A program made the position numbers and the translations under genes. This document shows positions 1 to 64,000 of a stretch of 64,000 nucleotides of DNA, piece by piece. This DNA is from Streptomyces sp. 846.5 (lineage in GTDB: Bacteria; Actinomycetota; Actinomycetes; Streptomycetales; Streptomycetaceae). The DNA lies in contig NZ_SOBN01000001.1 in assembly GCF_004365705.1 (NCBI RefSeq), forward strand, positions 5,070,001 through 5,134,000, read 5' to 3'. Every line of letters begins with the position of its first letter. Positions within the stretch are counted from its first letter, which is position 1. Below the pieces are notes generated by a model. It was not told the DNA's origin. It searched no databases and worked only from the letters and a program-made list of their open reading frames with translations.

Positions 1-24
1 GCCGTCCTTCCCCAGCCGTCGCCG

Positions 25-1566
25 GTGCGGACTCCGCGGACACCGCAGCCGCAGCCTGCTTCGGCACCGGCTCAGCCGAAGCCCGCCGACGGGCAGCAGA
101 GCGAGCCGGCCCGGCGTGGAGCCGTGCCGACCGCAGTCCTGTTCCTGCTGCCGGCCCTGGTCACCCTGGTCATGGGCGGCTACGGCCTGGGCAGCCGTCA
201 GGTCGGCCAGGAGGAGTCGGCCACCTGGTGGGCGGCCAGTCTCTCCTGGGGCGGTCTGGGCCGGCTGCTCGATCACACGGACGTGGTGCTCGCCCCCTTC
301 TACGTGCTCATGCACGCATGGGTGTCGCTCGCCGGGACCTCGCCGACCGCGCTGCGGCTCCCCTCGCTGCTGGCGATGGCCGCGGCGGCCGGGCTGCTGG
401 CCGTGCTCGGGCGGCGGATGTTCGATGCCCCGACCGGGCTGGTCGCCGGGCTGGTCTTCGCGGTGCTCCCGGTGACCAGCCAGTACGCCCAGGACGCCCG
501 GCCGTTCGGGCCGGCGACGCTGGCCGCGCTGGTGGCCGCGGTCATGCTCTACCGGGCGCTGGACCACGAGGGTGCGGACCGCTGGGGCGGCTACGCCCTG
601 GCGCTGCTGCTCACCGGCCTGTTCCACCTGGTCACGGCGACCGTGCTGCTCCCCTTCATGGTGCTGGTGATGGTCACCGTGCGGAGCAGGCTCGGCGCCT
701 GGGCCTCGGTGACGGCGGTATGCGTCGTACCGATGTTCGCCTTCGTGATGCTCAGCCGGGGCGAGACCGGGCAGGCGTCCGCGACCGCCGTCGGCTGGTC
801 GTCGCTGGAGCACTTCCCCCAGCAGCTCCTCGGCTCCGCGCACGGCGTGTTGGCCATGGCTGCGCCGGCGTTGCTCGGTGTCGTCCTGGCCGGCCGCAGG
901 GCGTGGCCGCTGGTCACCTGGATCGCGGTACCGCCGCTGCTGCTCTTCGGGCTTCGGAACGCCAGCGACCTGTTCGACCCGTCCTACTTCGTGTTCACCG
1001 TCCCCGCCTGGGCGCTGCTCGCCGCAGCGGGACTGTGCGGGCTGGTCCGGGTGCTTCCGGGCCGGGCCTCCGGCCTGGCGGTGCGTCAGCTGATCCTGGG
1101 CGTCGTGGTGACGGCGGCGCTGGCGGCCGTGGTACTCCCCGACCTCAAGGCGGTCCGGGCCCCGCTGGTCACCGGGCAGCCCGACTTCCGGGCGGCGGCC
1201 CAGTGGCTGGACGCCCATGATCAGGCGGGCGACGGGATCACCTACTCCGGCGATCGCGGCATACCGCAGCTGACCATGGGCTATGCGCTCCGCGGTGACA
1301 GCACCGCACCGAAGAACGTCTTCCTGCAGCAGACACCGGAGCGGTCGGGCACCTACACGGGTACTCCCTGCCTTGCGCCCACCGTCTGCGCCAAGGGCTA
1401 CAAGCGGATCTGGCTGCTCTCCACGACCCAGCCCACGTCGCTCTACGCGGGGATGTCGACCCCGCTGGCGAACCTGCTGAAGCTGACCTACAAGGCGGCC
1501 TCGACGCAGGTCTTCCCCGGCGGCGTCACCCTGGTGCTGCTGCAGCAGGCGCCCGTCAAGGCCTGA
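25..1566 (+). CDS. GT39-like polytopic membrane glycosyltransferase (5' end uncertain)
   Basis: Integral membrane protein of about 513 aa with roughly ten hydrophobic segments after a Pro/Ala-rich cytoplasmic tail. The first predicted outer loop (around residues 55-95) holds an acidic pair in GQEESATWW followed by a long amphipathic stretch, and the YAQDARPFG region follows TM3-4. This is the layout of the ArnT/PMT-like family 39 glycosyltransferases, which use polyprenyl-linked sugars outside the membrane. Actinobacteria use such enzymes for protein O-mannosylation or wall glycan decoration; the substrate cannot be read here. The GTG at 25 has no clear Shine-Dalgarno site and the frame is open to the window edge, so the true start may lie outside. 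Confidence 0.75.
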   Translation: MRTPRTPQPQPASAPAQPKPADGQQSEPARRGAVPTAVLFLLPALVTLVMGGYGLGSRQVGQEESATWWAASLSWGGLGRLLDHTDVVLAPFYVLMHAWVSLAGTSPTALRLPSLLAMAAAAGLLAVLGRRMFDAPTGLVAGLVFAVLPVTSQYAQDARPFGPATLAALVAAVMLYRALDHEGADRWGGYALALLLTGLFHLVTATVLLPFMVLVMVTVRSRLGAWASVTAVCVVPMFAFVMLSRGETGQASATAVGWSSLEHFPQQLLGSAHGVLAMAAPALLGVVLAGRRAWPLVTWIAVPPLLLFGLRNASDLFDPSYFVFTVPAWALLAAAGLCGLVRVLPGRASGLAVRQLILGVVVTAALAAVVLPDLKAVRAPLVTGQPDFRAAAQWLDAHDQAGDGITYSGDRGIPQLTMGYALRGDSTAPKNVFLQQTPERSGTYTGTPCLAPTVCAKGYKRIWLLSTTQPTSLYAGMSTPLANLLKLTYKAASTQVFPGGVTLVLLQQAPVKA

Positions 1567-1628
1567 CCTCGGGCCCCCTGGTTACCGACGGGTATCCATC
1601 CGGCTGGAAACGGCCTACGCTGCACGTC

Positions 1629-3248
1629 ATGACTGACATCAGCACCAGCAGTGCCGCCGGTGAGCGCAACCCCGTCGCGGAGGCCGGGCCTCGTACCGCA
1701 GCCGACGCTGTGACGCCGGAGCTGGTCGCCCGGCTGGTCAAGGGCATCACCACGGGCGCCGAGCCCGCGGTGGCGCAGAGCTTCAGCCCGTTCACCGGGG
1801 AGGTGCTCGCGGAGCTCCCCGTGTCCGACCCGGAGGCCGTCGCCGACGCCTTCGCCCGGGCCCGGGCGGCCCAGGCGGCGTGGGCGCTGCGTCCGCTGCG
1901 GGAGCGCGCGGCGGTGCTCTTGAGGTTCCACGACCTGCTCTTCGCCGCCCAGGCCGAGCTGCTGGACCTGGTGCAGTCGGAGACCGGGAAGACCCGGGCG
2001 CATGCCTTCGAGGAGGTCAGCGCCGCCGCGGTGGAGGCCCGCCACTACGGGCGGGCCGCCGCCAAGTACCTCAGGCCGCGCCGTCGCGGCGGGGTGTACC
2101 CGGTTCTCACCCAGGTCCGCGAGGTGCGCCAGCCCAAGGGCGTCATCGGTCAGATCTCGCCCTGGAACTACCCGCTGGCGCTGTTCGTCGGCGACGCGAT
2201 CCCGGCCTTCGTGGCCGGAAACGCGGTGGTGACCAAGCCGGACACCCAGACCGCGCTCACCGCGCTGCGCACCCGTGAGCTGATGATCGAGGCCGGGCTG
2301 CCCGCCGAGCTGTGGCAGATCGTGGTCGGGGACGGCCCGGTCGTCGGCCCCGAGGTGGTGGCCCACGCCGACTACGTCTCCTTCACCGGCTCCACCCGCA
2401 CCGGACGGGACGTCGCCCAGCGCGCCGCCGCCCGGCTGATCGGCGCCTCCATGGAGCTCGGCGGCAAGAACGCCATGCTGGTGCTGGCCGACGCCGACCT
2501 GGACAAGGCGGCCGAGGGCGCGGTCCGCGCCTGCTTCTCCTCCGCGGGCCAGCTCTGCATCTCCATCGAGCGGCTGTACGTCGCCGCCGAGATCGCCGAC
2601 GCCTTCCTGGAGAAGTTCGCCGCCCGCACCCGGGCGATGCGCCTGGGCAACACCCTGGCCTGGGGCGCCGACATGGGCTCGCTGGTCGCCCAGCGCCAGT
2701 TGGACACGGTCACCCGGCATGTCGAGGAGGCCGTCAAGAACGGCGCGAAGGTGCTGGCCGGCGGGCAGGCCCGGCCGGACGTCGGCCCGCTGTTCTTCGA
2801 GCCGACGATCCTGGACGGGGTCACCGAGGACAGCGCCGTGTGCACCGAGGAGACCTTCGGCCCGGTCGTCTCGGTCTACCGCTTCGGCAGCGAGGACGAG
2901 GCCGTCGAGCGCGCCAACGGCACGCCGTACGGGCTGAACTCCAGTGTCTGGAGCCGGAACACACGGCACGGAGTCGCCGTGGCGCGGCGGCTGCACTCCG
3001 GGACGGTGAACGTCAACGAAGGCTACGCGCCGGCCTATGCCAGCGTGGCCGCGCCGATGGGCGGCATGGGCGACAGCGGCATCGGCCGCCGGCACGGCTC
3101 CGAGGGGATCCTCAAGTACACCGAGCCGCAGACCATCGCGGTGCAGAAGCTGCTCAGCATGTCGCCCTCCTTCGGCATGGACGACGAGGGATATGCGAAG
3201 TTCCAGGCCCGCGCGCTGGCGGCGATGAAGGCGCTGCGGCTCAAGTAG
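1629..3248 (+). CDS. Succinate-semialdehyde dehydrogenase (aldehyde dehydrogenase superfamily)
   Basis: 539-aa NAD(P)-dependent aldehyde dehydrogenase. Visible landmarks are PWNYPLAL near residue 178, the cofactor-fold motif FTGSTRTG, the general base Glu276 in MELGGKN and the nucleophile Cys310 in GQLCIS, with the family's usual spacing. Streptomyces proteins of this length and type are annotated as succinic semialdehyde dehydrogenases, which oxidise succinate semialdehyde to succinate at the end of GABA breakdown. No transaminase lies next to it, so the GABA link rests on family assignment. It is 61 bp downstream of the membrane glycosyltransferase and 64 bp upstream of the GMC oxidoreductase. 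Confidence 0.85.
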   Translation: MTDISTSSAAGERNPVAEAGPRTAADAVTPELVARLVKGITTGAEPAVAQSFSPFTGEVLAELPVSDPEAVADAFARARAAQAAWALRPLRERAAVLLRFHDLLFAAQAELLDLVQSETGKTRAHAFEEVSAAAVEARHYGRAAAKYLRPRRRGGVYPVLTQVREVRQPKGVIGQISPWNYPLALFVGDAIPAFVAGNAVVTKPDTQTALTALRTRELMIEAGLPAELWQIVVGDGPVVGPEVVAHADYVSFTGSTRTGRDVAQRAAARLIGASMELGGKNAMLVLADADLDKAAEGAVRACFSSAGQLCISIERLYVAAEIADAFLEKFAARTRAMRLGNTLAWGADMGSLVAQRQLDTVTRHVEEAVKNGAKVLAGGQARPDVGPLFFEPTILDGVTEDSAVCTEETFGPVVSVYRFGSEDEAVERANGTPYGLNSSVWSRNTRHGVAVARRLHSGTVNVNEGYAPAYASVAAPMGGMGDSGIGRRHGSEGILKYTEPQTIAVQKLLSMSPSFGMDDEGYAKFQARALAAMKALRLK

Positions 3249-3312
3249 GGGCTCTCAGCTCGGGGCCACAGTCCGGTCTTTAACGGTCCATCAGGATTCG
3301 GGAGTTGCGTCG

Positions 3313-5115
3313 ATGGCGACGGAAGAAGCGGCTGATCCGGGTTTCGACTACGACGTGGTCGTCGTCGGCTCCGGGTTCGGGGGATCGGTCTCCGCCCTGC
3401 GGCTGACCGAGAAGGGCTACTCGGTCGCGGTCCTGGAGGCCGGTCGCCGCTTCACCCCGAGCACGCTGCCCAAGAACTCCTGGGACACCAGGAACTACCT
3501 CTGGGCCCCGGCCCTGGGGATGTACGGCATCCAGCGCTTCCACGTCCTGAAGGAGGTGATGGTGCTCGCCGGCGCGGGCGTCGGCGGGGGTTCGCTGAAC
3601 TACGCCAACACCCTCTACCTCCCGCCGGAGGCGTTCTTCCAGGACCCGCAGTGGAAGTCCATCACCGACTGGGCGGCGGAGCTGGCCCCCTTCTACGACC
3701 AGGCGAAGCGGATGCTGGGGGTGCGCACCAACCCCACCGTCACCCCCTCGGACGTGGCGCTCAAGGCCTCCGCCGAGAAGCTCGGCTACGGCGACACCTT
3801 CCATCTGGCGCCGGTCGGGGTGTTCTTCGGCGACGGCCAGGACGTGGGCGGCGAGGGCGAGAAGGTCGCCCCCGGCACCGAGGTCGAGGACCCCTACTTC
3901 GGCGGGGAGGGCCCGCGCCGCCGGTCCTGCACCGAGTGCGGCGAGTGCATGACCGGCTGCCGGCACGGCGCGAAGAACACCCTCACTGAGAACTACCTGT
4001 TCCTGGCGGAGAAGAACGGCGCGCAGATCCTGCCGATGACCACGGTCACCCGGATCCGCGAGGACGGCGAGGGCTACGCGGTCGACGTCCGGGCCACCGA
4101 TTCACGGTCCAAGAACCCGGCTCGGAACGGCTTCAGGACGATCAGGGCCAGGAAGGTCGTGATCTCCGCCGGGACCTTCGGCACCCAGAAGCTGCTGCAC
4201 GAGATGCGCGACGAGGGCCATCTCCCGCGGATCTCGGCGAAGCTGGGCGAGTTGACCCGGACCAACTCCGAGGCGCTGGTCGGCTCGATGACCACGGACC
4301 GACGCCTGGGCAGCAGGGCGGACTTCACCCAGGGCGTCGCCATCACCTCGTCGGTGCACCCGGACCAGCACACCCACATCGAGCCGGTGCGCTACGGCAA
4401 GGGCTCCAACGCGATGAGCCTGCTGTCCATCATGCAGGTGCCGGGCGGCAGCCGGGTTCCGCTGCTGAGGTTCGCCAGGATCGCTGTCACCAAGCCGCAC
4501 CTGACGGTGCAGATGCTGAACAAGCGGCGCTGGTCCGAGCGGGTCATCATCGGTCTGGTGATGCAGTCGCTGGACAACTCCATCATCGTGTCCCGGAAGA
4601 AGTCCGGGCTCGGCAAGGGACAGTTGACGTCGCGTCAGGGCCATGGCGCGCCCAACCCCAAGTGGATTCCGGCGGCCGAGGAGTCGGCGCGCGCCGTCGC
4701 GGCCGAGATCCACGGCGTCGCGGGAAGCGGCGTCAGCGATCTGCTCGGCCGCACTCTGACCGCGCACTTCCTCGGCGGCTGCGTGATCGGGGACTCGCCG
4801 GAACGCGGTGTCATCGATCCGTACCAGCGGCTGTACGGCTATTCGGGCATCAGCGTCGCGGACGGCTCCACGATCTCCGCGAACCTCGGGGTGAATCCCT
4901 CGCTGACGATCACGGCGCAGGCGGAACGCGCGGTGTCGATGTGGCCCAACAAGGGCGAGGCCGACCCCCGCCCGGAGCAGGGCGCGCCCTACCGCCGGGT
5001 CGCCGCGGTGGCGCCGAATGCGCCGGCGGTGCCCCGAGGGGCCTTCGCGGAGCTGCGGCTGCCGCTGCTGGCGGTGCCGGTGGTGCCCCCGATGCGGGAG
5101 AACGCGGGGGAGTAG
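3313..5115 (+). CDS. GMC-family FAD oxidoreductase, cholesterol-oxidase-like
   Basis: 600-aa flavoprotein. The N-terminal Rossmann motif GSGFGG (residues 19-24) and following EAG bind FAD, and the C-terminal block (VADGSTISANLGVNPSLTI) is the GMC signature that closes the active site. The family oxidises alcohols or sterols. A cysteine cluster CxxCxxCxxxC at residues 206-216 (Cys206, 209, 212, 216) looks like a ferredoxin-type [4Fe-4S] ligand set and is followed by RHGAKNTL; to my knowledge this insertion also occurs in ChoD-like actinobacterial members. A GGAG ribosome site lies 10 bp before the ATG. No signal peptide is visible, so it is probably cytoplasmic. The substrate is unknown. Confidence 0.85.
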   Translation: MATEEAADPGFDYDVVVVGSGFGGSVSALRLTEKGYSVAVLEAGRRFTPSTLPKNSWDTRNYLWAPALGMYGIQRFHVLKEVMVLAGAGVGGGSLNYANTLYLPPEAFFQDPQWKSITDWAAELAPFYDQAKRMLGVRTNPTVTPSDVALKASAEKLGYGDTFHLAPVGVFFGDGQDVGGEGEKVAPGTEVEDPYFGGEGPRRRSCTECGECMTGCRHGAKNTLTENYLFLAEKNGAQILPMTTVTRIREDGEGYAVDVRATDSRSKNPARNGFRTIRARKVVISAGTFGTQKLLHEMRDEGHLPRISAKLGELTRTNSEALVGSMTTDRRLGSRADFTQGVAITSSVHPDQHTHIEPVRYGKGSNAMSLLSIMQVPGGSRVPLLRFARIAVTKPHLTVQMLNKRRWSERVIIGLVMQSLDNSIIVSRKKSGLGKGQLTSRQGHGAPNPKWIPAAEESARAVAAEIHGVAGSGVSDLLGRTLTAHFLGGCVIGDSPERGVIDPYQRLYGYSGISVADGSTISANLGVNPSLTITAQAERAVSMWPNKGEADPRPEQGAPYRRVAAVAPNAPAVPRGAFAELRLPLLAVPVVPPMRENAGE

Positions 5116-5247
5116 CGGAGTAAGGGTTCGTTCACAATCACAGGTCCGACTCAGAGCCAACACATCCGTTTGGTATAACGAGACGCGTTCGAATCACATG
5201 CCGAGCGCGCAAGAGGCACGCTCCGAAGCCGGCAGACGACGACCAGG

Positions 5248-7320
5248 ATGAAGATCGTGCAGATGGCCGACTCCGCGGACCCCACGACGCGACCTGTATC
5301 GACCATGCAACGTGATGGCGTCGCCCACGAAGGGGACACTGCGGAACTCCAGGCGCTACCGGAACCAGCGGCGCCCCCGGCGGCCCCGGTACCTGCGGCC
5401 ACCTCGCCGACGCTGCCTGCCGGCGTCGGCCACGGACTCCTGGGCCTCGCCTACCTCGGGCTGATCGCCGCCAATTCGACCGCGCCGCTGCCGGGTTCCG
5501 TTCCGGTGGTCGACGTCCTCCTCGTCCTCTGCGCCTTCACGGTCTCGCTCTCCGCGCTCCAGCGACTGACCACTCCGGGATCGCTCTCCCCCGGGCGCAA
5601 ACTGCTTCTGCTGCTCAAGCAGTACGGGGCCGCGCTCCCGTTCCTGCTCGGCGCCCTGCTCGGCATCGTCTGGCTGACCGGCGGGCTGGACGCCGCCACC
5701 GCACTGCAGCGGCAACTCCCGGGCGCACTCCTCCAAGTCTCCGACTGGGCCGGGTACTCCACCGACCATGTACTGCCGTCGCTCAGCCTGGGCAGCTCGC
5801 ACGCGCCCTGGCCCTTCGCCGTGCTCTGGCCGCTCAGCGTCGTCGGACAGTACGCGCTGCTGTGGCCGCTGCTGCTGACGCTGCTGGCCGTACTGGTCCG
5901 GCGTTCCGTCACCGCGCTGGGGGCCCTGCTGCTCCTGCTCACCGCCGCCCCCGCAGTCGCCGTGACGCTGCTGCCGTCGGCCTCGCTGCCCGGCTTCCTC
6001 CGGTCCGCGCTCGGTCTGGCGGTCGGCGAGCGTCTGCTCGATCTCACCGCGGGGGCTGCTGCCGCCTGCGTCGTGCTGCTGGTCCTGCGCCGTCGGCAGG
6101 CGGCGCCCGCGCGGACCGGCGGCGTCCGTACCGCCCTCTGGACCTCGGCCGAGCTCCTCGTGGTCGTCGCCGCCGTGGTCGGCTGGTTCGCCGGGCGGGC
6201 GGACGCCCTGTCGCCGCTGCTCCGGAGTCTCGGCCTGAAGCCGGACGCCGTTCCCCTGCACCGCCTCTACGACGGCGCGGACCTGCGCGGTCTGGCGCTG
6301 CACGCGCTGATCGTCGCGGTCCCGGCGCTGCTGCTGACGCTCGGCGGCGGCCTGCTCTCGGCGTGGCTGCGCCGACCGCTGCTGGTCGAGATCGGTCGGA
6401 TGGGCTATCTGCTCACCCTGGTCGGCGCGCTGATGACCTGGCTGCTCCATCGGGGCTGGCCGGGACTGCCCTGGTACGGCCTGCTGATCGTGGGCACCGG
6501 GCTCGGCTGGCTGCTGACCCTGTGCGTGTACTACCCCACCTGGCGCCTGGCGCTGCGGAGTTGGAGCCCGCTGCGGGCGCTTCCGCTGCTGCTGGCCGCC
6601 TGCCTGCTGCTCGGCCTGGGCTCCTGGAAGCTCCCCGCACACGCGGCGGCGGCGCTGCGCCCCGACGGAAGGCAGCTGGTCCTCGGCCTGGGCGACCAGC
6701 TGACGGGGGACCTCGCCCTGTCCCTGAACCACAGCGGCGGCCCGTTCGCGGGTCGCAGCGGTGTGCGCTCCGGCTCCTCGGCCGCCGAGGACTGCGGTCT
6801 GATGGACTGCCCGGGCTGGCAGCAGCAGTGGCAGAGCGCGCTCCAGTCGACCCACCCCGACCTGGTGGTACTGCACCTCGGCCGGGACGCGGCACAGCAT
6901 GCGGGAACGAACCCGGCGGCGAACACCTGCACCGCCGCCTACCGCGCGGAGTACCTCGGCCTGCTGAGCCAGGCCGTCGCCGTGGTCCACCGGTCGGATC
7001 CCGGCGTGCCGGTGCTGCTCGCCAACGAGCGCCTGGACAACAGTGCGGCCGAGCCCATCGGGACCGCCTGCTACAACCAGCGGATCCAGGAGTTCACCGA
7101 CGCGCACAAGGGCGTCGTCCGGCTGCTCGACCTCAACGCCGAGCTCTGCCCGGCCGGGGCCTGCCGACAGGCGACACCCCAGGGGATCGCCTTCTACGGA
7201 ACGGTCGACGGCACCCGGATCAGCGCGGCGGGCCGAGCGCTGGTCGCGCCCTGGCTGGAGCAGCAGCTCCGGCAGGCGGCGAAGGCCGGCTCACAGAAGG
7301 CGAGGCAGGCCGCCTCGTAG
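5248..7320 (+). CDS. Degenerate acyltransferase-3 / SGNH-like membrane protein
   Basis: 690 aa. An N-terminal part of about ten membrane segments keeps the outline of acyltransferase-3 (VDVLLVLCAF in place of VDxFFVLSGF; WPLSVVGQYALLWP in place of WSLSxEEQFYLxWP), and the C-terminal ~220 aa resembles the extracytoplasmic SGNH domain of OatA-type O-acetyltransferases. Key residues are missing: the TM1 His is not found, the EE of the WSLSxEEQ block is VG, the GDS nucleophile motif reads GDQ (LGDQLTG), and the final DGxH motif reads DGTR. I infer a pseudoenzyme or a strongly altered activity. The start may instead be the ATG at 5263. It converges with the glycosidase gene 10 bp away. Confidence 0.7.
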   Translation: MKIVQMADSADPTTRPVSTMQRDGVAHEGDTAELQALPEPAAPPAAPVPAATSPTLPAGVGHGLLGLAYLGLIAANSTAPLPGSVPVVDVLLVLCAFTVSLSALQRLTTPGSLSPGRKLLLLLKQYGAALPFLLGALLGIVWLTGGLDAATALQRQLPGALLQVSDWAGYSTDHVLPSLSLGSSHAPWPFAVLWPLSVVGQYALLWPLLLTLLAVLVRRSVTALGALLLLLTAAPAVAVTLLPSASLPGFLRSALGLAVGERLLDLTAGAAAACVVLLVLRRRQAAPARTGGVRTALWTSAELLVVVAAVVGWFAGRADALSPLLRSLGLKPDAVPLHRLYDGADLRGLALHALIVAVPALLLTLGGGLLSAWLRRPLLVEIGRMGYLLTLVGALMTWLLHRGWPGLPWYGLLIVGTGLGWLLTLCVYYPTWRLALRSWSPLRALPLLLAACLLLGLGSWKLPAHAAAALRPDGRQLVLGLGDQLTGDLALSLNHSGGPFAGRSGVRSGSSAAEDCGLMDCPGWQQQWQSALQSTHPDLVVLHLGRDAAQHAGTNPAANTCTAAYRAEYLGLLSQAVAVVHRSDPGVPVLLANERLDNSAAEPIGTACYNQRIQEFTDAHKGVVRLLDLNAELCPAGACRQATPQGIAFYGTVDGTRISAAGRALVAPWLEQQLRQAAKAGSQKARQAAS

Positions 7321-7329
7321 CCGGTGCCC

Positions 7330-8649
7330 TCAGCCCTTCGACCCCGTCGTTCCCGGGCCCGCGTACGAGGAGGAGAAGCACTGCCTGATCGCCTGCTCGG
7401 TCAGCGGGCGGCCGGCGAAGTCGAGGCGTGAGCTGGTCTCCGCGGGCGGAGTCCGCGGGTCGACGTGGAAGTTGAGCGACCACCAGTACACCCCCGCCAT
7501 CTTCCGCTCCTGGACCACCTCGCACACCGCGCGGTACCAGGTGGCCTGCACAGCGGTGTTGACCGTCCCGTACCGGTAGTAGTCCCCGGGGCTGGCGAAC
7601 GCGCCGTTCTGCGCTCCCACGCCGGCCTCCGCCAGCACCGTGCCGGACATCGGCCCGGTGCTCTTGCGGTCGAGCCACTTCTGCCAGCCGTTGACGATGG
7701 TGCTCACCGAGGCGTCGTCGGGCGCCTTGACCGGGGGGTAGGCGTCGACGTCGACCTGGTCGACCGGCAGCTTCACGTCCTTGGTGACGAAGTTGTCCCA
7801 GTTGGTGTCATAGGTCAACTGCCCCGGAAACCGGCTGTGCAGGGACGAGAGCAAGGAGCTCCACTGCGGGCTGTTCTCGAGCGAGACCAGCTCGGTGCCG
7901 ACCACCAGGGTCGCCGCCCCCTCCTTGCGGGCCAGGTCCGCGTACTGGTCCAACAGCTTGCCGTAGGAGCTGAACCAGGCCTGGCGGCTGGCGGGTTCCA
8001 GGGCTCCGCGCCACTGCGGGAGCAGGCTGCGCTCGTCGATGATCGGACGCAGGGTGATCCGCAGCCCGGCGGCCTTGAAGGCGTCGAGGGCGAGCTTCAG
8101 CCGTGCGGGGCTGGGGGTCTTGGCCTCGGGGTGCACGCTGTCGGAGTCGATCGAGTCGACGTACAGCGGGAACGAGAGCGCCACCGAGTTGGCGCCCAGC
8201 GACACCAGGTAGTTGCTGACCCGGCGGGCCTTGCCGCGGACCTCCGACTCGCTGTCCGTGCTCATGTCCTCCCAGTAGACCTGCACCCCCCACTGCGGCA
8301 TTCCCGCGTGCCACGGCTTCGCCACCCGGGGCACCTTCTGCCCGGCGGACGCGCTGGACACCGGCGGGGCGCTCTGCGCCGCGTTCAGCACCGGGTCCGC
8401 GAACTGCTTGAGCGGCGTGGGGCGGGCGGTGGGCGTCGCGGAGGAGGACCCGTGCGGCAGCAGCGCACCGGCAGTCCAGTGCAGGGGCTGCACCCCGACG
8501 GCGGCCGGGACCGCTATGACCGTCGCCAGCACGGTGCAGGGGAGCACCACGAGCCAGCCGCGCCGGGAGCGCGGCGGGGGCGGGCTCACCTCCCCGTCGG
8601 CGAAGACCAGCTCGATCGGCGCCGGCTTCTCCTGCTCGGAAGCGGGCAT
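7330..8649 (-). CDS. Membrane-anchored TIM-barrel glycoside hydrolase-like protein
   Basis: 439 aa with a short cytoplasmic tail, one signal-anchor segment (VVLPCTVLATVIAVPAAV) and an extracytoplasmic domain with the periodic strands of a clan GH-A barrel. Glu in VVGTELVSLE fits the acid/base on strand 4, and Glu in VLAEAGVG fits the nucleophile on strand 7; YWWSLNF near the end suits strand 8. It resembles GH113-like proteins found beside bacterial polysaccharide synthases. I chose the ATG at 8649 because GGAGGAA sits just upstream; the GTG at 8664 overlaps that ribosome site. It is the last gene of a minus-strand operon with the GT2 synthase and may trim the polymer made by it. Confidence 0.7.
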   Translation of the reverse strand: MPASEQEKPAPIELVFADGEVSPPPPRSRRGWLVVLPCTVLATVIAVPAAVGVQPLHWTAGALLPHGSSSATPTARPTPLKQFADPVLNAAQSAPPVSSASAGQKVPRVAKPWHAGMPQWGVQVYWEDMSTDSESEVRGKARRVSNYLVSLGANSVALSFPLYVDSIDSDSVHPEAKTPSPARLKLALDAFKAAGLRITLRPIIDERSLLPQWRGALEPASRQAWFSSYGKLLDQYADLARKEGAATLVVGTELVSLENSPQWSSLLSSLHSRFPGQLTYDTNWDNFVTKDVKLPVDQVDVDAYPPVKAPDDASVSTIVNGWQKWLDRKSTGPMSGTVLAEAGVGAQNGAFASPGDYYRYGTVNTAVQATWYRAVCEVVQERKMAGVYWWSLNFHVDPRTPPAETSSRLDFAGRPLTEQAIRQCFSSSYAGPGTTGSKG

Positions 8650-8704
8650 GCGGTGTTCCTCCACGATTCGGGGCCGGGGCCGGGTCTGGTGCGGTCGGAA
8701 CCGG

Positions 8705-10123
8705 TCAGACCGGTTTGGCGATGACGACGAACTGGTTCTCCTCGCCGCGGATGAACTTCAGGAAGCCGCGGAAGCCGCCCAGTCCTTCGAGCACCGAGAA
8801 GACCGGTATCAGGGCGACCACGGCCACCGGCTCCCACCAGTGGCGGTGACCGCCGCGCGAGACCAGGCTGTTGAGCCGCAGCCCCTCCCAGTAGGTCCAG
8901 ATGACATAGGCGAAGTTCAGCGCCCAGAGCAGCACGATCGACTGCGCCACGGGCGAGGTGTTCATGCTTCCGCTGAGCCAGGCGAACGCCAGGATCATGC
9001 CGATGTGCTGCAGCGGCCCCAGGATCCAGGTCGCCACGCACACCGCGAGGAACCAGCGGTGCCGCAGCGGGATGGTCCGGTTGAAGCACAGCGCGACCAG
9101 CCCCCAGGACCAGCGCTCGCGCTGCTTGACGAAGTCGCGCACGGTCGCCGGGGAGGCCCCGTAGCAGCGGCCGTTGAACCAGTCGCTGCGGCCCGGGTAG
9201 CGGCTGCAGAAGGTCAGCGCCAGCTGCGCGTCCTCGACGATGGCCTTCGGGCCGAAGTCCCAGCCGATGGTGGCCTCCACCGAGGCTCTGAGCACCAGCA
9301 GCTCGCCGTGAACTCCGGCGATGGGGGTGCCGGTTCCGGTGAGCGCCCGGAAGCGGGCGATGTCGTCGGCGGGGCGCACCGAGTCGGCGAACCAGGTGAA
9401 GCGGTTCGCCGCGTGCTCGCGCGGATAGGTGAGGATGCCCTGCGCCATGTGCTTGACCTCGTCCGGCGTGGCCCGGCGCTGGCGGTTGATGAACTGGGCC
9501 AGGGCCGCCGCGGTGTCGGGGCCCACGCCGGTGTCGTCGTCCATGTGCAGGACCCACACCTCGTCGCGCGCCTCGCCCTCCTCGATCCGCAGCTCGTGGG
9601 AGTAGTGGTTCGCCCGCGCCTTGAAACGGGTCCCGTTGGCGGTGCGGTAGCTCTTGGGGACGCTGACCACGCGGATCAACGGGTCGGTCGCCGCCAGCCG
9701 GTCGATCCGCTCCTCGGCCTCGCAGCCCTCCTCGGTGAGCACGTCGATGCGCAACTGGGTGAAGTAGAGCGGGAGATGCTCCACATAGGACTGCACCGAG
9801 CGTTCCAGCGCCGGGTAGGTGTCATGCCGTCCGATGGTCGGCACCAGCACGATCAGCAGGTCGTTGGAGACCTCGGCCGGCGGGGCCATCTCGTGCCTGC
9901 GCCGGTGCCGTCGGCGGATCAGCACCGCTCCCTGGAGCCCCACCAGCACGCCGATGGCCGGCAGCGACCAGACGATGGTGAGGATCCAGCCGAGCGGGGT
10001 GCCGTTGGGCCGGTACGTCCAGAGCCCCCAGCCCGTCAGCAGGACGAACGGAAGAGCGAAGGGGACGATGCCGGGGCGCCAGTAGTCGATGCGGCGGGCC
10101 AGTTTGCTGCTCTGTCGGGACAT
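8705..10123 (-). CDS. Processive family 2 glycosyltransferase (Egghead/cellulose-synthase-like)
   Basis: 472 aa. Two N-terminal membrane segments, a cytoplasmic GT-A domain and three or four C-terminal segments. Catalytic features of processive GT2 enzymes are present: the nucleotide-sugar aspartates in HMDDDTG, the catalytic pair in IVEDAQL and the acceptor motif KQRERW (Q/RxxRW). Such proteins extend and extrude a beta-linked polysaccharide from a UDP- or GDP-sugar. It lies between a Gln/Pro-rich membrane protein (9 bp upstream) and the glycosidase (55 bp downstream), forming a likely three-gene exopolysaccharide operon. The sugar specificity cannot be read from the sequence. Confidence 0.8.
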   Translation of the reverse strand: MSRQSSKLARRIDYWRPGIVPFALPFVLLTGWGLWTYRPNGTPLGWILTIVWSLPAIGVLVGLQGAVLIRRRHRRRHEMAPPAEVSNDLLIVLVPTIGRHDTYPALERSVQSYVEHLPLYFTQLRIDVLTEEGCEAEERIDRLAATDPLIRVVSVPKSYRTANGTRFKARANHYSHELRIEEGEARDEVWVLHMDDDTGVGPDTAAALAQFINRQRRATPDEVKHMAQGILTYPREHAANRFTWFADSVRPADDIARFRALTGTGTPIAGVHGELLVLRASVEATIGWDFGPKAIVEDAQLALTFCSRYPGRSDWFNGRCYGASPATVRDFVKQRERWSWGLVALCFNRTIPLRHRWFLAVCVATWILGPLQHIGMILAFAWLSGSMNTSPVAQSIVLLWALNFAYVIWTYWEGLRLNSLVSRGGHRHWWEPVAVVALIPVFSVLEGLGGFRGFLKFIRGEENQFVVIAKPV

Positions 10124-10132
10124 CGAACAGCT

Positions 10133-11032
10133 CTACGAGGTGGGGTTCGGCGGCACGGCCCGGAACCGGGTGGTGGCCTCGTCGGACAGCGGAACGGCGT
10201 CGCTCGGCTCGGCCGGCCTCGGCTGTTGCTGCGGAGGCTGCTGTGGCTGCTGCTGCGGCGTGGACAGCTGGGTGGGCGGCGGGGTGGCTGCCGTGGGCGG
10301 TGCGACATAGGGCGGGAGCGTCGGTCCCTGCGGCGGCTGCCCCTGCTGCGGCCCCTGGGGCTGCGGCAGTTGCTGGTAGGCCTGCTGCGGAGCGGCGCTC
10401 TGCGGGTACGCCTGCGGAGGCGCCTGCTGCGGGTAGTAGTGCTGCTGCGGCGCCTGCTGCTGTGGGACGGGCTGCGGGGCGTACTGCGGTGCTCCCTGCT
10501 GCGCCGGGTACATGGCCGCCTGCGCGGCCGCCGTCCACGGGCTCGGCGGCGGCTGCCACGGGACGTGCGCGCCGACCCGTCGCGACAGCATGATCACCAG
10601 GGCGATGGTGACCAGGACTCCCACGATCAGCGTCGCCAGCAGCAGTTGACCCGTCAGCTGCCCGGTGAACCAGGGGCGCTGCGAGGGGTCGAACAACGCC
10701 CCGGTGAGGCTGCGCAGCCGGTTGTAGCCCTCGACCGCCGCGACTCCGCAGACCAGCCCGCGCGCCCAGTGGCTGCCGCGAAGGATGAACAGGCCGCCGA
10801 CGGCGTAGAGGATCGCGTAGTCGAAGCTGGAGGTCTCGGCCTGACCGCTGCCGCCGTGGGAGCCGTAGTAGACGATCCCCAGCAGGAACTGTCCCGGCCC
10901 GACCACCGCAAAGCAGTTGTAGAGTGCACGAACCAGAAGAATCGCCGCCCAGCCGATGGCCACATACGAGGCTGCCCGGTAGAGGGTCGGCACCTCGGCC
11001 GGCCGTGGGGACAGATGCGAATCGGTACTCAT
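10133..11032 (-). CDS. Membrane protein with Gln/Pro-rich cytoplasmic tail
   Basis: 299 aa; no recognised family. Residues ~15-175 contain four hydrophobic segments. Residues ~180-299 are a low-complexity tail rich in Gln, Pro, Ala and Tyr (repeated PQ, QQAP and PQQQ units) ending near LSDEATTRFRAVPPN. The start at 11032 follows a GGGGGAAAG ribosome site 4 bp upstream. It is the first gene of the operon with the GT2 synthase and glycosidase, so it may be an accessory or scaffolding subunit of the polysaccharide synthase. This role is inference from position only. Confidence 0.65.
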   Translation of the reverse strand: MSTDSHLSPRPAEVPTLYRAASYVAIGWAAILLVRALYNCFAVVGPGQFLLGIVYYGSHGGSGQAETSSFDYAILYAVGGLFILRGSHWARGLVCGVAAVEGYNRLRSLTGALFDPSQRPWFTGQLTGQLLLATLIVGVLVTIALVIMLSRRVGAHVPWQPPPSPWTAAAQAAMYPAQQGAPQYAPQPVPQQQAPQQHYYPQQAPPQAYPQSAAPQQAYQQLPQPQGPQQGQPPQGPTLPPYVAPPTAATPPPTQLSTPQQQPQQPPQQQPRPAEPSDAVPLSDEATTRFRAVPPNPTS

Positions 11033-11396
11033 GAGCTTTCCCCCTGGTCGGGCCGATCGGCTGGCGCAGGTACGTGGACACCGCACTCGGCGCGAGTCGC
11101 ACAATAGACCTAGGCTCAAACTCTAGAGCCAAGGTTTTCACAACTGTCACCCAGGCTCCCGTGTGTGTTCGCCGGCCAAAGGCGCCCCTCCGGTTGAGCG
11201 ACGTAGGTCACATTTGCTGGAAGCGGCTTTGGTTGGGATCAGTGGCCGCTAGGTTTCCGATCAGAACCCGCCCGCACCGACGGATGAACCGACGGCGCGG
11301 GCGGTGTCATGCCCGGGCCCATCGAAATTCCGGGCAGGGCTGCCGGTACCCCGGTTAGGGTCGCGCCTGGACCGGCCACACACCCTGGGGGCTTCG
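11033..11396. other. Divergent intergenic region
   Basis: No supported gene. It separates the minus-strand Gln/Pro-rich membrane protein from the plus-strand HAD gene and should hold both promoters. It is less GC-rich than its surroundings around 11100-11260. Small inverted repeats such as GGCTC/GAGCC near 11112-11128 are visible but none is strong enough to name. Confidence 0.4.
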
Positions 11397-12089
11397 ATGC
11401 GGCGTGACCATCAGACACTCGTCTTTGACGCGGACGACACCCTCTGGGAGAACAACGTCCTGTTCGAGCGGGTCATCGCCGACTTCCTGAGCTGGCTCCG
11501 GCACCCCACGCTGGACCTGCTCCAGCTGCGTGCCGTCCTCGACGACATCCAGGCGGCCAATGCCGTCGCCCACGGGTACGGCAGCCGGATGCTGCTGCGC
11601 AGTCTGGCCGACTGCTTCGAGGCGCTGCGGGGCAGGCCGGCCACGGCGGGGGAGCGTGCGGAGATCGAGCGCCTGGCCGCCGTCCTGGTCGACCACCGGG
11701 TGGAGCTGATCCCCGACGTCGCGGAGACGCTCGCGGACCTCGGCAGCCGGCACGCCCTGCTGATGCTCACCAAGGGCGACCCGGAGGAACAGCGGCGCAA
11801 GATCGACGCCTCACGGCTGGCGCACCACTTCCGGGCCATCGGGATCGTCCAGGAGAAGGACAGCCGGACCTACCGGGACTTCCTGGAGACGCACGCGCTC
11901 GCGCCCGCCGACAGCTGGATGATCGGCAACTCGCCGAAGTCGGACATCCTGCCGGCCCGCCAGGCGGGCATGAGCGCCGTCTTCATCCCCAACGACCACA
12001 CCTGGGCGCTGGAGCACAGCGAGCTCGAACCCGCCGACGGCGGCGTGCTGCACCTGCGTTTCTTCCGCGAACTCCTCGACCACTTCTGA
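11397..12089 (+). CDS. HAD-superfamily hydrolase
   Basis: 230 aa. Motif I is DADDTLW (nucleophile and acid/base Asp), motif II MLTKGD supplies the Thr, a Lys lies in the following helix, and motif III is IGNSPKSD. A helical cap domain sits between motifs I and II (residues ~15-110). Members hydrolyse small phosphate esters; the substrate is unknown. The ATG at 11397 is preferred over upstream starts because CTGGGGG precedes it and DADDTLW then sits at the usual ten residues from the N terminus. It ends 8 bp before the Nudix gene, so the two are probably cotranscribed. Confidence 0.8.
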   Translation: MRRDHQTLVFDADDTLWENNVLFERVIADFLSWLRHPTLDLLQLRAVLDDIQAANAVAHGYGSRMLLRSLADCFEALRGRPATAGERAEIERLAAVLVDHRVELIPDVAETLADLGSRHALLMLTKGDPEEQRRKIDASRLAHHFRAIGIVQEKDSRTYRDFLETHALAPADSWMIGNSPKSDILPARQAGMSAVFIPNDHTWALEHSELEPADGGVLHLRFFRELLDHF

Positions 12090-12097
12090 GAGTTGTG

Positions 12098-12574
12098 ATG
12101 ACTGGAACCCCGTCCAAACGCCCGTCCGAGCGGGCGCTCACCGAGCCCGTGGTGTCCTGCGTCTTCGTCTGCCACGACGGCCGGGGACGGATCCTGCTGG
12201 CCCGGCGCAGTGAGGGCGCGCGGGACGAGCCGGGGACCTGGGACACCGGCGCCGGGGCACTGGAGCACGGGGAGTCCTTCGAGGAGGCGGTGCGGCGCGA
12301 GGTCCGCGAGGAGTACCTGGCCGAGGCCCTGGCCGTCGCGACCCTGGGCGTGCGCAACATCCTGCGCGGCGAGCCGGTCTCGCACTGGGTCGCGGTGCTT
12401 TTCGCGGTCCGGGTCGACCCGGACCGGGTCGCCATCGGCGAGCCCCACAAGTTCGACGCCCTCGGCTGGTTCACCCTGGACGCGCTGCCCCAGCCGCAGC
12501 ACTCCCAGCTCGCCGGAACCCTCGCGCTCTTCGGCCGCGGCGCCGGCGCGGGGTGGGGTGATGGCGCGGGGTGA
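12098..12574 (+). CDS. Nudix hydrolase
   Basis: 158 aa. The Nudix box lies near residues 50-72: G-ALEHG-E, seven residues, then REVREE, which binds the divalent metal. The glycine normally found after EExG is absent (EEYLA). The protein cleaves a nucleoside diphosphate linked to another group; the substrate cannot be predicted. The ATG at 12098 and GTG at 12095 are adjacent alternatives, with GAGAG just upstream. It follows the HAD gene by 8 bp, suggesting a shared transcript in nucleotide or sugar-nucleotide clean-up. Confidence 0.75.
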   Translation: MTGTPSKRPSERALTEPVVSCVFVCHDGRGRILLARRSEGARDEPGTWDTGAGALEHGESFEEAVRREVREEYLAEALAVATLGVRNILRGEPVSHWVAVLFAVRVDPDRVAIGEPHKFDALGWFTLDALPQPQHSQLAGTLALFGRGAGAGWGDGAG

Positions 12575-12710
12575 CGAAGGCCGGTCCCTCCGCCATCGCG
12601 GCGTAACCACCCGTCGTGCTGGAATAGGGGAGCACGTCATCTCGATCGTGCATTCTGTGCCCCGCAATGTGACTGGCAACACGTCCCTGACCGAAAGGCT
12701 CGCGCAGCCG

Positions 12711-13742
12711 ATGCCCCGTCTCTCCGTCGTCGTCCCGATCTACAACGTCGAGCGCTACCTCGATGAGTGCCTCGACTCGATCGCCGCCCAGACCTTCGGG
12801 GACTTCGAGTGCGTCCTGGTCGACGACGGCTCGACCGACTCCAGCGCGGCGATCGCCGAGGCATTCGTCGCGAAGGACCCGCGGTTCCGGCTGGTCCAGC
12901 AGGAGAACAAGGGCCTCGGGGCGGCCCGCAACACCGGCTGGCGGAACATCGGCGCCGACACCGAGTACCTGACGTTCGTGGACAGTGACGACACCCTGCC
13001 GCCCGACGCCTACCAGCTGATGGTCGGCACGCTGGACGAGACCGGTTCGGACTTCGTCACCGGAAATGTGCTGCGGTTCAACTCGACGGGGTTCTCCCCG
13101 TCCGGCGTCCACATCAAGCCGTTCCGGGAGACCCGGCTCAAGACCCACATCACCGCGACCCCGGCCCTGGTCACCGACCGCACCGCATGGAACAAGGTCT
13201 ACCGCCGCAGCTTCTTCGACGCCGCGGGCGTGCTCTACCCGGAGGGCATCCTGTACGAGGACGCCCCGGTCAGCGTGCCGCTGCACTTCCTCGCCGCCTC
13301 GGTGGACGTGCTGTCCGATCCGGTCTACCACTGGCGCGTACGCGAGGCCGGCGAGGTGTCGATCACCCAGATGACCGACCCCAGGAGCCTGGTCGACCGG
13401 GTCCGCTCGATCGAGCTGGTCCGGGAGTGGCTGCTCGCCCACCCCGAGCCCGAGTACCGCGACTACCTCCGCTCCTACGACGCCAACACCCTTGTCGAGG
13501 AGATCCCCAAGTTCTTCTGGCTGGTCGCGGACGGCGACGCGGCCTACCGAGTGGCCTACCAGCAGCACGTCACCCCCCTGCTGCAGGCGATCGGCACCGA
13601 ACACCTCCCCGGCCTCAAGGGACCCCTCCGCATCAAGTACCGCCTCACCCTGGCCAACCGCATGCGCGCCTTCATAGCCGTACACCGCCTGCACCGCTTC
13701 TACGTAGCAGCCCGCCGCCGACTCCGCGGCGGGGGCCGGTGA
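12711..13742 (+). CDS. Family 2 glycosyltransferase, wall-glycopolymer type
   Basis: 343 aa. The start LSVVVPIYNVERYLDECL and the metal/nucleotide motif VDDGSTD followed by FVDSDDTL are typical of GT-A, inverting GT2 enzymes. The C-terminal ~100 aa are basic and lack obvious membrane segments, so the protein is probably peripheral. Related Streptomyces proteins act in teichoic-acid-like or teichuronic polymer assembly, often beside TagF-like glycerophosphotransferases; none is present here. ATG 12711 is used because it gives the standard N terminus; a GTG at 12648 in the same frame is possible. The start of a similar gene lies at the right edge of the window. Confidence 0.75.
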   Translation: MPRLSVVVPIYNVERYLDECLDSIAAQTFGDFECVLVDDGSTDSSAAIAEAFVAKDPRFRLVQQENKGLGAARNTGWRNIGADTEYLTFVDSDDTLPPDAYQLMVGTLDETGSDFVTGNVLRFNSTGFSPSGVHIKPFRETRLKTHITATPALVTDRTAWNKVYRRSFFDAAGVLYPEGILYEDAPVSVPLHFLAASVDVLSDPVYHWRVREAGEVSITQMTDPRSLVDRVRSIELVREWLLAHPEPEYRDYLRSYDANTLVEEIPKFFWLVADGDAAYRVAYQQHVTPLLQAIGTEHLPGLKGPLRIKYRLTLANRMRAFIAVHRLHRFYVAARRRLRGGGR

Positions 13743-14063
13743 TTGTCGTCGCCGACGTGGCACGATTCCCCCTGAGTCATTCAGCGGCCCTTCGGGCCTC
13801 GCGGTGGGACGGGAAAATCGGGGGCGTCGTCGGCGTTTGTGCCCCTGCCACGCACGGGGAACGGCAGCATGGTTGTCGTCCGTTCCGGATGACTCCGGAT
13901 CTACTCTGGTGCCTGTGAGCCCGCACCTGAGTCTGGTGGCGGAGGGCGGCCACGGGAACCGTGGATTGTTGCCACGAGCACGAGCGTCAGATTGCATGCT
14001 GACCCCAGCCCTCCCCGGAGCGGTGTCCGACCGACTGCCGAGGCAACCCCGGAGGGGTGGGAG
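13743..14063 (+). other. Non-coding left flank of IS110 element 1 (candidate bridge-RNA region)
   Basis: 321 bp without a convincing gene between the GT2 stop and the transposase start. Several stems are visible: GGCCC-TTC-GGGCC (13786-13798, perhaps the GT2 terminator), GGTGC/GCACC (13908-13927), CCACGG-GAA-CCGTGG (13950-13964), and ACCCC-GGA-GGGGT (14046-14058). The last one contains the GGAGGGG ribosome site of the transposase. In IS110-group elements the 5' non-coding end is transcribed into the bridge RNA that selects donor and target DNA. That role for this stretch is inference; no boundary or target loop was identified. Confidence 0.4.
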
Positions 14064-15314
14064 ATGGACGTCGTCCACGAGCGCGTCGCCGCGCTGGACG
14101 TCAGCAAGAAGGACGCCAAGGTGTGCGTCCGGGTCCCCGGCGCGCGCAAGGGGACCTTCGCCAGGGAGGTGACCACCTGGGGGTCGATGACCGGCCAGGT
14201 CCTCGAACTGCGTGAGTTCCTCCTGGACAAGAACGTGACGCTGGTCGTCATGGAGGCGACCGGCGACTACTGGAAGCAGTTCTACTACCTTCTGGAGGAC
14301 GCACTGCCAGTGCAGTTGGTCAACGCGGCCCACGCGAAGAACCTGCCCGGCCGCAAGAGCGACGTGAACGACGCCCAGTGGCTGGCTCAACTCGCAGCCC
14401 ACGGGCTGCTGCGCGGCTCACTGGTGCCGCCGCCACCCGTGCGTGAACTGCGCGACCTGACCCGCCTGCGCTCCAAGCTGACCAACGACCGCTCCAAGGA
14501 GCACCAGCGGCTGGAGAAGCTCCTGGAGGACGCGGGCGTCAAACTGTCCGTGGTGGCCACCGACATCCTCGGCGTCTCCGGTCGGCTCATGCTCGGGGCC
14601 CTGTGTGCGGGCACGGCCGGCCCCGAGGCGATGGCCGAGCTGGCCAAGGGCCGCATGCGCTCGAAGATCCCCGAGCTGCGCGAGGCCCTGACCGGCCGCT
14701 TCACCAGCCACCACGCCTTCCTGACCCGCCTGCACCTGCAAGTAATCGACGGCTTCGATGCGGCCATCGCCGAACTGGAGGCACGGATCGAGGTGGTGAT
14801 GGAGCCCTTTCGCCCCCTGATCGACCTCCTGCTGACCATGCCCGGTATCGGCGAGAAGACCGCGCAGGTGATGGTCGCCGAGGCCGGTGCGGTCATCGAC
14901 TGCTTCCCCAGCGCCGCATGCTTCGCGTCCTGGGCCGGACTCGCCCCCGGCTCCAACCAGTCAGGGCCGAAGACCAAACCCGCCAGGACCAGACATGGCA
15001 ACACCTACCTCAAGGGCGCCCTCGGCATCGCAGCGCTGTCCGTCTCCCGCTCCCGCGGCACGTTCCTCAGCGCCCGCTATCACCGCATAGCCACCCGCCG
15101 AGGCCCGATGAGAGCCCTGGTCGCCACCGAGCACTCCATGGCCACGGCGATGTGGCACATGCTCACCCAGGGCGTGCCCTACCTCGAACTCGGCGGCGAC
15201 TACTACACCCGCCGCGACCCCGAACGCGCCAAGGCCCGCATCACCGCCCAGGCAGAGGCCCTCGGGCTCGCCGTCACCTTCAGCCCCATCGAGCCCGACA
15301 CCGCTTCCCAATGA
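14064..15314 (+). CDS. IS110-family transposase 1 (DEDD recombinase)
   Basis: 416 aa and apparently complete. The N-terminal RuvC-like DEDD domain shows Asp in ALDVSKKD, Glu in VMEATGDYW and the pair in KSDVNDAQWLA. A helical linker (residues ~130-260) precedes the C-terminal Transposase_20 domain, with the helix-hairpin-helix MPGIGEKTA, then FASWAGLAPG and RHGNTYLKGAL, in which the catalytic serine region of the family lies. IS110 transposases recombine DNA with an element-encoded bridge RNA. Start ATG 14064 has GGAGGGG 6 bp upstream, inside a small hairpin. It shares little sequence with transposase 2, so the two are separate elements and not duplicates. Confidence 0.9.
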   Translation: MDVVHERVAALDVSKKDAKVCVRVPGARKGTFAREVTTWGSMTGQVLELREFLLDKNVTLVVMEATGDYWKQFYYLLEDALPVQLVNAAHAKNLPGRKSDVNDAQWLAQLAAHGLLRGSLVPPPPVRELRDLTRLRSKLTNDRSKEHQRLEKLLEDAGVKLSVVATDILGVSGRLMLGALCAGTAGPEAMAELAKGRMRSKIPELREALTGRFTSHHAFLTRLHLQVIDGFDAAIAELEARIEVVMEPFRPLIDLLLTMPGIGEKTAQVMVAEAGAVIDCFPSAACFASWAGLAPGSNQSGPKTKPARTRHGNTYLKGALGIAALSVSRSRGTFLSARYHRIATRRGPMRALVATEHSMATAMWHMLTQGVPYLELGGDYYTRRDPERAKARITAQAEALGLAVTFSPIEPDTASQ

Positions 15315-15319
15315 AGTTG

Positions 15320-16510
15320 TCAAGCAACTGCGGTGACTGGCGGTGCAACTTGGTAGCACCGTCGGTCACGGATCAGAGCCCAGAAGACGTTGACGCGTCG
15401 GCGGGCCAGGGCGATGACGGCCTGGGTATGGCGCTTGCCCTCTGCGCGCTTGCGGTCGTAGAAGCGGCGCGAGTTGGGGTCGCAGCGGATGCTGATGAGC
15501 GCGGAGGTGTAGAAGACGCGCTGCAGGCCGCGGTGGTACTGCTGAGGGCGGTGCAGGTTGCCGCTGGTCTTTCCGGAGTCGCGTGGTGCCGGTGCCAGGC
15601 CGGCGAACGCCGCGAGGCGGTCCGGGTTCGCGAAGGAGTCCATGTCACTGCCCACGGCGGCCAGAAACTCGGCTCCGAGAAGGGAACCGATGCCGGGCAT
15701 GCTGGTGATCACCTCGGCGAGCTCGTGCTGGCGAAACCGGCCCTCGATGAGCTTGTCGATCTCCGCGATCTTCCCGTTGAGAGCCACCACCTCCTCTGTG
15801 AGCGTGCGCACCATCGCGGCGAGGGTCCCCTCGCCGGGAACCGCGGTGCGCTGGCGCTCAGCGGCCTCGACCGCGGCAGCGGCCAGGGCCTCGGCGCCGC
15901 GAACCTTGCGGGCACGCAACCACTTCGCGAGCCGGGCCGCCCCCAGGCGCCGGATCGCGTCCGGGGTCTGATATCCGCTCAGCAGCACCAGCGGCCCCGT
16001 GTTGGTCAGCTCCAGAGCGCGCTCCAAACCGGGGAACATGCTGGTCAGCATGCCCCGCAGGCGGTTGACCGCGCGAGTTCGGTCGCAGACCAGGTCGGTG
16101 CGCCGATTGGTGAACAGGCGCAGTTCGATGCTCGCCTCGTCGCTGGGGCGCATCGGCTTCAGGTCCCGGCGGATGCGGGCCTGGTCCGCGATGACCAGCG
16201 CGTCGCGGGCATCGGTTTTGCCTTCGCCGCGGTAGCCGTCAGTGGCCCGGTTGACCGCCCGCCCGGGGATGTAGAGCAGCTCCTGTTCGTGGTTGACCAG
16301 CAGAGCGATCAGCAGGGCGGCCCCGCCGTCGGCCATGTCCACCGCCCAGGTGACCTGGTCTGCCAGGGCGAGGACGTCGGCGAGGAGTTGGAGGAGCTCC
16401 GGTTCGTCGTTGGCCACCCGTCGGGACAGCAGCTTGGCGCCGTCGGTGTCCAGCACCACGCAGTGGTGGTGGGTCTTGCCGCTGTCGATCCCGGCCCATA
16501 TTCGGCTCAT
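15320..16510 (-). CDS. IS110-family transposase 2 (DEDD recombinase)
   Basis: 396 aa, apparently full length. The N terminus AGIDSGKTHHHCVVLD opens the RuvC-like domain, VDMADGG holds the second acidic site and GKTDARDA the third and fourth. The C-terminal half has the helix-hairpin-helix MPGIGSLLGAEF, then AFAGLAPAPRDSGK and the conserved RRVNVFWAL end. It belongs to the IS116/IS110/IS902 branch common in Streptomyces. ATG 16510 is chosen because AGIDSGK then lies at the usual position. Its stop is 5 bp from that of transposase 1, so one or both elements have lost or share their right ends. Confidence 0.9.
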   Translation of the reverse strand: MSRIWAGIDSGKTHHHCVVLDTDGAKLLSRRVANDEPELLQLLADVLALADQVTWAVDMADGGAALLIALLVNHEQELLYIPGRAVNRATDGYRGEGKTDARDALVIADQARIRRDLKPMRPSDEASIELRLFTNRRTDLVCDRTRAVNRLRGMLTSMFPGLERALELTNTGPLVLLSGYQTPDAIRRLGAARLAKWLRARKVRGAEALAAAAVEAAERQRTAVPGEGTLAAMVRTLTEEVVALNGKIAEIDKLIEGRFRQHELAEVITSMPGIGSLLGAEFLAAVGSDMDSFANPDRLAAFAGLAPAPRDSGKTSGNLHRPQQYHRGLQRVFYTSALISIRCDPNSRRFYDRKRAEGKRHTQAVIALARRRVNVFWALIRDRRCYQVAPPVTAVA

Positions 16511-16871
16511 CGTGCTCCCAAGAGTCGTTCCTGCAGTGCGTACCACGGACGACCTCGCCGGCATTGCCTTACGCAGCGACTTGTTCGCACTTCCCAATCA
16601 GCGGCCCGGTCGTCGTGGGGTGCCGGGCGGCGAAGCGAAGTCAGCCATGGACGGCAGCCGCCTGAAAGCCACACCCGGCACCCCTGGGCGACCCAACCCT
16701 ACGAATGGCTCGATCAACCCGTCCAACAACGTAAGGCCGCCTGACAACGCCCACAGTGCACCATTTGCGCAGGCCGGCCGCCACCGGTTCCCGAAGCATG
16801 TCAACAAGGCACCGCCGCACCTTCCGTCTGCCGGGCTGACCGTGATTTTCGCGTCAGTGGAGGGGGAGGGC
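16511..16871 (-). other. Non-coding left flank of IS110 element 2 with long stem (candidate bridge RNA)
   Basis: 361 bp with no supported gene, upstream of transposase 2 on its strand. It contains a perfect 11-bp stem, GGGGTGCCGGG at 16617-16627 pairing with CCCGGCACCCC at 16674-16684, extended by GTCG (16612-16615) with CGAC (16689-16692) across an asymmetric internal loop; 46 nt are enclosed. A long stem with internal loops upstream of an IS110-group transposase is what a bridge RNA would look like. Function is inferred. The right part also contains the GGAGGGGGAGGG ribosome site (16859-16870) of the next gene. Confidence 0.45.
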
Positions 16872-17501
16872 ATGAATGAGTCGGGTCGGGTGGAGGCGTT
16901 CAGCGACGGGGTGTTCGCGATCGCCATCACGTTGTTGATCCTGGACGTCCAGAAGCCGTCGACGACTACCGGGGAGAGCTTGGCGCATCAGCTCATGCGT
17001 CAATGGCCTGAATATGACGCATATGTGGTCAGCTTCCTTGTCATTGGAATTATGTGGGCCAACCACCACCAGGTCTTCAGTTATGTCGCCAGGGTGGACC
17101 GGACGCTGGTGTTCCTGAACCTGTTGCTGTTGATGGGGGTTTCGGCGCTGCCGTGGGCCACGTCGGTGGTGTCGAGCTACCTGAACAAGCCGCAGGGTGC
17201 GCAGTTGGCGGTGGCGCTCTATGGCGGGTTCATGGTGGCGCATGCGCTGACGTTCACGGCGCTGTGGTGGTGGCTGACCCGGACCGGGCATCTCTTCGAC
17301 GCGCGGGTGGACGAGGTGCGGGCCAAGGAGACGCGGGTGCGGTTCGCGGTGGGGACGGTGGTGTACCCGGTTCTGATGGGGCTGTCGTTCGTGAATGCGC
17401 TGCTGACGCTCGCGCTGCACGGGGCCATCGCGATCTACTACGCCTTCAACCAGCTGCATGTGCCGACCAAGCCCGAGACGGCCTCGGTCTCGGCGGAGTA
17501 G
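16872..17501 (+). CDS. TMEM175-family (DUF1211) potassium-channel-like protein
   Basis: 209 aa with six hydrophobic segments. The N terminus RVEAFSDGVFAIAITLLILDV is the family signature; the FSD motif in TM1 marks prokaryotic TMEM175 proteins, which assemble as tetrameric potassium-permeable channels. IMWANHHQVF and the following segments also fit. A very strong purine-rich ribosome site (16859-16870) precedes the ATG. It stands alone, with a hairpin terminator 14 bp after its stop. Channel activity is known for relatives, and for this protein it is inferred. Confidence 0.85.
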   Translation: MNESGRVEAFSDGVFAIAITLLILDVQKPSTTTGESLAHQLMRQWPEYDAYVVSFLVIGIMWANHHQVFSYVARVDRTLVFLNLLLLMGVSALPWATSVVSSYLNKPQGAQLAVALYGGFMVAHALTFTALWWWLTRTGHLFDARVDEVRAKETRVRFAVGTVVYPVLMGLSFVNALLTLALHGAIAIYYAFNQLHVPTKPETASVSAE

Positions 17502-17514
17502 CCGGGCAACGACC

Positions 17515-17544
17515 GAGGGCCCCGCGGGGGAAGACGGGGCCCTC
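17515..17544 (+). terminator. Hairpin terminator after the TMEM175-like gene
   Basis: Perfect 10-bp stem GAGGGCCCCG (17515-17524) with CGGGGCCCTC (17535-17544) and a 10-nt loop, starting 14 bp after the stop codon. There is no U-tract, as is common in Streptomyces terminators. Confidence 0.65.
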
Positions 17545-18322
17545 AATCTGCGGCAACCGGCGTCAGGGCAGCGCCGGTGCTGCGGGAACGGCACCGGGGG
17601 AGGGGTGCCGTTTGTCAGTTGGTTCCGGGTTCACCTGGGCAGGGGGCGCGCGCATCGGGCATACGCCTCTGGGCAGGGACGGCGAGGTGGGTGGCTGGCC
17701 CACGGGGCCGATTTGACTACTGTGAGTGACTGGCGAGAGTCCGTTCGGAGCGGTTTCCCGGCCTGCTGGGGGCGGTGTTCCACAGTGCCGATCCGCTGCC
17801 TCGATGCCACCCCCTCACCAGCATCGTGGGGGATATGGCCGTTGTTGCGCAACAGGTTCGGCACACATCGGCATAGTCGTTTTCTGTGAACCGACGTGCG
17901 GCGGTGCCCCTGAGGGCGGTGCGGTGCCGACGTTACGCTCTGCGAGGGGAAGCGCGAGGGGGTGCGCAGTGGGATGTGCGCCGGGGGACGGGTACTGATC
18001 CGGGGCGGTCGGAGCCGAGCGTCCCCGGTGCCGACCGCCCCTTCACAACAGATCACTTCAGTCATGACCGGGCGGCTGTCCCCTGCTGCCCGGTCGAGGC
18101 GTCGGCGCGAGGTCCCACGACACACCGGTTAGGGCGAGTCTCATCGCGTCGGCGGACTGTTGTGACACTCCACGCGTGGTCCTGCTAGCCGTACACGTCC
18201 CCCGGAAGGGGGCTGGGAGCACGTCACTGGCCGGGACGTGAACCCCGTACGGTCATGGGGAACAACGATTCTCCTGATGAGGGGTCACGGCTTCTGGTAC
18301 CCGGCGAACGAGTGAAGCCGCT
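17545..18322. other. Long non-coding region upstream of the chorismate mutase leader
   Basis: About 780 bp with no convincing gene on either strand; reading frames here lack ribosome sites and recognisable products. It is somewhat less GC-rich than the flanking genes. A hairpin GGGGCGGTCGG (18002-18012) with CCGACCGCCCC (18031-18041) encloses 18 nt and could end an unrecognised small transcript. A stretch at 18196-18240 can pair ACGTCCC with GGGACGT. A TTGACT at 17713 is one promoter-like hexamer. A small RNA here is possible, and I cannot demonstrate one. Confidence 0.35.
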
Positions 18323-18403
18323 ATGATGACCGCCATGTTCTGCGCGGCATTCAACTTTAGCTATGGCACCGGAAGCCCCGGTCGCCATGGTGATGCCGTC
18401 TGA
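18323..18403 (+). CDS. Putative Phe/Tyr-rich leader peptide of chorismate mutase
   Basis: 26-codon reading frame (possible starts at 18323, 18326 and 18335) ending at TGA 18401-18403. From the 18335 ATG the peptide begins MFCAAFNFSYG, with three Phe and one Tyr within ten residues, including a TTT Phe codon and a TAT Tyr codon, both rare in DNA this GC-rich. It is followed 22 bp later by a 16-bp hairpin and then by chorismate mutase, an enzyme of the Phe/Tyr branch. This is the layout of a ribosome-mediated attenuator. The ribosome site is weak (GAGTGAAG). That the peptide is translated and regulatory is inference. Confidence 0.5.
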   Translation: MMTAMFCAAFNFSYGTGSPGRHGDAV

Positions 18404-18425
18404 CATCAGGACGAACAGACATCAC

Positions 18426-18460
18426 ACAGGCGCCCCGGGCCATCGGCCCGGGGCGCCTGT
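18426..18460 (+). terminator. Strong hairpin between the Phe leader and chorismate mutase (putative attenuator)
   Basis: Perfect 16-bp inverted repeat: arms 18426-18441 and 18445-18460 around an ATC loop, almost all G-C. It is followed by TCGTCTCC and not by a U-run. It lies after the leader peptide stop and 54 bp before the chorismate mutase ATG, so it would stop transcription inside the leader. A smaller stem, ACCGG/CCGGT at about 18368-18382, overlaps the leader coding sequence and could be the pause hairpin. Confidence 0.6.
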
Positions 18461-18514
18461 CGTCTCCCCGGCGCCGGTTCGGCCCCCGGCGCCGTAACCG
18501 AGGGAGAACCGTCC

Positions 18515-18805
18515 ATGGACACCAACATCAGCACGAACACGAACACGCTCACCCCCGAGCAGGCCCGGGCGGTGATCGCCGAGGCGCGCGGGCGCATCGA
18601 CGAGCTGGACCAGCGCATCATCGAACTGGTCCGGCAGCGGATGGGCGTCTCCGCCGAGGTCCAGTCCGCCCGGATCACCACCGGCGGCCCGCGGCTCGCG
18701 CTCAACCGCGAACTGGAGATCCTGGCCCGCTACCGTGCCGCGCTGGGCCCGCAGGGCACCGAGGTCGCGATGCAGTTGCTGGAGCTGTGCCGGGGCCGGG
18801 CCTGA
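18515..18805 (+). CDS. Chorismate mutase, AroQ class
   Basis: 96 aa, the normal size of a single-domain AroQ chorismate mutase, which converts chorismate to prephenate for Phe and Tyr synthesis. The pattern RGRIDELDQRIIELVRQRM carries the N-terminal active-site Arg and the characteristic IDxLDxxIxxLxxxR helix; the second helix follows with SAEVQSAR and the third with REIEILARY-like spacing. GAGGGAGAAC precedes the ATG. The gene stands downstream of a putative Phe attenuator and ~90 bp upstream of a pstA remnant, so its 3' neighbourhood has been rearranged. Confidence 0.85.
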   Translation: MDTNISTNTNTLTPEQARAVIAEARGRIDELDQRIIELVRQRMGVSAEVQSARITTGGPRLALNRELEILARYRAALGPQGTEVAMQLLELCRGRA

Positions 18806-18896
18806 GCTGTTCCACGAGAGCCGTTCTTAACAAGGGGCAACCTTCCGGGGAATAGCTGAACGGAGAAGGTCCGATTCCTTTCCATGCCTACACAAT

Positions 18897-19187
18897 CTGG
18901 CGCGCGGGGTGGGAGAGACCTCGCCGGTGCTGCTGACCTCGGGGTTCACCTCGGGGATGAACGCCGATCCGTTCTCGGACCACCAGGTCAGCCTGCCGCT
19001 CTACATCTGGAACTACGTCAGGTATCCCGCGCCGGACATGGTGGCCCGCGGCTTCGCCGCCGCGCTGACGCTGATGGCGATGGTGCTGGTGCTCTTCGTC
19101 ACGGCCCGGCTGATCGGCGGCCGCCGCCCGGGTGAGCTGAGCCGTCGTCAGCGCCGAAGGCTCCGGCGGGAGATGGCCGCGGCATGA
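18897..19187 (+). pseudogene. pstA: C-terminal remnant of pstA (phosphate ABC permease)
   Basis: The frame begins to look like PstA abruptly at LARGVGETSPVLLT, the equivalent of the conserved RxAGETAPLL block in the permease, and continues through the last periplasmic loop (SLPLYIWNYV) and final membrane segment to a normal Arg-rich C terminus. About 96 of the usual ~290 residues remain. Upstream in the same frame the sequence is unrelated to a permease, and no pstC is present. A GTG at 18909 could start a 92-aa protein but has no clear ribosome site. I read this as a deletion scar; microhomology was not examined. The remnant still leads directly into the PstS-like gene. Confidence 0.75.
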
Positions 19188-19213
19188 GTCGAACCGGAAC
19201 CGGAGGAGAACCC

Positions 19214-21049
19214 ATGTCAGCGACACCCCGCGGGGCCGGTCGCCCGTCGCGCCTGCTGGCTGTTCTGGTCTGTGCCGTCGCCCTGCTCCTGGTGCAGAGC
19301 GGCACTGCCGACGCCGCGACCTCGCTCAACGGTGACGGCTCCAGTTGGGCGGGGCCCGCGCTGGACCAGTGGCGGCAGGACGTGGGTCCGCAGGGAATCA
19401 ACATCAACTTCTCGCCGGTCGGCTCCGCCGCCGGGCGCCAGCAGTGGAGCCTGGGCCAGGACGATTTCACCGCCTCCGACGTGCCGTTCCGTACCCATGC
19501 CGACGCCGGTATGCCGACCAACGGCGGGCAGACCTTCAACGGTGCGGAGAACCCGGTCTACGACTTCTCCTACGTCCCGGTCACGGCCGGCGGCACCGCG
19601 TTCATGTACCACCTCACCGTCGGCGGCAAGTTGGTCCGCAACATGCGGCTGTCGCCCGCCACCCTGGTGAAGATCTTCACCGGGGCGATCACCTACTGGG
19701 ACGACCCGACGATCGTCCACGAGTACGGCAGCGCTCTGCCGCACACCCAGATCACCCCGGTGGTCCGCTCCGACGGATCGGGTGCGACCGCACAGTTCAC
19801 CCGGTACATGGAGCACACCTACAAGTCCCAGTGGGACGCCTACTGCCAGGCCCAGGTCCATTCGACCTGCGGCGACTACACCGAGTTCTTCCCGCGGTCG
19901 GGCGTCATGGTCGCGCAGAACGGCTCCGACGTGGTCGCCGACTACATCCAGTCGCCCACCGGCGAGGGCACCATCGGGTACGACGAGTACGCCTACGCCA
20001 AGCGCGCCAACTGGCCCGTGGTGAAGGTGCTCAACCCGGCCGGGTACTACACCCTGCCGACCGCCTCCAATGTGGCCGTGGCGCTGACCGCGGCCAGGAT
20101 CCGCGGCGTGGACGACAACACCTCGCCCAACGATCCCAACTACCTCCAGCAGAACCTGGACGGCGTCTACACCAACAGCGACCCGCGCTCCTATCCGGTC
20201 TCCAGCTACAGCTACCTGATCGTGCCGAGGGCCGGCGAGTCGCGTGGGGTGCCGCCGCGCTTCACCACGGCCAAGGGGTCGGCGCTCAGCCGCTACATCG
20301 GCTACATCCTCTGCGCCGGGCAGGGCGAGGCCGACCAGCTGGGGTACTCGCCGATCCCGCGCGGGCTGGTGAAGGGCGGTCTGCTCCAGGTCGCGCACGT
20401 CCCGGGGAACGCCAGCGGCGTCGACCCCAACACGCTCGGCAACTGCCCCAACCCGACCTTCAACGCGGCCGGACAGCTGACGGTGCTGACCCAGGCTCCG
20501 CAGCCGAGCCCGTGCGACAAGGCGGGAGAGCCGCTGACCTGCACGGTGCAGGCGAACGGGCAGCCCAGCACCCAGGGCAGCGGGTCGGGCTCCGGCGGTT
20601 CCGGCTCCGGGACGGGGGGCAGCAGCGGCTCGTCCGGCAGCACGGGCGGTACCGGCAGCAGCGGGGGGACGGGGACCTCGGGGACCGGCGGCGGGGCGAG
20701 TGGCGGCGCCACCGGTTCGGCCTCGGGCTCCGGAGGGTCCACCGGCGGAAAGGTCGATCCGGAAACCGGTCAGGTGGTCCCGACCTCGGGCACCGGGACC
20801 GGCAGCGGGGACGGATCCGGGAACGGGGCCCCCGCCACCATCGTCTCCCTGGCCGGACGGCACGACGACGCCCTGCTGAGCTCGCTCACCGCGCTCGAAC
20901 TGCTCGCCGTCGTCAGCGTGCCCCCCGCTGTCGGCGGCTACCTGGCCCGGCGTCGGCGCCTCCTCTCCCTTGGCGCCGGCGCCGGGCCCCACCCCGACGG
21001 CGACAGCGGGGGTACCGGCAGCGGCGGCAGCGAGGAGGCAGGCCGATGA
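19214..21049 (+). CDS. PstS-like substrate-binding protein with Gly/Ser linker and C-terminal anchor
   Basis: 611 aa, far longer than a standard PstS (~370). It has a signal peptide (LLAVLVCAVALLLVQSGTADA), a PstS-like domain (residues ~35-420) with GDGSSWAGPALDQW, SDVPFR and the phosphate-binding loop RSDGSGATAQF, then a Gly/Ser/Thr linker (~455-560) and a C-terminal hydrophobic segment followed by YLARRRR. No LPxTG-type sorting motif is visible. The ATG follows GGAGGAG. The linker should hold the binding domain away from the membrane. Its stop overlaps the start of the sortase-like gene (ATGA), so the two are translationally coupled. Confidence 0.8.
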   Translation: MSATPRGAGRPSRLLAVLVCAVALLLVQSGTADAATSLNGDGSSWAGPALDQWRQDVGPQGININFSPVGSAAGRQQWSLGQDDFTASDVPFRTHADAGMPTNGGQTFNGAENPVYDFSYVPVTAGGTAFMYHLTVGGKLVRNMRLSPATLVKIFTGAITYWDDPTIVHEYGSALPHTQITPVVRSDGSGATAQFTRYMEHTYKSQWDAYCQAQVHSTCGDYTEFFPRSGVMVAQNGSDVVADYIQSPTGEGTIGYDEYAYAKRANWPVVKVLNPAGYYTLPTASNVAVALTAARIRGVDDNTSPNDPNYLQQNLDGVYTNSDPRSYPVSSYSYLIVPRAGESRGVPPRFTTAKGSALSRYIGYILCAGQGEADQLGYSPIPRGLVKGGLLQVAHVPGNASGVDPNTLGNCPNPTFNAAGQLTVLTQAPQPSPCDKAGEPLTCTVQANGQPSTQGSGSGSGGSGSGTGGSSGSSGSTGGTGSSGGTGTSGTGGGASGGATGSASGSGGSTGGKVDPETGQVVPTSGTGTGSGDGSGNGAPATIVSLAGRHDDALLSSLTALELLAVVSVPPAVGGYLARRRRLLSLGAGAGPHPDGDSGGTGSGGSEEAGR

Positions 21050-21981
21050 GCGCCCCGCCCCTGGACCGTCCGGCGGTCACCGCGCCTCCGGCGCCGCCCG
21101 AGCCCCCCGCGGTCCCCAGCACCGCGGCCGACCCGGCGCCGGTCCGCCCCCGCCGGCCCCCGGTGTCGCCGGGACGGCGGCGACTGCTCCACATCGCCAC
21201 AGTCGTCAGCCTGTCGGGCTTCCTGCTGGTCGGCTTCGCCGTGTACCTGCTCGCCTTCGCGGGCCTGCAGGAGCAGCACTTCCAGTCCACCTCCTACAAG
21301 TCCTTCGCGCTGGACCTCGGCAACGCGGTGGCGCCGACCGGCAGCGCCCCCGACGGCGCGCCGGTCGCCGTCATCGACATCCCCGCCATCGGACTGCACT
21401 CGACCGTGGTCGTCGAGGGCACCACCGGACGGGACCTGATGCGCGGCCCCGGACACCGCAGGGACACCGCGCTGCCCGGTCAACAGGGCGTCAGCGTGCT
21501 CTACGGACGCACCGTCACCTTCGGCGGCCCGTTCGCCGACATCACCGCGCTCCGGACCGGGGACCGGATCTACGCCACCACCGGGCAGGGCCGGTTCAGC
21601 TACACCGTCGACGCCTTCGGCGACGGCGGCCACCCGATCAGGGACACCGCGACCGCACGGCTGGTCCTGGTCACCGGGAACTCCAGCTGGATCCCCACCG
21701 GCACGACGATCGTCGGCGCCCGGCTCGACGGCACGGCGGCGCCGAACCCGGGCGGCCGTCCGGCCGTGGTCGCCCAGGACAGGGCACTGGCCGCCGACGA
21801 CTACGGGCTCGCGCCGCTGCAGTTGTGGTCGCTGGCGCTGCTGGGCGCGGTGCTGCTGACCACCGTCGGGTCAAGGGTGTGGCACCCGCAGGCGGCCTAC
21901 CTGGCCGGAGCCCCGGTCGTGATGGCGCTGCTCTGGAGCGTCTACGAGAACGCGGCCGCGCTGCTTCCCAACCTCTACTGA
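21046..21981 (+). CDS. Sortase-fold membrane protein lacking catalytic residues (pseudosortase)
   Basis: 311 aa: Pro-rich cytoplasmic tail, one N-terminal membrane segment, a sortase-like domain (residues ~90-230) and two C-terminal membrane segments. The fold is recognisable from VIDIPAIGLHSTVVVEGT, DLMRGPGH, PGQQGVSVLYG and LRTGDRIYATTGQGRFSYTV. The catalytic His of the GHR motif is Arg155 (LYGRTV), the TLxTC cysteine is Gly211 (LVLVTGNS), and the expected Arg on the last strand is replaced (PTGTTIVGARL). It therefore should not perform transpeptidation. Wedged between PstS-like and PstB genes, it may be a structural partner of the surface binding protein. No LPxTG substrate is encoded nearby. 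Confidence 0.75.
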   Translation: MSAPPLDRPAVTAPPAPPEPPAVPSTAADPAPVRPRRPPVSPGRRRLLHIATVVSLSGFLLVGFAVYLLAFAGLQEQHFQSTSYKSFALDLGNAVAPTGSAPDGAPVAVIDIPAIGLHSTVVVEGTTGRDLMRGPGHRRDTALPGQQGVSVLYGRTVTFGGPFADITALRTGDRIYATTGQGRFSYTVDAFGDGGHPIRDTATARLVLVTGNSSWIPTGTTIVGARLDGTAAPNPGGRPAVVAQDRALAADDYGLAPLQLWSLALLGAVLLTTVGSRVWHPQAAYLAGAPVVMALLWSVYENAAALLPNLY

Positions 21982-21993
21982 CGGAGAGACGCG

Positions 21994-22875
21994 ATGAGCG
22001 ACACCACGGCGGCCGACCCGACCGTCCCCATCGCCACCCTCGGCGGCGCCGACGCCGTCGACACCGTGGCCCTGCCCGCCGTCCGGTCGGACGGCACCGA
22101 CCTCTACGGGATGGAGAGCCGGGGCGTCTCCGCCTGGTTCGGCAGCCACAAGGTGCTCGACCGGGTCTCGTTGGCGATGCGGCCGGGCGAGGTCACCGCG
22201 CTGATCGGCCCGTCCGGCTGCGGCAAGTCCACCTATCTGCGGATCCTCAACCGGATGCACGAGATGGTCCGCGGCGCCGCCCTGGCCGGCGAGGTGCTGC
22301 TGGACGGGGAGGACGTCTATGCGCCGGGCCGGCGTCCGGCCGACGTGCGGCGCCGGATCGGGATGGTCTTCCAGCGGCCCAACCCCTTCCCCGCCATGTC
22401 CCTCTACGACAACGTCGCCAGTGGGCTGAAGCTCGCCGGGATCAAGGTGAGCCGGGACCACCGCGACCATCTGGTGCAGTCCAGCCTGGAGCGGGCCGGG
22501 CTGTGGAACGAGGTCCGCAACCGGCTTCGCACCCCCGGCGGCTCACTCTCCGGCGGCCAGCAGCAGCGGCTCTGCATCGCCCGCTCGCTGGCGGTCTCCC
22601 CGGACGTGCTGCTGATGGACGAGCCCTGCTCGGCGCTGGACCCCACGTCCACCCGGCGGGTCGAGGAGACCATCGCGGAGCTGCGCGGGCGGCTCACCAT
22701 CGTGATCGTCACCCACAACATGCAGCAGGCCCTGCGGGTGTCGCAGTCCTGTGCCTTCTTCCTGGCGACCCATGACACCCCGGGCCGGATCGTCGAGGCG
22801 GGGGCCACCGGGCAGCTGTTCGGGGACCCGGTGGATCCGCGTACGGCGGACTACGTCAACGGTCGTTTCGGCTGA
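21994..22875 (+). CDS. pstB: Phosphate-type ABC transporter ATP-binding protein (PstB-like)
   Basis: 293 aa. Walker A GPSGCGKST at residues 72-80, Q-loop VFQRPNPFPAM, signature LSGGQQQRLCIARSL, Walker B VLLMDEPCSALDP and the switch His in VTHNMQQA are all intact. The N terminus has ~40 extra residues compared with ordinary PstB. It follows the pseudosortase by 12 bp in the same operon. Because the permease genes are missing or truncated here, it must work with another membrane partner, have another role, or be on the way to decay; the reading frame itself shows no damage. Confidence 0.85.
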   Translation: MSDTTAADPTVPIATLGGADAVDTVALPAVRSDGTDLYGMESRGVSAWFGSHKVLDRVSLAMRPGEVTALIGPSGCGKSTYLRILNRMHEMVRGAALAGEVLLDGEDVYAPGRRPADVRRRIGMVFQRPNPFPAMSLYDNVASGLKLAGIKVSRDHRDHLVQSSLERAGLWNEVRNRLRTPGGSLSGGQQQRLCIARSLAVSPDVLLMDEPCSALDPTSTRRVEETIAELRGRLTIVIVTHNMQQALRVSQSCAFFLATHDTPGRIVEAGATGQLFGDPVDPRTADYVNGRFG

Positions 22876-22989
22876 TCAGGGCCGGAACGGGGGACGGCCG
22901 GGGGGAGCGCGGGGCGACGGCTGAGCAGAGGGGTGCGCGGGCGACGGTAGGATGGGACTCCCCCCATCGCACCGCCGGAAGGCCGCCCT

Positions 22990-24594
22990 GTGGCAATCGC
23001 GACCCCCGACCACCAGTCGACGACTCCGCACGAGCAGGACACCGTGCTCGTCGTCGACTTCGGCGCCCAGTACGCCCAGCTCATCGCGCGCCGGGTCCGC
23101 GAGGCCCGGGTCTACAGCGAGATCGTCCCGTCGAGCATGCCGGTCGCCGAGATGCTGGCCAAGAGGCCCGCGGCGATCATCCTGTCCGGCGGGCCCTCCT
23201 CGGTGTACGCCGAGGGTGCCCCGGTGCTGGAGCGGGCGATCTTCGAGGCCGGGGTGCCGGTCTTCGGCATGTGCTACGGCTTCCAGCTGATGGCCGTGGC
23301 GCTCGGCGGCACCGTCGACAACAGCGGCGCCCGTGAGTACGGCCGGACCGGGCTGACCGTCTCCCGTCCCGGGTCGACCCTGTTCGAGGGGACCCCGGCC
23401 GAGCAGTCGGTGTGGATGTCGCACGGCGACGCCTGCTCCGCCGCTCCCCCCGGGTTCACCGTCACCGCCTCCACCGAGGTGGTCCCGGTCGCCGCGTTCG
23501 AGGACGACGCCCGCAAGCTCTACGGCGTCCAGTACCACCCCGAGGTGCTGCACACCACGCACGGCCAGCAGATCCTGGAGCACTTCCTCTACCGCGGCGC
23601 CGGTATCGCCCCGTCCTGGACCACGACCAATGTGGTGGACGAGCAGGTCGCGCTGATCCGCGCCCAGGTCGGCGACAAGCGGGCCATCTGCGGCCTCTCC
23701 GGCGGGGTGGACTCCGCGGTCGCCGCCGCGCTGGTGCAGAAGGCCGTCGGCGCTCAGCTGACCTGCGTGTACGTCGACCACGGGCTGATGCGCAAGGGCG
23801 AGTCCGAGCAGGTCGAGAAGGACTTCGTGGCGGCCACCGGCGTGCAGCTGAAGGTCGTCGACGCCGAGGATCGCTTCCTGACCGCGCTGGCCGGGGTGTC
23901 CGACCCGGAGCAGAAGCGCAAGATCATCGGCCGGGAGTTCATCCGGGTCTTCGAGCAGGCCGCCAGCGAGATCGTGGCCGAGGCCGGCGCCTCCGGCGAG
24001 TCGGTGGAGTTCCTGGTCCAGGGCACCCTCTACCCGGACGTGGTGGAGTCCGGCGGTGGCACCGGCACCGCCAACATCAAGTCGCACCACAATGTCGGCG
24101 GCCTCCCCGAGGACCTGCAGTTCCAGCTGGTCGAGCCGCTGCGCAAGCTGTTCAAGGACGAGGTCCGGATGGTCGGCGCCGAGCTCGGCCTGCCCGAGGA
24201 GATCGTCCAGCGGCAGCCCTTCCCCGGTCCGGGGCTCGGCATCCGCATCGTCGGCGAGGTCACCAGGGCCCGGCTCGACCTGCTCCGCGAGGCCGACGCC
24301 ATCGCCCGCGCCGAGCTGACCGCGGCCGGCCTGGACCGCTCGATCTGGCAGTGCCCGGTGGTGCTGCTCGCCGACGTCCGCTCGGTCGGCGTCCAGGGCG
24401 ACGGCCGCACCTACGGCCACCCGGTCGTGCTGCGCCCGGTCTCCTCCGAGGACGCCATGACGGCCGACTGGTCCCGGGTCCCCTACGAGGTGCTGGCCAA
24501 GATCTCGACGCGGATCACCAACGAGGTCCCGGACGTGAACCGGGTCGTACTGGACGTGACCAGCAAGCCCCCGGGCACCATCGAGTGGGAGTAG
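22990..24594 (+). CDS. guaA: GMP synthase (glutamine-hydrolysing)
   Basis: 534 aa. The N-terminal class I amidotransferase domain has the nucleophile Cys95 in FGMCYGFQ and the His/Glu pair in QYHPEV; the ATP pyrophosphatase domain has the P-loop SGGVDS (residues 237-242); the C-terminal dimerisation domain ends in KPPGTIEWE as in other GuaA proteins. It converts XMP, ATP and glutamine to GMP. It starts with GTG. The gene is monocistronic in appearance, 115 bp after pstB and 100 bp before the next gene. Confidence 0.97.
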
Positions 24595-24694
24595 CCCACT
24601 TCCCCTCGACCGGCTCTGGCTCGGAGTCTCTGGTCATCGGCACTACCGGGGGGTAGCTTCCTGGCGAGGATCCCACCCTGCGAGGAGAGCTGTC

Positions 24695-25486
24695 ATGACC
24701 AAGCCGCCGCCTGCTCCGGTTCCCATGGATCAACTGCAGTTCGCGCTGCCGCAGAAGTTCGAGACCGTCGAGGAGGAGCGGCAGCACCGCAAGGAGCGGC
24801 TGGTGGTGGCGCTGCGGCTGTTCGGGAAGTTCGGCTTCGAGGAGGGCGTGGCCGGGCACATCACCGCCCGCGACCCCGAGTGGACCGACCACTTCTGGGT
24901 GAACCCGTTCGGGATGTCGTTCAAGCGGATCACGGTCAGCGATCTGATCCTGGTGAACCACGACGGCCAGGTCGTCCAGGGCCGTCACCATGTGAACGCC
25001 GCCGCCTTCGCGATCCACTCGCAGGTGCACGCCGCGCGCCCGGAGGTGGTCGCGGCCGCGCACAGCCACTCCATCCACGGCAAGACGCTGTCCGCGCTGG
25101 GCGAGCTGCTGGAGCCGATCACCCAGGACGTCTGCGCCTTCTACGAGGCCCATGCGCTGTTCGACGACTACACCGGCGTGGTCCTGGACCGGGAGGAGGG
25201 CCGCCGGATAGCCGCCGCGCTGGCCGGCCACAAGGCCGTCATCCTGCGCAACCACGGACTGCTGACCGTGGGCGACTCGGTGGACGCGGCCGCCTGGTGG
25301 TTCATCACCATGGAGCGGTCCTGCCAGGTGCAGCTGATGGCCAGAGCGGCGGGCAAGCCGGTCCTGGTGGACCACGATAACGCGGTGATCACCCGGGACC
25401 AGCTCGGCAACGACCTGGTGGCCTGGATCAACTACCAGCCGCTGGTCGCCGGGCACGAGGACGCGCTGGTCGGCGCGTTCGAGTAG
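24695..25486 (+). CDS. Class II aldolase/adducin-family protein
   Basis: 263 aa. The zinc-binding histidines of the family appear in AAHSHSIHGK and in the later RNHGLLTVG. Catalytic members cleave sugar phosphates such as fuculose or ribulose phosphate, while others are decarboxylases or uncharacterised. A CGAGGAGAG ribosome site lies just before the ATG. The substrate cannot be deduced; neighbours (guaA, DoxX) do not form an obvious pathway. Confidence 0.8.
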   Translation: MTKPPPAPVPMDQLQFALPQKFETVEEERQHRKERLVVALRLFGKFGFEEGVAGHITARDPEWTDHFWVNPFGMSFKRITVSDLILVNHDGQVVQGRHHVNAAAFAIHSQVHAARPEVVAAAHSHSIHGKTLSALGELLEPITQDVCAFYEAHALFDDYTGVVLDREEGRRIAAALAGHKAVILRNHGLLTVGDSVDAAAWWFITMERSCQVQLMARAAGKPVLVDHDNAVITRDQLGNDLVAWINYQPLVAGHEDALVGAFE

Positions 25487-25595
25487 CCGCGCGGGGGTAC
25501 CGGAACGATGGGGGCGCGCAGATTGAACTTCGCGCCCTCTCCTTGCGTACTGCTCTGGTGTACACAAGGCGGGCTCGGAGAGGCGGAGATACAGC

Positions 25596-26138
25596 ATGGA
25601 TCTGTCAGAGAAGGCGACACGGTACGCTCTGCTGCCGCTCCGGCTCTTCCTGGGGGTGACCTTCATCTATGCCGGGCTGGACAAGCTCACCGACTCGCAC
25701 TACCTGGCCGGGCTGAGCGATCCGGCCTCCTTCGCGACGATGACCCAGGGGGTCAAGTCCGGCAGCCCCATCGGGCCGCTGCTGGACCTGGCGCTGAAGG
25801 CGCCGACCGCCTTCGCCCTGGCCATCGCGATAGGCGAGCTGGCCGTGGGCCTCGGGGCGCTGTTCGGGCTGCTGGGGCGGGTGGCGGCGGTGGGCGGGGT
25901 GCTGCTGAACCTCAGCTTCTTCCTGACCGTCAGCTGGCAGGTGCAGCCCTACTACCTGGGCAATGACCTGATCTATCTGATGGCGTGGCTGCCGCTGGTG
26001 CTGGCCGGGATGCCGTACCTGTCCCTGGACGGATGGCTGGCGTCCCGGCGGCGCCGGTCGGCGGGGGCTCAGGGCCTGCGTTCGGACTCGTCGTCGAGCA
26101 GCCCGAGCGAGTCCCGGTCGGTGGAGAGGTCCTCGTAG
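25596..26138 (+). CDS. DoxX-family membrane protein
   Basis: 180 aa with four membrane segments; LRLFLGVTFIYAGLDKL is the usual DoxX opening and the four-helix spacing is normal. DoxX-type proteins are linked to thiol and oxidant responses in some actinobacteria, but the exact role is not known. The C-terminal ~35 aa (Arg- then Ser-rich) lie beyond the last helix and are encoded antisense to the end of the next gene: the two coding regions overlap by 70 bp. Confidence 0.8.
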   Translation: MDLSEKATRYALLPLRLFLGVTFIYAGLDKLTDSHYLAGLSDPASFATMTQGVKSGSPIGPLLDLALKAPTAFALAIAIGELAVGLGALFGLLGRVAAVGGVLLNLSFFLTVSWQVQPYYLGNDLIYLMAWLPLVLAGMPYLSLDGWLASRRRRSAGAQGLRSDSSSSSPSESRSVERSS

Positions 26139-26335
26139 CGGTCCCGCTGGCCGCGAGCCATCCGGTGGACGGCCCCGGCCAGCCCGGCCACGCCCAGGGC
26201 GACCAGCAGCAGCGGGATCACCAGCCGGCCGTTCACGCTCAACTGCCCGGCGGCGTCCAGCAGGTAGAGCACGGCGATGGCGACGAAGGCCAGCCCCGCG
26301 AGCAGCGAGAACAGATCGAGCTGATGGCGCTTCAC
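26069..26335 (-). CDS. Small two-helix membrane protein downstream of PspC gene
   Basis: 88 aa starting at GTG 26335, which overlaps the TGA of the PspC gene (GTGA), so translation is coupled. Two hydrophobic segments (LFSLLAGLAFVAIAVLYLL and VIPLLLVALGVAGLAGAV) are followed by an acidic tail (DRYEDLSTDRDSLGLLDDE). No named family is recognised. Its position suggests an accessory membrane component of the PspC/kinase envelope-stress set. Its 3' end overlaps doxX on the other strand. Confidence 0.65.
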   Translation of the reverse strand: MKRHQLDLFSLLAGLAFVAIAVLYLLDAAGQLSVNGRLVIPLLLVALGVAGLAGAVHRMARGQRDRYEDLSTDRDSLGLLDDESERRP

Positions 26336-27720
26336 TGGGTGACCTCCAGGTCTCCGACCCCGACGTTCAGATCGAGGCTGACGGTGCCGTGCTTGGCGGC
26401 GGCCTCGGGGGCGATGTCCGTGGTGCGGTTGGTCGAGACGCCGCCGGCGCTGCTGTCGTCCGGGAGCCGGATGCTGCCGATGCCGACATGGGCGTCGATC
26501 TTGAGCTCGGTACCGGGCGGCACGATCACGGTGAGCTTGCCGAAGCCGAGGTGGACCCTGGTGCTCACGGTCTGCCCGGCGGCCGGCGCGGCGCCGCTGA
26601 GGTCGAGGGTGGCGTCGCCGCCGTCCAGTTGGTAGCCCGGCTGCACCGCGGCCGCGGCGACCGGGATCCAGGTCTGATGCTGGTACGCGGTGCGCAGGTG
26701 GACCGGCCCCGCGCCGACGGCGGCGACGGCGAGGGTGAGCAGCGTCGCCCACACCGCCAGGCTGCGGCCCCGGCCCCAGAGGGAGCAGACGACCATGCCG
26801 AGCCCCAGCACCAGCAGCGCCGCGGCGAGCACGGCCAGCACATTGACCGGGCGGTTGTCCTTGGCGGCGACCCACCAGACGGCGCTGCCGGTGATGACGG
26901 CGAGGAAGAAGAAGGCCGAGCCGAGGAAGGAGCGCTGACGGCTCCGCCGGGGGGCCGGAACCGGCGCGAAGGCGGGGGCCGGCGGGGGTGGCGGGGGCGG
27001 AGGCGGGGATGTCGGTACGGCATCGGTGGGCGCGGTGTCTTTGAGTACGCTGTCGCCGTCCTGGGGCTCTGTCTCCGTGGCCTCCTCCGGGGAGCGTTTG
27101 GCCATCGGGTCGGCGCGCTGCCACCAGGCCGGGGCCGGCGGCGGAACCGGGACGGTGGGCTGCTCCGGCGGCGCCGACGGCGGGCTGGTGCGGAACTTCA
27201 GACCGAAGACCGAGCCCTCCACGCCGCCCCCGGCCGACTCGGCCTCCTCGGCCGCACCGGTGACCGGCTGTTCCCAGCGGCGCGGGTGCTTGGCCGGGTC
27301 GTAGCGCAGTGCGGCGAAGGCCAGCAGCGCGATCAGGGTCAGCGGGAAGATGTGGCCGGTGCTGCCCATGTAGGAGAAGAAGATGCCGGTGCCCAGCACG
27401 GTCACCAGCACCGCGCCCAGCGACTGGCCGTCCACCCGGCCCGACAGCAGCCGCTGCAGCTCGTTCCGCCTGGTCTGCTCGACCGGGACGATCAGCCAGG
27501 CCAGGCCGTAGATGAACAGGCCGACCCCGCCGGAGAGGCAGAGCACGGCGATCACCACCCGGAACACCACCGGGTCGATGTCCAGGTGCCGCCCCAGACC
27601 GCCGCAGACCCCGGCCACCACGCGGCGGTCGCGGCTGCGCTCCAGCGGGGGCCGTGCGGCGCGGGCCGGTTGCGGGCCGGCCGGAGGTGGTGCCTGCGGT
27701 GGAGGCGTGTCGTCCTTCAT
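26332..27720 (-). CDS. PspC-domain, LiaF-like membrane protein
   Basis: 462 aa. A PspC domain lies at residues ~25-90 (RRVVAGVCGGLGRHLDIDPVVFRV), followed by membrane segments, a long Pro-rich cytoplasmic linker (~150-255) with a run of prolines, further membrane segments and a C-terminal extracytoplasmic domain whose repeated strands (LGFGKLTVIVPPG, VGIGSIRLPD, VGVGDLEV) resemble the LiaF/YvqF beta-solenoid. It is divergent from a PspC-histidine kinase gene across 114 bp. By analogy with LiaF it may hold the kinase inactive until the envelope is stressed; this is inference. Confidence 0.8.
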   Translation of the reverse strand: MKDDTPPPQAPPPAGPQPARAARPPLERSRDRRVVAGVCGGLGRHLDIDPVVFRVVIAVLCLSGGVGLFIYGLAWLIVPVEQTRRNELQRLLSGRVDGQSLGAVLVTVLGTGIFFSYMGSTGHIFPLTLIALLAFAALRYDPAKHPRRWEQPVTGAAEEAESAGGGVEGSVFGLKFRTSPPSAPPEQPTVPVPPPAPAWWQRADPMAKRSPEEATETEPQDGDSVLKDTAPTDAVPTSPPPPPPPPPAPAFAPVPAPRRSRQRSFLGSAFFFLAVITGSAVWWVAAKDNRPVNVLAVLAAALLVLGLGMVVCSLWGRGRSLAVWATLLTLAVAAVGAGPVHLRTAYQHQTWIPVAAAAVQPGYQLDGGDATLDLSGAAPAAGQTVSTRVHLGFGKLTVIVPPGTELKIDAHVGIGSIRLPDDSSAGGVSTNRTTDIAPEAAAKHGTVSLDLNVGVGDLEVTQ

Positions 27721-27834
27721 AACCCCATCCTGCTGCCAACGGGGCCCGGAGCCCATCAGGCATCTCCCTGAGCGGACCCTGAGATACCCCCTCGGCAGAT
27801 ACCCGGAGCGCTCCGGACGTGTGACGATCGTGGT

Positions 27835-29307
27835 GTGGCAGCCACCGACTTCAACCCCGACCCCGCGCAGGCGCCGGCCTCCGTGCCCGCGCCCGGACCT
27901 GCGCCCGGACCCGCTCCCGCGCCGGAGCTCCCGCCGGGACCCGCACCGGTGCGCAAGCTGTACCGGATCCCCGACGGGCGGATGCTCGGCGGGGTGGCCA
28001 ACGGGCTCGCCGCACACCTCGGCGTCGGCCGGTTCTGGGTCCGGGTGGCGTTCGTGGTGCTGCTGCTGGGCAACGGGCTGGGTGCGCTGCTGTACGCGGC
28101 CTTCTGGTTCGCGGTGCCGATGGGGCTGCGCGCCGGGGCGCCGCCCGCGACGACCTGGCAGGTCGGGAACATCGGCCCGTACTCGCTGGAGAAGCAGCAG
28201 CGCGGGCTGCGGCGGGTCCGGCAGCTGCTGCAGCAGACCCTCCAGGGCGAGCCGACCGTGGACGGGCGGAGCGCCCCGGGCGCGGGCTCGACCCGTCCGG
28301 CGACGGGGCCGGGATCGGCGGAGGACGAGGAGCACCGCGGCCCGCTGCTTGCCTTGATCGCCGTCGTCGCCGGACTGCTGGTGTTCCTCAACACCGTGAC
28401 CAAGCAGGCGACTTCGCCCTACATCTGGCCGATACTGCTGGCCGGTCTCGGCGTCGCCGTGGTGTGGCGGCAGGCCGACGACGCGCGCTGGGCGCGCTGG
28501 TTCTCGCTCGGCGAGAGCAAGCGCAGCACCACCCTGCTGCGGACCCTGGCCGGGGTGCTGCTGGTCGCCGCCGGGGTGGTCGGCTTCCTGTTCGTCTCCG
28601 GGACGCTCTCCGACTTCGCCAAGGTCGCGCAGGCCGTCCTCGCCGTCCTGGCCGGGGCGCTGCTGCTGGGCGGCCCCTATCTGCTGCGGATGTGGCAGGA
28701 CCTGGGCACCGAGCGCGGCGAGCGGATCAGGGCGCAGGAACGAGCCGAGGTGGCCGCCCATCTGCACGACTCCGTGCTGCACACGCTCACCCTGATCATG
28801 CGCAACGCCGAGGACCCCAAGGAGGTGACCCGGCTGGCCCGGGCCCAGGAACGCGACCTGCGGCAGTGGCTCTACCGCCGGCCGTCCGGCGCCGACGAGG
28901 CCGAGGCGGCGGCGGACACCCTGGCCGAGTGCGCCCGCAAGGTCGCCGCCGAGGTGGAGGACCTGCACGGGGTGCCGGTCGAGGTGATCGTCGTCGGCGA
29001 CTGCCCGATGGACGAGGGACTGGTGGTGCAGTTGCAGGCCGCCAGGGAGGCGCTGGTCAACGCGGCCAAGTACGGTGGCGGCGAGCCGGTCTCGATGTAC
29101 GCCGAGGTCGAGGGGAACACCGTCTGGGTGTTCGTCCGCGACCGCGGCCCCGGTTTCGACCTGGACTCCGTGCCGGAGGACAGGATGGGCGTGCGCGGAT
29201 CGATCATCGGTCGGATGCAGCGCAACGGCGGGCACGCGCGGGTACGTCCGGCTCCCGCCGGCGGTACCGAGGTCGAACTTGAGATGGAGAGGGCGAGCGA
29301 GCAATGA
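27835..29307 (+). CDS. PspC-domain sensor histidine kinase (NarL/LiaS class)
   Basis: 490 aa. A Pro-rich N terminus, a PspC domain (residues ~40-105: RIPDGRMLGGVANGLAAHLG), several membrane segments, then the HisKA_3 dimerisation helix with phosphoacceptor His311 in AAHLHDSVLHTL, and an HATPase domain with the N box REALVNAAKYG and RDRGPGFDL. It should autophosphorylate and pass the phosphate to the overlapping response regulator. Start is GTG 27835. A PspC sensor facing a separate PspC/LiaF-like gene suggests that the two interact in the membrane. Confidence 0.88.
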   Translation: MAATDFNPDPAQAPASVPAPGPAPGPAPAPELPPGPAPVRKLYRIPDGRMLGGVANGLAAHLGVGRFWVRVAFVVLLLGNGLGALLYAAFWFAVPMGLRAGAPPATTWQVGNIGPYSLEKQQRGLRRVRQLLQQTLQGEPTVDGRSAPGAGSTRPATGPGSAEDEEHRGPLLALIAVVAGLLVFLNTVTKQATSPYIWPILLAGLGVAVVWRQADDARWARWFSLGESKRSTTLLRTLAGVLLVAAGVVGFLFVSGTLSDFAKVAQAVLAVLAGALLLGGPYLLRMWQDLGTERGERIRAQERAEVAAHLHDSVLHTLTLIMRNAEDPKEVTRLARAQERDLRQWLYRRPSGADEAEAAADTLAECARKVAAEVEDLHGVPVEVIVVGDCPMDEGLVVQLQAAREALVNAAKYGGGEPVSMYAEVEGNTVWVFVRDRGPGFDLDSVPEDRMGVRGSIIGRMQRNGGHARVRPAPAGGTEVELEMERASEQ

Positions 29308-30035
29308 CGACGGGCGGGGACGAGATGGCTGCCGGAACCGAGAGCTCTCGCAGGGCGCGGGTGGTGCTGGTGGACGACCACCGGATGTTCCGTACCGGCG
29401 TGCGCGCCGAGATCGGGCAGACCGAGCGCACCGGCGTGGACGTCGTCGGCGAGGCCGCCGATGTGGAGCAGGCCGTCGCGGTGGTCACCGCGACCCGGCC
29501 CGACGTGGTGCTGCTCGACGTCCATCTGCCGGGCGGCGGCGGGGTGGAGGTGCTGCGGCGCTGCGCCCCGCTGATGCCCGGCGGCACCGCGCCGGCGACC
29601 TCGCCGGAGGGCGCGGAGGCGGTGCGGTTCCTGGCCCTGTCGGTCTCCGACGCGGCCGAGGACGTCATCGGCGTGATCAGGGGCGGTGCCCGCGGCTATG
29701 TCACCAAGACCATCACCGGCACCGATCTGGTCGATGCGATCTTCCGGGTCGCCGACGGCGACGCGGTCTTCTCGCCGCGGCTGGCCGGGTTCGTGCTGGA
29801 CGCCTTCGCCGCCACCGATACCCCGCCGGTGGACGAGGACCTGGACCGGCTGACCCAGCGCGAGCGCGAGGTGCTGCGGCTCATCGCCCGCGGGTACGCC
29901 TACAAGGAGATCGCCAAGCAACTGTTCATCTCGGTGAAGACGGTGGAGAGCCATGTCTCGGCGGTGCTGCGCAAGCTCCAGCTGAGCAACCGTCATGAGC
30001 TGACCCGCTGGGCGACGGCGCGGCGGCTGGTCTGA
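29304..30035 (+). CDS. NarL/LuxR-family response regulator
   Basis: 243 aa. The receiver domain has the acidic pair VLVDDHRMF and phosphoacceptor Asp72 in VLLDVHLPGG; the C-terminal GerE helix-turn-helix is LTQREREVLRLIARGYAYKEIAKQ with VKTVESHVSAVLRKL. Its ATG overlaps the kinase stop (ATGA), so the pair is coupled. Likely targets include the divergent PspC operon, by analogy with LiaR, but no binding site was identified. A copy of the dispersed palindromic repeat follows its stop. Confidence 0.92.
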   Translation: MTTGGDEMAAGTESSRRARVVLVDDHRMFRTGVRAEIGQTERTGVDVVGEAADVEQAVAVVTATRPDVVLLDVHLPGGGGVEVLRRCAPLMPGGTAPATSPEGAEAVRFLALSVSDAAEDVIGVIRGGARGYVTKTITGTDLVDAIFRVADGDAVFSPRLAGFVLDAFAATDTPPVDEDLDRLTQREREVLRLIARGYAYKEIAKQLFISVKTVESHVSAVLRKLQLSNRHELTRWATARRLV

Positions 30036-30083
30036 CGGTTCTTCGGGGCTGCAACTGAACCGACGTGGGCACGTTGCACTATC

Positions 30084-30106
30084 AGGGGCGCGGGGAACTG
30101 CGCGAC
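30084..30106 (+). repeat. Dispersed repeat copy 1 (AGGGGCGCGGGGAACTGCGC)
   Basis: One of four copies in the window of a ~22-bp unit. It lies between the convergent response regulator and NlpC/P60 genes. A partial partner arm (GCCCCT) follows at about 30138, so it may act as a two-way terminator. Confidence 0.65.
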
Positions 30107-30141
30107 AAGCCACGCAGACGCCGCACCCGACAACGCTGCCC

Positions 30142-31182
30142 CTACCCGGGCCGGACCGCTCCGCTGATGGGCATCTCGTCCACCGGCGCGTACTCCACCG
30201 ACGCGCCGGGGTGCGGGGCGTGGATGATCCGCTGGTTGCCGACGTAGATGCCGACATGGCTGATGCCGGAGTAGTAGAAGACCAGGTCGCCGGGCTGGAG
30301 CTGGCTGACCGGGATCCGCTGTCCAGCGTTGATCTGGTCGTAGGTGGTGCGCGGCAGGGAGACCCCGGCGGCGGCCCAGGCGGCCTGGATCAGCCCTGAG
30401 CAGTCGAAGGCGTCGGGCCCGGCCGCACCCCAGACATAGGGCCTGCCGATCTGGGCGCGGGCGAAGGCCACGGCGGACGCGGCGCGGCCGGAGACCGGGA
30501 CCTCGGCGGTCTGCGCCGACGGGTCGGTGCCGCCACCGGCCTGCTGCAGGCCGTCCTGCTGGGCCTGGCTGAGGGTGCCGAGCAGTTGGCGGGCGGCGGC
30601 GAGCTTCGCCTGGACCTGGGCGCGGGCGGCGGAGATCCGCTGCTGGGCGGCCTTGAGCCGGACCAGCTGCGCGGTGGTGGCCGACTGCTCCTGATCCAGG
30701 GTGCGCTGCTGGACTCCGTACTGGGCGAGCAGTTGCTGCTCGGAGGAGTTGAGCCGGCTCAGCGATCCGGCGCGCTGCAGGAAGTCGTCCGGGTGGGCGC
30801 TGGTGAGCAGCTGGATCACCGGGTCGACCCCGCCGCCCCGGTACTGGGCGGCGGCGACCGCGCCCAGACGGGTCTGCAGGGTGCTCATGGCGGACCGGGT
30901 GCGGGCCGACTGCTGCTGGAGCTGTTCGGCCTGCTGCTCCAGGGCGGCGGTCCTCGCCACCGCGCCGTCGTAGTCCTGGGTCGCCGTCTCGGCCTGCTGG
31001 TAGAGCTGGTCGACCTGTGCCTTCACGCCCGCGGCGGTGGGTTTGGGATCGGCGTGCCCGGGGTGGGCGAACACGGTGACCGATGCGGCGGCCGCTGTGG
31101 CCAGGGTGACCGCGGTGCGGGTGGTGGCCCGGGTGGTGACGGCGGCCAGCGGGTTGGGTCTTGGTTTTCGGTGCGACGCCAT
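30142..31182 (-). CDS. Secreted NlpC/P60 peptidoglycan hydrolase with coiled coil
   Basis: 346 aa. An Arg-rich start and Ala-rich hydrophobic segment form a signal peptide ending near AHPGHADP. Residues ~55-215 are a long Gln/Ala-rich coiled coil, as in RipA- and PcsB-like proteins. The C-terminal NlpC/P60 domain (~235-346) has the nucleophile Cys in FDCSGLIQAAW and the His in ISHVGIYVG, followed by IHAPHPG. It should cut peptide cross-links of peptidoglycan outside the cell. No c-di-AMP riboswitch, which precedes some such genes in Streptomyces, was recognised in the 230 bp upstream. Confidence 0.88.
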   Translation of the reverse strand: MASHRKPRPNPLAAVTTRATTRTAVTLATAAAASVTVFAHPGHADPKPTAAGVKAQVDQLYQQAETATQDYDGAVARTAALEQQAEQLQQQSARTRSAMSTLQTRLGAVAAAQYRGGGVDPVIQLLTSAHPDDFLQRAGSLSRLNSSEQQLLAQYGVQQRTLDQEQSATTAQLVRLKAAQQRISAARAQVQAKLAAARQLLGTLSQAQQDGLQQAGGGTDPSAQTAEVPVSGRAASAVAFARAQIGRPYVWGAAGPDAFDCSGLIQAAWAAAGVSLPRTTYDQINAGQRIPVSQLQPGDLVFYYSGISHVGIYVGNQRIIHAPHPGASVEYAPVDEMPISGAVRPG

Positions 31183-31413
31183 GGGCCGGGACGCTAGTCC
31201 GGCGGGAGCCGGCGCCGAGGGGTGGAGTTCGAGGCTGGCCGAAGTTATCCGGAACTGATCGTTCCGGTGGGAGGTTTTTCGACGGTTTGGGAGCTGGTTC
31301 CGCTCATAGGTGTGCAGAAAGCCGATCAATCGGATCATCTGACCGTGCCTGCCGCAGGGCGGTACGGACATACCGGCCTGGAGTGTCGGTGCGGCGGCCT
31401 AGACTCGTCGGTG

Positions 31414-33960
31414 ATGAGCAGCCTCTTTGATGACATTCCCCTCCCGGGCCTGGAGGGTTCCGCCGCGGAGCCGCCGGCGGACCATGAGCACGACGACCTC
31501 CCCTACGAGGAGGACCTGCCCGCCGACCTGTTCGCGGGCCGCTTCGACGCGCCCCCGCCGCAGCGCGACGGGTACTACCGCGACGGCGCCCCGCGTCCGG
31601 TCACCGACCCGGCCGTACTGCTGGACGGGATGAACCCGCAGCAGCGCGAGGCCGTGGTGCACGCGGGATCGCCGCTGCTCATCGTGGCCGGCGCCGGGTC
31701 CGGCAAGACCCGGGTGCTGACCCACCGGATCGCCTACCTGCTGGGTGCGCGCGGGGTGCAGCCGGGCGAGATCCTGGCGATCACCTTCACCAACAAGGCC
31801 GCCGGCGAGATGCGCGAGCGGGTCGAGGCGCTGGTCGGGCCGCGGGCCAAGGCGATGTGGGTGTCCACCTTCCACAGCGCCTGCGTCCGGATCCTGCGCC
31901 GGGAGAGCAAGAAGCTGGGCTTCACCTCCAGCTTCTCGATCTACGACTCCGCCGACTCGCAGCGGCTGATGGCGCTGGTCTGCCGGGACCTCGACCTGGA
32001 CCCCAAGCAGTTCCCGCCGAAGGCGTTCACCGCGAAGGTCTCCAACCTCAAGAACGAGCTCGTCGACGAGGAGACCTACGCCGGCCAGGCCGCCAACCCG
32101 ATGGAGCGGAAGCTCGCGGAGGCGTACCGGCTCTACCAGGCGCGGCTGCGCGAGGCCAACGCCCTGGACTTTGACGACATCATCATGACCACGGTGCACC
32201 TGCTCCAGGCGTTCCCCGATGTCGCCGAGTACTACCGTCGCCGCTTCCGGCACATCCTGGTGGACGAGTACCAGGACACCAACCACGCCCAGTACATGCT
32301 GGTCAGGGAGCTGTCCGGGGGTGCGGCCGGGTCCGCGCCGAAGAAGACGGTGGACGGCGAGTTCGTCAATCCGGCGGCGGCCGGGCTGGCCACGGTGCCC
32401 CCGGCCGAGCTGTGCGTGGTCGGTGACGCTGACCAGTCGATCTACGCCTTCCGCGGCGCGACCATCCGCAACATCCTCGACTTCGAGGAGGACTACCCCA
32501 GCGCCACCACCATCCTGCTGGAGCAGAACTACCGCTCCACCCAGACCATCCTCAGCGCCGCCAACGCGGTGATCGAACGCAACACCAACCGCCGCGCCAA
32601 GAACCTGTGGACGGCCGGCGCCGACGGCGAGCTGATCACCGCCTATGTCGCTGACGACGAGCACGGCGAGGCGCAGTTCGTCGCCGACGAGGTCGACCGG
32701 CTGACCGACTCCGGCGCGGCCCGTCCGGGCGATGTCGCGGTGTTCTACCGCACCAACGCCCAGTCCCGGGTGTTCGAGGAGGTGTTCATCCGGGTCGGCC
32801 TGCCCTACAAGGTGGTCGGCGGGGTGCGCTTCTACGAGCGCAAGGAGGTCAGGGACGTCCTGGCCTATCTGCGAGTGCTCGCCAACCCCGAGGACACGGT
32901 GCCGCTGCGGCGGATCCTCAACGTCCCCAAGCGCGGGATCGGGGACCGGGCCGAGGCGATGGTCGAGGCACTGGCCTCGCGCGAGCGGATCTCCTTCGCC
33001 CAGGCGCTGCTGCGGGCGGACGAGGCGTACGGGATGGCCGCGCGCTCGCTCAATGCGGTGAAGAAGTTCAATGAGCTGCTGGCGAAGCTGCGCTCGGTCG
33101 TAGAGTCGGGGGCAGGACCAGCGACGGTGCTGGAGGCCATCCTGGCGGAGACCGGCTACCTGGCGGAGCTCCAGGCGTCGACCGATCCCCAGGACGAGAC
33201 CCGGGTGGAGAACCTGCAGGAACTCGCGGCCGTGGCCCTGGAGTTCGAGCAGGAGGAGGCCGCGGCGGAGCCTGCTGACCCCGACGCGGAGCCGGTCGCG
33301 ACCGGTCTCGCCGCGTTCCTGGAGCGGGTGGCGCTGGTGGCCGACTCGGATCAGATCCCTGACGATGACGACAGCGAGAGCAAGGGCGTCATCACGCTGA
33401 TGACGCTGCACACGGCCAAGGGGCTGGAGTTCCCGGTGGTGTTCCTGACCGGGATGGAGGACGGGATCTTCCCGCACATGCGGACCTTCGGCCAGGCGAA
33501 GGAGCTGGAGGAGGAGCGCCGACTGGCCTATGTGGGGCTGACCAGGGCGCGGGAACGGCTGTATCTGTCACGGGCGGTGCTGCGCAGTGCCTGGGGGCAG
33601 CCCTCGTACAACCCGGCGTCGCGCTTCCTGGAGGAGATCCCGACGACGCTGGTGGACGAGAAGCGGTCCTCGGCAGCTGCGGCTCCGTCCGTACGCGGTT
33701 CCTTCGGGGGCGGCGGTGGTGGTGCTGGCGGCGGCAGGAAGTCCTCGGCGCCCGCGGGTTGGGGGCGCGGCGCGGGGCGGATCAAGGAGCGGGCGGCGTT
33801 GTCACTGGCCGTCGGCGACCGGGTGACGCACGACCGCTTCGGCCTCGGCACGGTCGTGGCCGTGGGCGGTCCGGCGGACGACGCCAAGGCGACGATCGAC
33901 TTCGGGGCGGAGGGGACCAAGCAGCTGCTGCTGCGCTACGCCCCGGTGGAGAAGCTCTGA
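31414..33960 (+). CDS. pcrA: ATP-dependent DNA helicase PcrA/UvrD
   Basis: 848 aa superfamily 1 helicase. Motifs in order: Walker A AGAGSGKTRVL, AITFTNKAAGEM (Ia), VDEYQDTN (II), GDADQSIYAFRGA (III), EQNYRST (IV), TLHTAKGLEF (V) and YVGLTRARERL (VI). A Gly-rich linker leads to a C-terminal Tudor-like domain (GDRVTHDRFGLGTV), which in PcrA contacts RNA polymerase. It unwinds DNA 3' to 5' in repair and removal of stalled complexes. An acidic N-terminal extension of ~75 aa is typical of actinobacterial PcrA. Start ATG 31414 (or the adjacent GTG 31411). Confidence 0.95.
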   Translation: MSSLFDDIPLPGLEGSAAEPPADHEHDDLPYEEDLPADLFAGRFDAPPPQRDGYYRDGAPRPVTDPAVLLDGMNPQQREAVVHAGSPLLIVAGAGSGKTRVLTHRIAYLLGARGVQPGEILAITFTNKAAGEMRERVEALVGPRAKAMWVSTFHSACVRILRRESKKLGFTSSFSIYDSADSQRLMALVCRDLDLDPKQFPPKAFTAKVSNLKNELVDEETYAGQAANPMERKLAEAYRLYQARLREANALDFDDIIMTTVHLLQAFPDVAEYYRRRFRHILVDEYQDTNHAQYMLVRELSGGAAGSAPKKTVDGEFVNPAAAGLATVPPAELCVVGDADQSIYAFRGATIRNILDFEEDYPSATTILLEQNYRSTQTILSAANAVIERNTNRRAKNLWTAGADGELITAYVADDEHGEAQFVADEVDRLTDSGAARPGDVAVFYRTNAQSRVFEEVFIRVGLPYKVVGGVRFYERKEVRDVLAYLRVLANPEDTVPLRRILNVPKRGIGDRAEAMVEALASRERISFAQALLRADEAYGMAARSLNAVKKFNELLAKLRSVVESGAGPATVLEAILAETGYLAELQASTDPQDETRVENLQELAAVALEFEQEEAAAEPADPDAEPVATGLAAFLERVALVADSDQIPDDDDSESKGVITLMTLHTAKGLEFPVVFLTGMEDGIFPHMRTFGQAKELEEERRLAYVGLTRARERLYLSRAVLRSAWGQPSYNPASRFLEEIPTTLVDEKRSSAAAAPSVRGSFGGGGGGAGGGRKSSAPAGWGRGAGRIKERAALSLAVGDRVTHDRFGLGTVVAVGGPADDAKATIDFGAEGTKQLLLRYAPVEKL

Positions 33961-34000
33961 TCCTCGGGTTGGGTCGGGACGGGACGGGCTGCCGGCGGCG

Positions 34001-35116
34001 TCAGCGCGGGTCGAGACCGTGGGCCAGCAGCCAGGGCAGCGGGTCTATGGCCGCGCCGCCGTTGGGGTGCACCTCGAAGTGCAGGTGCGGTCCGGTGGAG
34101 TTGCCGGTGTCGCCCGAGTAGGCGATGACGTCGCCGGCCTTCACCGTTCCGCTGCGCACCTTGTAGGCGCTGAGGTGGCAGTACCAGGTCTGGGTGCCGT
34201 CGGGCGCGGTCAGTATCAGCATGTTGCCGTAGTACGAGTTCCACTTGGTGGAGACGGTGCCGCCGGTCACCGCGTGCACGTCGGTCCCGGTGCTGACCGG
34301 GAAGTCGATGCCGGTGTGCAGGGACATCCAGTGCGTGCCGGCCTGCCCGAAGAGGGCGCTGAGCCCCACGTGCTGGGTGATCGGCAGCACGACCGTCGGG
34401 GTCTCGGCGGCCTTCTTCTTGGCCGCCGCGGTGCGCAGCGCGAGGGCCTGCCGGGCCTGGTCCCGGCTGGCCTGCTCGGCCGAGGCCTTGGCCTCCTGCG
34501 CGGCGAGCGCCTGGGCCTTCTCGTCGGCCGCGGTCAGCGTCGAGTTGGCGTCGCTGGCGGTGGCGGTGGAGTGGCTCCCGGCGCCGCTGCCCGGTGCGAG
34601 GGTGGCCGCAGCGGCCCCGGCGATGCCGAGAACGGCCACAGTGGGGACGGCGATGGTCAGGACGGCTGAACGGCGCCTGGTGGTGCGCTTCTGCGCCGCG
34701 CGGGCCGCCGCCCGGCCGACGGGCCGCGGCTCCGACGCGGTGGCGTCGGGCTCTGCGGGCTCTGCGGGCTCTGCGGGCTCCCCGGGTGGATGGTCGGGCT
34801 CTTCCTCGTACAGGAAGGGCTCTTCGGCGACCGCGTAGTCCTGGTACTGGAGGTACTCCAGGTCCTGGGGGGTCAGCTCGTCGAGGACGCCGGTCATGGT
34901 GGCGGTCGCCTGGTAGGGCTGGTACTCGTACGGCTGTGCGTACTGCTGCTCGTAGGACTGCGGGTAGTACTGCTGTGGGTAGGGCTCAGGGTCAGCGGCG
35001 TAGTAGTAGTACTGCGGCGGTTGCTGCTGCTCGTAGTAGTACTGCTGTTGCGGCGGCTGCGGGTAGTACGGCTCCTGCAGTTGCGTGTGGTCGTACCAAC
35101 CGGTGTCGGCGGTCAC
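34001..35116 (-). CDS. M23-family metallopeptidase with Tyr/Gln-rich N-terminal tail
   Basis: 371 aa. Residues 1-75 are an unusual Tyr/Gln/Pro-rich tail (runs of YYY, QQQ and PQQ), then an acidic stretch, a basic RTTRRR patch and one membrane segment (VLTIAVPTVAVLGIAGAAAA). A short helical Ala/Lys/Gln linker precedes the LytM domain (~250-371) with metal ligands in HTGIDFPV and HLHFEV. It should be a membrane-tethered endopeptidase or LytM regulator of peptidoglycan hydrolysis. GTG 35116 is chosen, with GGGGGGC upstream. It converges with pcrA, 40 bp apart. Confidence 0.85.
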   Translation of the reverse strand: MTADTGWYDHTQLQEPYYPQPPQQQYYYEQQQPPQYYYYAADPEPYPQQYYPQSYEQQYAQPYEYQPYQATATMTGVLDELTPQDLEYLQYQDYAVAEEPFLYEEEPDHPPGEPAEPAEPAEPDATASEPRPVGRAAARAAQKRTTRRRSAVLTIAVPTVAVLGIAGAAAATLAPGSGAGSHSTATASDANSTLTAADEKAQALAAQEAKASAEQASRDQARQALALRTAAAKKKAAETPTVVLPITQHVGLSALFGQAGTHWMSLHTGIDFPVSTGTDVHAVTGGTVSTKWNSYYGNMLILTAPDGTQTWYCHLSAYKVRSGTVKAGDVIAYSGDTGNSTGPHLHFEVHPNGGAAIDPLPWLLAHGLDPR

Positions 35117-35262
35117 GCGCGCCCCCCAGCACGATGCGGAGCGTCGTCGTCCACCACAGGGAGTCCCAATCCACGAGCCGAAGGAAAGTGAGCGTGACTG
35201 TATCCCTCGTAACGGGACGGCCACAATCTCCAGGGAAAGGAATCCACTTATGGGTGGAATTG

Positions 35263-36054
35263 TCAGGCAGTGAGTTGTATCGGCCCGTCCACCGTGCCCA
35301 GCTGCGGTCCCGTCAGCACCTCGCGCACCTGGGTGATGACGGTGCGGTGGATCGGCAGGGTGACATGGCCCGAGCCCAGGACCAGGACGTTCTCCGCCCA
35401 CAGGTCCGGATGCCGGAGCGCGGCGCTGCGCTGGGGGAGGATCAGCGGGTCGTGCTCGCCGCGGAACACCACGAACCGGGTGGTGCAGCCGGGGGCGGGG
35501 GCTCTCAGCTCCCGGAACACGCTGCTGCCGGGCAGCAGCTGACGGGATATCGGCAGCGGGTGGATCAGATGGGCGCTCAGGGTGCCCTCGTGCGGGGTGG
35601 CCAGGGTCACCGCGGTGTGCACATGCTCGTCCCCGCCGAGGCGTTGCACGTAGTAGCGCGCGATCAGGCCGCCGAGGCTGTGGCCGATCACGGCCACCCG
35701 TTCGCCGCCGTAGACCTCGCGCGTGTGCAGCACATGCCTGCCGAAGAGCTCGGCGGCCTCGCGCAGGTCGACGGTGACCGGGTTGTAGTTGAGCGCGTGC
35801 ACATGCTCCCAGCCGTGGGAGTTCAGTGAGCGGCGCATCCGGCTGAACACGGCGCGGTTGTCGAACAGCCCGTGCAGCAGCAGGACCGGGGTGTGCGGGG
35901 CGGCGTCGGCGCGGTGGTCGCAGTCGGGGGCGGGCAGCGGCCAGCGCTCGGGGGAGATCCCGCTGGGGTAGAGCAGCACATGGCCGGCCAGCGCGGAGGC
36001 CTCCGCGCCTGCGGCTCGTGCGATCGTCAAGGCACGGCAGAACGGGATGCCCAT
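35263..36054 (-). CDS. Alpha/beta-hydrolase, lipase-like
   Basis: 263 aa. VLLLHGLFDNRAVF forms the oxyanion-hole strand, GHSLGGLIARYY the nucleophile elbow with the catalytic Ser, FRGEHDPLI supplies the Asp and GSGHVTLP the His. This matches the PGAP1-like or triacylglycerol-lipase type hydrolases of Streptomyces. No clear secretion signal is present (the N terminus is only mildly hydrophobic), so an intracellular or membrane-associated esterase is likely. It shares orientation with the M23 gene but is 146 bp upstream. Confidence 0.82.
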   Translation of the reverse strand: MGIPFCRALTIARAAGAEASALAGHVLLYPSGISPERWPLPAPDCDHRADAAPHTPVLLLHGLFDNRAVFSRMRRSLNSHGWEHVHALNYNPVTVDLREAAELFGRHVLHTREVYGGERVAVIGHSLGGLIARYYVQRLGGDEHVHTAVTLATPHEGTLSAHLIHPLPISRQLLPGSSVFRELRAPAPGCTTRFVVFRGEHDPLILPQRSAALRHPDLWAENVLVLGSGHVTLPIHRTVITQVREVLTGPQLGTVDGPIQLTA

Positions 36055-36288
36055 GGCCTCCGCCTCCCCGTCGCGGTCCTTCGGAGGGTGACGCGGATGA
36101 CACGGTGGGGTGTCGGCAGGTCGGCTCCGGGCCCAATACGCAGTGAACGTCTGTTCTCAGGGATTCTCCCCTCGCCCATGGCGGCGAAACGGCACCTGGG
36201 TGGTGCGGGGGGTAGCGTTCGCCCATCGGATGGGAACGATCGTTAACATGCGATGGCAGGCAGCAGCAGCGAACTCAAGGAGGCAACG

Positions 36289-36702
36289 ATGGGCGTGTCC
36301 GGACCTCTCCGCGTGGTGGTGGCCAAGCCGGGCCTGGACGGCCACGACCGGGGTGCCAAGGTGATCGCCCGCGCGCTGCGCGACGCGGGCATGGAGGTCG
36401 TCTACACCGGCCTGCACCAGACGCCCGAACAGATCGTCGACACCGCGATCCAGGAGGACGCCGACGGCATCGGCCTGTCGATCCTCTCCGGCGCGCACAT
36501 GACCCTCTGCGGACGCGTGGTCGCGCTGCTGAAGGAGCGGGAGGCAGAGGACATCACCGTCTTCGTCGGCGGCATCATCCCCGACGACGACATCCCCCTC
36601 CTCGCGGAGCTCGGCATCAACGGAATCTTCACTCCTGGCGCCACCACCACCGAGATCGTCACTTGGGTGACAGCGAACCTCCGGTCGACAGCAACTGCTT
36701 AG
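36289..36702 (+). CDS. icmB: Cobalamin-binding small subunit of isobutyryl-CoA mutase
   Basis: 137 aa consisting only of a B12-binding domain. The cobalamin-ligating His is in [15 protein letters not shown] lines the lower ligand pocket and GGIIPDDD follows. Length and sequence match Streptomyces IcmB, which pairs with a separately encoded large subunit (IcmA) to interconvert isobutyryl- and n-butyryl-CoA. No large subunit is in the window, as is normal. ATG 36289 has AAGGAGG directly upstream, so the upstream ATG at 36253 is less likely. Confidence 0.9.
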
Positions 36703-36716
36703 CCATGCACGGACCC

Positions 36717-36804
36717 AGGGGTGCGGGGAACTGCGCGACCAGCCCTCTACGGAGGTGCATGGTTGGCAGCGCCTGCTTCTCATCAAGCAGAGCCCCGCGC
36801 CCCT
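36717..36804. repeat. Dispersed repeat copy 2, forming a long inverted repeat
   Basis: The unit AGGGGTGCGGGGAACTGCGC (36717-36736) follows icmB by 15 bp. Its first 12 bases pair with CCCCGCGCCCCT at 36793-36804, which touches the stop codon of the convergent DUF5691 gene; about 64 nt lie between. Probable two-way terminator. Confidence 0.6.
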
Positions 36805-38329
36805 ATCGGTTGCTGAGCTCGGAGAGCATTGTGGCGCGTAGGCGGAGGGTTGCGGCGAGGCGGGTGAACATCTCGGACCAGGCCGAGTCCGCGTCGGCCG
36901 CCAGGGCGTCCAGGCGGTCCGCCGCCTCGGGCGGGAGCGCTCGCTCGGCGACGCCGAGCACCCCGCTGTGGCTCCAGGGGTAGCCCCCGCCGGCGGCGAC
37001 CCGGGTCAGGGCCTGGATCACGGCGTCGGCCAGCGGCTGCGGCCAGGGGGCCGGACAGGCGACCAGGAGTTGGAACACGTCGCCCAGCCCCTGCGACCCG
37101 GCCAGGAAGTCCGCCGTCCAGCGCGCCCGTTCCTCCGGCGGCAGGACGGCCAGGAGCTTGGCCGCCGTGCCGGGCCCCGGACCGACGCCGGTCAGCAGGG
37201 CGCGGGCCCAGGCGGCGTCGTTCTGCCGGACCGCCGCGCGGGCCCAGGCGTCGTGCAGGTCCATGGCCCACTCCTCGGAGACGGGCAGCGCGAGCACCTC
37301 CGCCGGAGTGCCCACGCCAGGAGTGCCCAACTGCTCGCACCAGATGTCCAGCGGCGTCGCCGCGACGATCTCGCCCAGCCAGAACGCCCGTTCGGAGCGT
37401 CCGGTGGGGGAGGTCGCGGGTATGCCGTCCCGCTGCATGGCGGCGTCGCAGCCGGTCGGCGCGTGCACGGTGACACGGGCCCCGTCGGCGGTGAGCCGGA
37501 CCGCGGCGCGGGCGCGTTCGGCCATCCGGCGGCCCAGCGCGGAGCCGGGGAGGGTGGAGAGGAGTTCGGCGGCGGTCAGCCGGACGTTCTTGGAGCGGTC
37601 GCTGAGCGCGGACTCCAGGAAGGGCTCGTCGTCGGCGGAGAGGTTCTCCTGGAGCGCGTCCAGGAACAGCAGCCGGTCCTCGGCCCGCTCGGTGGACCAG
37701 CTGCCGGTCAGGAGCTCGCGGGCGGCGGCGGGGTCGCGGCGGCGGAGCCGGGTGAGATGGGTCACCCGCTCGGCGAACAGCCCCTCCTGCCACAGCCGTT
37801 GGCCGTCGTCCTGGCCGTCTCCGTCGCCGCGGACCGGGGTGCGCAGCAGATAGCGCCAGTCCGGGTTCCGGTCGGCGAGCCAGCGGCCCAGCGGACCGGC
37901 GAGCTCCACCGCGTCGCCGCGCAGTTCGCTGCGGGCCCGGGCGGCGTCCAGCAGCGGCGGCACCAGCGCGGCGGGGACCCGGTAGCCGTGGCTGTTCGCG
38001 GCGGCGAGGTACTGCGGCAGGAGCTCGTTGACATTGGCGAGGCTGCCCGAGCCGCTGCTGCTCCCGGGCGCGGGCAGCAGCATCACCAGGCGATGCGACG
38101 CGGCCTCCGGCAGCGCGGGCCTGGGGTCCTCCGGGGCGGGCGGCGTCGCTGGTGCCGCCCGCCCGGGGAGCAGGCCCGCGCGGCGGCCGACGGTGTCCAG
38201 CGCGGCCCGGTCGAGCAGCGCGGTGGCCGGGTCGGCGTCCGCCGCGCCCGGGAGCGGACGGCGGTCGGTGCCGAGCAGGGCGGTGGTGACCAGCTCGGAC
38301 CAGCTCGTCACCTCGGTGGATGGGGTCAT
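36803..38329 (-). CDS. DUF5691 family protein of the MoxR-VWA module
   Basis: 508 aa, soluble, mostly helical and rich in Ala, Leu and Arg. The opening SWSELVTTALLGTDRRPLP and the later helical repeats (ERAEDRLLFLDALQENLSADDEPFLESALSDRS split over two helices, resembling HEAT-type units) are the features I associate with DUF5691. No catalytic motif is evident; a scaffolding role is plausible. Its start overlaps the stop of the SWIM gene (ATGA), so the two are coupled. Confidence 0.75.
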   Translation of the reverse strand: MTPSTEVTSWSELVTTALLGTDRRPLPGAADADPATALLDRAALDTVGRRAGLLPGRAAPATPPAPEDPRPALPEAASHRLVMLLPAPGSSSGSGSLANVNELLPQYLAAANSHGYRVPAALVPPLLDAARARSELRGDAVELAGPLGRWLADRNPDWRYLLRTPVRGDGDGQDDGQRLWQEGLFAERVTHLTRLRRRDPAAARELLTGSWSTERAEDRLLFLDALQENLSADDEPFLESALSDRSKNVRLTAAELLSTLPGSALGRRMAERARAAVRLTADGARVTVHAPTGCDAAMQRDGIPATSPTGRSERAFWLGEIVAATPLDIWCEQLGTPGVGTPAEVLALPVSEEWAMDLHDAWARAAVRQNDAAWARALLTGVGPGPGTAAKLLAVLPPEERARWTADFLAGSQGLGDVFQLLVACPAPWPQPLADAVIQALTRVAAGGGYPWSHSGVLGVAERALPPEAADRLDALAADADSAWSEMFTRLAATLRLRATMLSELSNR

Positions 38330-39729
38330 GGCCGGCCTCCGAGCTGGGCGACTGCGAGGGTGCGGATCGACGCGCCGTCCCGGTACCAGGCGGTGACCGG
38401 GGTGAAGCCCCGGTGGCCGCACTCGCCGAAGAGCGTCAGCGGACGGCCCCCGGAGACGGCCAGCAGGCGCCACAGGCCGGCGTCCGGGACCGAGCGCCGG
38501 TCCACGGGTATGGACTGCTCGGTGGCCGGCTCGGCCAGCTCCCAGCCGATGGCGGTCGGCGCGGGGACGACCCGGCGCAGCACCACCGGCCAGGACTCCA
38601 GCCAGGGGTCGTCGCTCAGCGCCCGGCCGTAGGCGTCCAGCGCCGCGGTCAGGTCCAACCCTTCCGGAAACTCGTCCGCCCCACCGGCACTCGGTGTCTC
38701 GGGGAGCGCGTAGCGGGTGCCCAGGGTGGCGCGCAGCGGGCGTGCGCCGGGGTGGAAGGCCAGCTCGGCGTCGAGCGGCAGGCCGGTGGGGAGGGCGAGG
38801 TCCGGGGCCGATCCGGGGCGTCCGAAGGCGAGCAGCAGCGCGTCCCGGCCGGTGCTGAGGCCGCGCAGCCAGATCCGACGGGTGGTCAGCCGGTCGTCGG
38901 CGCTGTCCCGGCTGCCGAGGACCAGCCACCGGTCCCGCAGCAGCGGGCCGCGCAGCAGCTCGGCGGCATCCACGGTGAAGCCCACCCGGGAGCGGACCGT
39001 GGCCGCCAGCGGCGGCGGCAGCAGGTCCACCTGCCGGTAGCCGGCCGTGAGCAGGTGCAGCAGCCCGTACTCCTCCAGCAGCCGGGCCGGCCAGCCCGAG
39101 CCCGAGCCCGGTATCGCGCCCAACTCCCTTGCCCGGGAGGCCAGTCCCGGTGCCTGCGCGTCGACCATCCGGGCCGCGACATCGCCCCAGGCGGCGTAGC
39201 CCTGGCCGGGGGCGTCGGCCAGGCCGGAGCGGATCCGGTCGGCCAGCCTGGCCTCCAGCTCGGACGCGCCCGCGGCGACCCGCGCCGCACGGCGGGCCAG
39301 CCGCCGCTCGGCGGCGGCCCGCGCGGTCTCGTCCGGCTCGTCCGGTGACTCCCGCTCCTGTTTCTGTTGCTCCGACTTCAGCTGTCGGGCCGTCAGCCAG
39401 GACTCGGCCCACCCCGGTACCTCCGAGGCGTCCGTGACCTGTCCGGCGGCCCCCTGCGACCAGCGCAGCAGCAGCGCGAGGGCGTGTTTGCAGGGGAACT
39501 TGCGGCTGGGGCAACTGCAGTGGAAGGCAGGTCCGGAGAGGTCCACCACCGTCCGGTAGGGAGTGCTTCCGCTGCCCTTGCACTCGCCCCAGACCGCCGC
39601 CCGCGGAGCAGTGCTGTCCGAGCCCTCCGCCGACCAGGGCGCGGGCGCGGTGAGCTTGCCCGCGGCCTTGTATGACGTTGCGTCAGGGGCGAGCGAGAGA
39701 ACGTACTCGGGTGTCCACCGATCCTCCAT
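38326..39729 (-). CDS. SWIM zinc-finger protein of the MoxR-VWA module
   Basis: 467 aa. The SWIM motif CxC-x6-CxH is at residues 71-82 (Cys71, Cys73, Cys80, His82) within FHCSCPSRKFPCKHALALL, a zinc-binding fold that contacts nucleic acid or protein. Residues ~105-150 are charged and helical; the C-terminal ~250 aa show no known domain. First gene of the minus-strand pair, divergent from the MoxR gene across 129 bp. Its exact biochemical role is unknown. Confidence 0.82.
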   Translation of the reverse strand: MEDRWTPEYVLSLAPDATSYKAAGKLTAPAPWSAEGSDSTAPRAAVWGECKGSGSTPYRTVVDLSGPAFHCSCPSRKFPCKHALALLLRWSQGAAGQVTDASEVPGWAESWLTARQLKSEQQKQERESPDEPDETARAAAERRLARRAARVAAGASELEARLADRIRSGLADAPGQGYAAWGDVAARMVDAQAPGLASRARELGAIPGSGSGWPARLLEEYGLLHLLTAGYRQVDLLPPPLAATVRSRVGFTVDAAELLRGPLLRDRWLVLGSRDSADDRLTTRRIWLRGLSTGRDALLLAFGRPGSAPDLALPTGLPLDAELAFHPGARPLRATLGTRYALPETPSAGGADEFPEGLDLTAALDAYGRALSDDPWLESWPVVLRRVVPAPTAIGWELAEPATEQSIPVDRRSVPDAGLWRLLAVSGGRPLTLFGECGHRGFTPVTAWYRDGASIRTLAVAQLGGRP

Positions 39730-39858
39730 GACGACGACGGTAGAGGAAGGGTCTGACAATGCCGGATTGTCAGTGGGTGGGTGCAGAGTGGGTTCCGCAG
39801 CCGGCGTTCCGCTGCTTCCGCGCCTGGCCCACCTTCTCAACGACACTACGGAGTCCGC

Positions 39859-40995
39859 ATGTCCGTATCCGCTGTGCCCGCTGTCCAGACACCGGCCCAG
39901 ACACCCCCCGCCGAGGAGGTCCTGCGCCCGCACGCCGAGACCGCGTACGCCGCCGAGCTCGCCGCCCTCGCCGCTGCCGACGACCGGCCCCGCCCCGCGC
40001 GCTGGCAGCTGTCGCCCTGGGCGGTGGCCACCTATCTGCTCGGCGGCACGCTGCCGGACGGCACAGTCGTCACCCCCAAGTACGTCGGCCCGCGCCGGAT
40101 TGTCGAGGTGGCCGTCACCACGCTCGCCACCGACCGCGCGCTGCTGCTGCTGGGCGTGCCGGGCACGGCCAAGACCTGGGTGTCCGAACATCTGGCGGCC
40201 GCCGTCAGCGGCGACTCCACCTTGCTGGTGCAGGGCACCGCGGGCACGCCCGAGGAGGCCATCCGCTACGGCTGGAACTACGCACGGCTGCTGGCCGAGG
40301 GACCGAGCCGGGGCGCGCTGGTGCCCAGCCCGGTGATGCGGGCGATGGCCGAGGGCCGCACCGCCCGGGTCGAGGAGCTCACCCGGATACCCGCCGACGT
40401 GCAGGACAGCCTGATCACCATCCTCTCCGAGAAGACCCTGCCGATACCCGAACTGGGGGAGGAGGTGCAGGCGGTCCGCGGCTTCAACCTCATCGCCACG
40501 GCCAACGACCGCGACCGGGGCGTCAACGAGCTCTCCAGTGCGTTGCGCCGTCGTTTCAACACCGTGGTGCTGCCGCTGCCCGCCTCGCTGGAGGAGGAGG
40601 TGGACATCGTCTCCCGGCGGGTCGGCGAGCTGGGCCGCTCGCTGGACCTCCCCGCCGTGCCGAGCGGGTCGGCCGAGATCCGACGGGTCGTCACCGTCTT
40701 CCGGGAGCTGCGGGACGGCGTCACCGCCGACGGTCGCACCAAGGTCAAGTCCCCTTCCGGCAGCCTCTCCACGGCCGAGGCCATCTCGGTGGTCACCAGC
40801 GGGCTCGCCCTCGCCGCGCACTTCGGCGACGGCGTGCTGCGACCGGCAGACGTCGCCTCGGGGCTGCTCGGCGCCGTCGTCAGGGACCCGGCCGCGGACC
40901 GTCTGGTCTGGCAGGAGTACCTGGAGAGCGTGGTGCGCGAGCGCGACGACTGGAAGGACTTCTACCGCAGCTGCCGCGAGGCCGCACAGCGCTGA
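39859..40995 (+). CDS. MoxR-family AAA+ ATPase
   Basis: 378 aa. Walker A GVPGTAKT at residues 99-106; the sensor and arginine-finger regions are seen in NLIATANDRDRG and SSALRRRFN; the insert before helix 2 (TPEEAIRYGWNYARL) is typical of MoxR. These ATPases act as chaperones that load metal or remodel a partner, usually with a VWA protein, which is encoded two genes downstream. CGGAG lies just upstream of the ATG. First gene of the plus-strand operon. Confidence 0.9.
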   Translation: MSVSAVPAVQTPAQTPPAEEVLRPHAETAYAAELAALAAADDRPRPARWQLSPWAVATYLLGGTLPDGTVVTPKYVGPRRIVEVAVTTLATDRALLLLGVPGTAKTWVSEHLAAAVSGDSTLLVQGTAGTPEEAIRYGWNYARLLAEGPSRGALVPSPVMRAMAEGRTARVEELTRIPADVQDSLITILSEKTLPIPELGEEVQAVRGFNLIATANDRDRGVNELSSALRRRFNTVVLPLPASLEEEVDIVSRRVGELGRSLDLPAVPSGSAEIRRVVTVFRELRDGVTADGRTKVKSPSGSLSTAEAISVVTSGLALAAHFGDGVLRPADVASGLLGAVVRDPAADRLVWQEYLESVVRERDDWKDFYRSCREAAQR

Positions 40996-41031
40996 CGTCG
41001 TTCATCGGGACAGCAGAAGGGGTGCGACAGA

Positions 41032-43335
41032 GTGACGCAGCATTGGATCGAGGGCGTGGCCCTGCTGGGCGTACGCCACCACGGACCCGGGTCGGCCCGC
41101 GCGGTCGCCGCGGCGCTGGCGCAGTACGCGCCCGACACCGTGCTGATCGAGGGGCCGCCCGAGGCGGACGCCCTGCTGGCGCTGGCGGCGCACCGGGACA
41201 TGGCCCCGCCGGTGGCCCTGCTCGCGCATGTGGTGGACAACCCGGCCCAGGCTGCGTTCTGGCCCTTCGCCGCCTTCTCGCCGGAATGGGTCGCCCTGCG
41301 CCACGCCCTGGACCACGGCGTACCGGTGCGGTTCATCGACCTGCCTGCCGCGCACGGCTTCGCCAGGGAGCGCGAGGAGGAGGAGTCGGACGGCCCGGGG
41401 ATCGACCCGATCGGCGAACTGGCCCGGGCGGCCGGGCATGACGACGCCGAGCAGTGGTGGGACGACGCGGTCGAGCACCGGCAGCACGACGACGGGGACG
41501 CACTCGCTCCGTTCCGCAGCATCGCCGAGGCCATGGCCGAACTGCGGCCCCCGGGTTCGGAGCCGGCCGGCGGCCACGAGGCCCGGCGCGAGGCCTTCAT
41601 GCGACGGCAGATCAGAGCCGCGAAGCGGGCCGGGCACCGGCGCATCGCCGTCGTCTGCGGCGCCTGGCACGTCCCCGCGCTGGCGGCGAGACCGCCGGTC
41701 GCGGCCGACGACGCCCTGCTCAAGGGGCTGCCCAAGGCCAAGGTCGAGCTGACCTGGGTGCCCTGGACCCACCGCAGGCTCTCCCAGCACACCGGTTACG
41801 GCGCCGGCATCGCCTCACCCGGCTGGTACCAGCACCTGTTCGAGTCCACCGACCGCGGCACGGTCCGCTGGATGACCAAGGTCGCCGCGCTGCTGCGGGC
41901 CGAGGACCACTCCGTCTCCTCCGCCCATGTCATCGAGGCGGTCCGGCTCGCCGAGACCCTCGCCGCCATGCGCGGCCGACCGCTGCCCGGGCTGGCCGAG
42001 AGCACCGACGCGGTACGGGCGGTGATGTGCGAGGGATCGGACGTCCCGCTGGCGCTGGTGCAGGACCGGATGGTCGTCGGCGACCGGATGGGTCAGGTGC
42101 CCGACGAGGCGCCGACCGTGCCGCTGCAGCGCGATCTGACCCGGCTTCAGCGAAGCCTGCGGCTGAAGGCCGAACCGGGCGAACGCGAGCTCGACCTCGA
42201 TCTGCGCAAGGACACCGACGCCGCACGTAGCCGGCTGCTGCACCGGCTCACCCTGCTCGACATCCCCTGGGGCCGTGCCGCGGCCTCCCGTACTGGCACG
42301 ACCGGGACGTTCCGGGAGAGCTGGCGGCTGGTCTGGGAGCCCGAACTCGCCATCAAGGTCGCCGAGGCGGGGATCTGGGGCACCACCGTCGAGTCCGCGG
42401 CCACCGCCCGGGCCCGCGACCTGGCCGCCCACTCCGGCGCGCTGGGCGAGGTCACCGCACTCGCCGAGGCGTGCCTGCTGGCCGACCTCCCGGACGCGCT
42501 GCCGACCGTGCTGCAGGCGCTCGCCGACCGGGCCGCCCTGGACGCCGACGTGGCCCATCTCGCCGAGGCGCTGCCGGCGCTGGTCCGCTCGCTGCGCTAC
42601 GGCGACGTCCGCGGCACCGACGCCGCCGCGCTGCGGGAGCTGGCCGAGGGCCTCGCGGTGCGCATCTGCATCGGCCTGCCCCCCGCCTGCAACAGCCTGG
42701 ACGCCGAGGGCGCGGGCGCGATGGCGGGCCACCTCGGCTCGACCCACGCGGCGGTGGCCCTGCTGACCGACGCCGAAGAGCTGCAGCAGCGCTGGTCCGC
42801 GACGCTGCGCACACTCGCCGAACGCGACACCATCGCCGGCCTGCTGCGCGGCCGGGCGGCCAGACTGCTGCTGGACGACAACCAGTGGGACGCCGCCGAG
42901 GCCGCCCGGCAGATGCGGCTCACCCTCAGCCCCGCCACGCCCCCGGCCGAGGCCGCCGGGTGGATCGAGGGTTTCTTGAACAGTCACAGCCTGGCCGGCG
43001 GCGGCATGCTGCTGGTCCACGACACCCGCCTGCTCGGCCTGGTCGACGACTGGCTCACCTCGGTCCCCGACGCCGCCTTCCCGGACGTCCTCCCCCTGCT
43101 CCGCCGCACCTTCTCCGGCTTCGAACCCGGCGTCCGCCGCACCATCGCCGACCGCATCCGCACCGGCACCACCGACCCCCAACCGAACGACCGCCCCGGC
43201 TTCGCCCAAGAACTGGACCTGGAACGAGCCACCCAAGCCCGCACAACAGCCGCACTTCTCCTCGCCCCCAGCCATGCAGCCCCCCAGGGGCGCGGGGAAC
43301 TGCGCGGCCAACCATGCACAACGGAGGTCCGATGA
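41032..43335 (+). CDS. DUF5682 family protein (ChaN/TraB-like conserved histidines)
   Basis: 767 aa, starting at GTG 41032. The N-terminal part has GVRHHGPGSA (residues 13-22), VLIEGPPEADALL and, at 209-214, CGAWHVP, a spacing reminiscent of ChaN/TraB/EreA-like folds in which paired His and Glu form the active site. The remaining ~450 aa are helical and unlike known enzymes. Its last ~15 residues are encoded by a copy of the dispersed repeat, and its stop overlaps the VWA start (ATGA). Function unknown; the enzymatic suggestion is mine. Confidence 0.75.
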   Translation: MTQHWIEGVALLGVRHHGPGSARAVAAALAQYAPDTVLIEGPPEADALLALAAHRDMAPPVALLAHVVDNPAQAAFWPFAAFSPEWVALRHALDHGVPVRFIDLPAAHGFAREREEEESDGPGIDPIGELARAAGHDDAEQWWDDAVEHRQHDDGDALAPFRSIAEAMAELRPPGSEPAGGHEARREAFMRRQIRAAKRAGHRRIAVVCGAWHVPALAARPPVAADDALLKGLPKAKVELTWVPWTHRRLSQHTGYGAGIASPGWYQHLFESTDRGTVRWMTKVAALLRAEDHSVSSAHVIEAVRLAETLAAMRGRPLPGLAESTDAVRAVMCEGSDVPLALVQDRMVVGDRMGQVPDEAPTVPLQRDLTRLQRSLRLKAEPGERELDLDLRKDTDAARSRLLHRLTLLDIPWGRAAASRTGTTGTFRESWRLVWEPELAIKVAEAGIWGTTVESAATARARDLAAHSGALGEVTALAEACLLADLPDALPTVLQALADRAALDADVAHLAEALPALVRSLRYGDVRGTDAAALRELAEGLAVRICIGLPPACNSLDAEGAGAMAGHLGSTHAAVALLTDAEELQQRWSATLRTLAERDTIAGLLRGRAARLLLDDNQWDAAEAARQMRLTLSPATPPAEAAGWIEGFLNSHSLAGGGMLLVHDTRLLGLVDDWLTSVPDAAFPDVLPLLRRTFSGFEPGVRRTIADRIRTGTTDPQPNDRPGFAQELDLERATQARTTAALLLAPSHAAPQGRGELRGQPCTTEVR
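43286..43306 (+). repeat. Dispersed repeat copy 3, inside the DUF5682 coding region
   Basis: AGGGGCGCGGGGAACTGCGC lies at the 3' end of the DUF5682 gene and is translated as part of its C terminus (RGAGNCA in another frame, GRGELRG in the gene frame). It is 26 bp before the VWA start. Confidence 0.65.
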
Positions 43336-44474
43336 CCAACGACGAACGCCTCCGCCGCTGGCGTCTTGCCCTGGGCGCCGACGCCGACGCCGGAACAACA
43401 TCCCGCCTCGCAGGCCGCGACGCAGCCATGGACCGCGCCCTCTCCGCCCTCTACGGCCACGCCGCAGGCGACCGCGGTGCCGGGCTCGGCGGCTCCGCCC
43501 CGCAGGTGGCCCGCTGGCTCGGCGACATCCGCGAGTACTTCCCCACCAGCGTGGTGCAGCTGATGCAGCAGGACGCCATCGAACGCCTCGGCCTGGCCCA
43601 GCTGCTGATGGAGCCCGAGATGCTGGAGGCGGTCGAGCCCGACGTCCACCTGGTCGGCACGCTCATCTCACTCGGCCGCGCGCTGCCGGAGACCACCCGG
43701 GAGACCGCCCGCGCGGTGGTCCGCAAGGTCGTCGAGCAGTTGGAGCGCCGGATCGCCACCCGCACCCGCTCGGTGCTCGGCGGCGCCCTGGACCGCAGCG
43801 CGCGGGTGAACCGGCCCCGGCACCGGGACATCGACTGGGACCGCACCATCCGCGCCAACCTCAAGAACTACATAGAGCCGACCGGGGACAGGGACCACGG
43901 CACCGTCGTCCCCGAACGGCTGATCGGCTACGCCCGGGCCCGGAACGCGGTGAAGAAGGAGGTCGTCCTCTGCATCGACCAGTCGGGCTCGATGGCCGCC
44001 TCGGTGGTCCACTCCTCCGTCTTCGGCGCGGTCCTCGCGTCCATGCCCTCGCTGAACACCCGGCTGGTGGTGTTCGACACCTCGGTGGTCGACCTCACCG
44101 AGCAGCTCTCCGACCCGGTGGACGTGCTCTTCGGGGTCCAGCTCGGCGGCGGCACCGACATCAACCGGGCGCTGGCCTACTGCCAGTCGAAGATCACCCG
44201 TCCGGCCGACACCATCGTGGTGCTCATCAGCGATCTCTACGAGGGCGGCATCCGGGACGAGATGCTCAAGCGGGTGGCCGCCATGAAGGCCTCCGGCGTG
44301 CAGTTCATCGCACTGCTGGCGCTCTCCGACGACGGCGCTCCCGCCTACGACCGCTCGCACGCCGCCGCGCTGGCCGCCCTCGGAGCCCCGGCGTTCGCCT
44401 GCACCCCGGATCTCTTCCCGGACGTGATGGCGGCCGCCATCCAGAAACTCCCGCTGCCGATACCCGAGGACTAG
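43332..44474 (+). CDS. VWA-domain protein, partner of MoxR
   Basis: 380 aa. The C-terminal half is a von Willebrand A domain with the MIDAS motif DQSGS at residues 216-220, the threonine in GGGTDINRAL and Asp in LISDLYEGG. The N-terminal ~200 aa are helical, with basic patches. CGGAGGT precedes the ATG. MoxR-VWA pairs form chaperone-like complexes; here they are cotranscribed with DUF5682 and face the SWIM-DUF5691 operon. Confidence 0.88.
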   Translation: MTNDERLRRWRLALGADADAGTTSRLAGRDAAMDRALSALYGHAAGDRGAGLGGSAPQVARWLGDIREYFPTSVVQLMQQDAIERLGLAQLLMEPEMLEAVEPDVHLVGTLISLGRALPETTRETARAVVRKVVEQLERRIATRTRSVLGGALDRSARVNRPRHRDIDWDRTIRANLKNYIEPTGDRDHGTVVPERLIGYARARNAVKKEVVLCIDQSGSMAASVVHSSVFGAVLASMPSLNTRLVVFDTSVVDLTEQLSDPVDVLFGVQLGGGTDINRALAYCQSKITRPADTIVVLISDLYEGGIRDEMLKRVAAMKASGVQFIALLALSDDGAPAYDRSHAAALAALGAPAFACTPDLFPDVMAAAIQKLPLPIPED

Positions 44475-44493
44475 ACGACCGGACGAGAGATCG

Positions 44494-45021
44494 TCAGTCC
44501 CCCGAAAGGGCCAACGCCGCCCAGACGGTCTTGCCGGCCGTTCCCGGCCGCGGCACCGCGCCCCAGGCCGTGGCGAAGCTGTCGATCAGCAGCATCCCGC
44601 GCCCGTGCTCGTCGTCCGCGTCGGCCACGCCGAGCTCCGGGAGGTCGCCGTGGTCCTCGTCGTCCACCTCCAGGAAGAGCACCCCCCGGGCGCTCCAGAG
44701 CCTGCAGTGGACCCGGCTGCTGCCGGTGTGGGTGACCGCGTTGCACACCAGCTCCGACATGCAGAGCTCGGCATCGGTCAGGGTCTCCCGGGGGAGCTGC
44801 CACATCGCGGCGGTGATCCGCACGAAGCGGCGGGCCATGGCCACCGAGGAAGGCGTCCCGGGCAGGGTGGCCGCCGCCTGGCGGTCCATCTCCCAGGTGT
44901 TGCGAGCCGTACCGAGCTGGGGGATCTCGACGGCGAGGGCGGTGGGGGCAGGGGAGGCGAGTGGGGCGGTCGCCCCGTGCGGCGCGTCCGGGTTCTGGAC
45001 GCGGTGACGTGCGCTGTGCAT
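44494..45021 (-). CDS. Anti-sigma-factor-like ATP-binding protein (HATPase_c_2)
   Basis: 175 aa. A GHKL ATPase fold: N box ELVCNAVTHTG, then the lid and G2 box DEHGRGMLLIDSFATAWG. Such small kinases are very common in Streptomyces as RsbW/SpoIIAB-like regulators. The catalytic surroundings look intact, but no sigma factor or anti-anti-sigma gene is adjacent. ATG 45021 is used; a later Met (MDRQAAATLPGTP) near residue 45 is also possible. It converges with the VWA gene. Confidence 0.8.
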   Translation of the reverse strand: MHSARHRVQNPDAPHGATAPLASPAPTALAVEIPQLGTARNTWEMDRQAAATLPGTPSSVAMARRFVRITAAMWQLPRETLTDAELCMSELVCNAVTHTGSSRVHCRLWSARGVLFLEVDDEDHGDLPELGVADADDEHGRGMLLIDSFATAWGAVPRPGTAGKTVWAALALSGD

Positions 45022-45451
45022 CGAGCATCCGCTTCTTGGACGGTCGTCGCTACGGTCTGTGCGTGCACCGTTACCAGAACACGTTCCTGGAGTCGGGGGG
45101 CAAAAGCAATGAACTTCGACGGATTCGCCCCGGAGGAGTGCTGTGTGCGGGAGCGTGGTGGGGTCGTGCGCCCCCGCTGTGACGGTTATCACCGGTCACA
45201 GTCCGGTCGGCGGTGATTTGTGCACCTCGGACGGCGATAACCTGCGAGACGGACATGCCTGCCCGTCTGACGCCAGGCCGTGTGCTCCCCGTAGCAATGG
45301 CGCCGGCCGCGAGAACCCCCCGGGATTCCGCGTACCGACCGCCGCGACGGCCACAGCGGCGACCTTTCGGGCGGCACGCTGGGAAGATAGGAGTGGCCGG
45401 CCCTCCCGTGACCGACCACATCCGAAGTCGCGATCACAAGGACGGACGCGC
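45022..45451. other. Divergent intergenic region upstream of sucCD
   Basis: 430 bp carrying the promoters of the ATPase gene (minus) and sucCD (plus). It includes an imperfect palindrome at 45177-45201 (listed separately) and a possible 35-codon reading frame, 45109-45216, preceded by GGGGGG, with a Cys pair and an Arg-rich end; I do not recognise its product and do not claim it as a gene. Confidence 0.4.
45177..45201. promoter_or_regulatory. Palindromic site upstream of sucC
   Basis: CTGTGACGGT-TATC-ACCGGTCACAG: two arms of 10 and 11 bases that pair with a single bulged G. CTGTGAC/GTCACAG ends are typical of operator half-sites of dimeric regulators. It lies ~250 bp before the sucC start. 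The regulator is unknown. Confidence 0.4.
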
Positions 45452-46639
45452 GTGGACCTGTTCGAATACCAGGCGAGGGACATCTTCGCCAAGCACGGTG
45501 TACCGGTGCTGGGCGGTGCAGTCATCGAGAACGCCGAAGAGGCGCGAGCGATCGCTGAGGGTTGGGGCGGCCGCGCGGTCGTCAAGGCACAGGTCAAGGT
45601 CGGTGGCCGCGGAAAGGCCGGCGGCGTGAAGCTGGCCTCCGACCCGGCCGACGCGGTCGCCAAGGCCGAGGCGATCCTGGGCATGGACATCAAGGGCCAC
45701 ACGGTCCACAAGGTGATGCTCGCCCAGACCGCCGACATCAAGGACGAGTACTACGTCTCGTTCCTGCTCGACCGCACCAACCGCACCTTCCTGGCGATGG
45801 CCTCGGTCGAGGGCGGCGTGGAGATCGAGGTCGTGGCCGTCGAGAACCCCGACGCGCTCGCCAAGATCGCCGTGGACGCCAACGAGGGCGTCACCGACGC
45901 CAAGGCTCGCGAGATCGTCGAGGCGGCCAAGTTCCCGGCCGACGTCGCCGACCAGATCGTCGAGGTGCTGAAGAGCCTGTGGAAGGTCTTCATCGCCGAG
46001 GACGCCCTGCTCGTCGAGGTCAACCCGCTGGTGCTGCTCAATTCTTCCGGCCCTGGCGTCGGCAAGATCGTCGCGCTTGACGGCAAGGTCTCCCTGGACG
46101 AGAACGCCGACTTCCGCCAGCCCGACCACGAGGCGCTGGTCGACCACGCCGCGGCCAACCCCCTCGAGGCCGCGGCCAAGGCCAAGAACCTCAACTACGT
46201 CAAGCTCGACGGCGAGGTCGGCATCATCGGCAACGGCGCGGGTCTCGTCATGAGCACCCTGGACGTCGTCGCCTACGCGGGTGAGAAGTACGGCAACGTC
46301 AAGCCCGCCAACTTCCTCGACATCGGCGGCGGCGCGTCCGCCCAGGTGATGGCGAACGGCCTGGGCATCATCCTGGGCGACCCGGACGTCAAGTCCGTGT
46401 TCGTCAACGTCTTCGGTGGCATCACCGCCTGTGACGAGGTCGCCAACGGCATCGTCCAGGCGCTGGAACTGCTCGCCGCCAGCGGCGAGGCGGTCACCAA
46501 GCCCCTGGTCGTCCGTCTGGACGGCAACAACGCGGAGCTGGGTCGCAAGATCCTGTCTGACGCCAACCACCCGCTGGTGCAGCGTGTGGACACCATGGAC
46601 GACGCGGCCGACAAGGCCGCCGAGCTGGCTGCGAAGTAA
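45452..46639 (+). CDS. sucC: Succinyl-CoA synthetase beta subunit
   Basis: 395 aa starting at GTG 45452. The ATP-grasp N-terminal half opens with [19 protein letters not shown] and has [23 protein letters not shown] binds metal; the C-terminal CoA-ligase half has [12 protein letters not shown] and [13 protein letters not shown]. With SucD it interconverts succinyl-CoA and succinate with substrate-level phosphorylation in the TCA cycle. sucD follows 20 bp later in the same operon. Confidence 0.97.
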
Positions 46640-46659
46640 GGGACGAGGACTCCACAACC

Positions 46660-47544
46660 ATGGCTATCTTCCTCACCAAGGAAAGCAAGGTCATCGTCCA
46701 GGGGATGACCGGCGCCACCGGCATGAAGCACACCCGCCTCATGCTCGCGGACGGCACCAACATCGTCGGCGGCGTGAACCCGCGGAAGGCCGGCACCAGC
46801 GTCGACTTCGACGGCACCGAGGTGCCGGTGTTCGGCTCGGTCGCCGAGGCGATCGAGAAGACCGGCGCCGACGTCTCGGTCATCTTCGTGCCGCCGGCCT
46901 TCGCCAAGGCCGCCGTAGTCGAGGCCATCGACGCCGAGATCCCGCTGGCCGTCGTGATCACCGAGGGCATCGCGGTGCACGACTCCGCGTCCTTCTGGGC
47001 CTACGCCGGCGAGAAGGGCAACAAGACCCGGATCATCGGCCCGAACTGCCCCGGCCTGATCACCCCCGGCCAGTCCAACGCGGGCATCATCCCCGGCGAC
47101 ATCACCAAGCCGGGCCGGATCGGTCTGGTGTCCAAGTCGGGCACCCTGACCTACCAGATGATGTACGAGCTGCGCGACATCGGCTTCTCCTCCGCCGTCG
47201 GCATCGGTGGCGACCCGATCATCGGGACCACGCACATCGACGCGCTGCAGGCCTTCCAGGACGACGACGACACCGACCTGATCGTGATGATCGGCGAGAT
47301 CGGCGGCGACGCCGAGGAGCGTGCCGCGGCCTACATCGCCGAGCACATCACCAAGCCGGTCGTCGGCTACGTGGCCGGCTTCACCGCGCCCGAGGGCAAG
47401 ACCATGGGCCACGCCGGCGCCATCGTCTCCGGCTCCTCCGGCACCGCGCAGGCGAAGAAGGAGGCCCTTGAGGCCGCCGGGGTCAAGGTCGGCAAGACGC
47501 CGTCCGAGACCGCCCGCCTGGCCCGCGAGCTGATCAGTAAGTAG
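46660..47544 (+). CDS. sucD: Succinyl-CoA synthetase alpha subunit
   Basis: 294 aa. The CoA-binding Rossmann domain begins [30 protein letters not shown] follows, and the phosphohistidine is in [15 protein letters not shown]. Cotranscribed with sucC. A 17-bp hairpin begins 9 bp after the stop codon. Confidence 0.97.
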
Positions 47545-47553
47545 TCGCCCGAG

Positions 47554-47590
47554 GAGCGCCCCGCACCGGATCATCCGGTGCGGGGCGCTC
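47554..47590. terminator. Two-way terminator between sucD and the sigma-like gene
   Basis: Perfect 17-bp inverted repeat (47554-47570 with 47574-47590) around TCA. It lies between convergent genes, ending 2 bp before the stop of the minus-strand gene, and can serve both. Confidence 0.85.
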
Positions 47591-47591
47591 T

Positions 47592-48725
47592 TCAGTGGTG
47601 CCGGTGGCAGGGCAGCGCGAACAGCCGGCAGAGCGCGTCGGGCAGCGACGGACGGTGCATCGAGCGGTGGGCCGCGGAGTGCGTCCTGGAGCGTGCCGGC
47701 TCGATGGCGCCGGTCGGTACCGGCGGGAGCAGCAGGCCCGCGGAGATCGGCCGGACCGAGGTCCGGCGCCGCAGGTTCGGGGCGGAGAACAGCGGCACCG
47801 GGAGGTGGCCGGTCGGCGCCGTGCGCGCGGTGAACAGCGCCAGATTCGGCAGCGCGACGGTGGCCGGCGCCGGCCGTGTCTCCGAGACCGGTACCGGGTT
47901 CTGCGCCGCCACCGGATCCGCCGCCCGCACCGAGTCCGCCGCCGCCACCCGGTTCGCCGGGTGGTAGGCGACGAACGGCACCGTCGGCGGATGCCAGGGC
48001 GTCCCGACCACCGCGCCGGTGACCAGCGCCCCGGCCATGCCCAGCGCCAGCACCCCGGCCGCCGCGGTCACCCCGCGCTCGTGCAGCCGGGAGCGCTGCC
48101 GTACCAGGCCGGGCGAGGGCACCTGCGGCAGCGGGCAGCCCCGCACAGCGGCGCCGCGCAGCAGCACGCCCAGCTCGCGGCCGAAGCCGCGCCGCCGGGC
48201 GTCCGCGCCGATGGCCTCGGGAGCCATCCGGGCCAGTCCGAGCCTGGCCCGGACCACCCTGCCGTAGGCGGCGGGGGTGCTGGACTCGATCTCGGCGGCG
48301 GTCTGCTGCCAGTCCAGCCCGAGGGCGTCGTGCAGCACGACGGCCCTGCGCTGGGCCCGGGGCAGGTGCAGCAGCGCGGTCAGCAGTCTGCGGTCCACCT
48401 CGGTCAGCCGGGCGCTGTGCTCCGGATGGCGCAGCGGATTGCGGTGCCAGCGGGACAGGGCGAGGTCGAAGGCGGCTGCGCGGACCCACCCCTCGGGCGA
48501 GGGGTCGGCGGACACCACGTCCCATGCGCTCCAGGCGAGCTGGAAGGCCCTGCGTACGCAGTGGGCCGCGCGGTGCCGGTGGCCGACGAGCAGATAGGTC
48601 TGCCGGGTCAGCCGCTGGTAGCTGTCGTGGTGGAGCGCCTCGAAGAATTCGGCCGAGCGCCGTTCATCAGCAGAGCCGATTAGAGACATATAGGAATTCT
48701 TCGGCGAAACGTCGATATCTGCCAT
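47592..48725 (-). CDS. ECF-sigma-like protein with a C-terminal membrane segment
   Basis: 377 aa. Residues ~15-85 resemble sigma region 2 (HDSYQRLTRQTYLLVGHR and the following helix), and residues ~115-165 resemble region 4 (LPRAQRRAVVLHDALGLDWQQTAAEI, a helix-turn-helix). A membrane segment follows (GVTAAAGVLALGMAGALV), then a ~130-aa Pro/Arg-rich exported tail. Such fused sigma-like proteins may be self-anchored regulators. The region 2 core is diverged from active ECF factors. Start ATG 48725, with an alternative at 48689. Confidence 0.7.
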   Translation of the reverse strand: MADIDVSPKNSYMSLIGSADERRSAEFFEALHHDSYQRLTRQTYLLVGHRHRAAHCVRRAFQLAWSAWDVVSADPSPEGWVRAAAFDLALSRWHRNPLRHPEHSARLTEVDRRLLTALLHLPRAQRRAVVLHDALGLDWQQTAAEIESSTPAAYGRVVRARLGLARMAPEAIGADARRRGFGRELGVLLRGAAVRGCPLPQVPSPGLVRQRSRLHERGVTAAAGVLALGMAGALVTGAVVGTPWHPPTVPFVAYHPANRVAAADSVRAADPVAAQNPVPVSETRPAPATVALPNLALFTARTAPTGHLPVPLFSAPNLRRRTSVRPISAGLLLPPVPTGAIEPARSRTHSAAHRSMHRPSLPDALCRLFALPCHRHH

Positions 48726-48766
48726 GTCGTTGGTCAAAACGGGTGGCGCCCGGAGCATGGTGGGGC

Positions 48767-50236
48767 ATGGCCTTCTTGATGGAGCGGTTGCGCCCGGCCG
48801 CGGTGCGGCAGATCGGCGCGGGGACGAACCCGGCGGCGGCCAGGGCCGGGCTCATGGCGGGTGCCGCAGCGGCGGGACTGGGCTTCGCCGGGCTGGCGGT
48901 CCCGCTGTTCCTGCTGTGGGTGGTCACCCCGTACGTCCAGGTCGGCCCGGGCGGAGCGCTGCACCTGGCCGCGTGCGTGTGGCTGCTCGCGCAGGGCGCC
49001 GAGCTGCTGCGTCCCGACGGGGCCCCGCTGGCCCTGCCCCCGCTGCTGGTCACAGCGCTGGTGCTGCTGCCGCTGTACCGGTTCGCGGCACGTACCGGCG
49101 GACCTCGGACGGATGCCGCCGCGGCCGACGACGAGTGGGACGAGTTCGACGGCTTCGACGAGTTCGACGGCTTCGAGGACGAGCCCGAGGAAGAGCCCGG
49201 GGACCGGGAGTCCGGCCACCCCGGTTCGGCGCTGCTGGGCCTGGTGGCGGGCTACCTGCTGGTGACCCTGGTCATCGTGGTCGCGGCCGCGGCGGACGCA
49301 CCCGGCGGCCTCCGTGCGGCCGACCCGCTCGACGCCTTCGGCCGTACGGCGCTGCTGGCCCTGCCCGTCGCCGCCCTGGGCGTCCACCGGGGTGCGGCGG
49401 CCCGCGCCCTGCCCGCCTGGCTGCGCCTCCCCACCCGGGCCCAGCTGCCGGCCTGGGTCCGCCTCCCCGCCTGGGCCGCCCCGGGCCGCTGGGGCGCGCC
49501 GAGCGCCGCGCGCGCCCGCGATGCCTTCCGTGCGCCCGGTGGCGCAACGGTCGCCCTCCGGGCCGCCCTCGGCGGCGGTGCGGCGCTGCTGGGCGGCGGT
49601 GCGGCGCTGCTGGCGGCCTCCCTGCTGCTGCACTTCGGCGCCGCCGGCACCCTCGCTGCCCAGACCGCGCCCGATCTGGCCGGACGGCTGGCCCTGCTGC
49701 TGCTCTGCGTCGCGCTGCTGCCGAACGGCGCGGTCTGGGCGGCCGCCTACGCCCTGGGCCCCGGGTTCGCGCTGGGCGGCCGGCTGGCGCCGCTCACGGG
49801 TGCGGCGCCGTCGGCTCCTCCGGCATTTCCCCTGCTCACAGCGCTACCGACGGCCGGGGGAGGGCTGGTGGCGCTGCTGGTGCTGGCCGTCCCCGTGGTG
49901 TCCGGCGCCGTCGTGTCCGGCTGCGTGGGCCGGGCGGCGGAGCGGCTCGGGTGGCGCGCCGCGGCGACCGCCGGGGTCGCCCTCGGCGCGGCGGTCGGCA
50001 CCGCCGCGCTGGCGGCGCTGTGCGCGGCGGCCTCCGGCGGGTCGCTGGGCACCCGGGCGCTCGCGGCGGTCGGGCCCTCCCCCTGGTGGACCGGTCTGGC
50101 CGCCCTGTGCTGGGCGGCCACCGGCGTGCCCGGCGCGCTGCTGGTACGGCTGCTGCTCAGCCGCCGATCTGCACCAGCCACGCCGGAGGCTTCGGCGTCA
50201 CCGTGGTGGCGCAGCTGGCGTAGGCAGCCTTGGTGA
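48767..50236 (+). CDS. DUF6350-family polytopic membrane protein
   Basis: 489 aa with about ten hydrophobic segments. Opens MERLRPAAVRQ, then LMAGAAAAGLGFAGLAVPLFLLWVV; an acidic cytoplasmic loop (WDEFDGFDEFDGFEDEPEEEP) lies at residues ~120-150. This is the family usually found next to purN/purH in Streptomyces, of unknown function. Its last 80 bp overlap the convergent Pro-rich membrane gene. ATG 48767 is used; 48779 is possible. Confidence 0.75.
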   Translation: MAFLMERLRPAAVRQIGAGTNPAAARAGLMAGAAAAGLGFAGLAVPLFLLWVVTPYVQVGPGGALHLAACVWLLAQGAELLRPDGAPLALPPLLVTALVLLPLYRFAARTGGPRTDAAAADDEWDEFDGFDEFDGFEDEPEEEPGDRESGHPGSALLGLVAGYLLVTLVIVVAAAADAPGGLRAADPLDAFGRTALLALPVAALGVHRGAAARALPAWLRLPTRAQLPAWVRLPAWAAPGRWGAPSAARARDAFRAPGGATVALRAALGGGAALLGGGAALLAASLLLHFGAAGTLAAQTAPDLAGRLALLLLCVALLPNGAVWAAAYALGPGFALGGRLAPLTGAAPSAPPAFPLLTALPTAGGGLVALLVLAVPVVSGAVVSGCVGRAAERLGWRAAATAGVALGAAVGTAALAALCAAASGGSLGTRALAAVGPSPWWTGLAALCWAATGVPGALLVRLLLSRRSAPATPEASASPWWRSWRRQPW

Positions 50237-51029
50237 GGGCGTTGTTCTGGCAGTCGTAGAAGCTCTTGTAGTACAGCTGCACCCCGAAGACGGCGGCGAC
50301 CATCGCCAGTCCGACGATGGCGGCGATCAGACCGCCCATCGCGGCGGGGACCTGCGGCCGGGTCTGGTAAGGGGAGACGTACCCGGGGTGGTAGGCGGGC
50401 AGTCCGTACCCGGGCGGCGGTGGTGCACCGGGCGCGGGGGGCGTCGGCGGGGCCGGGGGAGGGCCGGGGACCGAACCGGCCGCGGACGCGGTCCCGTCCA
50501 GGGCCGAGGTCGGCGTCTTTGCGGTACCGCGCAGCGCGCTGATCGCCCAGTACAGCGCCAGCGACGCCAGCAGCAGGGTGATGTAGGGAACGCCGAGGAT
50601 CAGGAAGAAGATCCCCCACATACCGCTGAGCAGCGCGTAGCGGGCCCGTCGCTGGACCGGGTCGCTGGGGTCGAAGCGGGGAGCCTGCGGGGCCGGGCTG
50701 TACGGCAGGCGCGGCGGCTGCTGGCCCTGGTAGCCGGGGCTCCAGGGGTGCGGCGGCGGCACCACGGGACGTGACGGTCGGCCGTCCTGCGGGGCGTCCT
50801 CGCCCTCCTCGCCCGGCTCCTCCGGCGGCGTCTCGGTCGCCCAGCCGCGCTCGTCATGGTGGGGATGACCCGCATGCCCGGGATGGCCCGGCTGACCCGA
50901 ATGCTGGGAGTCCTGCGGGGGCTGCTGTCGACGGGGCTGCCAGGGGCGGTCCGGCGCGTCCTTGGACGGCGGGGCGAAGGGGTCGCGGGGCCCCTCGGGG
51001 GGTGTGCCGCTGTCCGATTTCTGGACCAT
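50157..51029 (-). CDS. Pro-rich protein with three membrane segments
   Basis: 290 aa. A charged, Pro/His/Gln-rich cytoplasmic N terminus (1-130) precedes two membrane segments (ALLSGMWGIFFLILGV and TLLLASLALYWAISAL), a Pro-rich loop and a third segment (MGGLIAAIVGLAMVAAVFGVQ), with two Cys in the outer tail (YDCQNN, ASCATT). It resembles DUF4190-type proteins common in Streptomyces; function unknown. It overlaps the DUF6350 gene by 80 bp on the other strand. Confidence 0.7.
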   Translation of the reverse strand: MVQKSDSGTPPEGPRDPFAPPSKDAPDRPWQPRRQQPPQDSQHSGQPGHPGHAGHPHHDERGWATETPPEEPGEEGEDAPQDGRPSRPVVPPPHPWSPGYQGQQPPRLPYSPAPQAPRFDPSDPVQRRARYALLSGMWGIFFLILGVPYITLLLASLALYWAISALRGTAKTPTSALDGTASAAGSVPGPPPAPPTPPAPGAPPPPGYGLPAYHPGYVSPYQTRPQVPAAMGGLIAAIVGLAMVAAVFGVQLYYKSFYDCQNNALTKAAYASCATTVTPKPPAWLVQIGG

Positions 51030-51374
51030 GGTCTTCGCCGTACTCCTGCCTGTGGGCTGCTTTCCCGCTGTCCGTCTTGTGAGGACACCCTCTCACTACG
51101 TACCCCGCTCTGGCGCGCCCCCACCCCATGATCGTCGACCACGAGTGCGAGGCCGCTGTCAGGGCCCGGTATCGTTGCTGACGACCGGCGGCCCCTGGGG
51201 GTTCCTGGTCGGCCCTCGGCGCCGTCGTCGGCCCCTTAGGCGGACACGGATGCCGGTCACAAGATGACACCCCGTGTGAGCCCACCAGCTAGCCCGGTTT
51301 GCCCTGGATGCGCAGTGTGCCGTTCGGCCGAGTACGCCTCAGGGACGGCCGTGCCGTGACGTGAGGACCGTGCT
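51030..51374. other. Divergent intergenic region upstream of purN
   Basis: 345 bp with no supported gene. It must hold the promoters of the Pro-rich membrane gene and purNH. A TATCGT near 51168 is a possible -10 element for purN. No purine or ZTP riboswitch was recognised here. Confidence 0.35.
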
Positions 51375-52055
51375 TTGACGTACGTCGACGCCCAAGCCTC
51401 TGACTACCCCGCCCCCGCCGCCCCCGCCCACCTCGTCGTCCTGGTGTCCGGTTCCGGGACCAACCTGCAGGCCCTGATCGACGCCTGCGCCGACCCGGCG
51501 TACGGCGCGGTGATCACTGCTGTCGGTGCGGACCGGGACGGCATCGCCGGTCTCCAGCGGGCCGAGGCGGCCGGCCTCCCCACCTTCGTGCTCCGGGTGA
51601 AGGACTTCCCGGAGCGCACCGACTGGGACGCGGCGCTGACCGCGGCCACTGCGGAGTACACGCCCGACCTGGTGGTCTCCGCGGGCTTCATGAAGATCCT
51701 CGGCGGCGGCTTCATGCGCCGCTTCGAGGGTCGCATCGTCAACACCCACCCCGCCCTGCTCCCCTCGTTCCCCGGCGCGCACGGGGTGCGGGACGCCCTC
51801 GCCTACGGCGTCAAGGTGACCGGCTGCACCGTCCACCTCGTCGACGAGGGCGTGGACACCGGGCCGATCATCGCCCAGGGCGTGGTCGAGGTGACCGACG
51901 CCGACCACGAGGACGGCGGCGAGGCGCTGCACGAGCGCATCAAGGCCGTCGAGCGCGGACTGCTGGTCGAGGCCGTGGGCCGGCTGGCCCGCGAGGGCCA
52001 CCGTGTCGACGGGCGCCGCGTCCTCCCGCTCCCCTCCCCGCCCCCGCTCTCCTGA
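51375..52055 (+). CDS. purN: Phosphoribosylglycinamide formyltransferase (GAR transformylase 1)
   Basis: 226 aa. [16 protein letters not shown] binds the phosphate of [18 protein letters not shown] holds the catalytic Asn/His loop and [13 protein letters not shown] the catalytic Asp. It uses 10-formyl-THF to formylate GAR in de novo purine synthesis. The best start is TTG 51375, with GTGAGGA 7 bp upstream; no ATG or GTG in frame gives a normal N terminus. purH follows 38 bp later. Confidence 0.95.
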
Positions 52056-52093
52056 CCTCCTCTGACGGACCACCACACACCGAAGGACCAGCA

Positions 52094-53677
52094 ATGAGTT
52101 CCGGCAGCACCCAGCCCGCGCCCGTCTCCGAAAACCAAAGGCCGCTCCGCCGCGCCCTCGTCAGCGTCTACGACAAGACCGGGCTGGAGGAGCTGGCCCA
52201 GGGCCTGCACGCCGCCGGTGTCGAGCTGGTGTCCACCGGTTCCACCGCCGCCCGGATCGCCGCGGCCGGCGTCCCGGTCACCCCGGTCGAGGAGCTGACC
52301 GGCTTCCCCGAGTGCCTGGACGGCCGCGTCAAGACGCTGCATCCGCGCGTTCACGCCGGAATCCTGGCCGACCTGCGGCTGCCCTCGCACCGCGAGGAAC
52401 TGGACGAGCTGGGCGTCGCGCCGTTCGACCTGGTGGTGGTCAACCTCTACCCGTTCAAGGCCACCGTCGCCTCCGGCGCGAGCCCGGACGAGTGCGTCGA
52501 GCAGATCGACATCGGCGGCCCCAGCATGGTCCGCGCCGCCGCCAAGAACCACCCCTCGGTCGCGGTGGTCACCTCCCCGGCCCGCTACGCCGACGTCCTC
52601 ACTGCGGCCTCGGCCGGCGGCTTCGACCTGGCCACCCGCAAGCGCCTGGCCGGCGAGGCCTTCGCCCACACCGCAGCCTACGACGTGGCCGTCGCCTCCT
52701 GGTTCGCCAGTGCGTACGCCCCCGCCGACGACGAGTCGTTCCCCGCCTTCCTCGGCGCCACCTGGGAGCGCGAGAACGTGCTGCGCTACGGGGAGAACCC
52801 GCACCAGGCCGCCGCGCTCTACGTGGACGGCAGCGGAACCGGCCTCGCCGCGGCGGAGCAGCTGCACGGCAAGGAGATGTCGTACAACAACTACGCCGAC
52901 ACCGACGCCGCCGTCCGCGCCGCCTACGACCAGGACCGGCCCTGTGTCGCGATCATCAAGCACGCCAACCCCTGCGGCATCGCGGTCGGCGCGGACGTCG
53001 CCGAGGCGCACCGCAAGGCGCACGCCTGCGACCCGGTCTCGGCCTACGGCGGCGTCATCGCGGTGAACCGCGAGGTCACCGTGGAGCTGGCGGAGCAGAT
53101 CGCGCCGATCTTCACCGAGGTCGTCTTCGCCCCCTCCTACGCGGACGGCGCGGTCGAGGTGCTGGCGCAGAAGAAGAACATCCGGGTGCTGCGGGGTACC
53201 CCGGCGGCCGCTCCGATCGAGACCCGCGCGGTCACCGGCGGGGTGCTGCTGCAGCAGGCCGACCGGATCGACGCGGCCGGTGACGACCCGTCGACCTGGA
53301 CCCTGGCCACCGGCGACGCGCTCTCCCCGGGGGAGCTCGCCGAGCTGTCCTTCGCCTGGCGGGCCTGTCGGGCCGTCAAGTCCAATGCGATCCTGCTGGC
53401 TTCGGACGGCGCCTCGGTCGGCGTCGGCATGGGCCAGGTCAACCGGGTTGACTCGGCCAGGCTCGCGGTCGAGCGGGCCGGTGAGCGCGCGGCCGGGTCC
53501 TACGCCGCGTCGGACGCCTTCTTCCCGTTCCCCGACGGGCTGGAGATCCTGCTCGCCGCGGGGGTCAAGGCGGTCGTCCAGCCGGGCGGGTCGATCCGTG
53601 ACGACCAGGTGATCGAGGCGGCCAAGGCCGCCGGGGTGACCATGTACCTGACGGGCACCCGGCACTTCTTCCACTGA
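52094..53677 (+). CDS. purH: Bifunctional AICAR transformylase / IMP cyclohydrolase
   Basis: 527 aa. The N-terminal MGS-like cyclohydrolase domain has [21 protein letters not shown] and [14 protein letters not shown]; the transformylase domain has [21 protein letters not shown] and KHANPCGIA. It performs the last two steps of IMP synthesis, again using 10-formyl-THF. Second gene of the purNH operon, followed by a strong hairpin. Confidence 0.97.
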
Positions 53678-53691
53678 CCCGCGGAGATGCA

Positions 53692-53732
53692 CGGAGGCCC
53701 GCTGTCCCCGATATCGGGACAGCGGGCCTCCG
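53692..53732. terminator. Two-way terminator between purH and the RDD gene
   Basis: Long inverted repeat: CGGAGGCCCGCTGTCCC pairs with GGGACAGCGGGCCTCCG, with one unpaired C and the apex at GATATC. It begins 15 bp after the purH stop and ends 7 bp before the convergent gene. Confidence 0.85.
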
Positions 53733-53739
53733 CGTGCTG

Positions 53740-54540
53740 TCAGGGCTTGATCACCACGGTGTTGGCGGCCTTGTCGTGCCAGCCGCGGAGCTTGCCGGTG
53801 TTGTCGAAGAACGGCGAGATGTAGATCAGGATCAGCCCGATGCCGCAGGTCAGAAAGTTGAGCCCGACGGGGAAGCCCCAGCGGGTCAGCGCGCCGCCGA
53901 AGCTCGGCTTGACGCCGGTGCGCTCGTCGACGACCAGGAGGCCGAGGATCATCTTGCCGGGGGTCGCGCCCTTCCAGGCCACGAAAGCGGTGTCCCAGCC
54001 CAGGAACAGCACCGCGAAGATGAACCAGTCGAGAATCATCGCGCCGAAGGCGGCTCCCACCGCGGTGCCCGGGTCACTGGACGAGGTGGTGGCGGACAGG
54101 GCGCCGAGAATGCCGAACGCGAAGATGGCGTACAGGATGCCGACGAAGATGCTGTCCAGCAGCCGCGCACCGAACCGCGCGCCGTAGGAGGCGATCTGGA
54201 AGGTCCCGGTGGGGATGGTCACATAGCCCGAGGCGCCCTGGGCCACGCCCGGAACCGGCTGCGGCTGGTAGCCGTAGGCGTTGGGGTCGTAGCCGGGCTG
54301 CTGCGGGTAGCCCGGCTGCTGGTAGCCGTACTCGCCCTGGGGCGGAACCGGAGGCTGCTGCGGGTAGCCGTACTGCGGCGGCTGCTGGGGCTGGCCCTGC
54401 GGGTAGCCGTAGCCGGGCTGCGCCGGGGGCTGCTGCGGCGGGACGCCCTGCGGTGCCTGCTGCGGGTAGCCGTAGCCCGGCTGCTGCGGGGGCTGCTGTG
54501 GCTGGCCGTAGGGGTTGTTGGGATCGGGAGGATAGGACAC
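53740..54540 (-). CDS. RDD-family membrane protein with PGYGYPQ repeats
   Basis: 266 aa. Residues 1-105 are a repetitive Pro/Gln/Tyr/Gly tail with several PGYGYPQ-like units. The RDD domain (ASYGARFGARLLDSIFVGIL and two further membrane segments, ending RGWHDKAANTVVIK) is normal. RDD proteins are of uncertain function; some are linked to ion exchange. GTG 54540 has GGAGG 7 bp upstream. Confidence 0.85.
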   Translation of the reverse strand: MSYPPDPNNPYGQPQQPPQQPGYGYPQQAPQGVPPQQPPAQPGYGYPQGQPQQPPQYGYPQQPPVPPQGEYGYQQPGYPQQPGYDPNAYGYQPQPVPGVAQGASGYVTIPTGTFQIASYGARFGARLLDSIFVGILYAIFAFGILGALSATTSSSDPGTAVGAAFGAMILDWFIFAVLFLGWDTAFVAWKGATPGKMILGLLVVDERTGVKPSFGGALTRWGFPVGLNFLTCGIGLILIYISPFFDNTGKLRGWHDKAANTVVIKP

Positions 54541-54999
54541 GGATTGCCTCCGGGCAGGAAGGGTGAACGAGGTGCACGCTCCGGGACACCGCAGGCACGG
54601 GCCGTACGGGTGAGAACGCGGCGAAATTATCGGACAGGTATGACAGTGCGGTCGGTGCTCTCTGTAAAAGCTGGAGCCGAAGCTGCCGGGGCAGGGCCTC
54701 GCCGACTGGTAAAAGTCGCCTGGGTCCACTGACGGGACGTCACTGGCGACTGCTGATGACCGCGCACTGTCTCCCCCGAGTTCCGGCCGCCTCCCGACGC
54801 CCCTGTCAGTCATGACAGGCCGTCAGGGCGGACCACATTGCCGAGCCCATCGTTCCGGTCCGGTGCCGTGCTGTCCAGCCACTTCACGAGGCTGTGCGCA
54901 GTTGTGGCGGATCTGCAACCGGATCCCCACGCTCCGCCAGGTGCGGACCATGAACCACCTGGGTAACGACCTGCCGTCCCGATCCGCGAGAATGGCTCC
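54541..54999. other. Divergent intergenic region upstream of folD
   Basis: 459 bp with no supported gene. It includes a palindrome CCTGTCA-GTCA-TGACAGG at 54802-54819 that could be an operator or a hairpin, and a less GC-rich patch near 54625-54680 that probably holds the RDD promoter. No riboswitch was recognised. Confidence 0.4.
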
Positions 55000-55854
55000 A
55001 TGACCGCCCAGATTCTCGATGGCAAGGCCACCGCCGCCGCGATCAAGTCCGAGCTCGCCGTACGGATCGAAGCCCTGAAGGCCAGGGGCGTCCAGCCCGG
55101 CCTCGGCACCGTCCTGGTCGGCGACGATCCCGGAAGCCACTCCTACGTCCGCGGCAAGCACCGGGACTGCGCCGAGGTCGGCATCGCCAGCATCCAGCGC
55201 GAACTGCCCGCCGACGCCACCCAGAGCGACGTCGAGGAGGTCGTCCGCGAACTCAACGCCAACCCGGCCTGCACCGGCTACATCGTCCAGCTGCCGCTGC
55301 CCAAGGGCCTGGACGAGAAGCGCGTGCTGGAGCTGATGGACCCGGCCAAGGACGCCGACGGCCTGCACCCGATGAGCCTGGGCCGGCTGGTCCTGGGCAT
55401 CGACGCGCCGCTGCCGTGCACCCCGAACGGCATCGTCGAACTGCTGCACCGGCACAAGGTGGAGACCAACGGCGCGCATGTGGTGGTGGTCGGCCGCGGG
55501 ATCACCGTGGGTCGCTCGATCGGGCTGCTGCTCACCCGCCGCAGCGAGAACGCGACCGTCACCCTCACCCACACCGGCACCCGCGAACTGTCCGCGCACC
55601 TGCGCAGCGCCGACATCATCGTCGCGGCGGCCGGCGTGACGCACCTGGTCAAGCCGGAGGACGTGCGCCCCGGCGCGGCCGTGCTGGACGTCGGCGTCAG
55701 CCGCGACGAGAACGGCAAGCTGCTCGGCGACGTGCACCCCGGGGTGGCCGAGGTGGCGGGCTGGCTCTCGCCCAACCCGGGCGGGGTCGGACCGATGACC
55801 CGGGCGATGCTGCTGAGCAATGTGGTCGAGGCGGCCGAGCGTGCCGCGGGCTGA
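55000..55854 (+). CDS. folD: Methylene-THF dehydrogenase / methenyl-THF cyclohydrolase
   Basis: 284 aa. Landmarks are the catalytic Lys/Tyr region [17 protein letters not shown], the cofactor loop [14 protein letters not shown] and the C-terminal [10 protein letters not shown]. It converts 5,10-methylene-THF to 10-formyl-THF, the cofactor of PurN and PurH. The downstream DUF3017 gene starts inside its 3' end (14-bp overlap), so they are coupled. Confidence 0.96.
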
Positions 55855-56392
55855 GTCCGGGCCGGGCCGCCCGTCGGGGCCCAAGCACTCGTCGAAGTCG
55901 TCGGGGTCGGCAGCGTCTTTGGGGTCGCCGGAGTCGTCCGGGTCGTCGGCCGACCAGGCCGCAGAGGTCGTGTCGGCGGCCGCGGCGGCGGTCTCGCCGC
56001 GCTCCCGGCGCCGCGCCGACCCCACCACCGGGACCTTCCCGCCCGAGGGTTCCGCCGCCGCGGCCGACCGCAGCCACCCGGTCCCGGTCCGGCAGTGGCC
56101 GATAGTGGTCGTGCTCACCCTGGTCGCCGTGGGACTGGCGGTGACCTCGTTCAACGCCTTCCGTCCGGGTGTGATCACGATCGGCGTCGCGCTGCTGGTC
56201 GGCTGCGCGCTGCGGATCGCGCTCCCCGAGGTGGGGATGCTGGCGGTGCGCAGCCGGTTCACCGATGTGCTGGTCATGGGGGTGCTCGGAGTGGCGATCG
56301 TGGTGCTGGCGCTGGCCTCGGAACCCAATCCGGTGATCACACTTCCGTTCGTCAATGACATCGCCCGTTTCTTCGGCCGCGCACAGGGCTGA
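55841..56392 (+). CDS. DUF3017-family membrane protein
   Basis: 183 aa. A Ser/Ala/Arg-rich cytoplasmic tail of ~85 aa is followed by three membrane segments ([55 protein letters not shown]). DUF3017 genes sit directly after folD in most Streptomyces. Function unknown. GTG 55841 with GAGGCGG upstream is preferred over the GTG at 55820. Confidence 0.8.
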
Positions 56393-56514
56393 AATGCTGA
56401 TATGAGCTGGACTTATGCTGAATTGGTATAAGCGAGTGGCAAACGTGACGAAGGACGCCCCGGGAGGTCCGCCGGGGCGTCACCAGGAACCGCCCTCCTG
56501 GGATAGCCTGTCAG

Positions 56515-56538
56515 CGGTCTCTTGAAGTCAAGAGACCG
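56515..56538. promoter_or_regulatory. Perfect palindrome upstream of mdh
   Basis: CGGTCTCTTGA-AG-TCAAGAGACCG: 11-bp arms around two bases, 67 bp before the mdh ATG. A TAGCCT at 56503 could be the -10 box, which would put the palindrome at the transcription start. Likely operator for a dimeric regulator; an RNA hairpin in the leader is the alternative. Confidence 0.5.
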
Positions 56539-56572
56539 ATCAGGTGCTCCGACGTTCGAAAGAAGCTCCTGA

Positions 56573-57595
<1,023 letters not shown>

Positions 57596-57613
57596 TCGCA
57601 ACACCTTCACAAC

Positions 57614-57647
57614 CGACAGCCCCCACCCGTTAAAGTGGGGGCTGTCG
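57614..57647 (+). terminator. Terminator after mdh
   Basis: 13-bp stem, 57614-57626 (CGACAGCCCCCAC) with 57635-57647, around CCGTTAAA. The last four bases of the 3' arm (57644-57647) are also the start of riboswitch helix P1, so the two structures compete. Confidence 0.8.
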
Positions 57648-57758
57648 CGACTGGCGAACGTGGAAGCAACCACGAGGGAGCGACGGAGCACCGCCACCGG
57701 AGTGCCGTACGCCTGGGCATCCGGGTCACCATTCGATGGACGACCCGGAGGACGCCGC
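57644..57758 (+). promoter_or_regulatory. ZTP (pfl) riboswitch controlling glyA
   Basis: The aptamer core is recognisable. P1 pairs GTCGC (57644-57648) with GCGAC (57680-57684); the conserved GACTGGCGAAC leads into P2, CGTGG (57659-57663) with CCACG (57670-57674), then GAGGGAGCGAC; the 3' domain carries the conserved GCCTGGGCA at 57711-57719. ZTP riboswitches respond to the AICAR-derived alarmone of 10-formyl-THF shortage. Immediately downstream CCGGGTC (57721-57727) can pair with GACCCGG (57742-57748), covering part of the glyA ribosome site GGAGGA (57747-57752), which suggests translational control. Confidence 0.85.
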
Positions 57759-59006
57759 ATGAGTGCGTTGCAGAGCACAGACCCCGAGATCGCCGCCCTG
57801 GTCGCCGCCGAGGAGCGGCTGCAGGCCGACACGCTGCGCCTGATCCCCAGTGAGAACTACGTCTCCGCCGCGGTGCTGGAAGCCTCCGGCACGGTGCTGC
57901 AGAACAAGTACTCCGAGGGCTACCCGGGCAAGCGGTACTACGAGGGCCAGCAGAACATCGACCAGATCGAGACGCTGGCGATTGAGCGGGCCAAGGCGCT
58001 GTTCGGCGTCGAGCACGCCAACGTCCAGCCGTACTCGGGCTCGCCCGCCAACCTCGCCGTCTACCTGGCCTTCCTCAAGCCCGGCGACACCGTGCTCGGC
58101 ATGGCCCTGCCGATGGGCGGCCACCTCACCCACGGCTGGGGCGTGTCCGCCACCGGCACCTGGTTCCGCGGCGTGCAGTACGGCGTGCACCAGGAGACCG
58201 GGCGTACCGACATGGACCAGGTGCGGGAGCTGGCGCTCAAGGAGCGGCCGAAGGTGATCTTCTGCGGTGGCACGGCGGTGCCCCGCACCATCGACTTCCC
58301 CGCGTTCGCGGAGATCGCCCGTGAGGTCGGCGCGGTGCTGGTCGCGGACATCGCGCACATCGCCGGGCTGGTCGCGGGCGGTGCGCACCCCTCGCCGGTG
58401 GGGCATGCGGACGTCATCTCCACCACCACCCACAAGACGCTGCGCGGGCCCCGGGGCGCGATGCTGATGTCCACGGAGGAGCATGCGCGGGCGCTGGACC
58501 GGGCGGTCTTCCCCGGGCTGCAGGGCGGGCCGCACAACCAGACCACGGCCGCCATCGCGGTCGCCCTGCGGGAGGCCTCCGGCGAGGAGTTCCGGGCATA
58601 CGCCCGACAGGTCGTCAGCAACGCCCGGGCGCTGGGGGAGGAGCTCGCCGCGAGGGGGTTCGACCTGGTCTCCGGCGGGACCGACAACCACCTGCTGCTG
58701 ATCGATCTGAGCAGCAAGGACGTGCCCGGGAAGGTGGCGGCCAAGGCGCTGGACCGGGCCGGGATCGTGGTCAACTACAACAGCGTGCCCTATGACACCA
58801 GGAAGCCGTTCGATCCCTCCGGCATTCGCATCGGGACTCCGTCCCTGACCTCGCGCGGGATCGGCGTGGATGTGATGGCGCAGGTGGCGGAGTGGATCGA
58901 TCGGGTGGTGACGGGGGACGAGGAGGTTGTCACCAAGGTGCGGGCGGAGGTCGCTGAGCTGATGCAGGCGTATCCGGCCCCGGGGTTGTCGGCTCTCCGT
59001 CCGTAG
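57759..59006 (+). CDS. glyA: Serine hydroxymethyltransferase
   Basis: 415 aa. The PLP-binding Lys226 is in TTTHKTLRGPRG; IPSENYVS, NKYSEGYPGKRYY and NVQPYSGSPAN are conserved substrate and cofactor segments. It makes 5,10-methylene-THF while converting serine to glycine. ATG 57759 is fixed by GGAGGA 6 bp upstream; upstream in-frame ATG/GTG codons fall inside the riboswitch. Confidence 0.96.
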   Translation: MSALQSTDPEIAALVAAEERLQADTLRLIPSENYVSAAVLEASGTVLQNKYSEGYPGKRYYEGQQNIDQIETLAIERAKALFGVEHANVQPYSGSPANLAVYLAFLKPGDTVLGMALPMGGHLTHGWGVSATGTWFRGVQYGVHQETGRTDMDQVRELALKERPKVIFCGGTAVPRTIDFPAFAEIAREVGAVLVADIAHIAGLVAGGAHPSPVGHADVISTTTHKTLRGPRGAMLMSTEEHARALDRAVFPGLQGGPHNQTTAAIAVALREASGEEFRAYARQVVSNARALGEELAARGFDLVSGGTDNHLLLIDLSSKDVPGKVAAKALDRAGIVVNYNSVPYDTRKPFDPSGIRIGTPSLTSRGIGVDVMAQVAEWIDRVVTGDEEVVTKVRAEVAELMQAYPAPGLSALRP

Positions 59007-59019
59007 CGGGTTGCTGTTC

Positions 59020-59054
59020 GCGCAGTTCCCCGCGCCCCTATAGGGGCGCGGGGC
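59020..59054. repeat. Dispersed repeat copy 4, full palindrome
   Basis: GCGCAGTTCCCCGCGCCCCT (59020-59039) is the reverse complement of the unit seen at 30084 and 43286. Here it forms a perfect 13-bp stem without a loop, CCCCGCGCCCCTA/TAGGGGCGCGGGG (59028-59053), right after glyA and probably ends its transcript. Confidence 0.75.
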
Positions 59055-59128
59055 TGTGTTCGATCAACAGCGCGCGCGAGAACCATGCACTGCGTAGAGC
59101 CTTCCGCCCCGCCGCATAAACTGCGCGC

Positions 59129-60571
59129 GTGAGCGCAACGCTGCAGGATGCCGGGCTGGTCCTGGTCTTCATCGTCATCGGTGGAATCTTCAATGTCGCC
59201 GAGATCTCGCTGATCTCCCTCCGGGAGGGGCAGATCCAGGCCCTGGCCGAGCAGGGCACCAAGCGTGGGGCGCGGGCGGCGCATCTGGCGGGGGACCCGA
59301 ACCGGTTCCTGGCCGCGGTGCAGGTCGGGGTGACCTGCATGGGGTTTCTGTCGGCGGCCTTCGGTGCGGACACCCTCGCCGTCAAGGTGGCTCCGCTGTT
59401 CACCGGGTTGGGGCTCAGCGACGGGGTCGCGAACGCCGTCTCGCTGGTGGGGCTGACCCTGGTGATCTCCTATGTGTCGCTGGTGCTGGGCGAGCTGACG
59501 CCCAAGCGGATCGGGCTGCAGCGGGCCGAGTCCATCGCCCTGCTCGCGGCGCCGCTGGTGGACTTCATCTCGGTGGTGCTGCGCCCGGTGATCTGGCTGC
59601 TGTCGCGCTCGACCAATCTGATGGTGCGACTGCTCGGCGGCGACCCCGGCGCCGGGCGCAACGCCATGAGCTCGGAGGAGCTCCGCGGGCTGGTCGCCTC
59701 CAACACCGAGCTGAGCAGCGACGAGCGACGGCTGATCGGCGAGGTCTTCGCGGCGGGGGAGCGGCAGCTGCGCGAGGTGATGGTGCCGCGCACCGAGGTG
59801 ACCTTCCTGGACGCCTCACGCCGGCTCGACGAGGTGCGGCAGGAGATCAACCGCTATCCGCACTCCCGCTACCCGGTGGTGGACGGCTCCTACGACGCGG
59901 TGGTGGGGTTCGTGCACGTCCGCGACCTCTACCAGGAGGCCGGTGGCGCGCAGACGGTACGTGATCTTGCCCGCCCGGTGAAGCTGCTGCCGGCGACCAA
60001 GAGCGTGCTGCCGTCCATGTCGGAAATGCGGCACGAGGGGCACCACCTGGCCATCGTGGTGGACGAGTACGGCGGCACCGCCGGGATCGTCTCGCTGGAG
60101 GACCTGGTGGAGGAGGTCATCGGCGAGATCAGGGACGAGTACGACTCGCAGGAGCTCAGCACCACCCGCAGGCTGGCCGGCGGCAGCATCGAGGTGGACG
60201 GGCTGCTCAATCTCGCCGACTTCACCGAGGAGACCGGGGTCGAGCTGCCGGAGGGGCCGTACGAGACGGTGGCCGGCTTCGTGGTGTCCGAGCTGGGGCA
60301 CCTGCCGGAGCTGGACGAACAGGTGGAGGTCGGCGCGGGCTACCGGCTGGCCGTCGTGGCGCTGGACGGCCGCCGGGTGGACCGGGTCAGGGTCACCCGG
60401 GCGGCCGCTGCTGCTGCGGCACCGGCCCCGCAGGCGGACTCAGCGGCCCAGGCTCCACCGGCGGGCGGGGCTCCGCAAGCCGGCGGGACCGCGGATCCCG
60501 GGTCGGCAGTACCGCCCGGAGCCGACGCCGGGCCCGACGCAGGCCCCACCCGGCGGCCCGCCGGAGGCTGA
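59129..60571 (+). CDS. CNNM/CorC-type membrane protein (DUF21, CBS pair, CorC_HlyC)
   Basis: 480 aa starting at GTG 59129. The N-terminal DUF21 domain (1-~200) has four membrane segments and NVAEISLISLREGQIQALAEQG; a CBS pair follows (~205-335: MVPRTEVTFLD, YPVVDGSYDAVVGFVHVRDL, IVVDEYGGTAGIVSLEDLVEEV), then the CorC_HlyC FAD-like domain (~350-425). The family is linked to magnesium transport, not haemolysis. The last ~55 aa are Ala/Pro/Gly-rich and overlap the convergent GT2 gene by 179 bp. Confidence 0.85.
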   Translation: MSATLQDAGLVLVFIVIGGIFNVAEISLISLREGQIQALAEQGTKRGARAAHLAGDPNRFLAAVQVGVTCMGFLSAAFGADTLAVKVAPLFTGLGLSDGVANAVSLVGLTLVISYVSLVLGELTPKRIGLQRAESIALLAAPLVDFISVVLRPVIWLLSRSTNLMVRLLGGDPGAGRNAMSSEELRGLVASNTELSSDERRLIGEVFAAGERQLREVMVPRTEVTFLDASRRLDEVRQEINRYPHSRYPVVDGSYDAVVGFVHVRDLYQEAGGAQTVRDLARPVKLLPATKSVLPSMSEMRHEGHHLAIVVDEYGGTAGIVSLEDLVEEVIGEIRDEYDSQELSTTRRLAGGSIEVDGLLNLADFTEETGVELPEGPYETVAGFVVSELGHLPELDEQVEVGAGYRLAVVALDGRRVDRVRVTRAAAAAAAPAPQADSAAQAPPAGGAPQAGGTADPGSAVPPGADAGPDAGPTRRPAGG

Positions 60572-62030
60572 TCCGGTCCCGGGTCAGCACCAGCGTCAGC
60601 GCGCCGTCCGGCCCGGCCTGGGTGCTGGCCCGGTAGGGCACCCCCCGGTGCCACATCCGCTGCGAGGGCAGCGGCGCGGTCGGCGCGGGGACGGCCAGGG
60701 TGTCCCGCGGCCCCGCGTACTCGGCTTCCAGCAGTACCGACCAGCTCCCGGCTGCGGTGCCGCGCCGCGGCAGCAGCGCGGCCAGCGGCAGGCTGACGGT
60801 GTGTTCGGGCAATGATCGCGCGCCGGCGCCGGCCGGACCGGTGACTGTCGCCGCCCGCTCGACCCGCTGAGCCGCTCCGCCGCCGCTTCGGGGGCGCGGG
60901 AGTACGGCGGGCGGCCCCCCAGGGAGCTGGAGCAGGCGTGCCCGCACCGATCCGCGGCCCACCGCCGACAGGGTCAGCGACGGTCCCGTCCCGGGACGGT
61001 CCGGTGGCTGCCAGCCGACGGAGGTCACCCGCAGCGGCGGGGGCGGCGTGCCGTGCTCCGCCTCGTGCCGCAGCAGCTCCAGGTAGTCGTCGGCCAGGCC
61101 GTCCTGGAGCAGCCGGGCCCGGCGCAGCTGACTGCCCGCCAGGCCGTCGCCGGTCCAGTCCCCGCAGTGCTGCGCGAGCAGCCTCCCGGCTCCGCGCAGC
61201 AGCCGCCGCCGGACCGCCGGGTCCAGGCCGAGCACGGCGGGGCCGACCAGCGGCAGCAGCTCCCACTGCAGGTGCCGCCGGAAGAACTCGGCCCGTCCCG
61301 GGCCCGGTTCGGCGAAGGCGGGGGTGGTGGCCATGATCGCCTCGATGGCGCGCAGCCGGTCCTCGGGGTCGGCGGTGAGGGTGATGTTGCTGCCGTCGTC
61401 ACGGCGCGTCAGGTGGTAGCAGGGGTAGTCGGCGTAGACCGAGATCCGTCCGGCCCGGGCATAGGCCTCCAGGGCGAAGGGCTGGTCGCTGTAGACCGGC
61501 AGGTCCTCGCGGAAGCGCAGCCGGTAGCGCTCCACCAGCTCGCGCCGGTAGAGCTTGGTCACATTGAGCGACCAGGGCAGCAGCGGGCCGGGGAACGGCT
61601 CGTCCACCACCGTCTCCCGGTAGAGCCACTGGGCGACCTTGCGGCCGTTCTCGCCGACCATCCGGGCCAGCACCACGTCGGAACCGTGCCGGTCGGCGAA
61701 GCCGACGGCCCGTTCCAGCGCCTCGGGGCCGAGGTGGTCGTCGGAGTCGACGAAGTAGAGATAGCGGCCGGCCGCCCGCTCCAGAGCGAGGTTGCGGGCC
61801 CGGGCCGGGCCGCCGCGGTCGGGGAGCCGGAGGACGGTGAGCAGCCCGGGGTGCTCGGCTGCCAGGCCCTCCAGCCGCCGGAGGCTGTCGTCGTCGGAGC
61901 CGTCGTCCACGGCGACGACCTCGAACCGGCCCGTGCCGATGGACTGCGCCAGTAACGAGTCGTACCAGCGCCGCAGGTACCCGCCGGTGTTGTGAACAGG
62001 AGTGATGATGGTCACGTCGACTGGTGGCAC
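60393..62030 (-). CDS. Family 2 glycosyltransferase with C-terminal extension
   Basis: 545 aa starting at GTG 62030. The GT-A domain is clear at the N terminus: [38 protein letters not shown] and [14 protein letters not shown]. Residues ~230-545 form a long helical then Pro/Arg-rich region typical of actinobacterial TagF-associated GT2 proteins. Probable role in wall glycopolymer synthesis; substrate unknown. The last ~60 aa are low-complexity and overlap the CNNM gene antisense. Confidence 0.8.
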
Positions 62031-62132
62031 GGCTGCGGCTCCGCTTCTCTGACGGTCAGCGCCTCATTGACGGTCAACCGATCAACGGTCCTCGGCACGG
62101 AGTGGGTACGGCTTCCTGAGAGAATGGGCGGC

Positions 62133-63152
62133 ATGGTCACTGATCGCCCCCGCGTCCTCTCCGGCATCCAGCCCACCTCCGGGTCGTTCCACCTGGGCAA
62201 CTACCTCGGCGCGGTGCGCCAGTGGGTGGCCCTGCAGGATTCGCACGACGCCTTCTACGCCGTCGTGGACCTGCATGCGATCACGGTGGAGCAGGACCCG
62301 GCGACGCTGCGGGAGAACACCAGGGCGTCGGTCGCACAGCTGCTCGGGGTGGGGCTCGACCCGGAGCGCTGCACCCTGTTCGTGCAGTCGCACGTCCCCG
62401 AGCACGCCCAGCTCGGCTGGGTGATGAACTGCATGGCCGGCTTCGGCGAGGCGGCCCGGATGACCCAGTTCAAGGACAAGACCGCCAGGCACGGCGCCGA
62501 CCGCACCACGGTCGGCCTGTTCACCTATCCGATCCTGCAGGTCGCGGACATCCTGCTGTACCAGGCCAACCAGGTGCCGGTGGGCGAGGACCAGCGGCAG
62601 CACGTCGAGCTGACCCGGGACCTGGCCGAGCGCTTCAACCACCGCTACGGCCCGGAGCCGACCTTCACGGTGCCCAGCCCGTACATCCTCAAGGAGACCG
62701 CCAAGGTCTTCGACCTGCAGGACCCGACCGCCAAGATGAGCAAGTCGGCCTCCTCGGCCAAGGGTCTGGTCAACCTGCTGGACGAGCCGAAGGTAAGTGC
62801 CAAGAAGTTCCGCAGCGCGGTCACCGACACCGGCACCGTGGTCTCCTTCGACGAGAAGGAGAAGCCGGGCGTCTCCAACCTGCTCGGCATCTACTCCGCG
62901 ATCAGCGGCCGCTCCGTGCCCGAATTGGTGGATCACTTCGAGGGCAGGATGTACGGGGCGCTGAAGACCGAGCTCGCCGACGCGTTCAGCGAGTGGGTCG
63001 CCCCGATCCAGGAGCGGACCAGGGCGTACCTGGACGATCCGGCGGCGCTGGACGTGGTGCTGGCGCGCGGCGCCGAGAAGGCCCGCGCGGTGGCTTCGGA
63101 GACGCTGGCCGCGGTGTACGACCGGATCGGCTTCCTTCCGGCGAAGCGCTGA
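62133..63152 (+). CDS. trpS: Tryptophanyl-tRNA synthetase
   Basis: 339 aa. Class I synthetase with the HIGH-like FHLGNYLGA after SGIQPTSG, and the KMSKS loop intact. [19 protein letters not shown] is typical of bacterial TrpRS. ATG 62133 is chosen; ATG 62124 is 9 bp upstream in frame. The next gene starts 1 bp after its stop, so they are cotranscribed. Confidence 0.96.
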
Positions 63153-63153
63153 G

Positions 63154-63711
63154 ATGACCACCAGTCCGATTCCGGCCGCCCGGCCGGGGATGACCGTCAT
63201 CGGTGTCTCGATCGCCGTCCCCGAGCCCTGGGCGACCGAGATCCAGGACGCCCGCGCCGACTACGGCGATCCGCTGGCCCGGGCGATACCCACGCACATC
63301 ACCCTGCTGCCGCCGACCGAGGTGGCTGCGGACTCGCTGGGAGCGGTCGAGGAGCACCTGGCTGCCGCCGCGGCCGGGCACCGGCCGTTCCGGGTGCTGC
63401 TGCACGGCAGCGGCAGTTTCCGGCCGGTCTCCCCGGTGGTCTTCGTCCGGGTCGAGGCCGGGGTGCGGGAGTGCCGGGAGGTGGAGGCCTCGGTCCGCTC
63501 CGGCCTGCTGGCGCGGGAGCTGAACTTCCCCTACCACCCGCATGTGACGGTGGCGCACGGGGTCGGCTCGGTGGCCCTGGACAAGGCCCTCGCCGACCTC
63601 CGGGGCTACCGCGCCGACTTCACCGTCCCGGGGTTCAGCCTGTACCGGTTCGGGGCGGACGAGGTCTGGCGGCCGCTGCGCCGCTTCGGCTTCGACCCGC
63701 GCAGAGGGTGA
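63154..63711 (+). CDS. 2'-5' RNA ligase family protein (2H phosphoesterase)
   Basis: 185 aa. Two HxT motifs, HITLLPP and HVTVAHG, separated by ~80 residues, mark the 2H phosphoesterase active site. Such proteins act on 2',3'- or 2',5'-phosphodiester bonds of RNA or nucleotides. It is directly coupled to trpS, an order common in Streptomyces; a role in tRNA or RNA processing is plausible but not shown. Confidence 0.88.
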   Translation: MTTSPIPAARPGMTVIGVSIAVPEPWATEIQDARADYGDPLARAIPTHITLLPPTEVAADSLGAVEEHLAAAAAGHRPFRVLLHGSGSFRPVSPVVFVRVEAGVRECREVEASVRSGLLARELNFPYHPHVTVAHGVGSVALDKALADLRGYRADFTVPGFSLYRFGADEVWRPLRRFGFDPRRG

Positions 63712-63913
63712 ACGCGTTCTGACCGGAATCATGACGGGATGTGAAGATCCGATACACGGTTGTTAAGAGTGCGACCAGACGCAAATAGACGTGAAGAACA
63801 ACGATCGATTAACGTCAGGTGTGGATTCGAGGGCCAGTTGGGGCACGCGGCGCTGCGTCGGTTCTTACCTGGCTCTTGGGACCGGTTCCATGCCCACGAT
63901 CTGATGGATGATC

Positions 63914-64000
63914 ATGCCCCGCTTCAGCATCGTAGTACCCCACACCGAGGACGCCACCTACCTGCGTGACGTCCTCGACTCCGTACTGACCCAGGTCTTC
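63914..64000 (+). CDS. Start of a family 2 glycosyltransferase gene (runs off the window)
   Basis: Only 29 codons are inside the window. They begin PRFSIVVPHTEDATYLRDVL and continue DSVLTQVF, matching the N terminus of GT2 enzymes (compare PRLSVVVPIYNVERYLDECL at 12711). No stop occurs before the edge. The 200 bp upstream (63712-63913) are relatively AT-rich, hold no gene and probably contain its promoter. Confidence 0.7.
   Translation, partial: MPRFSIVVPHTEDATYLRDVLDSVLTQVF

Follow-up and report, generated by a model that had tools for sequence, protein, structure and literature searches.

A probable truncated copy of a Pst-type operon with a sortase-family pseudoenzyme in Streptomyces sp. 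846.5

The window analysed here, a stretch of 64,000 nucleotides from Streptomyces sp. 846.5, holds a locus in which a pstA tail is followed by genes for a membrane-anchored PstS, a sortase-like protein and PstB, with open frames and without pstC. This locus is probably what truncation has left of an operon conserved among actinobacteria, the intact parent of which would be a Pst-type importer with a docking pseudosortase. A deletion of ~8.1 kb is indicated by alignment with the closest relative; it is most likely recent, which would explain why the remaining frames are still open. Judged by the relatives, the inactive sortase is conserved across the family and does not belong to the decay. 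The puzzle of the window is settled as a fresh deletion and not as a permease-free machine, and the strain can be seen as a deletion mutant that arose in nature, with an intact sister species to set beside it.

All genes of the locus lie on the forward strand. The left flank is formed by the chorismate mutase gene (18515..18805; PF01817, NF005894), common to the intact relative and 91% identical over residues 15-96 to positions 8879-9124 of the latter, followed by an intergenic region (18806..18897) that, according to the alignment, follows the chorismate mutase gene of the relative and here abuts the pstA tail. The pstA remnant (18900..19187) codes for the last 95 residues and matches positions 198-267 of the 272 of TIGR00974 (E 4e-8), pstS (19184..21049) codes for a binding protein with a Gly/Ser linker and a C-terminal membrane helix (TIGR00975, E 8e-44; PF12849), the pseudosortase gene (21046..21981) matches PF04203 Sortase above its cut-off (E 2e-13) and has class E as its best NCBIfam model (E 9e-18), and pstB (21994..22875) codes for the ABC ATPase (TIGR00972, E 7e-98), the NCBIfam scores of all four being under the curated cut-offs of the models. 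The nucleotide-binding motifs of PstB are complete, as judged by eye in the alignment. The right flank is guaA (22990..24594), named from its own sequence alone, which shares 96% identity with its counterpart in the relative across 534 residues. The pstA tail and pstS overlap by four bases (19184-19187), as do pstS and the sortase-like gene (21046-21049), while pstB begins after a gap of 12 bases. An alternative pstS start is the ATG at 19214, with GGAGGAG immediately 5' of it. No promoter- or terminator-like match was found in a scan of 18700-19300. Gene order, coupling and intact frames were thus as an earlier note on this DNA had described them; its statement that PstC is absent and PstA reduced to its tail holds at this locus, where neither of the two permeases of a PstSCAB importer is complete (no pstC, 95 codons of pstA), but not for the whole genome, where paralogous permeases are present.

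Among the matches listed, the closest relative is Streptacidiphilus jeojiense (L007/G005), which possesses a complete operon between chorismate mutase and guaA, so that the permease genes do occupy there the place where the earlier note had proposed to look for them. Window positions 16859-18901 align with 7126-9210 of the relative at 87%, and 18898-24602 with 17321-23018 at 91%. The two alignments overlap by 4 bases at the junction (18898..18901, unstranded) and leave a single gap of ~8.1 kb, the segment 9210-17321 of the relative being missing from the window. Lost with it are pstC, most of pstA and the upstream gene of a surface protein, P914, whereas the intact allele stands at the same site in S. 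jeojiense. Across 95 residues, the pstA remnant has 97% identity with the full-length PstA frame of that species. By one illegitimate deletion, the sequence behind chorismate mutase would have been fused to pstA near codon 283 and, since pstC and the front of pstA went with it, the window copy would be unable to import anything on its own. That the gap is instead an assembly error, with the operon whole in the strain, is extremely unlikely: the genome consists of 5 contigs with 100% completeness, no other contig yielded the missing genes, and the joined ends have only a few bases in common, so no repeat explains a collapse. A relocation of the permease genes was also rejected, a search of the genome with the PstA, PstC and P914 proteins of the relative having returned only the pstA tail and paralogues. 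The earlier suggestion of a whole system in decay stands for this genome inasmuch as one deletion removed pstC, the front of pstA and the upstream genes; no stop or frameshift has yet appeared in the remaining frames and, as the dN/dS of the pstA tail is also low, the case for present decay rests on the missing permease.

The relatives were surveyed with two peptide patterns derived from two sequences, which gave at least 78 loci, a sample with a bias towards this family; neither pattern covers the former His or Cys position of the sortase. PstC and/or PstA matches were found in 69 of the 78 listed loci, the other nine being limited by contig ends, and in 77 of the 78 a pstB lies downstream of the pseudosortase, no more than 5 kb away. 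In the listed relatives, permease, binding protein and ATPase genes are encoded together, in the type A order of upstream genes, P914, pstC, pstA, pstS, pseudosortase and pstB for the window's type; at one locus (L064) the pst genes are divergent. The operon is patchy in Actinomycetota, although the matches listed cover many soil actinobacteria and many genera. The other option of the earlier note, in which the permease-less trio forms a non-transport surface assembly such as a phosphate sensor or a wall structure, draws on the window read alone, and the survey led us to reject it as extremely unlikely: all 69 listed relatives with enough sequence to judge carry permease genes, and S. jeojiense has them at this very place.

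The pseudosortase consists of an N-terminal helix, a sortase barrel and two C-terminal helices ending in LLPNLY. Its structure model (mean pLDDT 88.6) has the sortase beta-barrel fold, with sortases D and E as Foldseek matches in the PDB, and PF04203 was found in 44/44 sequences. The label sortase-B, used before, does not suit the domain, which resembles classes D and E and not class B in both NCBIfam and the structure search. Its inactivity was read correctly: Arg155 and Gly211 occupy the His and Cys columns common to the ten other, active sortases of the genome (read in the frame holding the His and Cys motifs), and Thr220 stands at the class E Arg position, a column that holds Arg in only three of those ten. 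The same was found in 79 sequences, made up of 77 of the 78 listed loci (L071 being left out as short), the paralogue on contig C3 and the window: the former His is replaced in 78, by Arg, the former Cys in all 79 (Ala 45, Gly 28, Ser 6), the class E Arg site is not Arg in 78, and the domain region is without Cys in all 79. Compared with S. coelicolor SrtE1 (5cuw), C. perfringens SrtD5 (4d70) and S. avermitilis SrtE (5go5), the predicted fold is alike, and the pseudosortase has the GH and PG motifs and a number of Gly and Pro columns in common with active sortases; unlike these class E/D enzymes, it lacks the catalytic His, Cys and Arg, carries two extra C-terminal helices ending in LLPNL and sits in an ABC transporter operon.

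The protein could still act as a transpeptidase through another catalytic residue and attach PstS and P914 to the wall. The fold and the motifs around the former active site are kept, an Arg almost invariantly replaces the His, and the PstS tail combines a helix and Arg in the manner of a sorting signal. This is nevertheless very unlikely, given that no Cys exists in the domain region of any sequence, that Ser takes the Cys position in only the six mentioned, and that LPxTG or LAxTG precedes the C-terminal helix in none of 66 listed PstS, which thus lack a sortase-substrate motif. We therefore keep to a non-catalytic pseudosortase.

The C-terminal hydrophobic helix itself is present in 66/66 PstS among the matches listed, and a lipobox in one. 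We number the phosphate site by E. coli PstS, taking Asp56, Arg135, Ser139, Gly140 and Thr141 to be its positions. The equivalents of Arg135, Ser139 and Gly140 are kept in nearly all listed sequences and that of Asp56 is Asp or Glu, while in type A the equivalent of Thr141 is mostly Ala (31/33), for which reason the ligand may be other than phosphate. P914, named after a relative of 914 residues, is a surface protein of PstS fold, with a phosphate loop in 0/35 of the matches listed. Inspection by eye did not support a juxtamembrane motif common to the tails of PstS and P914, which would have pointed to their recognition by the pseudosortase: PP within the helix is common to many PstS tails, and P914 tails look different.

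The deletion, conservation of the family, loss of catalytic residues, linkage within the operon and the PstS helix are what the sequences themselves show. On this basis, the parent is most likely a surface-anchored ABC importer that takes up phosphate or a related oxyanion, and the pseudosortase most likely its non-catalytic docking subunit. PstS, tethered by its C-terminal helix on a flexible Gly/Ser arm, would capture the ligand, PstC-PstA would form the channel and PstB would supply ATP, while the membrane-embedded pseudosortase would dock PstS and/or P914 by their C-terminal tail regions beside the permease, a binding role retained from the sortase ancestor after catalysis was lost. More tentatively, and with confidence short of even, we propose that an ABC importer has taken on the sortase fold as a permanent subunit without catalytic activity, one that holds the tails of PstS and of its PstS-like partner without a phosphate loop beside PstC-PstA, so that two dead relatives of known proteins would make up a surface scaffold replacing the lipid anchor. 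Ordinary Gram-positive binding proteins have a lipid anchor. Docking, if true, would give the sortase fold a new function and Gram-positives a further means, besides the lipid anchor, of holding a binding protein next to its transporter.

As in the PstSCAB importer, the parent operon encodes members of the PstC, PstA and PstB families, and its PstS keeps most positions of the phosphate site; the operon differs by the added pseudosortase and second PstS-fold protein, by a PstS with a C-terminal helix and without a lipobox in 65 of the 66 listed, and by the absence of PHO-box-like sites from the tested type A region among the matches listed. The earlier note had not recognised an inactive sortase in a phosphate transporter operon as described, and our literature search likewise found no description of a sortase without catalytic residues in a phosphate-importer-like operon; as far as it reached, a Pst-type operon with a sortase-family pseudoenzyme, found in many actinobacterial genera, is undescribed. 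The genes srtF1 and srtF4 of Actinoplanes missouriensis adjoin surface proteins with a signal peptide, a C-terminal helix, a basic tail and no pentapeptide, a setting that resembles that of the present PstS, although those genes are named class F sortases and the word phosphate is absent from the text of that paper (PMC13251363).

Elsewhere in the genome are a canonical pstSCAB (L006) and, on contig C3, a paralogous operon (L005) that is complete and includes a pseudosortase of its own. The C3 operon encodes a PstA-PstS fusion as well as a protein with the WxLIP peptidoglycan-binding domain (PF06030) and Ig-like proteins. Similar WxLIP/Ig-like proteins occur in other type B loci among the matches listed. 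The C3 proteins recall the WxL/WxLIP surface clusters (DUF916; PMC10599100, PMC9772566); unlike in those clusters, WxLIP-like matches are found in only 20 of the 70 listed loci having 9.5 kb upstream, and in none of the 30 type A loci listed.

The residual PstS, pseudosortase and PstB could be used in trans with the C3 PstC and PstA-PstS fusion, or with the canonical PstC-PstA. Their frames are intact, the window PstB is 72% identical to the C3 PstB (56% to the canonical one), and the window-G005 dN/dS of the three complete genes is 0.18-0.29, below 1. The C3 permeases, however, share only 50% (PstA) and 57% (PstC) identity with those that were lost, and after a recent deletion a low dN/dS is expected even without function, the dead pstA tail itself having 0.047. 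Moreover, the pstB value of 0.285 exceeds those of 11 of the 12 pairs of relatives, although two type A pairs have 0.24 and 0.50, and the amino-acid changes in PstS number 13 on the window side vs. 5 on the G005 side, small numbers with 22 unassigned. Use in trans is thus unlikely, and the trio is better read as the remainder of a recent deletion. In the relatives, the dN/dS of the pseudosortase is below 0.4 in 11 of 12 pairs (0.687 in the other), pairs that are not all independent as L058 and L080 recur, which suggests that the parent family is mostly under purifying selection.

A defence system was considered and rejected, PstS, the pseudosortase, orf166, P914 and the WxLIP proteins being without a PADLOC match at E 0.001; PstB matched eight PADLOC models, mainly over short ATPase stretches. 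Concerning regulation, PHO boxes were scored against a consensus GTTCACC repeat with an 11-base step, for which ~1.1 matches of at least 10 are expected by chance per kb. Of 14 positions, 12 match at the canonical pstS, 10 at best in the window region and 8 at the C3 operon; in the relative, one match of 12 of 14 lies further upstream of the operon, on the minus strand. No PHO box of at least 12 of 14 was found in the 1.2 kb before P914 in the 32 type A loci listed. Phosphate regulation of the window's type is therefore unsupported by these scores, and the PHO box was rejected as a sign of phosphate control on the type A and C3 values. As for type B, 16 of 27 rows were counted (ten with a slice past the locus start and the canonical operon being left out): among these listed matches, 3/16 reach 13 before pstC (L035, L037 and L038) and 7/16 rank at p ≤ 0.05.

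In the window, the gene order is chorismate mutase, pstA tail (95 codons), PstS-type protein (621 residues), sortase-like protein (311 residues), PstB and guaA (the latter named from its own sequence), in a source genome of 9.03 Mb and 5 contigs. Frames are open throughout and the three complete genes, pstS, the sortase-like gene and pstB, overlap or almost touch; together with the family searches backing the gene names, this bears out the order, the reduced pstA and the tight coupling described in an earlier note. The closest relative among the matches listed is locus L007 of Streptacidiphilus jeojiense (genome G005), whose pseudosortase, i.e. the sortase-like protein without catalytic residues, is 92% identical. 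When the window was compared with 31 kb of G005, positions 16859-18901 aligned to 7126-9210 and 18898-24602 to 17321-23018. The two blocks meet in the window, only a few bases being common to the joined ends, and at this point G005 carries an additional stretch of about 8.1 kb: two orf166-like stretches (32% identity), a 194-residue frame that appears secreted, P914 (a PstS-fold surface protein), pstC and most of pstA. The G005 frames of P914, pstC, pstA, pstS and the pseudosortase are all whole, its pstB is aligned across 293 codons, and pstC and pstA are present between chorismate mutase and pstS, where the earlier note suggested looking for them. By this alignment, the missing permease of the window locus is a deletion. 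As to whether the permease genes had moved elsewhere, PstA of the relative, used as query against the own genome, gave the tail itself, the paralogue on contig C3 (50% identity), the canonical operon and weaker permeases; PstC gave the C3 paralogue (57%), the canonical operon and weaker permeases, and P914 the C3 paralogue (34%). Relocation was therefore rejected, the three genes having been lost, not moved.

Two other window stretches are unaligned to G005. The first, 13731-16858, holds an IS110-family transposase (PF01548, PF02371; 15320-16597, minus strand); it is not at the deletion junction, which follows some 2.3 kb further on. The second, 5114-11190 (about 6 kb), is aligned on both sides and is either an insertion in the window or a loss in G005.

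The dead pstA tail still appears constrained, with a window vs. G005 dN/dS of 0.047, so that the deletion is young as judged from substitutions. Values of the other genes in this comparison were pstS 0.254, pseudosortase 0.183, pstB 0.285, guaA 0.113, the gene after guaA (24695-25486) 0.133 and chorismate mutase 0.472. Amino-acid changes were polarised with G004 and G006, which left many without a side: 13 fell on the window side vs. 5 on the G005 side for PstS, 5 vs. 3 for the pseudosortase and 4 vs. 4 for pstB, the dN/dS of pstB being higher than in 11 of 12 pairs of relatives. These values hint faintly at relaxed selection on the remaining genes. Between decay of the whole system and a non-transport assembly, the deletion relative to G005 speaks for the former, although the frames of the remaining genes are still open.

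Among the 78 listed loci of other genomes, a sample biased to the pseudosortase family, pstB follows the pseudosortase at a distance of at most 5 kb in 77 and of at most 700 bases in 71. The window's order (type A), P914-pstC-pstA-pstS-pseudosortase-pstB, was found in 30, pstS-P914 preceding the pseudosortase (type B) in 35, and neither in the stretch covered of 13. PstC and/or PstA matches occur in 62 loci (L064 has these genes divergent), seven more (L036, L048, L051, L057, L061, L070 and L083) carry pstC about 12-15 kb upstream on the same contig and strand, and 9 of the 16 without a match stop at a contig edge. With permease genes in 69 of 78 loci, the other nine being uninformative, the permease-free assembly considered as the other option finds no support among the loci sampled. 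Host genera among the matches listed include Kitasatospora, Streptomyces, Nocardioides, Microbacterium, Cryobacterium, Actinoplanes, Asanoa and Pseudarthrobacter. Of 14 genomes of the genus, 12 have a pseudosortase match with E 0.001 or better; in 11 of these it spans most of the protein (E 1e-29 or better), and in G009 it is confined to residues 102-189. Across the order, matches at E 1e-15 or better occur in 18 of 99 genomes, the own one included, two of them with stops inside the frame: one in-frame TGA in G058:C19:575429-576370 and two in G025:C10:108-1082. The system is therefore patchy; it seems to have been lost elsewhere too, and may be decaying there.

The complete paralogue L005 on C3 has the order orf166, pstC, PstA-PstS frame, P914, Ig/PBP protein, WxLIP-domain protein, pseudosortase and pstB. 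PstA and PstS share a single open frame (5411-8227), in which a hydrophobic stretch separates the two; this looks like a fusion of permease and binding protein.

The catalytic residues of S. coelicolor SrtE1 are His251, Cys320 and Arg329 (PMC5148588). While the other sortases of the own genome all keep His and Cys (10/10), in 79 pseudosortases the His column is occupied by Arg in all but L084, which has His. Their Cys column holds Ala (45), Gly (28) or Ser (6), and their domain region no Cys at all. The Arg column, defined by three class E sortases of the own genome, holds Thr (30), Val (28), Ile (10) and others, with Arg in one; these columns agree with the earlier reading of the sortase-like protein as inactive. 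The model of the window protein (mean pLDDT 88.6) comprises a long N-terminal helix, a barrel and two C-terminal helices, and matches sortases of solved structure, best SrtD 4d70 (E 5e-11) and SrtE 5go6 (E 4e-10); Pro308 in the end motif is invariant across a 44-row alignment. Since dN/dS is 0.087-0.379 in 11 of 12 pairs of relatives (0.687 in the remaining one, with few changes), the pseudosortase is, on this measure, maintained among relatives.

As for PstS, all 66 sequences carry a C-terminal hydrophobic helix and none LPxTG or LAxTG; a lipobox precedes the binding domain in one (L046), vs. the canonical PstS of the own genome, which has one. Phosphate-site positions are mostly kept, with Ala at Thr141 in 31 of 33 type A and Glu at Asp56 in 21 of 33 type B sequences (E. 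coli numbering). For the P914 model of L007 (3233-5473; mean pLDDT 79.6), the best structural matches are to PstS (4lvq, with a TM-score of 0.78 when normalised to target length). Comparing profiles with PstS yields a probability of 98.5, and the PstS model weakly matches 32 of 35 P914 members; the Arg-x-Asp-Gly-Ser-Gly phosphate loop is found in none of the 35. A smaller part weakly resembles macromomycin (E 0.007) and neocarzinostatin (E 0.015), with a match to the enediyne chromoprotein model in one of the 35 members. In the operon there are therefore two proteins that share the fold of known ones yet lack their active residues.

In the titles and abstracts listed, from a library with few subscription journals, no description was found of a pseudosortase, an inactive sortase or one without catalytic cysteine, of a sortase with pst genes, or of anchored phosphate-binding proteins or WxL with phosphate transport, in line with the earlier impression that such an operon is undescribed. 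A review of Streptomyces phosphate transport names PstSCAB and Pit as conserved systems, its accessible text lacking the word sortase (PMC7866108); in that of a Microlunatus paper, likewise without sortase, a GTTCAC repeat is the recognition sequence of the regulator PolR (PMC6754071).

Most likely, the parent system is a Pst-type importer, presumably of phosphate or a related oxyanion, with binding proteins tethered via their C-terminal helices and the pseudosortase as putative docking subunit. The helices, the conservation and the lost catalytic residues can be read from the sequences, whereas substrate and docking are inferences. Phosphate regulation is suggested for some type B relatives only. 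In relatives from Marmoricola and Microbacterium (L035, 1229; L037; L038, 1302), PHO-box-like repeats (13/14 to the consensus) lie some 100 bases upstream of pstC.
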